Below are positions 1-41,675 of a stretch of 41,675 bases of DNA, one piece after another. The translations under genes were made by a program, and so were the position numbers. Position 1 is the stretch's first letter. Every line of letters begins with the position of its first letter. A model generated the notes under the pieces. The model had not been told where the DNA came from. It ran no database searches and saw nothing but the letters and a program-made list of their open reading frames with translations. The DNA is from an uncultured Pelagibacteraceae bacterium (GTDB taxonomy: Bacteria > Pseudomonadota > Alphaproteobacteria > Pelagibacterales > Pelagibacteraceae), in NCBI GenBank assembly GCA_902592325.1, contig CACJEC010000005.1:1-41675 (forward strand). Direction: 5' to 3'.

Positions 1-169
<169 letters not shown>

Positions 170-180
170 TTAATTTTATT

Positions 181-1143
181 ATGAAAAATATTTTAGTCAT
201 TGGTGGTGGAGCCATGGGATCAGCATTTACAATTCCATGTCTAGAAAATAATAACAAAGTTGTTATCACCGAACCTTACTCAAAGAGATTTATTAAAGAC
301 CTGTCATCAAAAAATAAATTCCACTCAGCTTTAAAGATTAAACTTCCAAAAAAATTGAAATTCAGAAGATTTTCACAAGATTTATTTCAAGAAAAATTTG
401 ACTTAATAGTAATTGCTTTAAGTCTTTCAGGAATTGATTTTATTGGTAGAGAACTAAAAAAATTTAAAATTAAAACACCAATCTTAGTACTTACAAAAGG
501 TCTAAAATACGAAAAAAAAAATAAAAAGATTTTAACAATTTCTGAGCAATTAAAAAAAAATTATTATGGAATGAACATTTCTATTTTGAAAGGACCTTGT
601 TTAGCTAAAGAACTTGCAAGGAAAAATCAAACCAGCGTTATTGTGGCTAATACAAATATAAATATAGCTAAAAAAATTGGTAAAATGATTTCTACGAAAT
701 ATTACTTAACAGAATTTTCTCAAGATATTATAGGAGTTGAAGTTTGTTCTGCAATTAAGAATATTTATTCAATGATTATTGGAGCCGGTCAAAGTTTAAA
801 TGCATCATCTAATCTGTTTCAAAAATCAGTAATAGAAATGTGCTATTTAACTAAATATTTTAAAGGCAAAGAGGAAACTACCCTAGGTCTTTCTGGAGTT
901 GGAGATTTATATGTAAGTGCAGCCGGAGGAAGAAATAGCAAAATGGGAAGTTATTTAGGAAAAGGATATACTTTTAAAATAGCAAAGAAAAGATTTATGC
1001 CAAATGATACCGTAGAGGGAGAGCAGCTTGCAAGAGAAATTGCACCATTTGTTTTAAAAAAGATTAATAAAAAAAAAATTCCATTAATGAATAATCTATT
1101 AAAAACAATAATTAATAATAAGAAGCTTAAAATTAAAGTTTAA
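181..1143 (+). CDS. gpsA: NAD(P)-dependent glycerol-3-phosphate dehydrogenase-like protein
   Basis: A cytosolic dehydrogenase of the GpsA family, which reduces dihydroxyacetone phosphate to sn-glycerol 3-phosphate for phospholipid synthesis. The 320 residues are close to the usual ~330. Visible motifs are the N-terminal GGGAMGSAF dinucleotide loop (residues 8-16), LTKGLKY (104-110), [10 protein letters not shown] (137-146), the segment around Lys193 (SAIKN, matching the catalytic lysine in ALKN of GpsA) and [11 protein letters not shown] followed by [13 protein letters not shown] (236-262). The C-terminal helical domain is complete. It is divergent (GPCLAKE instead of GPSFAKE), so it may be a paralogue with a different hydroxy-acid or polyol-phosphate substrate. 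It is divergent to the upstream monooxygenase and its stop overlaps the convergent fhs stop by 4 bases. Confidence 0.72.
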
Positions 1144-2822
1144 AACAAACCTTCAATATCACCTTTATCATTAAGCTTAATCGAGTCAGCTGCTGGTACA
1201 CGAGGTAAACCAGGCATCGTCATTATTTCCCCGCAAACAACAACTATAAATTCGGCTCCCGAGGATAATCTCACTTCTCTCACTGGTAAAACATGTCCTG
1301 TAGGTGCTCCTTTAAGATTTGGGTCGGTTGAAAAACTGTATTGAGTTTTAGCAATACAAACTGGCAGTTTTCCAAAACCTTTTTCCTCAAAATCTTTCAA
1401 TTGTTGTCTTACTTTAGTGTCAGCCACTACTTCTCTTGCGTGATAGATTTCTTGAGCTATTTTTTCTATTTTTTTAAATAATGGTAAATTGTCTTCATAT
1501 AAATATTTAAAAGTGTTTTTTTTATCTTCACAAATTTCAACTACATTTTTTGCTAATTCTTCTGTGCCTTTGCCACCATTAGACCAATGAGTACATTTAG
1601 ATGCTTTAACTCCTTGTGTTTTACAAAAGTCTAGTAATGTATTCATCTCTTTATCTGTATCTGTTATGAAGTGGTTAACAGCAATCGTAACTGGAAGACC
1701 AAATTTTCTTGTGTTATTTATATGTCTTTCTAAATTTACTAAACCTTTTTTTAAAGCATCGACATTTTCATTTTTTAATTCATCTTTAGCAATCCCACCG
1801 TGCATTTTTAAAGCTCTAATAGTTGCTACGATAACTACACAGTCAGGTTTAATTCCTGACTTTCTACATTTTATATCTAAAAATTTTTCTGCTCCAAGAT
1901 CTGCACCAAACCCTGCTTCTGTTACAACATAATCTGCTAATTTTAGACCAGCCTTGGTCGCTATAACAGAATTACAGCCATGTGCTATATTTGCAAAAGG
2001 CCCCCCATGAATAATCGCAGGATTATTTTCTAAAGTTTGTGTCACATTAGGTCTTATTGCTTCCTTTAACAAAACAGTCATTGGTCCATGTGCATTTAAA
2101 TCTTTTGCACAAATTGCTTTTTTATCTCTGGTGTACCCGATTGTGATATTTCCAATTCTATTTTCTAAATCTTTTAAATCTGTAGCTAAACAAAAGATAG
2201 CCATAATTTCAGAGGCAACAGTTATGTCAAAACCATCTTGTCTAGGATATCCATTTGCCACACCGCCAAGATCAATCACAATTGATCTTAAAGATCTGTC
2301 ATTCATATCCATTACTCTTTTCCAAACTACTCTTCTAACATCAATATTAAGTTTGTTTCCCCAATAAATATGATTGTCTATTAATGCAGATAATAAATTA
2401 TGAGCTGAAGTAATTGCATGAAAGTCGCCAGTAAAATGTAAATTAATTTGCTCCATAGGCACAACTTGTGCATATCCTCCACCAGCAGCACCACCTTTCA
2501 TTCCAAAAGAGGGTCCAAGACTAGGTTCTCTTAAACATACAATTGATTTTTTTCCTATTTTGTTCAAGCCATCATTTAATCCTACAGAGGTAGTAGTTTT
2601 ACCTTCGCCTGCAGGAGTTGGTGTAATTGCAGTGACTAAAATTAAATTCCCATCTTTTTTTTTAAGTGTATCTAAATATTCCAAGTTTATTTTTGCAATG
2701 TGTCTACCCATTGGACTGAATGCCGAACTCTCATCAGGGACATTAATTTTAGCTAATATGTCCTTGATAGGCTCCATTTTAGCTTCTCTTGCTATTTGGA
2801 TATCTGATTTTACTTCACTCAT
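1140..2822 (-). CDS. fhs: Formate--tetrahydrofolate ligase
   Basis: ATP-dependent ligation of formate to tetrahydrofolate, giving 10-formyl-THF in the cytosol. The 560 residues match the family length. The nucleotide-binding loop [11 protein letters not shown] is at about 68-78, followed by the family hallmark [21 protein letters not shown] (from about residue 99) and [12 protein letters not shown]. In SAR11 this enzyme is part of the oxidation route for methyl and formaldehyde-level carbon from methylated amines, and can produce ATP when run in reverse. It is transcribed divergently from soxBDAG, which releases methylene-THF or formaldehyde, so co-expression is plausible. No clear Shine-Dalgarno precedes the ATG at 2822. 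Confidence 0.95.
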
Positions 2823-2877
2823 TAAAGGTTTTTTAAATATATAAAAACTTGATGATTAGTATCTCTTTTTAAAGCCT

Positions 2878-2905
2878 TTGGAAATATCTAAAAATTATAT
2901 ATAAA
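2878..2905 (+). promoter_or_regulatory. Candidate promoter for soxBDAG
   Basis: In the 126-bp gap between divergent fhs and soxB, TTGGAA (2878-2883) and TATAAA (2900-2905) are separated by 16 bases, resembling a sigma-70 -35/-10 pair. In DNA this AT-rich such matches are common, so this is a weak call. soxB itself has no clear Shine-Dalgarno before the ATG at 2949. Confidence 0.3.
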
Positions 2906-2948
2906 AAAAATATGAACTATTTTCATTCATTAATTATAAAATTCCTCT

Positions 2949-4205
2949 ATGGAAAAATATTCTATATTCAATTTAGTTAAAAATGCATTTTCTAATCATA
3001 AAAACTGGGATCTAGCCTGGAAAGACCCAACACCAAAAAAAGAATATGATGTTGTTATTATTGGGGGTGGTGGCCATGGGTTGGCTACCGCTTATTACTT
3101 GGCAAAAGAACATAATATCACCAATGTTGCAATTATTGAAAAAGGTTGGATTGGTGGGGGAAATGTAGGACGAAACACTACCATAATAAGATCAAACTAT
3201 ATGTTTGATGAAAACGCTCTATTTAGCGAGTTTGGTATGAATCTTTGGAGAAAGATGAGTCAAGATTTGAATTATAATGTGATGTTTTCTCCAAGAGGAA
3301 TTATTAACCTTGCTCACTCAGATGCTCAAATGAATGTTTATGCTAGAAGAGGCAACTCAATGCGATTGAATGGTATTGACGCTGTATTACTTAACAGAGA
3401 GCAAGTGAAAGAAATTATTCCTATGGCAGATTTTTCTGAAAACGTAAGATTTCCTATTTTTGGTGGATTAATGCAACCAAGTGCTGGGACGGCGAGACAT
3501 GATGCTGTAGCATGGGGCTATGCTAGACAAGCTGACTCAATGGGAGTTGATATAATTCAAAATTGTGAGGTAACTGGCTTTGATGTTTCAGAAGGAAAAA
3601 TAAAAGGTGTTAGAACTTCTCGAGGCGATATTAAAGTTAAAAAGATTGGTTTATGTGTAGCAGGCAGTACCAATATTTTGGCAGAAAAACTTAATATGAC
3701 ATTGCCTATAGAAACTCATCTTCTTCAAGCATGTGTTTCTGAACCCGTTAAACCTGTCTTAGATAGGGTAGTTACTTTTGGCGCTGGTCATTTTTATATA
3801 AGTCAATCTGATAAAGGTGAAATGGTAATGGGTGGAGATTTGGATGGATACAATAGTTATGCCCAAAGAGGAAATTTGCCAACACTCCAACATGTTTTAA
3901 CAGAAGGAATTGCGATGATGCCATTCTTAAGTAAATTAAAAATGCTTAGAACTTGGGGTGGAATAATGGATATGTCTATGGATGGTTCACCTATCATTGA
4001 TAAAACTCACATTGAGGGTTTGTATTTAAATTGCGGATGGTGTTACGGCGGTTTTAAAGCTACACCAGCATCAGGGTGGACTTTTGCTCATACTATCGCG
4101 CAAGACCGGGTTCATGAATTAAATGCTGGATATAGATTAAATAGATTTAATACGGGTCATTTGTTAGATGAAAAAGGACTTGGTACAAAAACTTGGATTT
4201 CATAA
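2949..4205 (+). CDS. soxB: Sarcosine oxidase beta subunit
   Basis: Catalytic FAD/FMN subunit of heterotetrameric sarcosine oxidase, which oxidatively demethylates sarcosine to glycine, passing the methyl carbon to tetrahydrofolate. The 418 residues match the family. A D-amino-acid-oxidase-type FAD fold starts at DVVIIGGGGHG (34-44). His184 in the TARHDAVAWGYAR segment corresponds to the histidine that carries covalent FMN in characterised SoxB proteins (family knowledge). The C-terminal CGWCYGGFKATPASGW segment is also typical. It is the first gene of the soxBDAG operon; soxD starts on the base after its stop. Confidence 0.95.
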   Translation: MEKYSIFNLVKNAFSNHKNWDLAWKDPTPKKEYDVVIIGGGGHGLATAYYLAKEHNITNVAIIEKGWIGGGNVGRNTTIIRSNYMFDENALFSEFGMNLWRKMSQDLNYNVMFSPRGIINLAHSDAQMNVYARRGNSMRLNGIDAVLLNREQVKEIIPMADFSENVRFPIFGGLMQPSAGTARHDAVAWGYARQADSMGVDIIQNCEVTGFDVSEGKIKGVRTSRGDIKVKKIGLCVAGSTNILAEKLNMTLPIETHLLQACVSEPVKPVLDRVVTFGAGHFYISQSDKGEMVMGGDLDGYNSYAQRGNLPTLQHVLTEGIAMMPFLSKLKMLRTWGGIMDMSMDGSPIIDKTHIEGLYLNCGWCYGGFKATPASGWTFAHTIAQDRVHELNAGYRLNRFNTGHLLDEKGLGTKTWIS

Positions 4206-4478
4206 ATGCTTTATATTAAATGTCCGTACTGTGGATGGAGATCACAAAATGAATTTTCTTATGGTGGTGATGCAAGCATTAAAAGACCAAAACTAAATAA
4301 GGAAGTATCAGATCAAGATTGGGATAATTTTGTTTACAATAGAAAAAGCTTAAGAGGCAAACATTGGGAGTTATGGCAGCATTTGTCGGGTTGTCGACAA
4401 TGGATAAAAGTTGAGAGAGATACGGCAACACATGAAATTTTTAAAACTCTTAAAGCCGATGAGGATATTTCATTATGA
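4206..4478 (+). CDS. soxD: Sarcosine oxidase delta subunit
   Basis: Small zinc-binding structural subunit of heterotetrameric sarcosine oxidase. In 90 residues the zinc ligands known from characterised enzymes (Cys6, Cys9, His59, Cys63) are all present at exactly those positions: CPYC at 6-9, then QHLSGC ending at 63. It starts immediately after the soxB stop and overlaps soxA by ATGA, so translation is probably coupled. Confidence 0.94.
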   Translation: MLYIKCPYCGWRSQNEFSYGGDASIKRPKLNKEVSDQDWDNFVYNRKSLRGKHWELWQHLSGCRQWIKVERDTATHEIFKTLKADEDISL

Positions 4479-7471
4479 CACAAAATTTTAGATTAGAAGG
4501 TGTAGGATTAATTAATAGAGAGAAAAAAATTTCATTTAAATTTAATGGTAAAAAATATTATGGTTATGAAGGTGACACTCTAGCTTCTGCATTGATAGCA
4601 AATGGAATTCATTTAATTGGTAGAAGTTTTAAGTATCATAGACCTAGAGGTTTTTTTGGAGCCGGGGTCGATGAACCTTATGCAATTGTTCAATTATATA
4701 GAAACGGTGAGACAGAACCAAATATAAAATCCACAGAACAAGAACTTTTTGAGGGATTAGAGGCAAAAAGTGTAAATTGTTGGCCAAGTGTTAATTTTGA
4801 TATAGGAGCAATAAATAATTTTCTTAAAATATTTCTTCCAGCTGGATTTTATTACAAAACATTTATGTGGCCAAAAAGTTTTTGGTACAAAGTTTATGAA
4901 CCATTTATCAGAAAAGCAGCAGGTTTAGGAACTGCTTCAATAAAGCATGATAAAGAAAGATACGAACATAAATATGAGTATTGTGACTTATTAATTGCTG
5001 GTTCAGGACCAGCAGGCCTTGCTAGCGCCTATGCTGCTGCAAAAAATGGAGCTCGTGTAATATTAGCTGAAGATAAATCAAGATTTGGTGGAACGCTTCT
5101 TACAAGTGAAGTTAATATTGGTAATAAATCAGGTAAAGAATGGGCAGACGGAGTTATCTCTGAACTTAAAGAAATGCCTAATGTAATTGTTAAAAATAGA
5201 TCTCAGGTATTTGGTTACTATGATCATAACATGCTAGTAATGACTGAAAGAATAAGTGATCATTTACCAAAAACAAAAAAATTTCATCCAAAACAAAAAC
5301 TTTGGTATATTAGAGCAAAAGAGGTTTTAATCTCCTCAGGATCAATCGAAAGACCAATAGTTTTTGGTAACAATGATACCCCAGGTGTTATGCTTTCTTC
5401 AGCAGCAAAAGAGTATATGAAAGTATATGGTGTGCTTGTTGGAAAAAACCCTCTTATTTTTACCAATAATGATAGTGGATATGAAACTGCAATTGAATTT
5501 AAAAAAAATGGTATTGATGCTTTAATTTTAGATACTCGAAAAGATCCTCAATCTGAAATCGTTGAAGAAGCAAAAAATTTAGGAATCAAAATAAAATTTT
5601 CTTATGTTGTTGTAGCCGCCCAAGGTTATAAAAAAGTAAAATCAGCGGATATTGCAAAAATTTCAGATGATAAAGAACAACTTGGAAAAATCGAAAATAT
5701 TAAATGTGATTGTATATGTGTTTCTGGTTTTTGGACACCTACAATTCACCTAGCATCGCAATCAGGAAATAAAACAAAATTTAATGAAAAAATTGATGCA
5801 TTTGTACCTGGAATATCAAAACAAAATGAAACAACTTTAGGTGCTGCAAATGGGACTTATACTTTAGATGAGACTTTAAAAGGTTCATTTGAAACTGGGC
5901 ACAAACTATCAAAACAAATTACTAATAATGATAACAAAGTTTCTTTTCCAAATGTTGTTGAAAAAAAATCAACTGTTCATGATAAATTTTGGTGTGTACC
6001 GCTTCCAAAAGGAAAAAATTACAAACGATTTTTAGACTTTCAAAATGATGTTGCAGTTTCAGATATTGAGATTGCATTGAGAGAAGGCTATCGATCAATT
6101 GAACATGTAAAAAGATATACTACTCTTGGTATGGCAACTGACCAAGGCAAAACAAGTAATCTTAATGGTTTACAGCTAGTTTCTAAGATTGAAAATAAAG
6201 TTGTACCAGCTGTAGGCCATACAACTTTTAGACCTCCTTACACTCCTGTTTCAATAGGTGCAATTGTTGGAAGAGAAGTTGGGAAACACTCTAAACCAAC
6301 AAGAAAATCCCCAATGCACAAATGGCATGAAAAAAATAATGCAGTTTTTGTTGATGCAGGTGTTTGGTTAAGGCCTAGATATTATAAAAGAGGAGATGAA
6401 AATTTATTTGAAGCATCAAAAAGAGAAGCAAAAAATGTAAGAACAAATGTTGGTGTTTGTGATGTAACTACATTAGGTAAAATAGATATTAAAGGACCAG
6501 ATGCAGCAGAACTTCTTAATAGAGTTTATACTAATGCATGGTTAAAGTTGCCAGTTGGAAAAGCAAGATATGGTGTAATGTTGAGAGAAGATGGAATTGT
6601 CATGGATGATGGAACGACTACAAGAATTTCAGAAAATCATTACCATATGACAACAACTACTGCTCAAGCTGCAAATGTTCTCTCACATTTAGAATATTAT
6701 TTGCAACTAGTATGGCCAGAATTAAATGTGAATGTGGTTTCAACAACAGAACAATGGGCTGGAGCTGCAATTGCAGGACCAAAATCAAGACAATTATTAC
6801 AAAAACTATTTACAAATTCTGATGTGTCAAATGAAGGATTGCCTTTTATGGGTTACATGGAAGGAGACTTATTCGGAGTTAAAGCCAGAATTTTCAGAAT
6901 TTCATTTTCTGGTGAGCTCGCTTATGAAATAAATGTAGAGTCTGATAATGGAAACTTTATGTGGGAAAAAATTATAGAAGTTGGACAAGAATTTAATATT
7001 CAACCATATGGAACAGAGGCTTTGTCGACTTTAAGAATTGAAATGGGGCACGTTGCGGGCTCTGAGCTAGATGGAAGAACAATCCCTTATGATAATTCTC
7101 TTGAAGGACTTCTTAGTAAAAAGAAAGATTTTATAGGAAAAAGATCTTTAAGTAGAGAAGCATTTACAGTTGAGGATAGACAAAAAGTTGTTGGAGTAGT
7201 TCCTTTAGATAAAAAAACAAGCATTCCTGAGGGATCACATTTAGTTAAAGACTCAAATGCACCATTACCAAATCCAAAATTAGGTTATATTTCAGCTTCT
7301 TGTTGGAGTGTTGAGCATGATAATCCATTTTCTTTAGCAATTCTTAAAGATGGAAAAAACATGATAGGTAAAAAATTATTTGTGATGTCTCCACTTAAAA
7401 ATAAAGTAATTCCAGTTGAAATAGTTTCTTCACATTATGTTGATCCAAAAGGTGAAAGGGTTAGATCATGA
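4475..7471 (+). CDS. soxA: Sarcosine oxidase alpha subunit
   Basis: Large subunit (998 residues) that binds NAD+ and folate. The N-terminus (about 15-100) resembles a 2Fe-2S ferredoxin-like domain that has lost cluster ligands. A Rossmann domain follows with [21 protein letters not shown] at about 175-195. The last ~380 residues form a GcvT/aminomethyltransferase-type folate domain (from about ADVGVWLRP-like [12 protein letters not shown], through [11 protein letters not shown], to IGKRSL). The folate domain accepts the carbon released from sarcosine to form 5,10-methylene-THF. It overlaps soxD and soxG by 4 bases each (ATGA). Length and domain order match complete family members. Confidence 0.95.
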
Positions 7472-8055
7472 GTTTAATATCAGCCTTAGCCAATGTTCAT
7501 TCAATAGGTCAATTTGGTGATCATGAAGGTAAAAATGAAAATGATCTTTTAAAAATCTCAGAGATAAAAAATTTACTCATAATTCAAATAGTTCAGTATA
7601 AGAATTCTAAATTTTTAATTGAAAATATTGATATTGATGGTTTAAAGTTAAAAGACAGACCATTAAATGTTGTAAATAATAATGAAACAAGAATTTTATG
7701 GAATGGGCCTAAAAATTGGCTTTTAGTTTCAACAAAAAAAGATTTATTAAAAAAAATTTCACAAAATTTTCATGAAACAGATTTTGCAATAACAGACCTA
7801 TCTTACTCAAGAGCTATAATTGAAATAGAAGGACAAGAAGTTAAAGAAGTTTTAAAGAAAGGTTGTCCTTTTAATTTTAATACTTTAGAAAAAAATAATT
7901 CAATAAATTCTATTTATAATGGAATAGCTTTCACGGTTGATATGCTTGATGATAATCCATTTAAAGTAAGAATATTTGCTCTAAGAAGTTTTGGAGAATC
8001 ACTGTATCACTCAATTACGGATGCTTCTTTAGAATTTGGTTTTCATTCAAAATGA
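7468..8055 (+). CDS. soxG: Sarcosine oxidase gamma subunit
   Basis: The 195-residue gamma subunit of heterotetrameric sarcosine oxidase, distantly related to GcvT. Visible family features are the early SALANV segment, [14 protein letters not shown] (corresponding to xGPDEWLL in other SoxG), [26 protein letters not shown] (the DLSHGRxxxxxxGxxAxxxLxxGCP motif) and [15 protein letters not shown] near the end. Its position after soxBDA, overlapping soxA by ATGA, makes the assignment secure. Seven bases separate its stop from the stop of the convergent EamA gene. Confidence 0.93.
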
Positions 8056-8062
8056 TTTTTTT

Positions 8063-8911
8063 TTAATCTCTTGTTGCAATATAAACACCAATTGTAGTTA
8101 TTAGAAATCCGATAAGATCTAAATTAGTTAAACCTTCATTTAAAAACATCCATGCCATAAAAGCAGATGTTGCTGGTATTAAAAAAAATATTGAAACAGT
8201 CTTACTTGCTGAATTATTTTTTATTAAGTACATCAATATTGTGAAAGCACCAAAAGATACTAAAAATATTTGATGGCTCATTGCGATTATAAATGTTTGT
8301 GTAAAATCAATATATGGTTCTGCAAAAAAAATTATTATTATAATATGAAATGTTACTCCCCCCAAAGCTTGATACATATTGCTTACAGACAATGGGAGAT
8401 TATTGCTCAGTTTCTTTTGCCAAATAGTTGAGGAAGTAATTGCAATTAAAGCAATTATGGTTGCGACCAAACCAATCACAGGAATATTTGAGCCAACATC
8501 TAGACCAAGAACTAAAACTGCACCTGAAAAACCAAGCAAAACACCAATCCATTGTTTTAAGGTTACTTTTTCATTTAATATTGGTCCACTTAAAGCATTG
8601 GTTAAAATTGGTTGGAGTGTAACGATTAGAGCTGCAATACCTGTAGGCATTCCTTTTGAAATTGAAAAGAACACACCACCCAAATACAATCCATGAAAAA
8701 GAACACCACTTAAAAAAGATTCAATAAAATTTTTTTTATTAGTTAAAATTTTTTGTTTTGAATAAAGGGAAAATAAAAAAAAACCGATTGTTACAATTGA
8801 AAACCTAAAAGCAAGAGCTGAAAATGGATCACTATTATCAATTAAAGGCTTAGTTGTTATAAATGCTGAAGACCAAAGAACAACAAATATGAAGGGAAAT
8901 ATTTTAACCAT
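8063..8911 (-). CDS. EamA-family (DMT superfamily) membrane transporter
   Basis: An inner-membrane protein of 282 residues with about ten hydrophobic segments in two repeats, the pattern of EamA drug/metabolite exporters. It starts FVVLWSSAFITTKPLI, the WxSxF motif of the first EamA repeat. The second repeat runs from about residue 145 (GLVATIIALIAITSSTIWQKK) and ends with the typical FLNEGLTNLDLIGFLITTIGVYI. Substrate cannot be predicted; relatives export amino acids or other metabolites. It is convergent with soxG and divergent from the gene at 9014, so it probably has its own promoter in 8912-9013. Confidence 0.85.
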   Translation of the reverse strand: MVKIFPFIFVVLWSSAFITTKPLIDNSDPFSALAFRFSIVTIGFFLFSLYSKQKILTNKKNFIESFLSGVLFHGLYLGGVFFSISKGMPTGIAALIVTLQPILTNALSGPILNEKVTLKQWIGVLLGFSGAVLVLGLDVGSNIPVIGLVATIIALIAITSSTIWQKKLSNNLPLSVSNMYQALGGVTFHIIIIIFFAEPYIDFTQTFIIAMSHQIFLVSFGAFTILMYLIKNNSASKTVSIFFLIPATSAFMAWMFLNEGLTNLDLIGFLITTIGVYIATRD

Positions 8912-9013
8912 TACATCTTATAGACCAAAATTAAGGGAATTTTGTTTAATTTTGTACCTAATTTGGACTCTTTATTATTTGAGCCACCTTTACAAATCAC
9001 TTAGAGTGCTGAC

Positions 9014-9328
9014 ATGTTTAATAGGTATGTAAAAATTGCTTTTATACTGACCTCGTTTTTATTTACAACTGGGTTTTTTTCCTTAGTAGCTTTTGTAGGA
9101 CCTGCTACAACTATGTTTACTTCTGGCAATATCTATAAAGCAAGTGCTCAATTTATAATTGACCAAAGTATAAAAAAAAAAACAGGAAAGAATTCTCTAA
9201 CTATAGTTAAAGAAGAAATAGAAAAAAAAGAGTCTCAAAGAAATCTCAACAAAGAGTTGAGATTGTTAGTTGAAAAAAGGATTAAAATTGCAAGACAGAA
9301 GCTTGATTTACAAAAGATTAGTCAATAA
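9014..9328 (+). CDS. Unknown small protein with N-terminal membrane segment and charged helix
   Basis: Not recognised. The 104 residues begin with a strongly hydrophobic stretch (about 8-33, ending GPATTMF) that reads as one transmembrane helix or an uncleaved signal. The rest (about 50-104) is Lys/Glu-rich and likely helical or coiled-coil, so it may be a single-span membrane-anchored protein. No Shine-Dalgarno is evident before the ATG. Its 3' end overlaps the convergent gene at 9318 by 11 bases. Function unknown. Confidence 0.6.
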   Translation: MFNRYVKIAFILTSFLFTTGFFSLVAFVGPATTMFTSGNIYKASAQFIIDQSIKKKTGKNSLTIVKEEIEKKESQRNLNKELRLLVEKRIKIARQKLDLQKISQ

Positions 9329-9755
9329 TTTTTAAATAAATAAGATTTTCTTGATTACTTTCTTTGCACCATAATTCGTAACTTTCACAAATTCTCCACA
9401 AATGATCAAATGCCCTTTGGGAAATATCTAACGGAAAGTGACTTTTTGCATAATATAGATCTGGAAATTGAATAAGTTGTTTCATCATCATATCTTTTTG
9501 AACTTTCAATAATCTTAAAGTTTCATCTGGAATTTTCTTTTTATTATTTTGATCAATAAAATCATCTTTCTTTAATTTTTCAAACCATTCATCATGAAAT
9601 TTTCCACTACTTATTTTTTTATAAAGTTCAGATCCAATAAACCCATCAATGGCATCAATATTAGAAAAATCTGTATTATTTTTTTTTATCTTTGAAATTT
9701 CAGAATAAATTATTTCTGCAATAAATAATACATATGGTCTTTCTTTAGATGCCAT
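9318..9755 (-). CDS. Conserved-looking hypothetical protein, cytosolic
   Basis: Not recognised. The product is 145 residues, soluble, lysine-rich and mostly helical in character, with an aromatic/Cys-containing C-terminus (RAFDHLWRICESYELWCKE). There is no signal peptide or membrane segment. It lies 3 bases downstream of the racemase-like gene's stop in reading order, so the two are probably co-transcribed from the promoter upstream of 10505. Codon use is like its neighbours. Confidence 0.6.
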   Translation of the reverse strand: MASKERPYVLFIAEIIYSEISKIKKNNTDFSNIDAIDGFIGSELYKKISSGKFHDEWFEKLKKDDFIDQNNKKKIPDETLRLLKVQKDMMMKQLIQFPDLYYAKSHFPLDISQRAFDHLWRICESYELWCKESNQENLIYLKIID

Positions 9756-9758
9756 TAA

Positions 9759-10505
9759 TTATTTTTTGTATTTTTTCATTGCAGCGTGAGCTAGTATCAA
9801 ATTTGGATCTAAAAAAACTTTTGAGGTTTTAACATTTTTAAATGATTTAAAAGCAAATATTGCGATTGGTAATTCTGTACATCCAAGGATTATTTTCCTA
9901 CATTTCTTTTTTATCAAAAAATTGATAGCAGGTTTAATAGTTTTATTCGCTTCTTTAACTTTACCCATCTTTACAAGTTTTATAGCTTTATTTACTGATT
10001 TTTCTTGAACAATAGAATTAGGAAAAATTAGATTATATTTTTTATCAAAGAATTTATTATAAATTCCAGTCTTTAAAGTACCTTCGGTTGCTAGTAAACC
10101 GATTGATGAATTTTTTTTACACGTTTTAAGAGTATGATTAAATACTTCTTTTGGCATGTTGATTATTGGTAGTTTAATTTTTCTTTTTAAGTCGTTATAC
10201 CAATAATGAGCTGTATTACATGGCACTACTATAAATTTACATTTACTTTTTTTAAGTAGCTGACAACCTTTTAATAAGCTTTTTAAAACTAAATTATATT
10301 TTCTTTTACTCTTATTATTTACAAATCGATTTGATAAATTTTTGGTATGTACTCCAATTGACTCTGGTCTTCCAGGAATATTAGCTTTATTGTAAAGTAA
10401 AAATAGTGGATACTCTTGATCAATTTTACCTCTGTTTAAAATTGCAAGTTTATTACAGAAGTCAAGCCCAGCTTGTGTACCCATTCCACCAAGAATACCA
10501 ATCAT
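9759..10505 (-). CDS. Aspartate/glutamate racemase family protein
   Basis: A cytosolic, cofactor-independent racemase-type enzyme (248 residues) of the Asp/Glu racemase superfamily. The N-terminus MIGILGGMGTQAGLDF is the family signature. The two catalytic cysteines are both present: Cys96 in VPCNTAHYW and Cys209 in LGCTELPI. Relatives interconvert L- and D-aspartate or broad-specificity amino acids. The exact substrate is not determined by these motifs. The start at 10505 lies just beyond the terminator of the upstream csp gene on the same strand. Confidence 0.82.
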   Translation of the reverse strand: MIGILGGMGTQAGLDFCNKLAILNRGKIDQEYPLFLLYNKANIPGRPESIGVHTKNLSNRFVNNKSKRKYNLVLKSLLKGCQLLKKSKCKFIVVPCNTAHYWYNDLKRKIKLPIINMPKEVFNHTLKTCKKNSSIGLLATEGTLKTGIYNKFFDKKYNLIFPNSIVQEKSVNKAIKLVKMGKVKEANKTIKPAINFLIKKKCRKIILGCTELPIAIFAFKSFKNVKTSKVFLDPNLILAHAAMKKYKK

Positions 10506-10531
10506 ACTTTTAATATATTGAAGATTAGTTT

Positions 10532-10587
10532 ATTGGCTACAAAAAAATAAGTTCTCTTTAGAGGACTTAAAATTAGTTGTAGCCAAT
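10532..10587 (-). terminator. Rho-independent terminator of the cold-shock gene, nested in an 11-bp inverted repeat
   Basis: Read on the minus strand, a 9-bp stem (10561-10569 with 10548-10556, one G-T wobble, loop of 4) is followed by A and seven T residues, a classic intrinsic terminator just after the csp stop at 10605. It is enclosed by a second, perfect 11-bp inverted repeat (ATTGGCTACAA at 10532-10542, TTGTAGCCAAT at 10577-10587) whose left arm overlaps the T-tract. Confidence 0.8.
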
Positions 10588-10604
10588 TAATGATATTGTG
10601 AAAA

Positions 10605-10811
10605 TTATGCAGTTTTTAAGTTAACTGCTGAAGGACCTTTAGGACCATCTTCAACATCGAAAGTCAAAGCTTGACCCTCATCTAAACCGTTCATACCAGC
10701 ATCTCTTACAGCTGAAACATGTACAAACACATCTTTTTCTTTATCTTCTCTTTCAATAAAACCAAAACCTTTGGTAGGATTGAACCATTTTACTTTTCCT
10801 TGTAGACTCAT
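10605..10811 (-). CDS. cspA: Cold-shock domain protein
   Basis: Single-stranded nucleic-acid-binding cold-shock protein of 68 residues, the standard size. RNP1 is KGFGFIE (about 14-20) and RNP2 is VFVHVSAV (about 28-35); the start [17 protein letters not shown] is typical of alphaproteobacterial Csps. Such proteins melt RNA secondary structure and are abundant. The gene is monocistronic in appearance: it has a long leader with a 10-bp hairpin upstream and a strong terminator downstream. Its AAGAAG Shine-Dalgarno lies about 8 bases before the ATG. Which Csp paralogue it is cannot be told. Confidence 0.93.
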
Positions 10812-10841
10812 ATTTATCTTCTTACTTTTTGTTATATTAAT

Positions 10842-10865
10842 TTATTACTTATAATTAAGTAATAA
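10842..10865 (-). promoter_or_regulatory. 10-bp perfect hairpin in the csp leader
   Basis: TTATTACTTA and TAAGTAATAA are perfectly complementary around a 4-base loop, 30-55 bases upstream of the csp ATG. It could be a 5' UTR stem (cold-shock leaders are often structured), an operator, or the 3' end of the upstream purEK-GNAT transcript. It is not followed by a T-tract on the minus strand, which argues against a terminator. Confidence 0.5.
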
Positions 10866-10871
10866 GCGCTT

Positions 10872-10898
10872 TCTTTACAAAATAATTAGTTTTGTCAA
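10872..10898 (-). promoter_or_regulatory. Candidate csp promoter
   Basis: A perfect TTGACA -35 box on the minus strand (10898-10893) is followed after 15 bases by TAAAGA (10877-10872) as a weak -10. TTGACA is rare enough here to be notable, but the -10 and spacing are imperfect. Transcription would start just before the 10-bp hairpin. Confidence 0.4.
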
Positions 10899-10928
10899 CA
10901 AAATTGATTGATTTGTAATTTTTAAATT

Positions 10929-11396
10929 TTAACTGTTGTTTAAATGTTTTGTGAAATACAAGGAATTAATATCCTCTTTATAGTGTGCAAATGGAGGGCA
11001 TGGTTTAAATCCACTATTAATAAATAATTTTCTTGCTGGTGTAAAAAATATGCCAGAGCCTGTTTCAATACTTAATCTTTTGATATTGAGTTTTTTAGCT
11101 TCCTCAAATAAATGATTTATGACTTTTATTCCATAACCTTTACCTCTAAAATTATCATGTAATCTTATAGATTTAAATTCACCATGATATTTATCTAAAA
11201 ATTTTAAGGCTCCACAACCCATTAATTTATTCTCCTCCCACAGACTCCAAAATTTTATTGAAGGCACTTTAAGTCCAGGAATATCTAATACATGAGCACT
11301 ACCTTCTGGCGAGGCAGCTCTTAATTCAATAAAATGACTTTTTAAAAGTTGATTAACTTCTGGATGATCAAAATTGCCTTCAATTGATTTAAGCAT
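10929..11396 (-). CDS. GNAT-family N-acetyltransferase
   Basis: A cytosolic acetyl-CoA-dependent acyltransferase fold (155 residues). The acetyl-CoA pyrophosphate loop is FRGKGYGIKVINHLF (about 82-96, the R/QxxGxG/A motif) and the C-terminal part GSGIFFTPARKLFINSGFKPC matches the GNAT beta5-alpha4 region. The acceptor substrate is unknown. It starts on the base after the purK stop with no spacer, so it is the third gene of a purE-purK-GNAT operon and is presumably translated by coupling. Linkage to purine synthesis may be only transcriptional. Confidence 0.8.
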   Translation of the reverse strand: MLKSIEGNFDHPEVNQLLKSHFIELRAASPEGSAHVLDIPGLKVPSIKFWSLWEENKLMGCGALKFLDKYHGEFKSIRLHDNFRGKGYGIKVINHLFEEAKKLNIKRLSIETGSGIFFTPARKLFINSGFKPCPPFAHYKEDINSLYFTKHLNNS

Positions 11397-12443
11397 TTAT
11401 TTCAAAATTGTTAAATGACCCATTTTTCGCTTCTCTTTAATATCTTTTTTAAGATAATCAAAAAAAAATTTATTACTATCAAGTTTAGGATTTTCTCTAT
11501 ATTGAACGATCTCACTACCTATTATATTAAACATTTCCGCATTAGATAATTTTTTGACAGTAATTTGATCTAAAGAACAAACAGCTCTAACATGATTTTC
11601 AAACTGACTTATATTGTATGCATTGATTGTTAAATGTCCTGAATTATGTACTCTTGGAGCAATTTCATTAACATATAGATTATCATTTCTGTCTATAAAA
11701 AATTCAACACATAAAGTTCCAATATATTTTAATTCTTCTGCAATTAAAATTGCCCACTCCTTTGATTGATTTAAAATCTTTTCAGTAATATTTGCTGGTA
11801 TTTTTGAATGTCTTAAAATTTGATCTTTATGTATATTTTCAATTGGCTCATAAATTTCATATTTATTTATATTAAATCTAGTTATTATCACTGAAATTTC
11901 TTTTTTCAATTTGACTAATTTTTCTAAAATATAATCTTTTCTAAAATCTATATTTAAAGATTCAATATCTACAATATTTTCAATTAGATGTTGTCCTTTT
12001 CCATCATAACCCATCGTTGTAGTCTTCAATATTCCAGGTAAAAAATCTTCTAACGGTAAAAGATCTTCTTTGTTTTCAATATGAACATATCTCGTAGTTC
12101 TAATATTAAGTTTATTAATAAAATCTTTTTCAGCTAATCGATGCTGAATTAAACGATTAACTGATGGTTTTGGTAATACAGTTTTGAGTTTATTTAATTC
12201 ATTTAAAGTTTCAAAAGGAATGTTTTCAAATTCATAAGTAATAATATCAACTTTTTGAGCAAAATCATAAATTTTATTTTTATCTTTATATTCTGCATAA
12301 ATGAACTGATCACAAAAATTTTGTGCTGGTGCTTTTTGGTCATCACAGTAAATGATTGTTTTGATATTTAATTTTCTAGCAGCAACAGATAACATACTTC
12401 CTAGTTGACCACCTCCAAGTATCCCAAGTTTAATTTCTGACAT
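11397..12443 (-). CDS. purK: N5-carboxyaminoimidazole ribonucleotide synthase
   Basis: ATP-grasp enzyme that carboxylates AIR to N5-CAIR using ATP and bicarbonate in de novo purine synthesis. It starts with LGILGGGQLGSMLSVAARKLN (about 6-26), the PurK signature, and carries TTTMGYDGKGQ (about 141-151) and the C-terminal ATP-grasp metal-binding stretch EFFIDRNDNLYVNEIAPRVHNSGH with YTIEA-like HLTINAY. The 348 residues are normal. Its ATG overlaps the purE stop by one base (TAATG). Confidence 0.95.
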   Translation of the reverse strand: MSEIKLGILGGGQLGSMLSVAARKLNIKTIIYCDDQKAPAQNFCDQFIYAEYKDKNKIYDFAQKVDIITYEFENIPFETLNELNKLKTVLPKPSVNRLIQHRLAEKDFINKLNIRTTRYVHIENKEDLLPLEDFLPGILKTTTMGYDGKGQHLIENIVDIESLNIDFRKDYILEKLVKLKKEISVIITRFNINKYEIYEPIENIHKDQILRHSKIPANITEKILNQSKEWAILIAEELKYIGTLCVEFFIDRNDNLYVNEIAPRVHNSGHLTINAYNISQFENHVRAVCSLDQITVKKLSNAEMFNIIGSEIVQYRENPKLDSNKFFFDYLKKDIKEKRKMGHLTILK

Positions 12444-12934
12444 TATTTAGGATTTTTTTTCACAGATTTAGTTTGAGATAGTCTCCAACTTTTTAGTTTA
12501 TTTTTAATCTTCAAATTGTTGTTTCCAATGATTGATGCTGCTAACAGGGCTGCGTTAATTGCTCCATCTTCACCAATTGCAAGAGTACCTACTGGTATTC
12601 CCTTAGGCATTTGAGATATTGATAGTAAGCTATCTAAACCTTTTAATTTTTTACTTTCAATAGGTACACCTAATACTGGTAATGGAGTTAAAGAAGCAAT
12701 CATACCAGGTAAATGTGCTGATCCTCCAGCACCTGCAATAACAACTCCTATATTATTTTTTTCAACATTAGATGCATACTCATACATTCTTTTAGGGGTT
12801 CTGTGAGCAGAGATGATCTTTGTTTCGAACAAAACTCCTAAATTTTTTAGAGTTTTTTCACATAATTTCATAACCTTATAATCAGACTGGCTACCCATTA
12901 CAATCGATACTTTAAGAGCTTTATTTTTGTTCAT
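12443..12934 (-). CDS. purE: N5-carboxyaminoimidazole ribonucleotide mutase
   Basis: Class I PurE, converting N5-CAIR to CAIR in purine synthesis. All the class signatures are visible in 163 residues: VMGSQSDYKVM (about 12-22), ISAHRTPKRMYEY (about 41-53, containing the catalytic His) and AGAGGSAHLPGMIAS (about 67-81). It is the first gene of purE-purK-GNAT on the minus strand and is divergent from the M19-like gene at 13030 across about 95 bases. Confidence 0.95.
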   Translation of the reverse strand: MNKNKALKVSIVMGSQSDYKVMKLCEKTLKNLGVLFETKIISAHRTPKRMYEYASNVEKNNIGVVIAGAGGSAHLPGMIASLTPLPVLGVPIESKKLKGLDSLLSISQMPKGIPVGTLAIGEDGAINAALLAASIIGNNNLKIKNKLKSWRLSQTKSVKKNPK

Positions 12935-13029
12935 GATGACTTTGAAACTTTATTTCAAAATATACTTAAAATATCAATAAAATTCATAGAAATTAAAAAT
13001 ACATATTGATATGGTTAATCAATCAAAAC

Positions 13030-13995
13030 ATGAATTTTAGAATAGATAACCTTCAATATTGTAATTGGTCACGAAAAATTTTCGAGATCAACAAAGAGGC
13101 ATGTCTAGATGCTGTTCATGTGACTATTGTTTATCATGAAGACTATGATGAACTACTTACAGAAATAAAAAAATGGGAAAAATTATTTAATGAAAATTCA
13201 GATTTAATTTTTTTAGGTAAAGATTTTAATGATATTAAAAAAGCTAACAAAGAAAATAAGACTGCAATTTTTTTTGGTTTCCAAAATTGTTCACCAATCG
13301 AGGATAATATTAATCTAATTGAAAAAGTACATGAACTAGGTTGTCGATTTATGCAGCTGACTTATAATAATCAATCTCTACTAGCAACAGGATGTTACGA
13401 GAAAATAGACAGTGGTGTTACTAATTTTGGCAAGGAGGCTATACGGGAAATGAATAAAGTTGGAATAGTTGTTGATATGTCTCATTCAGCTGAGAAAAGT
13501 ACCTTTGATGCTATTGAATTAAGTCAAAAACCTATTGCAATCACTCATGCAAACCCAAGTTTTTGGCATGCAGCAAAAAGAAACAAATCTAATGATTTAT
13601 TGAAAACTTTAGGAGAAAGTGGAGGGATGTTGGGTCTTTCTTTATATCCACATCATTTGAAAGATAATAATAATTGTACGCTTGAAAGTTTTTGTGAAAT
13701 GACAGCAAGAACTGCAGAAATTATGGAGGTTAAAAATATTGGAATCGGATCAGATCTTTGTTTAGAACAACCAGATAGTGTAGTTGAATGGATGAGAAAT
13801 GGTACTTGGTCTAAAAATAAAAATTATGGAGAGGGATCAAAAAACAAACCTGGTTTTCCAAAACAGCCAGTATGGTTTAAAGATGCTAGAGGTTTTAAAA
13901 ACTTAGAAAAAGGATTAAAAAAGATTGGTTTCTCCGAAGATGAGACTAATGGGATACTTGGTAATAACTGGTTCAATTTTTATAAAAATATTTAA
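13030..13995 (+). CDS. M19 (renal dipeptidase-like) amidohydrolase, variant metal site
   Basis: A member of the membrane-dipeptidase (M19) family, TIM-barrel zinc hydrolases that cleave dipeptides or related amides. Matching segments are GCRFMQLTYNNQSLLATGC, the SGVTNFGKEAIREMNKVGIVVDMSHSAEKS region with metal-ligand His, and PIAITHANP, then a late IGIGSDLCLEQ (metal Asp). However, the N-terminal HxD metal motif of canonical M19 enzymes is not visible; the equivalent region reads DAVHVTIVYHED. I chose the ATG at 13030 (MNFRIDNLQYCNW); an in-frame TTG at 13006 would add eight residues. The next gene begins on the base after its stop, so it heads a tight run of four genes of otherwise unknown function. 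Confidence 0.8.
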   Translation: MNFRIDNLQYCNWSRKIFEINKEACLDAVHVTIVYHEDYDELLTEIKKWEKLFNENSDLIFLGKDFNDIKKANKENKTAIFFGFQNCSPIEDNINLIEKVHELGCRFMQLTYNNQSLLATGCYEKIDSGVTNFGKEAIREMNKVGIVVDMSHSAEKSTFDAIELSQKPIAITHANPSFWHAAKRNKSNDLLKTLGESGGMLGLSLYPHHLKDNNNCTLESFCEMTARTAEIMEVKNIGIGSDLCLEQPDSVVEWMRNGTWSKNKNYGEGSKNKPGFPKQPVWFKDARGFKNLEKGLKKIGFSEDETNGILGNNWFNFYKNI

Positions 13996-15651
13996 ATGCA
14001 AGTTCAATTAAGAAGTCCTAATATTATAATGAAATTATCTAGACTTGGATCTTTTCATCAATCAAAACTATCTTTTTTAAGAAGTTTTTTAGATGAATTT
14101 AAAGATTGGGATTATAAAAGAGATTTATTTGATTTAGATGAGTATGGATATGGAATTGCAGTTTATTCTTTTAAAAAAAAAAATAGAATTTATTCATTAG
14201 TATGTTTTGCAAACGAAATAAGCGATAAAGATAGATCCGATAGAGTTATCGCAACTAAATGGGACGCTGCTTTTACTTTGCATGATGGAACTCCTACTAA
14301 AAAAGATATTGAAAGATTGAAAAAAGAAGTTCCAAAACAAGAAGTAGGCAGGTTATCATATAAAGAGCTTACGCTTTCAAGAGCTAACAAATCAGTAAGA
14401 ATATTTAATCATGTTGTGGAAAGTTTAAGTAATGGTCATCAACCAGATTCAAATCTTTTAGAAAAAGTTGGATATCTTTATAGAACTACAGCAGTTTATG
14501 GGTCCGGCAAGTTTGGCCTAGCAGACAGATTTAGAATTAAAAATAGAGAAGAGATTAATGGTCCATTTAGGCTTGAGATGATGTTAGTTTATCTTGTAAG
14601 ACAATTTACTTTTGATCAAGTAAATCATGTTGCAAAATCCAAAAATCCTAAAACCGCAGTGAGTCTTGACCTCAAAATTTGTAAAAAATTAGGAATTGGT
14701 AATTCTACGGGGCTTGGTATGGCACCTTTTATCGTGAATCATCCTACATTATTAAATAATTGGATTATGAGTAGAGAAATTGCATTAAAAAAAATTAGAG
14801 AAATAAAAAAAATAAAATCTAATGAAATTGAAGTATTTAAAAATAGTTTAAAAAACTCAATTAAAAATATTACAAGTTGGAATTCTGAGAGCGAATATCA
14901 AAAAATAAAAATTAACTCTCTTTTAGAAGATATCAAAAAATTTTTAAATTTTATTGAGACCAAATTTAATTTTGAGGTAGATTATCCTTTTAATGAAATT
15001 TACTTATGGATAGAACAGAAAACTTGTGAAGAATGTATAGAGTATATAGTTTCGATGATGCTCGAACCTTTCGATTACATTGTCAAACCTTTAGTTAGTC
15101 AAATGAGCTCAGAAGAAGATAAATATTTTACTATACCAACACATCGTAATGTTGAGGATTTAAGAAATATTATTGAAAAAAGATATCCAGATATTTTAAA
15201 AATTAATTTTACTAAGAAAGAAAATTATAAAAACTTTTGGTTTATATCAAAAAACAAAGAAGAACCTAGGTATGCTGATAGGTTCAAAGAAATTGGTTCA
15301 AATTTAGAGCAACCATTAGCTATCGCTAGAGATATTAAAAAATTACATAGTCAGCTTATAATTTCAAAAAATAATTTAACAATTGACAAGTTTTTGGTTC
15401 AAAATAATGATTTAAGACATGTTGTGCGAAGAGCTTTTATTATTGAAAAATTTCCGTATTCAGAAATTCAAGATAATACAATCGGTGAAAATGTAGTTCC
15501 AATCGATATGTTAAGGTTAAAATTATCTTTTTTTGGTGCTTTAAAATTTGATCCAAGATCAGATAAGTGGTTAAGAATATGTATGTTTCAAGGTGCACCT
15601 CTTCCTACAGAGTTAAAAAACTTTGATCAACAATGGATTTATAATTCCTAA
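13996..15651 (+). CDS. Large protein of unknown function in the M19/DUF3726 cluster
   Basis: Not recognised. The 551 residues appear soluble, with no signal peptide or transmembrane helix. The N-terminal half is rich in conserved-looking short motifs (KLSRLGSFHQSKLSFLR, ATKWDAAFTLHDG, GSGKFGLADR, STGLGMAPFIVNHP); the middle (about 265-330) is Lys/Glu-rich and probably helical; a CEEC motif follows at about 340. The C-terminus ends VPIDMLRLKLSFFGALKFDPRSDKWLRICMFQ. GSGKFG resembles a glycine loop but is not a complete Walker A with downstream Walker B, so I do not call it an ATPase. It directly abuts the M19 gene upstream and is 9 bases from the DUF3726-like gene, implying one operon and a shared pathway. 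Confidence 0.75.
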   Translation: MQVQLRSPNIIMKLSRLGSFHQSKLSFLRSFLDEFKDWDYKRDLFDLDEYGYGIAVYSFKKKNRIYSLVCFANEISDKDRSDRVIATKWDAAFTLHDGTPTKKDIERLKKEVPKQEVGRLSYKELTLSRANKSVRIFNHVVESLSNGHQPDSNLLEKVGYLYRTTAVYGSGKFGLADRFRIKNREEINGPFRLEMMLVYLVRQFTFDQVNHVAKSKNPKTAVSLDLKICKKLGIGNSTGLGMAPFIVNHPTLLNNWIMSREIALKKIREIKKIKSNEIEVFKNSLKNSIKNITSWNSESEYQKIKINSLLEDIKKFLNFIETKFNFEVDYPFNEIYLWIEQKTCEECIEYIVSMMLEPFDYIVKPLVSQMSSEEDKYFTIPTHRNVEDLRNIIEKRYPDILKINFTKKENYKNFWFISKNKEEPRYADRFKEIGSNLEQPLAIARDIKKLHSQLIISKNNLTIDKFLVQNNDLRHVVRRAFIIEKFPYSEIQDNTIGENVVPIDMLRLKLSFFGALKFDPRSDKWLRICMFQGAPLPTELKNFDQQWIYNS

Positions 15652-15660
15652 ATTAATAAA

Positions 15661-16272
15661 ATGAAATCTTTAAGTGAAATAGATACAACATCTAAAAGAG
15701 CAAGTAGGGCTGTGGGATATTCATGGGGAGAAGCAGAAGAAATAGGAAAAAATATTCGTCTTCTAGAACTATTTGGTTTTGCAGGTATAAAAACACTAAA
15801 TAGATATTATAGTGTGAAAGTTAATAAAAAATTCTCAGATTTAAGTTTAATAAATAAAAATAATAAATCAGAGAAACATGCATATTGCCCAATTATACTG
15901 GGTATAAATTTTTTAGATCAAATTAGGTCCCTTGAAAAGTTTAAAATAATTAAATTTAATAAAGTTTCTTTTCCTCTTCTTCTTTTACCTTTTTTAAGCA
16001 GAAGCTCAGAAATAATAGGAAAAAAAATAAATATTAAGTTTGATAAAATTGAGTTTTTATTAAACCTAAATGTAAATATTTCCTCTAATTTGTTGAATCA
16101 AAATTGTCCTGAAATTGCTAATAATGTTGAGATTAAAATCATTGAAAATAAAGATAGTTTCTCAGATAAAGAATGGCAAAGTTTATATAAACTTTCTGAA
16201 GAAACATTTGTTGAAGAAACAGATAGTTTAAAACAGAGTGCTGCAGGAGCAGGATTAACTGATAATGACTAA
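15661..16272 (+). CDS. DUF3726-like protein
   Basis: A cytosolic 203-residue protein of unknown function. The N-terminus SLSEIDTTSKRASRAVGYSWGEAEEIGKNIRLL carries the W-G-x-A-E-E motif (residues 20-25) that I associate with the DUF3726 family of marine and alphaproteobacterial proteins; this assignment is from memory. The C-terminus (VEETDSLKQSAAGAGLTDND) is also distinctive. No enzyme motif or membrane segment is visible. It is the third gene of the run that begins with the M19-like protein, and its last 8 bases overlap the small two-CxxC gene at 16265. Confidence 0.7.
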   Translation: MKSLSEIDTTSKRASRAVGYSWGEAEEIGKNIRLLELFGFAGIKTLNRYYSVKVNKKFSDLSLINKNNKSEKHAYCPIILGINFLDQIRSLEKFKIIKFNKVSFPLLLLPFLSRSSEIIGKKINIKFDKIEFLLNLNVNISSNLLNQNCPEIANNVEIKIIENKDSFSDKEWQSLYKLSEETFVEETDSLKQSAAGAGLTDND

Positions 16273-16435
16273 AAAAAATAGTGAAAGTCTAATTAAAGAA
16301 AAAGATTTACAAGATTTAGACGATGTTTGTGATGAGTGTAAAAAAACAGATGAAAGTGTATCCCAAAATTTAATATTAACTGGATTTAAAATCTGCAAAT
16401 CATGCAGAGTTTCAAAAACAATATTTCCACTTTAA
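16265..16435 (+). CDS. Small two-CxxC (zinc-ribbon-like) protein, 56 aa
   Basis: A short gene overlapping the end of the DUF3726-like gene (ATG at 16265, stop TAA at 16433-16435). The product begins MTKKNSESLIKEKD and contains two CxxC knuckles, CDEC (residues 22-25) and CKSC (44-47), separated by 18 residues, the geometry of a zinc ribbon or rubredoxin-like knuckle. The overlap with the preceding gene and the matched CxxC pair argue for real coding. Its stop overlaps by 4 bases the stop of the convergent YIP1-like gene. Function unknown; a metal-binding accessory of the cluster is plausible. Confidence 0.65.
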   Translation: MTKKNSESLIKEKDLQDLDDVCDECKKTDESVSQNLILTGFKICKSCRVSKTIFPL

Positions 16436-16977
16436 ATATTGTTGATTGGCAGTGTATTCATTCTACTCATCACAAAAGATATTGATAAAAATGCTATAAT
16501 TAAAAAAGATAAAAATACAATTCCAAAAGATTTTACATTAGACTTTAGACTTAAAATTTGTTTTGTTGAAATTATTAAAGCTGCAAATATCCAAAATTGG
16601 GTTAAAAAAATTATTGGTATCATTAACTCTGGTGTTACTGCAAAAAATCGAATTAATCCTGGTGAATGTGCAAAACCAACTGCCGTTAAAACTTTTTTAA
16701 ACTGTACTTTTGTTTGTTTGTCTGGAAAAAGTTTTACACCTATTACATATATAAGAATTCCCCAAACTAACCATGTAAGAATTGCTGTAAGTCCTGACAT
16801 TGCAACAGCAGTTTTTACAATTGTATTAGCTGCTACTGCACCAGCAATTCCATCTAAAATCATAATTAATCCCGCAAAATAAATTCCAGCTTCTCCAAAA
16901 TTTTTGTTATCGCTATAAAGAGATTTGTCTAGTTTAATAGATTTAAAGATTATGTTTAAAAATTCACCAAACATCAT
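16432..16977 (-). CDS. YIP1-domain-like integral membrane protein
   Basis: A 181-residue protein with about five hydrophobic segments. The arrangement resembles the bacterial YIP1 domain family: an N-terminal amphipathic part, then GIYFAGLIMILDGIAGAVAAN, a second and third span (TAILTWLVWGILIYVIGVKLF), the conserved-type stretch FKKVLTAVGFAHSPGLIRFF, and two final spans. Molecular function of bacterial YIP1 proteins is not known. Two adjacent ATGs (16977 and 16974) are possible starts; the first overlaps by ATGA the stop of the 34-aa gene upstream. Confidence 0.7.
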   Translation of the reverse strand: MMFGEFLNIIFKSIKLDKSLYSDNKNFGEAGIYFAGLIMILDGIAGAVAANTIVKTAVAMSGLTAILTWLVWGILIYVIGVKLFPDKQTKVQFKKVLTAVGFAHSPGLIRFFAVTPELMIPIIFLTQFWIFAALIISTKQILSLKSNVKSFGIVFLSFLIIAFLSISFVMSRMNTLPINNI

Positions 16978-17078
16978 TTTTTTTTATTTTTTTGTTCTTT
17001 GTAAGAAACAATTAATGGGAAGATTATTAAAGCAATAGTAATGATAATGCAAATTGCTATTAAAAAAACTTTTGACAT
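16974..17078 (-). CDS. Single-span membrane micro-protein, 34 aa
   Basis: ATG at 17078 to TGA at 16974-16976. The product starts MSKVFLIAICIIITIALIIF and ends in a basic tail (YKEQKNKKK), a single transmembrane helix with a positively charged cytoplasmic end. The stop overlaps the YIP1-like start by ATGA, the junction type used by real operon neighbours here. The ATG directly follows the 3' arm of a GC-rich hairpin, so translation might be controlled by that structure. No recognisable family. Confidence 0.5.
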   Translation of the reverse strand: MSKVFLIAICIIITIALIIFPLIVSYKEQKNKKK

Positions 17079-17112
17079 TTTCAAGGGGAGCTTGTCTCTC
17101 GCCCCCCTTAAA
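17079..17112 (-). other. GC-rich 12-bp hairpin after the GcvT-like gene
   Basis: Read on the minus strand, 17112-17101 pairs with 17091-17080 (12 pairs, two G-T wobbles, 9-base loop GAGAGACAA). With a run of six G, it stands out in AT-rich DNA. It starts 5 bases after the stop of the GcvT-like gene and ends next to the ATG of the 34-aa gene. No T-tract follows directly, so a canonical terminator is unlikely; mRNA 3'-end protection, partial termination, or masking of the next start are possible. Confidence 0.6.
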
Positions 17113-17117
17113 TAAAT

Positions 17118-18476
17118 TTAACCTTTTACAACTTCTCTTGTATTAGCGTTGAAAGATTCTTTAAATGGAATATCAACAATTACAGCATCTACTGGTTTAC
17201 CTGGAGTTTCTGAATATTTTTCTGGTAAATGAACTTTGTATTTAGTTCCAACTTTACCTTTGGGAAATCCATTAGGGTTTAAAGTTCCATCAAAAGGTAC
17301 ATATCCCATCGCAATATTAGTTTTCTTTTCTGGATGCCACCATGGCGAAGTCAAAAATCCAACTGGATCCCCTCCATTTTCAGGAGATATTAACCAAAAA
17401 TCAGGCGCGTAATCGTCAATGGGTTTTCCACCTAACTCCATTCCAACTAATTGAAGTTTATATGGTTTTTTTCCAGCTTTTATGTCTGCACCCATTTTCT
17501 CAAGAGCAGCTTTACCAACATAGTCAGATTTTTTGTTCCATTCACCTTTGCCAGATAATGAAACTTGATAACCTAAATTACATTGGTATGGGTTATGTTG
17601 TTGATCCATATCTTGTCCCCAAGAAAGAATACCAGCTTGAATCCTTCTATGATGTGCTGGAGCTATAACCATCAAATTGTGTTTTTTACCTGCTTCTAAT
17701 ACTGCATTCCACATATCTTCAGCATATAATGTTGCATCTCTTAGATATACTTCATAACCAGCTTCACCAGAAAAACCTGATTGAGAAATAACACAACTTC
17801 TTCCACCAACCTTAACTTCTGCCAAACCATAAAACGGCATATTGTCAAAATCAACCTGATCCCCGCAAAGGTCTTTCATTAAAGCTTTTGATTTAGGGCC
17901 TTGAATTTGAACTGGACATGCATCTATTTCTTCTATTGTGCAATTAAATCTTCCATCAGCATTAACACCTTGTAGATACATACCAATATCAGAGTCAGAT
18001 AATGAAAACCAAAATTCATCTTTTGAAATTCTAAGTAGAATTGGATCATTTAAAACTCCTCCATATGCATTACACAAAATTACATATCTTGCTCTCATGG
18101 GTGAAATTTTAGTTGCATCTCTTGTAATAACATAGTCAGTAAATTTTTCTGCATCAGGACCTTTAACTCTTATTTGTCTTTCAACAGCAACGTTCCACAT
18201 TGTAACATGATTTACAATTGCATCGTACTCAACCATTGCTCCACCATCTTCAGGTTTTACATAACCTCTGGGATGATAAATACGATTATACACAGTAGCT
18301 CTCCAACAACCAGCTTGCATTGATAAATGCCAATAAGGTGATTTTCTAACTCTTGTTGAAATTAACATTTCAACTTTTGTTGGTCCACTTTGTCTCAAAT
18401 TATATGGCACTTCCCGATCTGATTGATCAACTGAAGTAACATGTTTTAATTTATTATATTCAAACTCTTTAGACAT
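17118..18476 (-). CDS. GcvT/DmdA-family tetrahydrofolate-dependent demethylase-like protein
   Basis: A folate-binding aminomethyltransferase-fold protein of 452 residues, longer than GcvT or DMSP demethylase DmdA (~370). Family segments are TVYNRIYHPRGY, VAERQIRVKGPDAEKFTDYVITRDATK (about 95-122), ARYVILCNAYGGVLNDPILLRI, VQIQGPKSKALM, QSGFSGEAGYEVYL and the C-terminal barrel with GFLTSPWWHPEKKTNIAMGYV. Enzymes of this fold move a methyl or methylene group from an amine, sulfonium or methoxy substrate to tetrahydrofolate. It follows a MetF-like gene and overlaps it by 8 bases, as expected for a demethylase feeding methyl- or methylene-THF. The substrate cannot be read; a DMSP, betaine or methoxy compound are alternatives. 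Confidence 0.82.
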   Translation of the reverse strand: MSKEFEYNKLKHVTSVDQSDREVPYNLRQSGPTKVEMLISTRVRKSPYWHLSMQAGCWRATVYNRIYHPRGYVKPEDGGAMVEYDAIVNHVTMWNVAVERQIRVKGPDAEKFTDYVITRDATKISPMRARYVILCNAYGGVLNDPILLRISKDEFWFSLSDSDIGMYLQGVNADGRFNCTIEEIDACPVQIQGPKSKALMKDLCGDQVDFDNMPFYGLAEVKVGGRSCVISQSGFSGEAGYEVYLRDATLYAEDMWNAVLEAGKKHNLMVIAPAHHRRIQAGILSWGQDMDQQHNPYQCNLGYQVSLSGKGEWNKKSDYVGKAALEKMGADIKAGKKPYKLQLVGMELGGKPIDDYAPDFWLISPENGGDPVGFLTSPWWHPEKKTNIAMGYVPFDGTLNPNGFPKGKVGTKYKVHLPEKYSETPGKPVDAVIVDIPFKESFNANTREVVKG

Positions 18477-19242
18477 AACTATTCTCCTTCAACCACTTGT
18501 TTGTTTCCTTCAAGCCGCCGAATGTATAAATGTGGAAGAAATCAGTATGCGATTTAACTTTCCCAATTAAATCATTAGGGTCTTTAGGTTTTAATAAATC
18601 TAACGCCTTACTAAAATTAGATTTAAGAAAATTTAAGGAATTTTTTGCTCCAACAATATTTGCAAACTTTATTAAGCTTGATATTTTTAGAGGCCCAGTA
18701 ATTCCAACATGAACTGGCACGCTTTGTTTAGAGATAAAGTCTATTATAGGCTGAGGATCTAATAACCATTGGGTTACAATATAATCAGCATAAGGCTTTT
18801 TATCTGTCATAGCTTTTTCTAAATCTGAATCGGATATATCAGGACTCCCCTCTGGGTGTCCAGCAATTCCTATTGTCATCTTCTCAAAATAACCAGTCTC
18901 TAAAAGTTGAAACGAGCTATCAAATTTTCCCATAGGCTCTCGACCTCCACCAATTATTAAAGCCTGTTTTACCCCTCCATCTTTGCATCTCGAAACATAA
19001 TCTTTTAGCTGCTTTTCATCATGCATTGACCTTGCAGGAAAATGAGGTACTGGGTTAAAACCTTTTTTTACGAGCTCAACCGCTTGTTGAGCTGTCTCTT
19101 TATAGTCCCCTCCAGGCAACATAGTTATATAAACATCCTTTACTGGAGGCACTGTTGAAAGGTCAGTTTGAGGACCAATTTCCAAAGAAAATTTCATTCC
19201 CTGATCATTATCTTTTTTAAAAAAGCTGTCAAAGAAATTCAT
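18469..19242 (-). CDS. Methylenetetrahydrofolate reductase-like protein
   Basis: A TIM-barrel flavoprotein homologue of MetF, which interconverts methylene-THF and methyl-THF. Recognisable parts are the strand-1 EIGPQTD segment, PHFPARSMHDEKQLKDYV (MetF HLTC position), GGVKQALIIGGGRE (corresponding to the LRGD region), MTIGIAGHPEGSPD (matching AxYPExHP) and YIVTQWLLDP (matching iTQxFFD). It is divergent from housekeeping MetF and has no adjacent methionine synthase, so a catabolic role with the GcvT-like protein is likelier. I chose ATG 19242 (MNFFDSFFKKD); ATG 19197 (MKFSLEIGP) is an alternative, and the frame stays open upstream to 19371. Confidence 0.8.
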   Translation of the reverse strand: MNFFDSFFKKDNDQGMKFSLEIGPQTDLSTVPPVKDVYITMLPGGDYKETAQQAVELVKKGFNPVPHFPARSMHDEKQLKDYVSRCKDGGVKQALIIGGGREPMGKFDSSFQLLETGYFEKMTIGIAGHPEGSPDISDSDLEKAMTDKKPYADYIVTQWLLDPQPIIDFISKQSVPVHVGITGPLKISSLIKFANIVGAKNSLNFLKSNFSKALDLLKPKDPNDLIGKVKSHTDFFHIYTFGGLKETNKWLKENSYV

Positions 19243-19281
19243 TTGAGAGTGTGGCGAAATTTGTTGCTTAAAAATTTTCGC

Positions 19282-20490
19282 ATGATAATTTTTTTTGTGG
19301 ACCAAAATCTCAAAAAATTGCCTCTTTCTGAAATACTTGATATCAAAAAACTTGATAATGTTAATAAACATATTGAAGAAGCCAATGGTTTACCCAATGA
19401 ATGTTACGTAAATAATGATTATTTGGCTCATGAAAAAGAAAAGATCTTTTTCAATAAATGGACAGTAATTGGTGTAGCAAGCTCAACCCCAAATCCTGGA
19501 GATACCAGGCCACACAACCTTCTAGGAGTTCCACTGATTGTGTTAAGAGATAAAGACAAGAAAATTAGAGTATTTCACAATGTTTGCAGTCATAGGGGTT
19601 TTAAGCTTTTGGACAAATCATGTACCCTTAAAAATGTAATCAGATGCCCTTATCATTCTTGGTCTTATGATTTTAATGGAAAACTTGTAGCTACTCCACA
19701 TATTGGAGGCCTCAACAATCATCAATCAGAAAAATTTGATAAAATTAAAAGTAGCTTAAAGGAAGTCAAAACGAAAGTTTGGATGGATATAATTTTTGTT
19801 AACATTAATTCAAATGAAATTGAATTTGACGAATACATTAAACCTTTGAAAAATAGATGGTCAAAGTTCATAAACTTAAAAGATCAAAAATCTTTAGTTC
19901 ATTCAAAAGATTATGGTTATTTTAATTTAGAAGTGAATTGTAATTGGAAATTTGCAATCGAAAATTATTGTGAAAGTTATCATTTACCAACAATTCATCC
20001 AGAGTTAAATAAAGTTTCAAATATAGATGATCATTATCATATTCAGGGATTGCCTAATAGATTTGCTGGTCAGGGAAGTAAAAAATATGAACAACCTGTG
20101 AAAGGAAATAAAAAGTTTCATACTTTTTCTAATTGGGATAAAAACATGTTAAAGAATTCTGAGTATATTGCTTTATTTCCAAATGTGATGATAGGATTAC
20201 ACATAGATCATTTTTATGTTTTTTGGCTAGAACCTTTGACAATAAATAAAACTAAAGAGCACATGCAAATGTATTATGTTGGTAATGAAAGTGCTAATGG
20301 TGAAGAATTGAAAGAATTAAGAAAAGAAAACTCAAGATTTTGGAAAGATGTTATGTTAGAAGACATAAATGCTATTGAGGGAATGCAAGAGGGAAGAAAC
20401 TCACCAGTTTACAATGGTGGAAATTTCTCACCAATTATGGATCAACCAACACACCAATTTCATAAATGGGTTGCTAATAATTTAATATGA
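19282..20490 (+). CDS. Rieske non-heme iron oxygenase, alpha subunit
   Basis: A cytosolic oxygenase with an N-terminal Rieske 2Fe-2S domain (CSHRGFKLL, then CPYHSWSYD about 18 residues later) and a C-terminal mononuclear iron domain with the signature NWKFAIENYCESYHLPTIHPEL supplying two iron His ligands; an Asp in the WKDVMLEDINAIEG region is the likely third ligand. The layout resembles quaternary-amine oxygenases (glycine betaine, choline, carnitine, stachydrine types) more than aromatic dioxygenases. No reductase partner is adjacent. Divergent from the MetF-like gene by about 40 bases, so the modules probably share regulation. Start uncertain: ATG 19282 is used here, GTG 19297 is possible, and the frame is open to 19168. 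Confidence 0.85.
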   Translation: MIIFFVDQNLKKLPLSEILDIKKLDNVNKHIEEANGLPNECYVNNDYLAHEKEKIFFNKWTVIGVASSTPNPGDTRPHNLLGVPLIVLRDKDKKIRVFHNVCSHRGFKLLDKSCTLKNVIRCPYHSWSYDFNGKLVATPHIGGLNNHQSEKFDKIKSSLKEVKTKVWMDIIFVNINSNEIEFDEYIKPLKNRWSKFINLKDQKSLVHSKDYGYFNLEVNCNWKFAIENYCESYHLPTIHPELNKVSNIDDHYHIQGLPNRFAGQGSKKYEQPVKGNKKFHTFSNWDKNMLKNSEYIALFPNVMIGLHIDHFYVFWLEPLTINKTKEHMQMYYVGNESANGEELKELRKENSRFWKDVMLEDINAIEGMQEGRNSPVYNGGNFSPIMDQPTHQFHKWVANNLI

Positions 20491-20894
20491 AAATAATTTT
20501 AATAATGGGATTACCCGGATCAGGCAAAACAACTTTAGCTAATGAACTTGGCCCAATGTTAAATGCAAAAAGATTAAATGCTGATGAAGTAAGAAAAGCA
20601 GCAAATGATTGGGACTTTTCTGAAGAAGGAAGAAAAAGACAAGCAAAAAGAATGGCAGATTTTGCAAATAAATTAAAAGACGAGGGGAATTATGTTGTAG
20701 CAGATTTTATTTGTCCAACGCCAGAGGCAAGAAGTTTGTTCCCAGCAGATTTTATAATTTGGGTAGATACAATTAAAGAAGGAAGATTTGATGATACCAA
20801 TAAGATGTTTATTAAACCAGATAAGTATGACTTTCATGTTACAACACAAGATGCTAAAAACTGGGCACCTAAAATATTTAAGGAGATAAAATAA
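20487..20894 (+). CDS. Small CysC-like P-loop kinase
   Basis: A 135-residue P-loop protein resembling adenylylsulfate (APS) kinase. Walker A is GLPGSGKTT (about 8-16); RLNADEVRKAANDWDFSEEGRKRQAKRMADFA corresponds to the LDGDNxRxGL...GFSxExRxxNxRR region of CysC, and VVADFICPTPEAR to the VxxAFISPxxxxR strand. It is clearly shorter than CysC (~200 aa), and the late nucleotide/substrate lid is replaced by a short KPDKYDFHVTTQDAK tail, so the substrate may not be APS. It overlaps the Rieske gene by ATGA and the nucleotidyltransferase gene by one base (TAATG). Confidence 0.75.
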   Translation: MKIILIMGLPGSGKTTLANELGPMLNAKRLNADEVRKAANDWDFSEEGRKRQAKRMADFANKLKDEGNYVVADFICPTPEARSLFPADFIIWVDTIKEGRFDDTNKMFIKPDKYDFHVTTQDAKNWAPKIFKEIK

Positions 20895-21268
20895 TGGCTT
20901 ACGAATGGGACAATAAAAAACCAACAGCACAAATGTTAGGAAGATGGCAACCTTTTCATGATGGTCATTATACTTTATTTAAAGAGATAATAAAAAAAAC
21001 AGGTCAAGTTTGTATTCAAATAAGAGACGTTCAGGGTGTAGATGATAATCCTTTTGACTTTGAGACAGTTAAAAAAAATATAGAAGAAAGACTTAATCCT
21101 GAATTTGAAGGAAGATTTAAAATTATGTTAGTGCCTAATGTTACAAATATTTGTTATGGCAGAGGAGTTGGTTATAAAATTGAGGAGATTGTGTTACCAG
21201 AAGAAATTCAGAAAATTTCAGCCACTAAAATAAGGGCTAAAATGAGAGAAGAAGGAAAACTTAAATAG
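20894..21268 (+). CDS. Small HxGH nucleotidyltransferase
   Basis: A cytosolic adenylyl/cytidylyl-transferase-like domain (124 residues). The signature GRWQPFHDGHYTLF (about 16-29) is the GRFxPxHxGH motif and ISATKIRAKM near the end is the ISSTxIR motif of this superfamily, which includes NMN adenylyltransferase, glycerol-3-phosphate cytidylyltransferase and ATP sulfurylase. It is a minimal single domain. The start overlaps the CysC-like kinase by one base, so both products probably act on the same compound, one phosphorylating and one transferring a nucleotide. The substrate is unknown. Confidence 0.75.
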   Translation: MAYEWDNKKPTAQMLGRWQPFHDGHYTLFKEIIKKTGQVCIQIRDVQGVDDNPFDFETVKKNIEERLNPEFEGRFKIMLVPNVTNICYGRGVGYKIEEIVLPEEIQKISATKIRAKMREEGKLK

Positions 21269-21276
21269 AATTTTTA

Positions 21277-22050
21277 ATGAATTTAAAAGTTAAAAATTTA
21301 CCTAGTGGGATATCTATAATTACCATCAATGAACCAAAAACATATAATTCATTGTCATTTAAAAATTTGACAGATTTAATAAAAGTTTTTCAAAAACTTG
21401 ATAATGACAAAAAAACAAAAGTTATTATTCTTGAAGGTGCAGGAAAAGGTTTTAGTGCTGGACATAATTTAAAAGAGGTAAAAAATTTAAAAATTAGAAA
21501 CAAGTATCAAAAGTTATTTAATCTTTGCTCAAAATTAATGCTTCAAATTGTTGAAGGAAAAAAACCTGTTATAGCTAAAGTACACGGAGCAGCTTATGCT
21601 GCAGGTTGCCAATTAGTTGCTAGCTGTGATTTAGCATATAGTACAAATGATGCTTTGTTTGCAACACCTGGAGTGAATATTGGATTGTTTTGTAGCACTC
21701 CGATGGTTGCTGTGAGTAGAAAAATAAACAGAAAACCAATGATGAAAATGTTATTAACTGGAGAACCAATTAAAGCAAATTATGCAAAAGAAATTGGTTT
21801 AATTAATGATTGTTTTTCAAAATCTAAACTAAACAGTGAAGTCTTTAAGATTGCCAAAAAAATTGCATCTAAATCAAATCTAACAATTAAAATTGGCAAA
21901 CAAGCATTTTATAAACAATTAGAAATGCCATTAAGAAAAGCTTATGCTTATACGAGCAAGATGATGACGCTAAATATGATGGCAATGGATGCTAAAGAAG
22001 GGATTTCAGCATTTTTAGAGAAAAGAAAACCTCAGTGGAAAAATAAATGA
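21277..22050 (+). CDS. Enoyl-CoA hydratase/isomerase family protein
   Basis: A crotonase-fold protein (257 residues). The oxyanion-hole segments GKGFSAGHNLKEV (about 57-69) and KVHGAAYAAGCQLVASCDLAY (about 103-123) are clear. The usual hydratase Glu pair is not obvious, since the second region reads ATPGVNIGLFCSTP, which resembles ECHDC3-like proteins rather than classic hydratases. Substrate unknown. It follows the nucleotidyltransferase by 8 bases and overlaps the next small gene by ATGA, so it sits in the same long plus-strand operon as the Rieske oxygenase. Confidence 0.85.
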   Translation: MNLKVKNLPSGISIITINEPKTYNSLSFKNLTDLIKVFQKLDNDKKTKVIILEGAGKGFSAGHNLKEVKNLKIRNKYQKLFNLCSKLMLQIVEGKKPVIAKVHGAAYAAGCQLVASCDLAYSTNDALFATPGVNIGLFCSTPMVAVSRKINRKPMMKMLLTGEPIKANYAKEIGLINDCFSKSKLNSEVFKIAKKIASKSNLTIKIGKQAFYKQLEMPLRKAYAYTSKMMTLNMMAMDAKEGISAFLEKRKPQWKNK

Positions 22051-22235
22051 AAATAAAAAATATTTTGATTATTATATTTATAATTATTGGCCTCTATATA
22101 GTTTTAGATTTTAGAGGTCATAATTTTAAAAGAGCTACAGATGCATGTATTGCAGGAAGTCAAAAATTAGAACAGCCAATGACAATAGAAGAAGCTAAAA
22201 AATTCTGTGAAGATAAAATAAAGAACAAAAAATAA
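22047..22235 (+). CDS. Small membrane-anchored protein, 62 aa
   Basis: Not recognised. Residues 5-21 (NILIIIFIIIGLYIVLD) form one transmembrane helix; the rest is a soluble tail with two cysteines (DACIAGSQ and KKFCEDK) that could form a disulfide if it faces the periplasm. It overlaps both neighbours (ATGA upstream, one-base TAATG-type junction downstream), which supports real translation in the operon. Confidence 0.65.
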   Translation: MKIKNILIIIFIIIGLYIVLDFRGHNFKRATDACIAGSQKLEQPMTIEEAKKFCEDKIKNKK

Positions 22236-22669
22236 TGAGTGAAATCAAAAATATTCTCTCAAAGTATAAGTCTATTGCAATGATCGGTGTTAGCAATGAC
22301 CCAACTAAAGCATCAACTATTGTCATGAAATATATGCAAGAATATGGATTTAAAGTTTACCCAGTTAATCCATCTGCTAAAGGTCAAAAAATTTTAGGTG
22401 AAGAAGTTTTTGCTAAAATAACTGATATAAAAGAGCCAGTAGATATTGTTGATGTTTTTAGACCATCCAGAGAAGTTTTAGATATTGCAAAAGATACAGT
22501 AAATATTGGAGCAAAAGTTTTATGGTTACAACTTGGAATTAGAAATGAGGAAGCAAAAAAAATTGTTAAAGAAAATAAAATTGAATATATTGAAGATAAG
22601 TGTACTAAAATGGAATATCAAAAACATTTTTTAAAAGTACGTCAAGCATTTCCAGTTTTACAAAGTTAG
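22235..22669 (+). CDS. CoA-binding domain protein (YccU-like)
   Basis: A Rossmann-like CoA-binding protein of 144 residues resembling the CoA-binding domain of succinyl-CoA synthetase alpha. Visible features are SIAMIGVSNDPTKAS (about 12-26), GFKVYPVNPSAKGQKILGE, VDIVDVFRPSREV, LWLQLGIRNEEA and a conserved-type EDKCTKMEYQKHF end. Such proteins bind CoA or acyl-CoA; the role is not known. Located between a small membrane protein and a flavodoxin-fold protein with gaps of one base or less. Confidence 0.85.
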   Translation: MSEIKNILSKYKSIAMIGVSNDPTKASTIVMKYMQEYGFKVYPVNPSAKGQKILGEEVFAKITDIKEPVDIVDVFRPSREVLDIAKDTVNIGAKVLWLQLGIRNEEAKKIVKENKIEYIEDKCTKMEYQKHFLKVRQAFPVLQS

Positions 22670-22670
22670 A

Positions 22671-23240
22671 ATGAAAAAAATATTTCTTGTTTATGGACAC
22701 TATGATGACAAGTCATTTAATGCGGCCATTAAAGATACTTTTATTCAAACAGCTGAAGAAGCAGGCCATTCAATTGACTCTGTTGATCTTTATAAAGAAA
22801 AATTTGATCCAGTTTTTGCAGGTGAAGAACCAGATAACATTGTTTTAGATCACAGAAAAAGAATAGATGCTTGTGATACAATTGTTTTAATTGCACCTAT
22901 TTGGAATTTTAGAATGCCAGCAATCGTAGAAGGATGGATAGACAAAGTCTTAGCACCACCTTGGGCATTTAGATTTAAACAGTTATGGGGTAATTATGGT
23001 TATCCAATTGGAAATCTAAGAGATAAAAAAGCAATCATATTTTGTACATATGGATCTCCAAGATTAGCAATCACTACATTTTTTCTAAATCTACCAATTA
23101 GAAGATTAAAAAGAGGAGTTTTTCATATGTGCGGCATTTATAATATTAATTATAGAAGATATTTTGCTGTACCATTTGTGAGTGATCAAAAAAGAAAAAA
23201 ATTCCTTAATGATGTTAAAAAAACTGCACTTAATATTTAG
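22671..23240 (+). CDS. Flavodoxin-fold NAD(P)H dehydrogenase-like protein
   Basis: A 189-residue FMN-binding quinone-reductase/modulator-of-drug-activity type protein (flavodoxin-like fold). It starts KKIFLVYGHYDDKSFNAAIKDTF (the GHPxxxSFNxAL pattern) and has DTIVLIAPIWNFRMPAIVEGWIDKVLAPPWAF, the typical PLWWxxxPAxLKGWxDRV segment. A late hydrophobic stretch (ITTFFLNLPIRRLK) may contact the membrane. Probably reduces a quinone or similar electrophile with NAD(P)H. Its 3' end overlaps the next gene by about 30 bases. Confidence 0.85.
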   Translation: MKKIFLVYGHYDDKSFNAAIKDTFIQTAEEAGHSIDSVDLYKEKFDPVFAGEEPDNIVLDHRKRIDACDTIVLIAPIWNFRMPAIVEGWIDKVLAPPWAFRFKQLWGNYGYPIGNLRDKKAIIFCTYGSPRLAITTFFLNLPIRRLKRGVFHMCGIYNINYRRYFAVPFVSDQKRKKFLNDVKKTALNI

Positions 23241-23685
23241 TGTAATTGTAATTTTTTTCTTTAATGTTTCATTTTTAAAAGCAGATTTATTAATTCCAAA
23301 AAATTCAATTTTACCTGCTGAAGTGGTAAAAATACAATTAGTTGGGCTTATGAATAACGATAGGGATTACAAAGACAGTGGAATTGAGCAAACTTGGCAA
23401 TTTGCACATCCAAAAAATAAAAAAGTAACTGGCCCTTTAGACAATTTTAAAAGAATGATAAAAGGTGACACATACCAAATGATGCTTAATCATTTAAGTC
23501 ATACAATTACACAGCTTGGAAGTAGTGATAAATGGGCTCAATTTGAAGTAGTTATTTTAGATAAGAATAAAATTTACCATAAGTTTAATTGGCAAGTTGA
23601 AAAATATATCGATGATGGAGACCTTAAGGATTGCTGGCTGACTACTATGGTCTCAAATCCCATCCCACTTGGAAGTTCAATTTGA
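23209..23685 (+). CDS. Exported DUF4864-like protein
   Basis: A probable periplasmic or lipid-facing protein (158 residues from the ATG at 23209; a second ATG is the next codon). Residues 1-25 are a signal peptide (hydrophobic LHLIFSVIVIFFFNVSFLKA). The mature part carries PAEVVKIQLVGLMNNDRDYKDSGIEQTWQFAHPKNKKVTGPLDNF, which I associate with the DUF4864 family. Function unknown. Its start lies inside the end of the flavodoxin-fold gene, so it is co-translated. An in-frame start at 23182 would place charged residues before the signal peptide and is less likely. Confidence 0.7.
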   Translation: MMLKKLHLIFSVIVIFFFNVSFLKADLLIPKNSILPAEVVKIQLVGLMNNDRDYKDSGIEQTWQFAHPKNKKVTGPLDNFKRMIKGDTYQMMLNHLSHTITQLGSSDKWAQFEVVILDKNKIYHKFNWQVEKYIDDGDLKDCWLTTMVSNPIPLGSSI

Positions 23686-23715
23686 TTATACCTAGTTACA
23701 ATTTTGTTTCGTTAT

Positions 23716-23731
23716 TACTAAAAATTTAGTA
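23716..23731. promoter_or_regulatory. 7-2-7 palindrome before the DMGDH-like gene
   Basis: TACTAAA-AA-TTTAGTA is a perfect inverted repeat 10 bases before the ATG at 23742, with the AGGA Shine-Dalgarno beginning at its last base. It could be a repressor site or a hairpin that masks the ribosome site. No second copy was noticed in the window. Confidence 0.4.
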
Positions 23732-23741
23732 GGAATCGCTC

Positions 23742-26174
23742 ATGAAAACAAAAACTAAAGTTGTAGTAGTTGGTGGTGGAGTAGTTGGTGTAAGCGCTCT
23801 TTATCATTTAGCTAAAAAAGGTTGGTCAGATGTTGTTCTTGTAGAACGTAAAGAATTAACTTCAGGTTCAACTTGGCATGCTGCTGGACTATTACCTTTG
23901 TTTAACATGAGCTATTCAGTAGGACAACTTCATAAATATGCTGTTGATCTTTATAAAAAATTAGAAAAAGAGACGGGAAAAAATGTTGGTTTTAGTGTTG
24001 TATCAAATATTCGTTTAGCAAGTACTAAAGATAGAATGGATGAATACCACCAATATGCTGGTGTAGCTCAAACAATTGGAGTTGATGTAAAATTTTTAAC
24101 TCCTAATCAAGTAAAAGAAATTTGGCCACTATGTCATACAGATGATTTAGTGGGTGCAATTCAACATCCAGAAGATGGCTATATTCAACCAGCAGATTTA
24201 ACTCAAGCACTTGCTACTGGTGCAAGAAATATGGGTGCAGAAATTTATAGAAACACTGCAGTTGTTGGCATGAAACAAACTAAAAATGGTTGGGTTGTTG
24301 AAACGGATAAAGGTTCGATTGAATGTGAACATGTAATCTCTTGTTCAGGTAATTTTGCTAGACAGACTGGAGAGATGGTTGGATTAGATATCCCAGTTAT
24401 ACCAGTTGAACATCAATACATTGTAACAGAACCACACCCTGAAATTCAAAAAAGAAAAAAAGATGGTCTTCCTGAGATGGGGGTTTTAAGAGATAGTGAT
24501 AGTAGATGGTATATGAGGGAAGAAGCAGGTGGATTAATTCTAGGTCCATACGAAGATGGTGCTCCAGCTTGCTATGTTGAAGGACCTTCAAAAAATTCTG
24601 AGTATGAATTATTTCAAGAGGATTTAGATAGATTAGCACCACATATTGAAGGAGCAATTCATCGTGTTCCTGCTTTTGGAGAAGTTGGAGTTAAAAAAGT
24701 TTATAATGGAGCTATTTGTTATACACCTGACGGCAATCCAATTGTAGGTCCTGCTTGGGGACTAAAAAATTTTTGGATTAATGAAGGACACAGTTTTGGA
24801 ATTACTGCAGCAGGCGGTGCTGGTTGGCAATTGGCTGAGTGGATAGTTGATGGCGAACCAACTATAGATATGCTTGGTGTTGAACCAAGACGTTACGGAA
24901 ATTACGTAACTAAATCTTATTTAAAAGCTAAAAATGAAGAAGCTTACAGTCATGTTTTTATAACACACTATCCTGATGAAGAAAGACCTGCAGCTAGACC
25001 ATTAAGAACTGCTCCTTGTTACGAGAGAATGAAAAATTTAGGTGCCGTTTTTGGTCAAAAGTTTGGTTGGGAAAGACCAAACTTTTTTGCAACAAATGGT
25101 ATGGAACAAAAAGATGATTGGTCTTTCAGAAGATCTAAATGGTTTGATGCAATCAAAAAAGAATGCAAGAATGTAAAAGAAAACGTGGGTCTTTTAGACA
25201 TGACAGCATTTGCTAAATGTAGAATAAAAGGTCCTAAATCTGAAGAGTTTTTAGATTATTTAGTAGCTAATAAAATTCCAAAAAAAATTGGTAGAATTAA
25301 TTTGTGTCATGCACTTAATACTAAAGGTGGGGTTCATTCAGAATTTACAATTATGAAGGAAGCAGAAAACTCTTATTATTTAGTTTCTGCAGGTGCAAAT
25401 TTAAGACTTGATCATGACTGGATCCAAAAGTGGATGCCTAATGATGGTTCAGTTATATTTGAAGATCTTACTAATAGCACAGGCGTTCTTGTAGTGGCAG
25501 GACCCAAAGCTAGAGAATTAATGCAAAAAGTTTCTACAGATGATTTTTCAAATGAAAATTTCAAATGGTTAACAGCTAAAAATGTTAACGTTGGATATGC
25601 TCCAGTAAATGCTATGAGAGTGAATTTTGTTGGTGAATTGGGCTGGGAATTACATCATCCAATTGAATATCAAAATCATATTTTTGATAAGTTAATGGAA
25701 GCAGGTAAAGATTTAGGAATAAAACCTTTCGGCATTAGAGCAATGAATAGTTTAAGAGTAGAAAAGTCTTATAAGTTAGTTGGAACGGAATTATCAATTG
25801 AATATTCTCCATATGAGTCTGGCTTAGATAGATTTGTTCATCCTAATAAAGGAAATTTTATAGGTTTAGAGGCTCTTAATAAGTGGAGAGAAAAAGGTTT
25901 TGATAACAAATTAGTAACTTTAGAAGTTCATAATACTAAAGATGCAGATGTTTTAGGAAATAATCCAATATATAAAGACAATAAGGTAGTAGGAAGAGCC
26001 ACAGGTGGAGAATTTGGATTTAGATTGGATAAATCAATAGCTCTTGCAATGGTAAAACCAGATTTTGCAAATGTGGGTGACAAATTACAAGTTGATATCT
26101 TGGGCGAAATGTACGACGCTACAGTTCTAGATGAAAGTCCTTACGATTCTGAAAATAAATTATTGAGAGCTTAA
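23742..26174 (+). CDS. Dimethylglycine dehydrogenase-like flavoprotein with folate domain
   Basis: An 810-residue fusion of a DAO-type FAD oxidoreductase (1 to about 400) and a GcvT-type folate domain (about 430-810), the architecture of mitochondrial dimethylglycine and sarcosine dehydrogenases. The FAD loop is [17 protein letters not shown] (7-23), and His46 in [11 protein letters not shown] matches the histidine that binds FAD covalently in that family. The folate part includes [16 protein letters not shown] and [16 protein letters not shown]. Oxidation of dimethylglycine to sarcosine would yield methylene-THF and electrons for ETF. The next genes are etfB, etfA and ETF-QO, which fits exactly. 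Sarcosine is handled elsewhere by SoxBDAG, so dimethylglycine is the likelier substrate. Confidence 0.88.
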
Positions 26175-26923
26175 TGAAAATATTAGTCGCTGTTAAAAGG
26201 GTAATTGATTACAACGTTCAAATAAGAGTTAAAGAAGATGGCTCAGGAATTGTGACAGACAATGTAAAAATGTCTACTAATCCACCTGATGACAATGCAA
26301 TAGAAGAAGCAGTAAAAATAAAAGAAGCTGGTAAAGCAACCGAAGTAGTTGCGGTAACAGTTGGGGAGGAGAAAGCTCAAGAAACAGTTAGGAAAGCTTT
26401 AGCAGTTGGTGCTGATAGAGGTATTCACGTTAAAGCAGATGGTATTATTGAGCCTTTAGCAGTTTCAAAAATATTACAAAAAATAGTAGATAAAGAAAAA
26501 CCAGATTTAGTATTCATGGGTAAACAAGCAATTGATGATGATTGCAACCAAACAGGACAAATGTTGAGTTCTTTATTAGATTGGCCCCAAGCAACATTTG
26601 CTTCTAAAATTAATGTTAAAGATGGAAAACTTGAAGTTGTTAGAGAAATTGATGAAGGGTTGGAGACAATTGAAATCGCCACGCCAGCAATAGTTACATG
26701 TGATTTAAGACTTAATGAACCTAGATATGCTTCATTGCCAAACATAATGAAAGCAAAAAAAAAACCAATTGAACAATTAAATGCTTCCGACTTAGGTGTT
26801 GATGTAGCACCGAAAATACAACAAATTAAGGTTGAAGAGCCTCCTAAGCGTAAGGCTGGAATAAAAGTTTCAAGTGTTGCTGAGTTAGTTCAAAAATTAA
26901 AAAATGAGGCAAAAGTCATATAA
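26174..26923 (+). CDS. etfB: Electron transfer flavoprotein beta subunit
   Basis: The AMP-binding beta subunit (249 residues) of the ETF heterodimer, which accepts electrons from flavin dehydrogenases. Family features are [20 protein letters not shown] at the start, [18 protein letters not shown], and the recognition-loop region near [19 protein letters not shown] (about 180-198). One-base TAATG overlaps join it to the DMGDH-like gene and to etfA. The linkage suggests the dehydrogenase is a main donor, though ETF may serve others. Confidence 0.95.
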
Positions 26924-27876
26924 TGTCAGTATTATTAATAGCAGAACATAACAATAAAGAGCTTAAAGCATTTACTTTAAATGCAGTAACAGCTGCTTCT
27001 CAAATTGATACAGATGTTCATGTATTGGTTATAGGAAACAATTGTGCTGATGTTGCTAAAGCTGCATCTCAGTTACCTCCAGTTAAAAAAGTAATTTCTA
27101 TCGAAGCAGCGCATTATGAAAACTTTATTGCTGAAAACTTTGCGCCAGTTGTGACTAAACTTGCAGAAAATTATTCACATATTGTTTGCTCAGCAAATAC
27201 ATTTGGGAAAAATTTAATGCCAAGGATTGCTGCTAAATTAGACACATCACAAATAAGCGATATTATTAAAGTACAGTCACCAGATACTTTTGTGAGACCA
27301 ATTTATGCTGGTAATGCTTTTGCAACTGTTAAAACTTCTGACTCAAAAAAATGTGTTACCATAAGACCCACTTCTTTTGATCCTTGTGAAAGTTCAGGGG
27401 GATCAGCCCCAATAGAAAATGCTGAAGCGGGAGAAGAATTTGTATCAACAAAATTTATTAAAAGAGAAGAAATTAAATCTGATAGACCTGAACTTGGAAC
27501 CGCTAGAGTAGTAGTTTCAGGTGGAAGAGGAATGCAAAGTGGAGATAATTTCAAATTAATTACTTCACTGGCTGATAAATTGAATGCTGCTATTGGGGCA
27601 TCAAGGGCTGCAGTTGATGCAGGTTATATAAGTAATGATCACCAAGTCGGTCAAACGGGAAAAGTTGTTGTCCCTGATTTGTATATTGCAGTTGGAATTT
27701 CTGGGGCTATTCAACATTTGGCTGGAATGAAAGAGAGTAAAGTTATTGTTGCAATCAATAAAGATGGTGAAGCACCAATTTTTAGTGTCGCAGATTATGG
27801 TTTAGAGGCTGATTTATTTGAGGCACTTCCACAGTTCTTAGAAGAACTGAATAAATTAAACACTATACAAAAATAA
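26923..27876 (+). CDS. etfA: Electron transfer flavoprotein alpha subunit
   Basis: The FAD-binding alpha subunit of ETF (317 residues). The C-terminal FAD domain shows GGRGMQSGDNFKLI (about 199-212), GASRAAVDAGYISNDHQVGQTGKVV and YIAVGISGAIQHLAGMKESKVIVAINKD, all diagnostic. It overlaps etfB by one base and is followed after 24 bases by the ETF-quinone oxidoreductase, completing an electron path from methylamine dehydrogenation to the quinone pool. Confidence 0.96.
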   Translation: MSVLLIAEHNNKELKAFTLNAVTAASQIDTDVHVLVIGNNCADVAKAASQLPPVKKVISIEAAHYENFIAENFAPVVTKLAENYSHIVCSANTFGKNLMPRIAAKLDTSQISDIIKVQSPDTFVRPIYAGNAFATVKTSDSKKCVTIRPTSFDPCESSGGSAPIENAEAGEEFVSTKFIKREEIKSDRPELGTARVVVSGGRGMQSGDNFKLITSLADKLNAAIGASRAAVDAGYISNDHQVGQTGKVVVPDLYIAVGISGAIQHLAGMKESKVIVAINKDGEAPIFSVADYGLEADLFEALPQFLEELNKLNTIQK

Positions 27877-27900
27877 TTTATTCTGTAAAAAATATAGATT

Positions 27901-29520
27901 ATGTCCAGAGAGACAATGGAATATGATGTTGTAATAGTAGGTGGAGGCCCATCAGGTTTATCTACTGCTATTAAATTAAAACAACTGGATCCAAATTTAA
28001 ATATTTGTTTATTAGAAAAAGCATCAGAAATAGGTGCACATATTTTAAGTGGCAATGTTTTTGAAACTAGAGCTTTGGATGAATTACTTCCTAACTGGAA
28101 AAATTTAAATTCCCCCATCAAAACCAAAGTAAGTAAAGAAAAATTTTTATTTTTAGGAAAAACAAAATCATTAAATTGGCCAACATGGTTATTGCCTTCA
28201 GTTCAACAGAACCATAAAAACTATATTATAAGCCTTGCTAATTTATGTAGATGGCTTGCTGAACAGGCAGAATCTTTAGGTGTTGAAATTTTTCCAGGCT
28301 TTCCTGCTAGTGAAATTTTATATAATGATGACGGATCAGTTAAAGGTGTGGCTACCCAAGATATGGGTATTGATAAAGATGGAAATAAAAAAGACAGCTT
28401 TGAGCCAGGTATTGAACTTTTGGGGAAGGTAACAGTTTTTGCAGAAGGTTGTAGGGGTCATTTAGGCAAAGAACTTATTAAAAAATTTGAATTGGACAAG
28501 GGTAAAGATCCCCAACAATATGGAATTGGTTTTAAGGAAATCTGGGAAGTAGACGAAAAAAATCATGAGGAAGGGCTAGTAATGCATACCGCTGGTTGGC
28601 CGCTTGATAATAATACTTATGGTGGAAGTTTTATGTATCATTCAGAGAATAAGCAAATATTTCTAGGTTATGTTATTGGCCTAGACTATAAAAATCCTCA
28701 CTTATCACCATTTGATGAATTTCAAAGATTTAAAACTCATCCAGCAATTAAAAAAATTATTAATGGTGGAAAAAGAATTTCATACGGAGCTCGTGCTTTA
28801 ATAGAAGGTGGGTATCAAAGTTTACCTAAAATGTATATGCCAGGAGCCCTATTGATTGGTTGTGATGCAGGAACTTTAAATATGCCAAAAATTAAAGGCT
28901 CTCATACTGCGATGAAAAGTGGAATAATTGCTGCTGAAACAATAAATTACCATTTTAAAAAAGGTGATGATTTATCTGTATTTGAAAAAATTTTTAAAGA
29001 AAGTTGGCTATATAAAGAATTATATAGAGCTAGAAATGTTAAACCAAGTTTTAGTTGGGGATTAATTTTAGGAATAATATTTACAGGGATAGATCAAATA
29101 TTATTCAGAGGCAAACTGCCATTTACTTTAAAACATAAACATGCAGATCATGAAACATTAAAATTAGCAAGTGAAATGCCAAAAATTGATTATCCTAAAC
29201 CAGATAATTTAATTACATTTGATAAAACGAGTTCTGTTTATTTAACTGGAACCAATCATGCTGATAATCAACCTGTTCATTTAAAACTAAAAAATCCAGA
29301 GCTCCCAATTAAGTATACTTTAGAAAAATTTGATGAACCCGCCCAAAGATATTGTCCAGCTGGAGTTTATGAAGTTCAAAATGAAAATGGAATAAATAAG
29401 TTTGTGATCAATTCTCAAAACTGTATCCACTGTAAAACTTGTGATATTAAAGAACCATCCCAAAATATTACATGGGTAACACCTGAGGGTGGTGGTGGTC
29501 CAAAATATGGAAATATGTAA
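27901..29520 (+). CDS. Electron transfer flavoprotein-ubiquinone oxidoreductase
   Basis: A membrane-associated 4Fe-4S flavoprotein (539 residues) that passes electrons from reduced ETF to ubiquinone. The FAD loop is VVIVGGGPSGLSTAIKL (about 9-25). The quinone-binding/membrane patch is around FSWGLILGIIFTGIDQILFRG. The C-terminal cluster domain contains RYCPAGVY and NCIHCKTCDIKEPSQNITW with the four cluster cysteines, then the terminal GGGGPKYGNM. ATG 27901 (MSRETMEYD) is used; ATG 27916 is possible. The stop abuts the stop of the convergent 55-aa gene. Confidence 0.95.
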   Translation: MSRETMEYDVVIVGGGPSGLSTAIKLKQLDPNLNICLLEKASEIGAHILSGNVFETRALDELLPNWKNLNSPIKTKVSKEKFLFLGKTKSLNWPTWLLPSVQQNHKNYIISLANLCRWLAEQAESLGVEIFPGFPASEILYNDDGSVKGVATQDMGIDKDGNKKDSFEPGIELLGKVTVFAEGCRGHLGKELIKKFELDKGKDPQQYGIGFKEIWEVDEKNHEEGLVMHTAGWPLDNNTYGGSFMYHSENKQIFLGYVIGLDYKNPHLSPFDEFQRFKTHPAIKKIINGGKRISYGARALIEGGYQSLPKMYMPGALLIGCDAGTLNMPKIKGSHTAMKSGIIAAETINYHFKKGDDLSVFEKIFKESWLYKELYRARNVKPSFSWGLILGIIFTGIDQILFRGKLPFTLKHKHADHETLKLASEMPKIDYPKPDNLITFDKTSSVYLTGTNHADNQPVHLKLKNPELPIKYTLEKFDEPAQRYCPAGVYEVQNENGINKFVINSQNCIHCKTCDIKEPSQNITWVTPEGGGGPKYGNM

Positions 29521-29688
29521 TTAATAGAATAGAAATTTGAAGACTATTACAATTATACCAATTATCAATATCCAAATAAAAAGATTATTTAAAAATATTT
29601 TTTTGTTTTTATTTGCATAAATGAATCCAGGCAAAACTAAAGCAAGCACAAGTAGCAAATAAACTACTGATAAAATTTCATTTTTCAT
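29521..29688 (-). CDS. Two-span membrane micro-protein, 55 aa
   Basis: ATG at 29688, TAA at 29521-29523. The product (MKNEILSVVYLLLVLALVLP...) has two predicted membrane helices (about 7-24 and 36-54) joined by a basic loop ANKNKKIFLNN. It begins 9 bases after the DUF2237 gene stop on the same strand and ends exactly at the ETF-QO stop, filling the space completely, which favours a real gene. Family not recognised; the layout is similar to the membrane part preceding some retropepsin-like proteases, but that is only a resemblance. Confidence 0.55.
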   Translation of the reverse strand: MKNEILSVVYLLLVLALVLPGFIYANKNKKIFLNNLFIWILIIGIIVIVFKFLFY

Positions 29689-29697
29689 CTAAAAATC

Positions 29698-30072
29698 TTA
29701 TGAAATATCTATTGCAAACTTTTTTAACGTTTCAATAGGTAAAATTTTTAAAGTATTTTGATGAGTACTTTTTAAATATATTGGACAACCTTTTCCTGCC
29801 TCGACTGCTTTTGCATACCAGCTAGCACAAACACACCATCCATCACCATCTTTTAATCCAGGAAATCCAAATTCTGGATGTGGAGTTATTAAATCATTCC
29901 CAGATTCTTTGCACCATTTTAAAAATTCGGTTGTAACTTTTGCACATACAGTGTGAACACCATGGTCATTTTCATCAGTGTTACAACATCCATCTCTATA
30001 CCAGCCTGTTAAAGGATTCTTTGAACACTGCTCAAGTTCATGACCTAAAACATTTTTTTGTTTTTTTGGCAT
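29698..30072 (-). CDS. DUF2237 family protein
   Basis: A soluble 124-residue protein of a widespread family of unknown function. Family landmarks are NVLGHELEQCSKNPLTGWYRDGCC (from residue 7), HGVHTVCAKVTTEFL, GNDLITPHPEFGFPGLKDGDGWCVCASWY, and a final STHQNTLKIL. Several conserved cysteines suggest metal or redox chemistry, but none is established. It abuts the hisI stop directly and probably shares its transcript. Confidence 0.88.
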   Translation of the reverse strand: MPKKQKNVLGHELEQCSKNPLTGWYRDGCCNTDENDHGVHTVCAKVTTEFLKWCKESGNDLITPHPEFGFPGLKDGDGWCVCASWYAKAVEAGKGCPIYLKSTHQNTLKILPIETLKKFAIDIS

Positions 30073-30540
30073 TTAAATTTTGGTTGGGTTTGGTTGTCCT
30101 TTGTAAACTTCTTCAGGATCAAACTTTTTTTCTTTTTCAGTAAATTTCATTTTAATTTCTCTACCATTATCTATTGGACCCAAAGGAATTGATCTATAAA
30201 AGCACGAACGGTACCCTACATGGCAGCTAGATCCATCGCCTATATCAACTATTAACCAAACAGAGTCTTGATCATCATCAATTTTGATTTCAATAACTTT
30301 TTGTGTAAAGCCGCTAGTTTTGCCTTTGTGCCAGATAGTATTTCTTGATCTACTAAAATAATGAGCTTCTTTAGTTTCAATTGTCTTTTTTAAAGCTTCA
30401 ACATTCATGTATCCATGCATTAAAACTTCTTTAGTTTTAGAGCACATGGTAATGACTGGAATTAGGCCATCATTATCAAATTTTGGAGAAAGAAGATTTC
30501 CTTCTTCAATTTCAACTACATTCTCTCTTTTTTTGAACAT
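30073..30540 (-). CDS. hisI: Phosphoribosyl-AMP cyclohydrolase
   Basis: Zinc- and magnesium-dependent hydrolysis of phosphoribosyl-AMP, the third step of histidine synthesis. The 155-residue stand-alone form lacks the HisE domain. Signatures: MHGYMNVEALKKTIETKEAHYFSRSRNTIWHKG (about 41-72), Asp-rich DDDQD at 88-92 (Mg site), and SSCHVGYRSCFYR with Cys106 and Cys113 (Zn ligands). It lies divergent to folE across 59 bases; both enzymes are purine-ring cyclohydrolases by chance or by shared history. Confidence 0.95.
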   Translation of the reverse strand: MFKKRENVVEIEEGNLLSPKFDNDGLIPVITMCSKTKEVLMHGYMNVEALKKTIETKEAHYFSRSRNTIWHKGKTSGFTQKVIEIKIDDDQDSVWLIVDIGDGSSCHVGYRSCFYRSIPLGPIDNGREIKMKFTEKEKKFDPEEVYKGQPNPTKI

Positions 30541-30599
30541 AATATGTGATTATGTAGCACATATAAGGATATTTTTTAATATTTTAAAAATATAAATTT

Positions 30600-31232
30600 A
30601 TGGTTATAAAACTCTCCATGAAATTAGTTAAAGATATAGATAGCAAAAATCAGTCAATTAAGGTTTCTGATAAAGAAGCAGAAGATGCTTTTAAGACAAT
30701 ATTGTCTTGGATGGGAGAAGACCCAAATAGAGAGGGATTGTTAGAAACACCTAAAAGAGTTGTTAAAGCATTCAAAGAATATTTTAAAGGATATAAAGAA
30801 GATCCCACTCAAATCTTAGATAAAACCTTTGGAGATGTAGAAGGGTATGATGATATGGTAATTCAAAAAAATATTTCTGTTCAAAGTCATTGTGAACATC
30901 ATATGGCACCAATTATTGGTAAAGCCCATGTTGCATACATTCCAAAAGATAGAGTCGTCGGACTGAGCAAATTAGCAAGAGTGGTAGAAGTTTTTTCAAA
31001 AAGATTACAAACTCAAGAAAGACTGACTATGCAGATAGCGAATACCTTAATGGAATCATTAGATGCAAAAGGAGTGGCAGTAACTATTGACTCAACTCAT
31101 CAATGTATGACTATGAGAGGAATTAAAAAAGAGCAAGCATCAACAGTAACAAATTATTATTTAGGTCAATTTAAAGAGGATCTAAGTTACCAAAACAGAT
31201 ATTTAAGATTTATTAGCATTACAAAAGATTAA
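30600..31232 (+). CDS. folE: GTP cyclohydrolase I
   Basis: Converts GTP to 7,8-dihydroneopterin triphosphate, the first committed step of folate synthesis, relevant here because so many neighbours need THF. The zinc ligands are visible as Cys98 and His101 (SHCEHHMAP) and Cys169 (HQCMTMRG). GLSKLARVVEVFSKRLQTQERLT is the conserved core helix. The length of 210 residues is normal. ATG 30600 is taken as start; an in-frame ATG at 30618 is possible, and neither has a clear Shine-Dalgarno, so the message may be nearly leaderless. Confidence 0.95.
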   Translation: MVIKLSMKLVKDIDSKNQSIKVSDKEAEDAFKTILSWMGEDPNREGLLETPKRVVKAFKEYFKGYKEDPTQILDKTFGDVEGYDDMVIQKNISVQSHCEHHMAPIIGKAHVAYIPKDRVVGLSKLARVVEVFSKRLQTQERLTMQIANTLMESLDAKGVAVTIDSTHQCMTMRGIKKEQASTVTNYYLGQFKEDLSYQNRYLRFISITKD

Positions 31233-31233
31233 A

Positions 31234-32238
31234 GTGTCAGATCAATTTAAAGCTCTAATACTGAACCAAGATGGTGAAAGTTTTACCAGAGAAGTAAAAT
31301 CTATAGAAAAAAATTTTTTAAAACATGGAGATGTAACTGTCAAAGTTGAGTATTCTGGATTGAATTATAAAGATGCTTTAATTCTAAAAAATGGAGCAAG
31401 ATTAGTAAAAGAGTTTCCACATATACCCGGAATAGATTTTAGTGGAATTGTAGAAGAAAGTAACCATAAAGACTTTAAATCTGGTGATGAAATTATTTTA
31501 ACTGGATGGAGAGTTGGAGAAATTTATTATGGCGGTTACTCTCAATTTGCGAAAGTTAATGGAGATTTTTTAGTAAAAAAACCAAAAAGTCTGTCTCTTA
31601 AACAAGCTATGATAATGGGTACAGCTGGATTCACTGCATTACAATGCTCATTTACCACAAAAACCACTAGGGAAGAATTATTGTTGGGTGAAAAAGTTCA
31701 AAGTGTTATTGTAAGTGGGGCTTCTGGTGGAGTAGGCAGTATGGCAGTAATGATACTTAATAAACTTGGTTGCGATGTAACAGCTGTTACCGGAAAAGAT
31801 AGCAATAAAGATTTTTTAAAATCAATTGGTGCTAAAAATGTTATAAATACTAGTGAATTGATGAAAGATGCAAGACCTTTAGATAAAGGTTTATGGGATG
31901 GAGCAGTTGATACTGTTGGAGGCAAGGTTCTGGAAAATATTCTATCACAAACAAAAGATGCAGGTATTGTAGCATCTTGTGGAAATGCAGCGGGTATCAA
32001 TTTAAATACAACGGTAATGCCGTTTATAATCAGAGGTGTTAAACTCTGGGGAATAAATTCTGTTACTGCATCAATCAAAAGAAGACAATTTTTATGGAAC
32101 GAAGCTACAAAATTAATCGATTTTGAAGTTCTTGAGAAATCAGTTAAAGAGATTAATTTAGATGAGGTAATTGATATTTACCCTAAGATGTTGAAAGGGG
32201 AAACATCAGGAAGATATATTATAAATTTGAACAAATAA
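31234..32238 (+). CDS. acuI: Acrylyl-CoA reductase-type (YhdH/AcuI) MDR oxidoreductase
   Basis: A zinc-free medium-chain dehydrogenase/reductase (334 residues). In SAR11 and roseobacters the AcuI subgroup reduces acryloyl-CoA to propionyl-CoA with NADPH, detoxifying acrylate from DMSP cleavage. Subfamily features are YSGLNYKDALILKNGARLVKEFPHIPGIDFSG (about 41-72), TGWRVGEIYYGGYSQFAKV, MIMGTAGFTALQC and SGASGGVGSMAVMIL (NADPH loop, about 159-173). The start codon is GTG at 31234, one base after the folE stop. It overlaps the LysR gene by one base. Acrylate as substrate is inferred from family, not from motifs alone. Confidence 0.8.
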   Translation: MSDQFKALILNQDGESFTREVKSIEKNFLKHGDVTVKVEYSGLNYKDALILKNGARLVKEFPHIPGIDFSGIVEESNHKDFKSGDEIILTGWRVGEIYYGGYSQFAKVNGDFLVKKPKSLSLKQAMIMGTAGFTALQCSFTTKTTREELLLGEKVQSVIVSGASGGVGSMAVMILNKLGCDVTAVTGKDSNKDFLKSIGAKNVINTSELMKDARPLDKGLWDGAVDTVGGKVLENILSQTKDAGIVASCGNAAGINLNTTVMPFIIRGVKLWGINSVTASIKRRQFLWNEATKLIDFEVLEKSVKEINLDEVIDIYPKMLKGETSGRYIINLNK

Positions 32239-33128
32239 TGGATTGGGATAAACTAAAAATATTTCATGCTGTTGCAGAGGCAGGAAGTTTCACCAATGCA
32301 ACAATCAATTTAAATTTAAGTCAGTCAGCTATAAGTAGACAAATTCAATCGTTAGAACAAGATCTTAAAGTTCAATTATTTGAAAGACATGCTAGAGGTT
32401 TAACACTAACTGAAAATGGTGAATATGTATTTAAAACAGCTCATGAGGTTATTAGCAAACTAAAGGAGGTAGAGACTTCATTAGGTGACCAAAAAAACAA
32501 ACCAACTGGCAAATTGACCATTACTACAGTCAGAAGCTTTGGAACTCACTGGTTAACACCTCGAATTCAAGAATTTATGCGCCTAAATCCTGAAATTGAG
32601 ATAGAATTAGTTTTTGATGATAGGGAACTTGATTTGAGCACTCGTCAAGCGGATATAGGAATATTTATGCGTAGACCAAAGCAACTTAATTATATTCAAA
32701 AAAAATTGGTTGATATTAAATACTATATTTATGGTTCAAATAAATATTTAGAAAAATATGGTATGCCAAAAACAGTTAATGATTTAAATAAACATAAGTT
32801 TATTTCTTTTGGAAAAGGAGCACCCTCGCCAGTTTATAATCCAGACTGGGCTTTAAAATTAGGTATACATGATGGAAAAAAGAGAAAGTCAATAATGAAG
32901 GTAAATAGCGTGATGGGACTACTTTTAGCAGTAGAATCAGGTGTTGGATTAGCAGCATTACCAGAGTATTTAGTAAGTAACTCTAACAATGTTATTAAAG
33001 TGTTGCCAAAATCAGAGGGACCAATTACCGAGGCACACTTCGTTTACCCTCAATCATTAAAGAATACAGCAAGAGTTCAAGCTTTTAGAAACTTTTTATT
33101 CAGTAAAATAGGCGATTGGAAAGCCTAA
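32238..33128 (+). CDS. LysR-type transcriptional regulator
   Basis: A DNA-binding regulator of 296 residues. The N-terminal winged helix-turn-helix is at about 8-60 (AVAEAGSFTNATINLNLSQSAISRQIQSLEQDL, then LFERHARGLTLTENG). The C-terminal effector domain follows (from about 90, LTITTVRSFGTHWLTPRIQEF). Its start overlaps the acuI-like stop (TAATG), so it is co-transcribed with a same-strand gene rather than placed divergently to a target as is usual for LysR genes. The effector is unknown; regulation of acuI or a remote target are both possible. Confidence 0.92.
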   Translation: MDWDKLKIFHAVAEAGSFTNATINLNLSQSAISRQIQSLEQDLKVQLFERHARGLTLTENGEYVFKTAHEVISKLKEVETSLGDQKNKPTGKLTITTVRSFGTHWLTPRIQEFMRLNPEIEIELVFDDRELDLSTRQADIGIFMRRPKQLNYIQKKLVDIKYYIYGSNKYLEKYGMPKTVNDLNKHKFISFGKGAPSPVYNPDWALKLGIHDGKKRKSIMKVNSVMGLLLAVESGVGLAALPEYLVSNSNNVIKVLPKSEGPITEAHFVYPQSLKNTARVQAFRNFLFSKIGDWKA

Positions 33129-33170
33129 AAATTCCTTTAAAATTTTGGTTTTAACTGCGACATACTTGCG

Positions 33171-33206
33171 ATTGATAATCATTATCAATGCGAATAGTTA
33201 TCATTC
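33171..33206. promoter_or_regulatory. Fur box (perfect) plus adjoining degenerate second box
   Basis: ATTGATAATCATTATCAAT at 33171-33189 is a perfect 9-1-9 palindrome containing the exact 7-1-7 Fur motif TGATAAT-N-ATTATCA. GAATAGTTATCATTC at 33192-33206 is a second, imperfect copy (5 of 7 arm positions pair). They lie 27-62 bases before the ATG of the Fe(III)-binding protein, so iron-dependent repression is expected. Confidence 0.85.
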
Positions 33207-33232
33207 ACAATAAAAAAAAATAAAGGAGATAA

Positions 33233-34261
33233 ATGAGAAAAATATCAATTTTAGCAATAATCGCGTCTTTGTTTGTAACAGTTTTTGCTGTGGCGAATGA
33301 AGTTAACGTGTTTAATGCAAGACATTATAAAGCAGATGCAGAGCTCTACTCTAAATTTACAAATAAAACAGGTATTAAAGTCAATTTGATAAATGGTAAA
33401 TCAGGTGCTTTAGAGAAAAGAATTATTAGTGAAGGTGCAGACTCTTCTGCTGATTTATACATCACAGCAGATGCTGGAAGATGTGGTGCAATGGATGCCA
33501 AAGGTATGCTTCAAGGTGGTTTAACATCGGCAGCTATTAAAGCAGCTGTTCCAGCAACTTTTAGAACGAGCAAATGGGTTGGAATCGCAAAAAGAGCAAG
33601 AATAATTTATTATTCACCTGAAAGAGTAACTGGTGCTGAATTATCTGGAATGACTTATGAAGGTCTAGCTGATCCTAAATGGAAAGGTAGATTAGTAATC
33701 AGAAAATCTAGTAACATTTACAATAAATCTCTTGTTGCCTCATTGATTAAAAATAATGGAAAAAAAGCAACTGCAGCATGGGCTGAAGGGGTTGTTGCTA
33801 ACATGGCAAGAACACCAACAGGTAATGACAGAGCTCAAATCATGGCAGTCGCAGCAGGAGAAGCTGATATTGCTGTAGCTAACACTTATTATCTAGCACT
33901 TATGTTATCTGGTAAAAAAGGTGCTGAACAACAAGAAGCCGCAAAAAAAGTAAAAGCTTTTTTTCCTAATCAGAATGATAGAGGAACGCATATGAATGTT
34001 AGCTGTGCAGCTTTAGTAAAAGGTGCGCCTAATAAAGCTAATGCAGTAAAACTTGTAGAGTTTTTATTAACTCCAGATTCTCAAGAGCATTTTACAAATA
34101 ATACTTTTGAGTTTCCAATGATTGATGGTGTTTCACCAAGTCCATTGGTAGTAAATAACTTAGGGTTAGACTTCAAACAAGACATGAAAACTAAGTTAGC
34201 TTCTTATGGAAAAAATCAAGCTGCTGCCGTGGAAGTAATGACAGCTGCAGGTTGGAAGTAA
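33233..34261 (+). CDS. Fe(III) ABC transporter periplasmic binding protein
   Basis: A ferric-iron binding protein of the FbpA/FutA/SfuA class (342 residues), secreted to the periplasm. The signal peptide is residues 1 to about 21 (ILAIIASLFVTVFAVA, cleavage before NEVNV). The mature start VNVFNARHYKADAEL matches the VYxxRHYxxD pattern that supplies an iron ligand, and ANTYYLALML contains the paired tyrosines that bind iron. Strong AAGGAGA Shine-Dalgarno 4 bases upstream of the ATG and an upstream Fur box indicate high, iron-regulated expression. The permease and ATPase genes follow after a small gene and a structured gap. Confidence 0.93.
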   Translation: MRKISILAIIASLFVTVFAVANEVNVFNARHYKADAELYSKFTNKTGIKVNLINGKSGALEKRIISEGADSSADLYITADAGRCGAMDAKGMLQGGLTSAAIKAAVPATFRTSKWVGIAKRARIIYYSPERVTGAELSGMTYEGLADPKWKGRLVIRKSSNIYNKSLVASLIKNNGKKATAAWAEGVVANMARTPTGNDRAQIMAVAAGEADIAVANTYYLALMLSGKKGAEQQEAAKKVKAFFPNQNDRGTHMNVSCAALVKGAPNKANAVKLVEFLLTPDSQEHFTNNTFEFPMIDGVSPSPLVVNNLGLDFKQDMKTKLASYGKNQAAAVEVMTAAGWK

Positions 34262-34263
34262 GT

Positions 34264-34434
34264 GTGAAAGAGGAGAAAAAATTTATATCTGATATTGATT
34301 TGAATAAATCTTCAAAAGCATGTTCCCCATGTCATTTGGAGTGTGAAAAAATCAATAAAAGAATAAATAAAAGAAAACTTGAAGAAATAGACTCTAAGGA
34401 AGTTCCGCATCTCCTTAAAGTTTTTAATTTCTAA
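34264..34434 (+). CDS. Small Cys-rich protein between iron-binding protein and permease genes
   Basis: GTG at 34264 (two bases after the binding-protein stop) or TTG at 34252 opens a 56-60 residue frame ending at 34434. The product has a CSPCHLEC core (CxxC-H-xx-C), then a Lys/Arg-rich helix (EKINKRINKRKLEEID). It begins VKEEKKFISDIDL. The tight spacing and metal-ligand pattern favour a real gene, and the position suggests an iron-related role, but no family is recognised and the start codon is non-ATG. Moderate to low certainty. Confidence 0.45.
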   Translation: MKEEKKFISDIDLNKSSKACSPCHLECEKINKRINKRKLEEIDSKEVPHLLKVFNF

Positions 34435-34445
34435 TTTTTCTTTCC

Positions 34446-34481
34446 TGTGTCCATCGTGGATGGAGGTCTGCGGTGGACACA
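34446..34481 (+). other. Two mutually exclusive hairpins downstream of the iron-binding protein gene
   Basis: TGTGTCCA (34446-34453) pairs perfectly with TGGACACA (34474-34481). Within it, TCCATC (34450-34455) pairs perfectly with GATGGA (34459-34464) across a 3-base loop. Both use TCCA, so only one can form at a time. The stretch is unusually GC-rich for this genome. No known RNA family recognised. Confidence 0.5.
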
Positions 34482-34504
34482 TAAAAAATTAGGTTACAGT
34501 TTTC

Positions 34505-34573
34505 TTCTGTTGAAAGAGTGTTCAATATGGCTAAGTTGTCTCCTTAATTATAGTGAGCACTCTTTGAACAGAA
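34505..34573 (+). ncRNA. Candidate structured RNA: 19-bp hairpin with CUCC-containing loop
   Basis: Positions 34505-34523 pair with 34555-34573 (19 positions, one G-G mismatch, one G-T wobble). The 31-base loop contains GTCTCCTTAATT, complementary to AAGGAGA-type ribosome-binding sites such as the one before the iron-binding protein gene. No T-tract follows on either strand, so it is not an intrinsic terminator. It could be part of the leader of the permease gene at 34619, a processed 3' UTR RNA, or an independent sRNA. Not a family I recognise. Confidence 0.45.
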
Positions 34574-34618
34574 AAATATACCTTCTTAAATAATATTAAG
34601 TATTATATAAAATCACCT

Positions 34619-36244
34619 ATGCACAGAATTCTAAATATTTGGTTTTTGTCATCACTCTTAGTTTCGATATTTGTGTCTATTCCAATTATAACAGTTTTTA
34701 CGAGTTTCTTTGAAAATACTTCTAATTATTACGAAATTCTTAAAGATACTTTTTTAATGGAATATATTTTTAATTCATTAAGTCTTTTGACTAGTGTTTT
34801 AATATTAACTTTTATATTAGGTACGGGTTCAGCTTATTTAGTTTCATTTTATGAATTTCCTTTGAGTAATTTTTTTAAATGGGCACTTATTTTATCTTTC
34901 GCTGTTCCCCCATATATTTATGCTTATTCTTTAACAGCTTTTTTTGAAAATTATGGGACAGCTTACACAATTTTAAAAAACGTTTTTGGAGATGCAAATT
35001 ACAACAAACATATTCCTAAATTTGATGGTATGTTAGGAGCAATATTATCAATTACTTTTTCTCTATATGCCTATGTGTTTATTCTGGCTAGAGCGTCATT
35101 TTTGTATCAATCACAAAACTTAATTGAATTGGGTAAAAATCTAGGATTTTCGAGGCTAAAATCTTTTTATAAGATCATATTGCCTGCAGCACGTCCTGCG
35201 ATTGTTGCGGGTTTATCATTAGTAGCTATGGAAACGTTAGCGGAATTTGGTGCTGTTGATTTTTTCTCAATAAATACTTTAACAACAGGTATCTATAATT
35301 CTTGGATATATTTTGATGATTTAGCTTTTGCTAATAGAATTTCTTCTTTTTTGTTACTATTTATCTTTTCGTTATTTATAATAGAAAATTTCTCAAGAAA
35401 AAAAGCAAAATATCATTTTAATACTAGAGGTGGGTTTAAGCAGAAAGAAAAAATAAAACTGACAGGAAGTAAATCAATTTCTGCATTTTTATTTTGTTTT
35501 TTTATATTTTTTATGAGCTTTTTATTTCCTTTAATTCAGATGTTATATTGGACAATAAAATTTCCTGAAAATTTATTTGATTTACAAATAATCGATCTAT
35601 TCTTAAACACACTTTATCTAGTAGTGTTATCAAGTTTAGTTTTAATAATATTTTCTTTAATATCAAACTATGGAAATAGAGTTTCTAATAATAAAACTCT
35701 AAATATTTTATCCACTTTATCAATTTCTGGTTATGCAATTCCAGGAGTGATTCTAGCTATCGCTTTTATTACTTTTATAGCGTGGTTTGATAATAATATA
35801 ATTAAAGCATTAGGATTTTTATCAATTAAAAAAATATTTATAGGCTCAATACTTAGTTTGGTTTTAGTTTATTTTATAAGATTTTATTCATTAGCCTTTA
35901 ATGGAATAAAATCAGGATATGAAAAAATAAATATTTCTGTTGATGAAAGTGCATACTTATTAGGATATTCTAAAAGAAAAACATTCACAAACGTACATGT
36001 TCCTTTTTTAAGAAATTCACTTTTATTTATTATTATTTTAATTTCTTTAGAGATCATAAGAGAATTGCCTATTACTTTAATCTTAAGACCTTTTAATTTT
36101 GAAACCTTTGCTACTACAGCCTATATTTCAGCATCAGAGGATCTTTTGGAGGCTGCTGCTGTTCCGTCATTGTTTTTAATTTTAATTGCCTCTTTATTCA
36201 TTATAATTGCTTCAAAATATATTTTGAGAGAAACAAATGACTAA
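34619..36244 (+). CDS. Fe(III) ABC transporter permease (two-domain)
   Basis: An inner-membrane permease of 541 residues with about 12 hydrophobic spans in two halves, as in FbpB/SfuB. Each half has the cytoplasmic ATPase-coupling loop: LGKNLGFSRLKSFYKIILPAARPAIVAG in the first and AYLLGYSKRKTFTNVHVPFLRNSL in the second. Other family segments are ETLAEFGAVDFFSINTLTTGIYNSW and IIRELPITLILRPFNFETFATTAYISASED. It overlaps the ATPase gene by 8 bases, and lies 184 bases after the preceding small gene, separated by structured RNA that may set its lower expression. Confidence 0.93.
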   Translation: MHRILNIWFLSSLLVSIFVSIPIITVFTSFFENTSNYYEILKDTFLMEYIFNSLSLLTSVLILTFILGTGSAYLVSFYEFPLSNFFKWALILSFAVPPYIYAYSLTAFFENYGTAYTILKNVFGDANYNKHIPKFDGMLGAILSITFSLYAYVFILARASFLYQSQNLIELGKNLGFSRLKSFYKIILPAARPAIVAGLSLVAMETLAEFGAVDFFSINTLTTGIYNSWIYFDDLAFANRISSFLLLFIFSLFIIENFSRKKAKYHFNTRGGFKQKEKIKLTGSKSISAFLFCFFIFFMSFLFPLIQMLYWTIKFPENLFDLQIIDLFLNTLYLVVLSSLVLIIFSLISNYGNRVSNNKTLNILSTLSISGYAIPGVILAIAFITFIAWFDNNIIKALGFLSIKKIFIGSILSLVLVYFIRFYSLAFNGIKSGYEKINISVDESAYLLGYSKRKTFTNVHVPFLRNSLLFIIILISLEIIRELPITLILRPFNFETFATTAYISASEDLLEAAAVPSLFLILIASLFIIIASKYILRETND

Positions 36245-37298
36245 AAATTTTTTTGAAGTAAAAAATGTTGACTTTAATATTGGAGGAAAAACTAAAGTAA
36301 GAAATGTATCCTTCTCTATTGAACAAGAGGGAGATATTATTTGTCTTTTGGGACCATCTGGAATTGGAAAAACTACAATTTTAAGGACTATTGCAGGTTT
36401 AGAAAAAATTAAAAATGGCAGTATAAAATTAAAAGATAAAACGTTATCCTCTGAAAAAATAAATATTGAGCCTGAAGAAAGAAATATATCTCTTGCTTTC
36501 CAAGAAAATAGTCTATTCCCTCATTACAGCGTAGAAAAGAATATATTATTGGGTGCCGAGAGAAACAAAGAAAAGAATGAAAAAAAAATAGGTTTTAATG
36601 AAATAGTTGAATTATTAGATATTCCTAAAATTTTAAAAAAATTCCCTCATCAAATTAGTGCTGGTGAGGCACAAAGAGCTTCTCTTGCAAGATCTTTAAT
36701 TACTCAACCCGATTTATTATTATTAGATGAACCATTATCAAATGTTGATCAAAGTTTTAAAGAAGAAATTCAAGTTAGATTGAAAAAAATATTAAGAAAA
36801 TTAAAAATTACAACAATTATTGTTACGCATGATTCTTATGAGGCATTCTATTTAGGGTCAAAATGTGGAATAATTTTAAATGAAGAACTTAAACAATTCG
36901 ACGATCCATATAAAGTTTATCATTTCCCAAATTCTATTGAAGTAGTAAACTTTTTGAATAGAGGAATTCTTATCCCCGCAAAGGTTACAAGTCCTAAAAG
37001 TTTAGATAATGAAGATCTTGGTACAATTACAGGAAATTTTATTAAACCATTTCCAATAGGCTCAAAAGTAAAGCTTTTAATCCAACCGGAAGATTTACAA
37101 CATGATGATCAAAGTAATTTGCAGTTAGAAATTGTTGATAGAAAATTTAGAGGAACAAGTTTTATTTATACCCTAAAAACACCTAGTAAAAGATTAATTC
37201 CTGTTTTTGTTCATTCTCACCATATTCATCAACATGAAGTTGATGATAAATTTGGCATTAAAAGGCCAATTCATATTGATCATATTGTGTGCTTTTAA
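36237..37298 (+). CDS. Fe(III) ABC transporter ATP-binding protein
   Basis: The cytosolic ATPase (353 residues) of the iron uptake system. Walker A is LGPSGIGKTT (about 38-47), the Q-loop is AFQENSLFPHYSV, Walker B is LLLLDEPLSNVD and the switch His is in IVTHDSYEAF. The signature motif reads ISAGEAQR instead of LSGGQQQR. The last ~110 residues form a TOBE-type regulatory domain (IQPEDLQ...). FbpC-type proteins match this length. It overlaps the permease gene, confirming the pairing. Confidence 0.92.
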   Translation: MTKNFFEVKNVDFNIGGKTKVRNVSFSIEQEGDIICLLGPSGIGKTTILRTIAGLEKIKNGSIKLKDKTLSSEKINIEPEERNISLAFQENSLFPHYSVEKNILLGAERNKEKNEKKIGFNEIVELLDIPKILKKFPHQISAGEAQRASLARSLITQPDLLLLDEPLSNVDQSFKEEIQVRLKKILRKLKITTIIVTHDSYEAFYLGSKCGIILNEELKQFDDPYKVYHFPNSIEVVNFLNRGILIPAKVTSPKSLDNEDLGTITGNFIKPFPIGSKVKLLIQPEDLQHDDQSNLQLEIVDRKFRGTSFIYTLKTPSKRLIPVFVHSHHIHQHEVDDKFGIKRPIHIDHIVCF

Positions 37299-37313
37299 TA
37301 AAAGCATGGTCAA

Positions 37314-38012
37314 ATGAATAATAAATCAAAAAATTTTTTTAAAGGTATAAAAGATACTAGTCCATTGATGATACCAGTTGTACCATTTGGTATTATTTTT
37401 GGGGTGTTAGCAATTGATCTTGGTTTAACCCCGATAATGACAATTGCTATGTCAATTATTATTTTTGGTGGTGCATCACAAATAATTTTTCTTCAATTAT
37501 TTTCAGCTGGAGCCTCTTCTTTTGTAATTTTAAGTTCAGTCGGTGCTGTAAATTCAAGACATTTATTATATGGAACTGTTTTATCTGAGCATCTTTCTGA
37601 TTTAAACTTAACTTGGAAAATAATAGTTTCGTATTTTTTAGTTGATCAAGCTTTTGCAGTTTCAAATGATCATTTTAAGAAAAATAAAGAGGATAAAGAT
37701 AAATATTTTCATTTAATTGGAGGAGGTATGAATTGTTGGACAATTTGGCAAATTACAACAATAATAGGAATTTATCTTGGTTCAATAATTCCAGAAAAGT
37801 TAGGTTTAACTTTTGCAATTCCACTAACATTTTTAGCATTATTAGTTAATGATTTTAAAAAGTTTATTAATGTAAGTGTAATTATCATATCAGGTTCAGT
37901 TGCAACATTAGGCTATCAAATAATCCCTTATAAAGCATATGTGATTGTTGCAGCTTTTGTAGGATTGTTTGTGGCGTTTATATTAACAAAATTTGTAAAA
38001 AAAAAATTATGA
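37314..38012 (+). CDS. azlC: AzlC-family branched-chain amino acid exporter subunit
   Basis: An integral membrane protein of 232 residues with about six spans. FFKGIKDTSPLMIPVVPFGIIFGVLA at the N-terminus and IIFGGASQIIFLQLFSAGAS with NSRHLLYG are the AzlC landmarks. With AzlD it exports branched-chain amino acids or analogues in characterised bacteria. It follows the iron ATPase by 15 bases and overlaps azlD by ATGA; the iron neighbours are probably unrelated in function. Confidence 0.9.
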   Translation: MNNKSKNFFKGIKDTSPLMIPVVPFGIIFGVLAIDLGLTPIMTIAMSIIIFGGASQIIFLQLFSAGASSFVILSSVGAVNSRHLLYGTVLSEHLSDLNLTWKIIVSYFLVDQAFAVSNDHFKKNKEDKDKYFHLIGGGMNCWTIWQITTIIGIYLGSIIPEKLGLTFAIPLTFLALLVNDFKKFINVSVIIISGSVATLGYQIIPYKAYVIVAAFVGLFVAFILTKFVKKKL

Positions 38013-38323
38013 GTAATTTAGCATTAATAATTTATTGTGGATTGATTACCTTTTTAACAAGGTTTTCAATGATTGCTCTACTAAAAAAAGAAATGTTTAA
38101 CGATAGAATTAGGGAAGTTTTATCTTATGTGCCATCAGCAATTTTTCCCGCAATTATTTTTCCAGCTATATTTTTAGATAGTTTTGGATCTATACAACTT
38201 AATGATAATCCTAAAATTTTAGCATCAATTATTGCTGTGATTATTGGAGTTTTTAGTAAAAATGTTTTAGCAACAATATTTTCTGGTTTATTTTCATACT
38301 GGACCATAATTTTTATTTTTTGA
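38009..38323 (+). CDS. azlD: AzlD-family membrane subunit
   Basis: The small partner (104 residues, about four spans) of AzlC. It matches the family by size and by the YCGLITFLTRFSMIALL start (xxGxxTyxxRxxP-like) and the central LSYVPSAIFPAIIFPAIFLD segment (xxxVPpAvlxAlv). It overlaps azlC by ATGA, the usual azlCD arrangement. Confidence 0.88.
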   Translation: MSNLALIIYCGLITFLTRFSMIALLKKEMFNDRIREVLSYVPSAIFPAIIFPAIFLDSFGSIQLNDNPKILASIIAVIIGVFSKNVLATIFSGLFSYWTIIFIF

Positions 38324-38380
38324 GTTATCTAGAAATTAAATAAATTGTTTTTTATATTTTAAGATATATAGTTTTTATAA

Positions 38381-38767
38381 ATGCCAATAAAATCATCTCA
38401 AACTCTAGTTCAGGAAGCTTTAAAAGAAATTAAAACAATTAATACCGATGAAGCATATGAGTTATCACAAAATGATAAATGTAATTTAATTGATATAAGA
38501 GATATTAGAGAATTAGAAAACGAGGGTAGAGTTGAAAATTCACATCATATTCCTCGAGGCATGTTAGAATTTTGGTTAGATCCTGAAAGTGCTTATTTTA
38601 AAAAAGGAAAATTAGATCCAAATAAGGAGATGGTTTTATTTTGTGCTGGAGGATTAAGATCGGCTCTAGCAACTAAATCTCTTAAAGAAATGGGCTTTGA
38701 AAAAGTTTCACATATTGAAGGTGGATTTAGCGCATTAAGACAAAGTAAGTTTAAAATTTCTCAATAA
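38381..38767 (+). CDS. Rhodanese-like domain protein
   Basis: A single-domain rhodanese (128 residues) that may carry persulfide sulfur. The active-site Cys is at position 88 in LFCAGGLRSALA, the CxxGxR(S/A) loop of rhodanese domains. Other typical segments are NLIDIRDIRELENEGRVENSHHIPRG (about 35-60) and GFEKVSHIEGGFSAL at the end. It has its own 57-base upstream gap and no operon partner. Sulfur donor and acceptor are unknown. Confidence 0.9.
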   Translation: MPIKSSQTLVQEALKEIKTINTDEAYELSQNDKCNLIDIRDIRELENEGRVENSHHIPRGMLEFWLDPESAYFKKGKLDPNKEMVLFCAGGLRSALATKSLKEMGFEKVSHIEGGFSALRQSKFKISQ

Positions 38768-38774
38768 AAAATAG

Positions 38775-38809
38775 TATCTATTAATTAGATATACGAGACT
38801 GAATGTCTC
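38775..38809 (+). other. Two consecutive hairpins in the leader of the betaine-binding protein gene
   Basis: TATCTA-TTAAT-TAGATA (38775-38791) and GAGAC-TGAAT-GTCTC (38795-38809) are perfect small stems in the 125-base gap before the binding-protein ATG at 38893. Neither has a T-tract. They may belong to the 3' end of the rhodanese mRNA or to a structured leader. No known riboswitch family recognised. Confidence 0.4.
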
Positions 38810-38892
38810 TACCCAAAATAAACAAGCATTTTCTTTGACTCGTCTTTCTTAATTTAGTTTAATTAACTTTTTAATAAACAAAAGGGGAAATA

Positions 38893-39855
38893 ATGAAAAT
38901 AATTAAAACTACACTTGTAGCTGGATTAATTTCAATTTTTACAACTTTTTCATCATTTGCTGAAAAAGTAAAAATTGGAGATCCAGGTTGGACTGGTGCT
39001 ACTGCAATAGCAAATTTACTTGCAGCAGTTGTTACAGATAAAATGGGTGGAGAGGCAGAGCTTGTTCCAGGAAACAATACAGCTATCTACGGTGCAATTG
39101 ATAGAAGCAAAGGTGAAATAGAAGTTCACCCTGATATATGGTTGCCAAATCAACAAGCTTATACAAATGATTTAGTTCCAAAAGGAACTTTAAAATTAAG
39201 CAGCAAACCTTATGAAGGAAACCAAGGTTATTGTGTTTCACAACAATTTGCAAAAAAGATGAATATTACTGCAATTGAAGATTTAGGAAGACCTGAAGTT
39301 GTTAAAGCTATGGATAGTGATGGCAATGGTAAAGGTGAATTTTGGATTGGAGCAGATGGTTGGGCATCAGCAAATGTTAACCAAGTTAAGTTAAGAGACT
39401 ATGGTTTATACGATGCTGGTATCGAACCAATAAGAGCAGCAGAGGCAGTTAAAAATGCAAGAGTTCTTGACTCAATTAAAAAAGGTGAAGGATATGCATT
39501 CTATTGTTACAAACCACATGCAATTTGGGGAATGGCAGATGTAGTTATGTTGGAAGAACCAAAGTTCGATCCAGCTAAATACAAAATGGTTCAACCAAAA
39601 GAAGATGCAGATTGGTATAATAAATCATACGTAGCTTCAAAAGATGCACTTAAACAAATTCAAATAGGTTGGGGTACGTCTTTAGAGAAAAAATCACCAG
39701 CGATTGTAGAATTCTTTAAGAATTTTCAATTAACAGCAGATGATGTTTCATCTATGGCTTATGCAATTTCAGTTGAGAAAAAAGATCCAGCTGATGTAGC
39801 AAGGGCTTGGATGAAAGCAAACAAATCAACTGTTGATGGTTGGTTAGGACTATAA
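38893..39855 (+). CDS. opuAC: Glycine betaine/proline betaine ABC transporter substrate-binding protein
   Basis: A periplasmic quaternary-amine binding protein (320 residues, OpuAC domain). The signal peptide is residues 1 to about 23 (TTLVAGLISIFTTFSSFA, cleavage before EKVKIG). The mature start KVKIGDPGWTGATAIANLLAAVVTDKMGG is typical, and Trp residues in PGWTGA, EVHPDIWLPN and GADGWASAN can form the aromatic box that holds a trimethylammonium group. Shine-Dalgarno AGGGGAA lies before the ATG. A terminator-like hairpin after the stop should leave this gene more highly expressed than proV/proW. Confidence 0.92.
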   Translation: MKIIKTTLVAGLISIFTTFSSFAEKVKIGDPGWTGATAIANLLAAVVTDKMGGEAELVPGNNTAIYGAIDRSKGEIEVHPDIWLPNQQAYTNDLVPKGTLKLSSKPYEGNQGYCVSQQFAKKMNITAIEDLGRPEVVKAMDSDGNGKGEFWIGADGWASANVNQVKLRDYGLYDAGIEPIRAAEAVKNARVLDSIKKGEGYAFYCYKPHAIWGMADVVMLEEPKFDPAKYKMVQPKEDADWYNKSYVASKDALKQIQIGWGTSLEKKSPAIVEFFKNFQLTADDVSSMAYAISVEKKDPADVARAWMKANKSTVDGWLGL

Positions 39856-39871
39856 TCTAAATTAAACTATT

Positions 39872-39906
39872 TATACTCGGCAATTAAATATTGCCGAGTA
39901 TATTTT
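39872..39906 (+). terminator. Terminator-like hairpin between the binding-protein and ATPase genes
   Basis: A perfect 13-bp stem (TATACTCGGCAAT with ATTGCCGAGTATA, 5-base loop) followed by TTTT, 17 bases after the opuAC stop and 22 bases before the proV ATG. It fits partial termination or 3'-end protection that separates high binding-protein expression from the rest of the operon. Confidence 0.8.
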
Positions 39907-39927
39907 CCTAAAATATATGAGAGACTT

Positions 39928-40989
39928 ATGAATTCGTCTGGATCAGCCATTAAAATTGAAAATGTTTGGAAAGTTTTTGGCAATAATTCCAGTGAAGCTT
40001 TAGATGCAATTCAAAATCAAAAAATTTCAAAAACAGAAGCTTTAGAAAAATATAATTCAGTTATAGGTGTCTCTGATGTTTCTTTTGACGTAAAACAGGG
40101 TGAAATATTTTGTGTCATGGGCCTATCGGGTAGTGGAAAATCAACATTAGTAAGACATATCAATAGACTTTTAGAACCTACTTCTGGAAAGATTTTAATT
40201 AATGATCAGGATGTGATGAAACTTGATAGGGAAAGTCTACAAGAATTAAGAAATAAAAAAATAGGTATGGTTTTTCAAAATTTTGCTCTAATGCCACATA
40301 GATCTGTAGTGGATAATATAGCAATGCCTCTAGAAATTAGGGGGATTAGCAAAAATGACAGATTAGATGTAGCAAATAAAATTTTAGATATCGTTGAATT
40401 ACAAGGTTGGGGTAATAAATTTGCACATGAATTATCAGGCGGCATGCAACAAAGAGTTGGTCTTGCAAGAGCGTTAGCTGCTGATCCTGAATTTCTTTTA
40501 ATGGATGAACCATTTAGTGCATTAGACCCATTAATTAGAAGACAACTACAATCTGAATTTATTAAACTTTCAAAACAGATGAAAAAAACAACTGTCTTTA
40601 TTACACATGATTTAGATGAAGCAGTAAGAGTTGGACACAGAATTGCGATTATGAGAGATGGTAAAGTAATACAAATTGGAACACCTGAAGAAATAGTAGT
40701 TAGTCCTGTAGATGAATATGTGGCAGACTTTGTAAAAGGTATTTCACGATTAAAAGTTGTGCAAGCCAAATCAATAATGCAGTCGATAGAAGCTTATGAA
40801 AAAAAACATGGTAAATTATGGGATGACCCTGAAAGTGTTCAAGATGACGAACTGTTGAGCCAATTAATTGAAAAATCAAAATCAAAAGAAAAACCATTGG
40901 TGGTAAAAAATTCTGATGAGAAAATTATTGGTGTAATCACACAAGCGGATCTTTTAAAAGCTGTAATTGAGGGTAGCGATGGAGAATAA
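39928..40989 (+). CDS. proV: Glycine betaine/proline ABC transporter ATP-binding protein
   Basis: ATPase subunit (353 residues) of the ProV/OpuAA type. The N-terminal extension KIENVWKVFGNNSSEALDAI and the ISKTEALEKYNSVIGV segment are characteristic of osmolyte ATPases. Walker A is GLSGSGKST (65-73), the signature is LSGGMQQRVGLARAL, Walker B LLMDEPFSALDP and the switch FITHDLDEAVRVGHRI. The C-terminus (about 295-350) retains a CBS-like segment (KPLVVKNSDEKIIGVITQADLLKAVIEG), only one clear repeat. Its end overlaps the downstream permease gene by 11 bases. Confidence 0.93.
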   Translation: MNSSGSAIKIENVWKVFGNNSSEALDAIQNQKISKTEALEKYNSVIGVSDVSFDVKQGEIFCVMGLSGSGKSTLVRHINRLLEPTSGKILINDQDVMKLDRESLQELRNKKIGMVFQNFALMPHRSVVDNIAMPLEIRGISKNDRLDVANKILDIVELQGWGNKFAHELSGGMQQRVGLARALAADPEFLLMDEPFSALDPLIRRQLQSEFIKLSKQMKKTTVFITHDLDEAVRVGHRIAIMRDGKVIQIGTPEEIVVSPVDEYVADFVKGISRLKVVQAKSIMQSIEAYEKKHGKLWDDPESVQDDELLSQLIEKSKSKEKPLVVKNSDEKIIGVITQADLLKAVIEGSDGE

Positions 40990-41675
40990 ACATAACCCTT
41001 CTAGGTCAGAATTGATCACAGATTTTGTCAAAACAAACCCTAATTATTATATTGAGCAGTTTCAAAAAATAGGTAGTAAGCCAACATTTTCTTACTCATT
41101 TAATCTTTATGCTGCAATTTTTGGACCTATGTGGTTTGGAATAAGAAATATTTGGAACTGGGCATTAACATTTTTAATAATTGAAACTTTTGCAGTAGTT
41201 CAAATTATAAGAGGTTTATTTGGAAATATTACAGCTGAGGCTATTCAAAAAATTGAGCAAGTTCAGTCAACCATAGCATTTAGAAACAAACAATTAGAGG
41301 CTGCTATAACAAATAATCCAGATAAAGTTGATGTTTATAAGCGTAATATCAAATCATTAGAGGATGCAATGCAAGGGTATATTAATGAAGTTGATAGAAT
41401 TGAGGCCTCAGCAATTTGGATTACTATTTTTGGAATTGTATTATTAATTTCAATAAAAATAATTCAAGGTATTATTGCAAATTCTAAATTAGAAAAAAGA
41501 TATTCTGAGTGGTTATCCGATAAAACTATTAGCCCTGGTATGCAAATAAAGAATTATATTCTAAGTACTATTTTTACTTCAGTGATAATGTTTTTCTCAG
41601 TAGTTCACTATAGTTTTCCTGGCCTAATAACTATAATGAATGAATTTCCAACACATCCTGAAATTAGATTAACAT
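40979..41675 (+). CDS. proW: Probable betaine ABC permease with unusual N-terminal domain, 5' part only
   Basis: ATG at 40979 overlaps the proV end by 11 bases; the frame is open to the window edge (232 codons seen). No ABC permease core is visible yet. Residues 1-30 are polar; FNLYAAIFGPMWFGIRNIWNWALTFLIIETFAV (about 43-75) resembles the DUF2628-type pattern of a short soluble stretch followed by membrane helices. Next comes a charged, likely coiled-coil segment (about 85-143, QVQSTIAFRNKQLEAAI...), then another span (ASAIWITIFGIVLLISIKII) and one more near the end. Assignment as proW rests on the opuAC-proV context; it could also be a separate membrane protein followed by proW beyond the edge. 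Confidence 0.6.
   Translation, partial: MENKHNPSRSELITDFVKTNPNYYIEQFQKIGSKPTFSYSFNLYAAIFGPMWFGIRNIWNWALTFLIIETFAVVQIIRGLFGNITAEAIQKIEQVQSTIAFRNKQLEAAITNNPDKVDVYKRNIKSLEDAMQGYINEVDRIEASAIWITIFGIVLLISIKIIQGIIANSKLEKRYSEWLSDKTISPGMQIKNYILSTIFTSVIMFFSVVHYSFPGLITIMNEFPTHPEIRLT

Follow-up and report, generated by a model that had tools for sequence, protein, structure and literature searches.

The four genes at positions 13030 to 16435 of the window, by which we mean the whole stretch of 41,675 nucleotides that was analysed, encode an M19-like (renal-dipeptidase-type) amidohydrolase (13030..13995), a protein of 551 amino acids (13996..15651; from here: 551-aa protein), a DUF3726 protein (15661..16272) and a 56-aa protein with two CxxC motifs (16265..16435), all on the forward strand. 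The junction between the M19 and 551-aa genes has 0 bases, 9 bases lie between the 551-aa and DUF3726 genes, and the DUF3726 and CxxC genes overlap by 8 bases. These coordinates agree with a sequence-only reading of this DNA, and its view that the genes form one operon is supported. The flanks that it described are also present, namely the divergent purE-purK genes (11397-12934) and a convergent gene after the cluster, a 181-aa ORF (16432-16977) then called YIP1-like, for which a Pfam scan returned nothing at E 1 or better.

Further upstream, an operon of the sarcosine-oxidase type occupies positions 2949-8055 of the forward strand. It consists of an mgdA/soxB-like gene (2949..4205; TIGR01373 above cut-off), a 90-aa ORF in the mgdB/soxD-like position between the A and C subunits (4206..4478), an mgdC/soxA-like gene for 998 aa (4475..7471; TIGR01372 above cut-off) and an mgdD/soxG-like gene (7468..8055; Pfam SoxG E 9.2e-5, above cut-off). 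The operon type was judged from a tree of the alpha subunit. Next to it on the reverse strand lies the gene of a formate-tetrahydrofolate ligase, fhs (1140..2822; NF010030 above cut-off). An Rfam scan gave 0 matches at gathering scores and a promoter scan no excess (22 observed vs 25.1 in shuffles), while terminator-like sites numbered 2 against 0.9. Among viral contigs, 28 stretches fitted a pattern and 0 relatives were among them.

A three-gene unit and its distribution

The M19, 551-aa, DUF3726 and CxxC genes recur across the best 80 SAR11 loci (80/80, 80/80, 79/80 and 72/80, respectively), from which we conclude that they are real genes. The titles of these loci read Pelagibacterales, Pelagibacteraceae or Pelagibacter, save for one "Alpha proteobacterium". 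Homologues of the 551-aa protein occur in 68 of 101 relatives and in 54 of 385 genomes of the class. At the 58 loci outside the family of the window, the M19 gene was present in 52 and the DUF3726 gene in 50, so that the genes are not scattered in other genomes. The order M19-551-DUF3726 is found again in further families and orders, where the flanking genes differ, and the conserved unit is these three genes.

The CxxC protein, suggested earlier as a possible metal-binding accessory in one functional unit of four genes, is probably a neighbour rather than a part of the unit, since its gene was seen at none of the 58 loci outside the family and stays in place where the unit is missing. Such sites came from same-genus genomes. 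Of eight genomes inspected, three of the same genus lack the 551-aa gene and have an assembled purE site, and all three had kept the CxxC gene and the flanks. The unit is thus not essential, which leaves of the former expectation of an essential or carbon-gaining pathway the second half, and this remains likely. The unit, the CxxC gene and the YIP gene are all unseen in G198 and G475, two genomes from a different genus of the family that have kept purE-purK. The persistence of the CxxC and flanking genes could suggest that the SAR11 neighbourhood is a loose set of unrelated catabolic genes around purE, a reading that we regard as very improbable because the three-gene order, kept in other families and orders despite changed flanks, contradicts it.

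Predicted properties of the encoded proteins

The M19-like protein matches the overall Pfam Peptidase_M19 profile (E 5.4e-69). Its closest relative of solved structure is the amidohydrolase 2i5g (E 6e-52), which we take to be Pseudomonas aeruginosa PA5396, with an operon context presumably different from that of the window; renal dipeptidase 1itq matched at 9.4e-18. When the window protein is aligned to 1itq, a Gln stands at the position of Glu125, which we assume to be the bridging zinc ligand of M19 enzymes. This Gln occurs in 8/8 alignment rows, the window's included, and is shared by 2i5g, so that the Glu of the bridging ligand in membrane dipeptidase is replaced. The Pfam match begins at profile position 44, and the aligned rows are without the His-x-Asp at the N-terminus that presumably provides zinc ligands in M19 enzymes. 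Because of the change from ligand Glu to Gln, the protein is, judged by its sequence, no normal dipeptidase. Of the earlier suggestion that it cleaves an amide or dipeptide-like compound, an amide-type hydrolase is supported and a normal dipeptidase is not. We propose that it would hydrolyse an N-formyl or amide intermediate.

For the 551-aa protein, nothing credible was found in Pfam, NCBIfam or the PDB. Its profile gave two chance-level matches among PDB sequences (E 0.55 and 0.58), and a Pfam search with 31 members of the family yielded 14 families, each from a single member. A structure was predicted for the single protein from the window and 66 of the 80 SAR11 loci (mean pLDDT 73.5, pTM 0.79; the low-confidence stretches include conserved ones). 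The fold search with this model, as recommended in the sequence-only reading, returned nothing at E 0.001 or better with Foldseek against the PDB and BFVD, and the best Z with VIA was 4.4.

The DUF3726 protein (Pfam DUF3726, E 6.3e-23) was modelled from the window and 44 loci. All 15 top rows in the structural comparison were of the Ldh_2 type (Z 8.8-10.8), the next row having 3.6. It therefore has the fold of the malate, ureidoglycolate and piperideine-carboxylate dehydrogenases, but some 110 residues are missing from it, as is the Ser-His of the SHG motif, which we take to be catalytic in Ldh_2 dehydrogenases; the Ser-His falls into a gap of a profile alignment that is itself weak (probability 36%). 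A counterpart from Natrinema matched PF02615 at E 4.8e-9 with 36.2 bits, just under the cut-off of 38.8, and had 0 matches in the PDB at E 0.01 and 0 in NCBIfam at 1e-20. A literature search on the name DUF3726 found no paper. With its shortened fold and the Ser-His gap, we regard DUF3726 as most likely a degenerate subunit of Ldh_2 fold and not a separate enzyme. The idea that the 551-aa and DUF3726 proteins are further enzymes is supported as far as further enzymatic activity alongside the hydrolase is concerned and probably fails for DUF3726 on its own. The 551-aa protein is proposed to be the large subunit of a ring-attacking enzyme, with DUF3726 as a putative small subunit.

The sarcosine-oxidase-type operon and other companions

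The tree of the alpha subunit comprised 86 rows of the sarcosine-oxidase type, with two pieces and one identical duplicate left out. One clade of 37 rows (SH-aLRT 98) contains 6 of the 8 GMAS-adjacent rows, 10 of the 12 551-adjacent rows including that of the window, and 21 of the 66 others (Fisher p 2e-4, or 0.003 minus the four SAR11 rows, neither value being corrected for relatedness). The window subunit groups with a copy located 12.8 kb from GMAS (G130; SH-aLRT 100), and the second SAR11 copy falls outside the clade. Since this operon clusters with most copies near a methylamine-type glutamine synthetase gene, the neighbouring "sarcosine oxidase" may be an N-methylglutamate dehydrogenase, MgdABCD. 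We infer this label, as the clade excludes the GMAS-adjacent copies of G220 (8.8 kb) and G772 (15.2 kb) and the 551-adjacent copies of G520 and G358, both 18-19 kb away, and 21 of the 37 rows within it are next to neither GMAS nor the 551-aa gene. PMC3160333 leaves open which of the two soxBDAG operons of SAR11 is the N-methylglutamate dehydrogenase; the alpha-subunit tree favours the one beside fhs.

The link of the unit to Mgd, carried by adjacency and by the tree, extends to the 61 genomes of the window's family, where the 551-aa gene goes with the MGD-type copy (30/38 vs 7/23, p 3e-4) and has no association with the other copy (30/38 vs 21/23, p 0.29). The mgd genes are also missing at 3/3 assembled sites without the 551-aa gene; with the operons about 6 kb apart, this co-absence results partly from missing contigs. 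However, in seven cases within the family, genomes or single loci (G049, G059, G032, G008, L140, L145 and L146), the unit, fhs and gnat are assembled with no mgd between them, which counts against strict coupling. Among further genomes, relatives of genus g2 have a type-III glutamine synthetase gene upstream in place of mgd, G061 has the other SoxA type only and G067 has no SoxA type at E 1e-60.

The companions of the unit in roseobacters and rhizobia are a LysR gene, betaine transporters, a dehydrogenase of the α-ketoglutarate-semialdehyde type and, in most cases, an Ldh_2 reductase. Roseobacter counterparts carry the locus tags PGA1_RS19000-RS19015 (Phaeobacter inhibens DSM 17395) and TM1040_RS02320-RS02345 (Ruegeria sp. 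TM1040). At the 58 loci outside the family, a close aldehyde dehydrogenase (ALDH) was found in 27, Ldh in 23, LysR in 22, and BCCT or a glycine-betaine binding protein in 24, and a SoxA-type gene in just 7. The companion ALDHs score best with models of 2,5-dioxovalerate/α-ketoglutarate-semialdehyde dehydrogenase, under the cut-offs of those models, and the companion Ldh is closest to the delta1-piperideine-2-carboxylate reductase 1wtj (6.9e-56). No close orthologues of either were found in the SAR11 genomes tested.

A proposed route from homarine to N-methylglutamate

Gene order, families, the MGD-type operon clade, the DUF3726 fold and the altered M19 ligand position are established here. The gene context points to N-methylglutamate as product, so that the pathway, formerly described as unknown, is no longer fully so. 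We think it likely that M19-551-DUF3726 forms, in SAR11, the core of an operon degrading an N-methylated pyridinium betaine to N-methylglutamate, the most likely substrate being homarine (N-methylpicolinate), an abundant algal compound. The steps we infer from the genes present and from counting carbons. First, the 551-aa protein and its DUF3726 partner would attack the ring and open it between C5 and C6, giving an N-formyl-N-methyl compound that bears an aldehyde at C5. From this, the M19-like amidohydrolase would remove formate, an aldehyde dehydrogenase would make the C5 carboxylate, and an Ldh_2 imine reductase akin to piperideine-2-carboxylate reductase would yield N-methylglutamate. MgdABCD could then oxidise this to glutamate and methylene-THF, and the formate could enter THF metabolism via the formate-tetrahydrofolate ligase. 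In SAR11, the aldehyde and imine steps would be performed by unlinked, distantly related enzymes. More tentatively, and at slightly less than an even chance, the 551-aa protein and its inactive Ldh_2-derived partner could form a new type of enzyme complex, possibly with a new fold, that opens the N-methylpyridinium ring, SAR11 having the minimal form with these two steps outsourced.

Ferrer-Gonzalez et al. (2026, Nat Microbiol) reportedly describe homarine catabolism by homABCDER, five genes plus a regulator. Mgd is reported to take part there as well, and this gene number equals that of the roseobacter operon seen here. The SAR11 unit differs in having no adjoining ALDH, Ldh or LysR, and the likeness drawn here concerns gene number and Mgd. 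The Tgn pathway of trigonelline degradation uses, as would the route proposed here, an aldehyde dehydrogenase and an N-methylformamide-type intermediate. Participation of Mgd in homarine catabolism is reported in PMC13390433, as is fast homarine drawdown by R. pomeroyi in PMC12817926; its growth was poorer on homarine than on trigonelline according to PMC8269262. The species was absent from the plasmid rows listed (40, 60 and 12 of 168 records), which come from a collection without its chromosome. For trigonelline, the latter source gives ring opening by TgnA/TgnB. An N-methylpyridinium ring is opened in the Tgn pathway and would be opened in the proposed homarine route, whereas the 551-aa family fits no known family.

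Alternatively, the operon might degrade another betaine, e.g. proline or hydroxyproline betaine, to α-ketoglutarate semialdehyde with a sarcosine-oxidase-like demethylation. The resemblance of the ALDH to α-ketoglutarate-semialdehyde dehydrogenase, that of Ldh to a cyclic-imine reductase and the nearby betaine transporters agree with this, but the flavoenzyme next to the unit clusters for the most part with GMAS-neighbouring copies, which fits N-methylglutamate, and we consider this reading unlikely. Still less probable is an accessory role in methylamine use through the γ-glutamylmethylamide/N-methylglutamate route, in which the M19 protein would hydrolyse a glutamyl amide. It would account for the MGD-type neighbours and for a type-III glutamine synthetase gene about 1.8 kb from the 551-aa gene at 6/58 loci, all in one genus. 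However, no such gene was found at the threshold used in the other 52/58 loci, and this role would not explain the betaine transporters, the ALDH or the Ldh.

Under the preferred homarine route, a large protein family without known relatives would take part in pyridinium-betaine breakdown. One ocean survey put homarine at as much as 3% of particulate carbon (PMC8269262), although the correction PMC10134881 states that its concentration had been overstated. If the route is true, the very abundant SAR11 heterotrophs consume a pool that had no known degradation genes in 2021, common sea bacteria are tied to a little-studied source of carbon and nitrogen, and the 551-aa gene would be a metagenome marker.

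Composition and neighbourhood of the unit

The open reading frames and junctions of the unit and its flanking purE-purK genes agree in the window sequence with the sequence-only reading. On the forward strand, the unit comprises genes for an M19-like protein (13030-13995), a 551-aa protein (13996-15651) and a DUF3726 protein (15661-16272). Pfam and NCBIfam scans gave no credible match for the 551-aa protein; for the 181-aa convergent ORF the Pfam scan gave no match. A gene for an Asp/Glu/hydantoin racemase-family protein (9759-10505; Pfam E 1.7e-29) lies close to the unit.

Homologues of the 551-aa protein were detected in 68 of 101 near relatives, 54 of 385 genomes of the class, 29 of 398 phylum genomes (a sample overlapping that of the class) and 168 of 72,556 plasmid records, which extend to Vibrio and to the archaeal genus Natrinema. 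Pelagibacterales, Pelagibacteraceae or Pelagibacter appeared in the titles of 79 of its 80 best named matches. In the assembled genome contigs searched, at least 571 of 591 pattern-matching stretches code for relatives, the best 80 of which were retained. SAR11 denotes here the family of the window (f1 in the genome searches). The 551-aa gene of one SAR11 contig, L142, is interrupted by an in-frame stop (10001-11650 of that contig).

Outside SAR11, a set of LysR, aldehyde dehydrogenase (ALDH), M19, 551-aa and DUF3726 genes occurs on annotated Phaeobacter, Ruegeria, Aliiroseovarius, Pararhizobium, Aminobacter and Roseateles-labelled plasmids. In five of these six an Ldh-family oxidoreductase follows in the set and a betaine transporter lies beside or inside it; the Ruegeria BCCT gene sits between M19 and 551, and the annotation of the Phaeobacter plasmid places neither gene there. 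At fixed score thresholds, the 58 loci outside the family had M19 in 52, DUF3726 in 50, a close ALDH in 27, a BCCT or glycine-betaine binding protein in 24, Ldh in 23, LysR in 22 and a SoxA-type gene in 7 cases. GMAS, used here for the type-III glutamine synthetase family TIGR03105 that includes gamma-glutamylmethylamide synthetase, was found in 6, and the 56-aa two-CxxC protein (16265-16435 in the window) in none of the 58 at these thresholds. Eight loci lacked a DUF3726 match. In five of them 551 is followed by an ORF on the same strand, and the one in Vibrio does match DUF3726 (E 2.2e-17); in two an annotated hypothetical protein takes that place, and the eighth locus is L067. In six loci of genus g2, order-level relatives (L294, L296, L297, L298, L301, L302), a TIGR03105-like type-III glutamine synthetase gene lies ~1.8 kb upstream of 551, and two g3 loci (L299, L300) carry a divergent mgd-type operon at that place.

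Association with the mgd operon

The sarcosine-oxidase-like mgd operon (2949-8055; alpha subunit mgdC/soxA-like, 4475-7471) is a proposed N-methylglutamate dehydrogenase. At E 1e-100, a SoxA-type gene of any clade was present in 50 of the 54 class genomes that carry 551; among the 331 that lack 551 the number was 98 (p 3e-19, uncorrected). Scoring copies with at least 65% identity to that of the window as MGD-type, 30 of 61 family genomes had both, 8 had 551 alone, 7 MGD alone and 16 neither (p 3e-4), an association that missing contigs inflate because the two operons lie close. The corresponding numbers for the other SoxA-type copy (30, 8, 21 and 2; p 0.29) gave no association.

All three genomes with the site assembled but 551 absent (G029, G051, G016) lack mgd. 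In the four inspected of the seven MGD-alone genomes, the contig stops short of the site of the unit. Among the eight with 551 alone, four (G007, G025, G028, G057) lie on a contig or stretch that stops too early to show the mgd site, and the other four (G049, G059, G032, G008) have fhs and gnat with no mgd between them. The latter arrangement recurs in L140, L145 and L146; L147 (28,361 bases, as the G059 contig) was not counted separately from G059. Upstream mgdC was found in 53 of 64 SAR11 loci having at least 9.5 kb of upstream sequence, and in L142, the eleventh locus scored without it, the end of mgdC is visible at the edge. With presence thus mixed in SAR11 genomes and loci, the coupling of 551 and mgd is common, not strict.

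The alpha-subunit tree comprised 83 of 86 matches from 40 genomes plus three plasmid copies, two pieces and one identical duplicate being excluded. Copies were labelled GMAS-adjacent if a TIGR03105 gene scoring above its cut-off lay no more than 20 kb away, and 551-adjacent if 551 did. Of the GMAS-adjacent rows 6 of 8, of the 551-adjacent rows 10 of 12 and of the remaining rows 21 of 66 fall in one 37-row clade (SH-aLRT 98). In Fisher tests, whose p values ignore relatedness, p was 2e-4 for both labels together, 0.003 for both minus the four SAR11 rows and 0.045 for GMAS alone. The three copies closest to GMAS (1.6, 2.7 and 5.2 kb) all fall within this clade; the GMAS-adjacent copies of G220 (8.8 kb) and G772 (15.2 kb) and the 551-adjacent copies of G520 and G358 (18 and 19 kb) fall outside. 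The window's copy groups with the GMAS-neighbour copy of G130 (SH-aLRT 100), and the 37-row clade does not include the second SAR11 copy. PMC3160333 terms SAR11 glnT a putative gamma-glutamylmethylamide synthetase and leaves open which of the two SAR11 operons is the N-methylglutamate dehydrogenase.

Unit proteins and a possible route from homarine

The DUF3726 protein is best read as an inactive Ldh_2 derivative, because of its structural matches, a Natrinema match and a motif gap; from gene adjacency, it would partner the 551-aa protein. The 15 top structural matches of its model (mean pLDDT 90.8) were all Ldh_2-type enzymes (Z 8.8-10.8; next match 3.6), with 164 aligned residues spread across ~280 chain residues, and Foldseek by itself gave a best E of 8e-3. 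The Natrinema protein in the DUF3726 position matches PF02615 slightly under the cut-off (4.8e-9), and in a weak alignment between the profiles of DUF3726 and of the Ldh encoded in the operon, the Ser-His of the SHG motif falls opposite a gap. At the position of the renal dipeptidase ligand Glu125 the M19 protein carries Gln; two His and one Asp further along, ligand positions as well, are retained in all eight alignment rows.

The published homarine catabolism operon is reportedly named homABCDER. In the proposed ring-opening pathway, homarine (N-methylpicolinate) C2-C5 and the carboxylate would, by carbon counting, become the N-methylglutamate carbons if C6 were lost as formate. The formate-tetrahydrofolate ligase gene fhs (1140-2822, reverse strand) adjoins mgd in the window, and Mgd participates in homarine catabolism according to PMC13390433.

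Models for 2,5-dioxovalerate and alpha-ketoglutarate-semialdehyde dehydrogenases were the top scorers for the operon ALDHs, under the model cut-offs. The delta1-piperideine-2-carboxylate reductase 1wtj, of the DpkA type of imine reductase, was nearest to the operon Ldh. In four SAR11 genomes (G000, G012, G307, G397), the best matches to the G130 ALDH and Ldh reach 36% and 34% identity. Either distantly related enzymes encoded away from the unit would carry out the aldehyde and imine reactions in SAR11, or the pathway there differs. Identities of G359 to the G130 proteins beside the unit are 86% (ALDH) and 71% (Ldh).

Further genes lie downstream of the unit. The Rieske oxygenase at 19300-20490 has GbcA as top model, far under that cut-off; it occurs in 18 of 49 SAR11 loci having 9.5 kb downstream and in none of the three assembled SAR11 sites lacking 551. 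A DmdA-like aminomethyltransferase (452 aa, under the DMSP demethylase cut-off) and then a weakly MetF-like protein are encoded at 17118-19260. The genes at 23742-29520, for a DAO and GCV_T domain protein (dimethylglycine-dehydrogenase-like), both ETF subunits and ETF-QO, form a predicted methyl-oxidation module.
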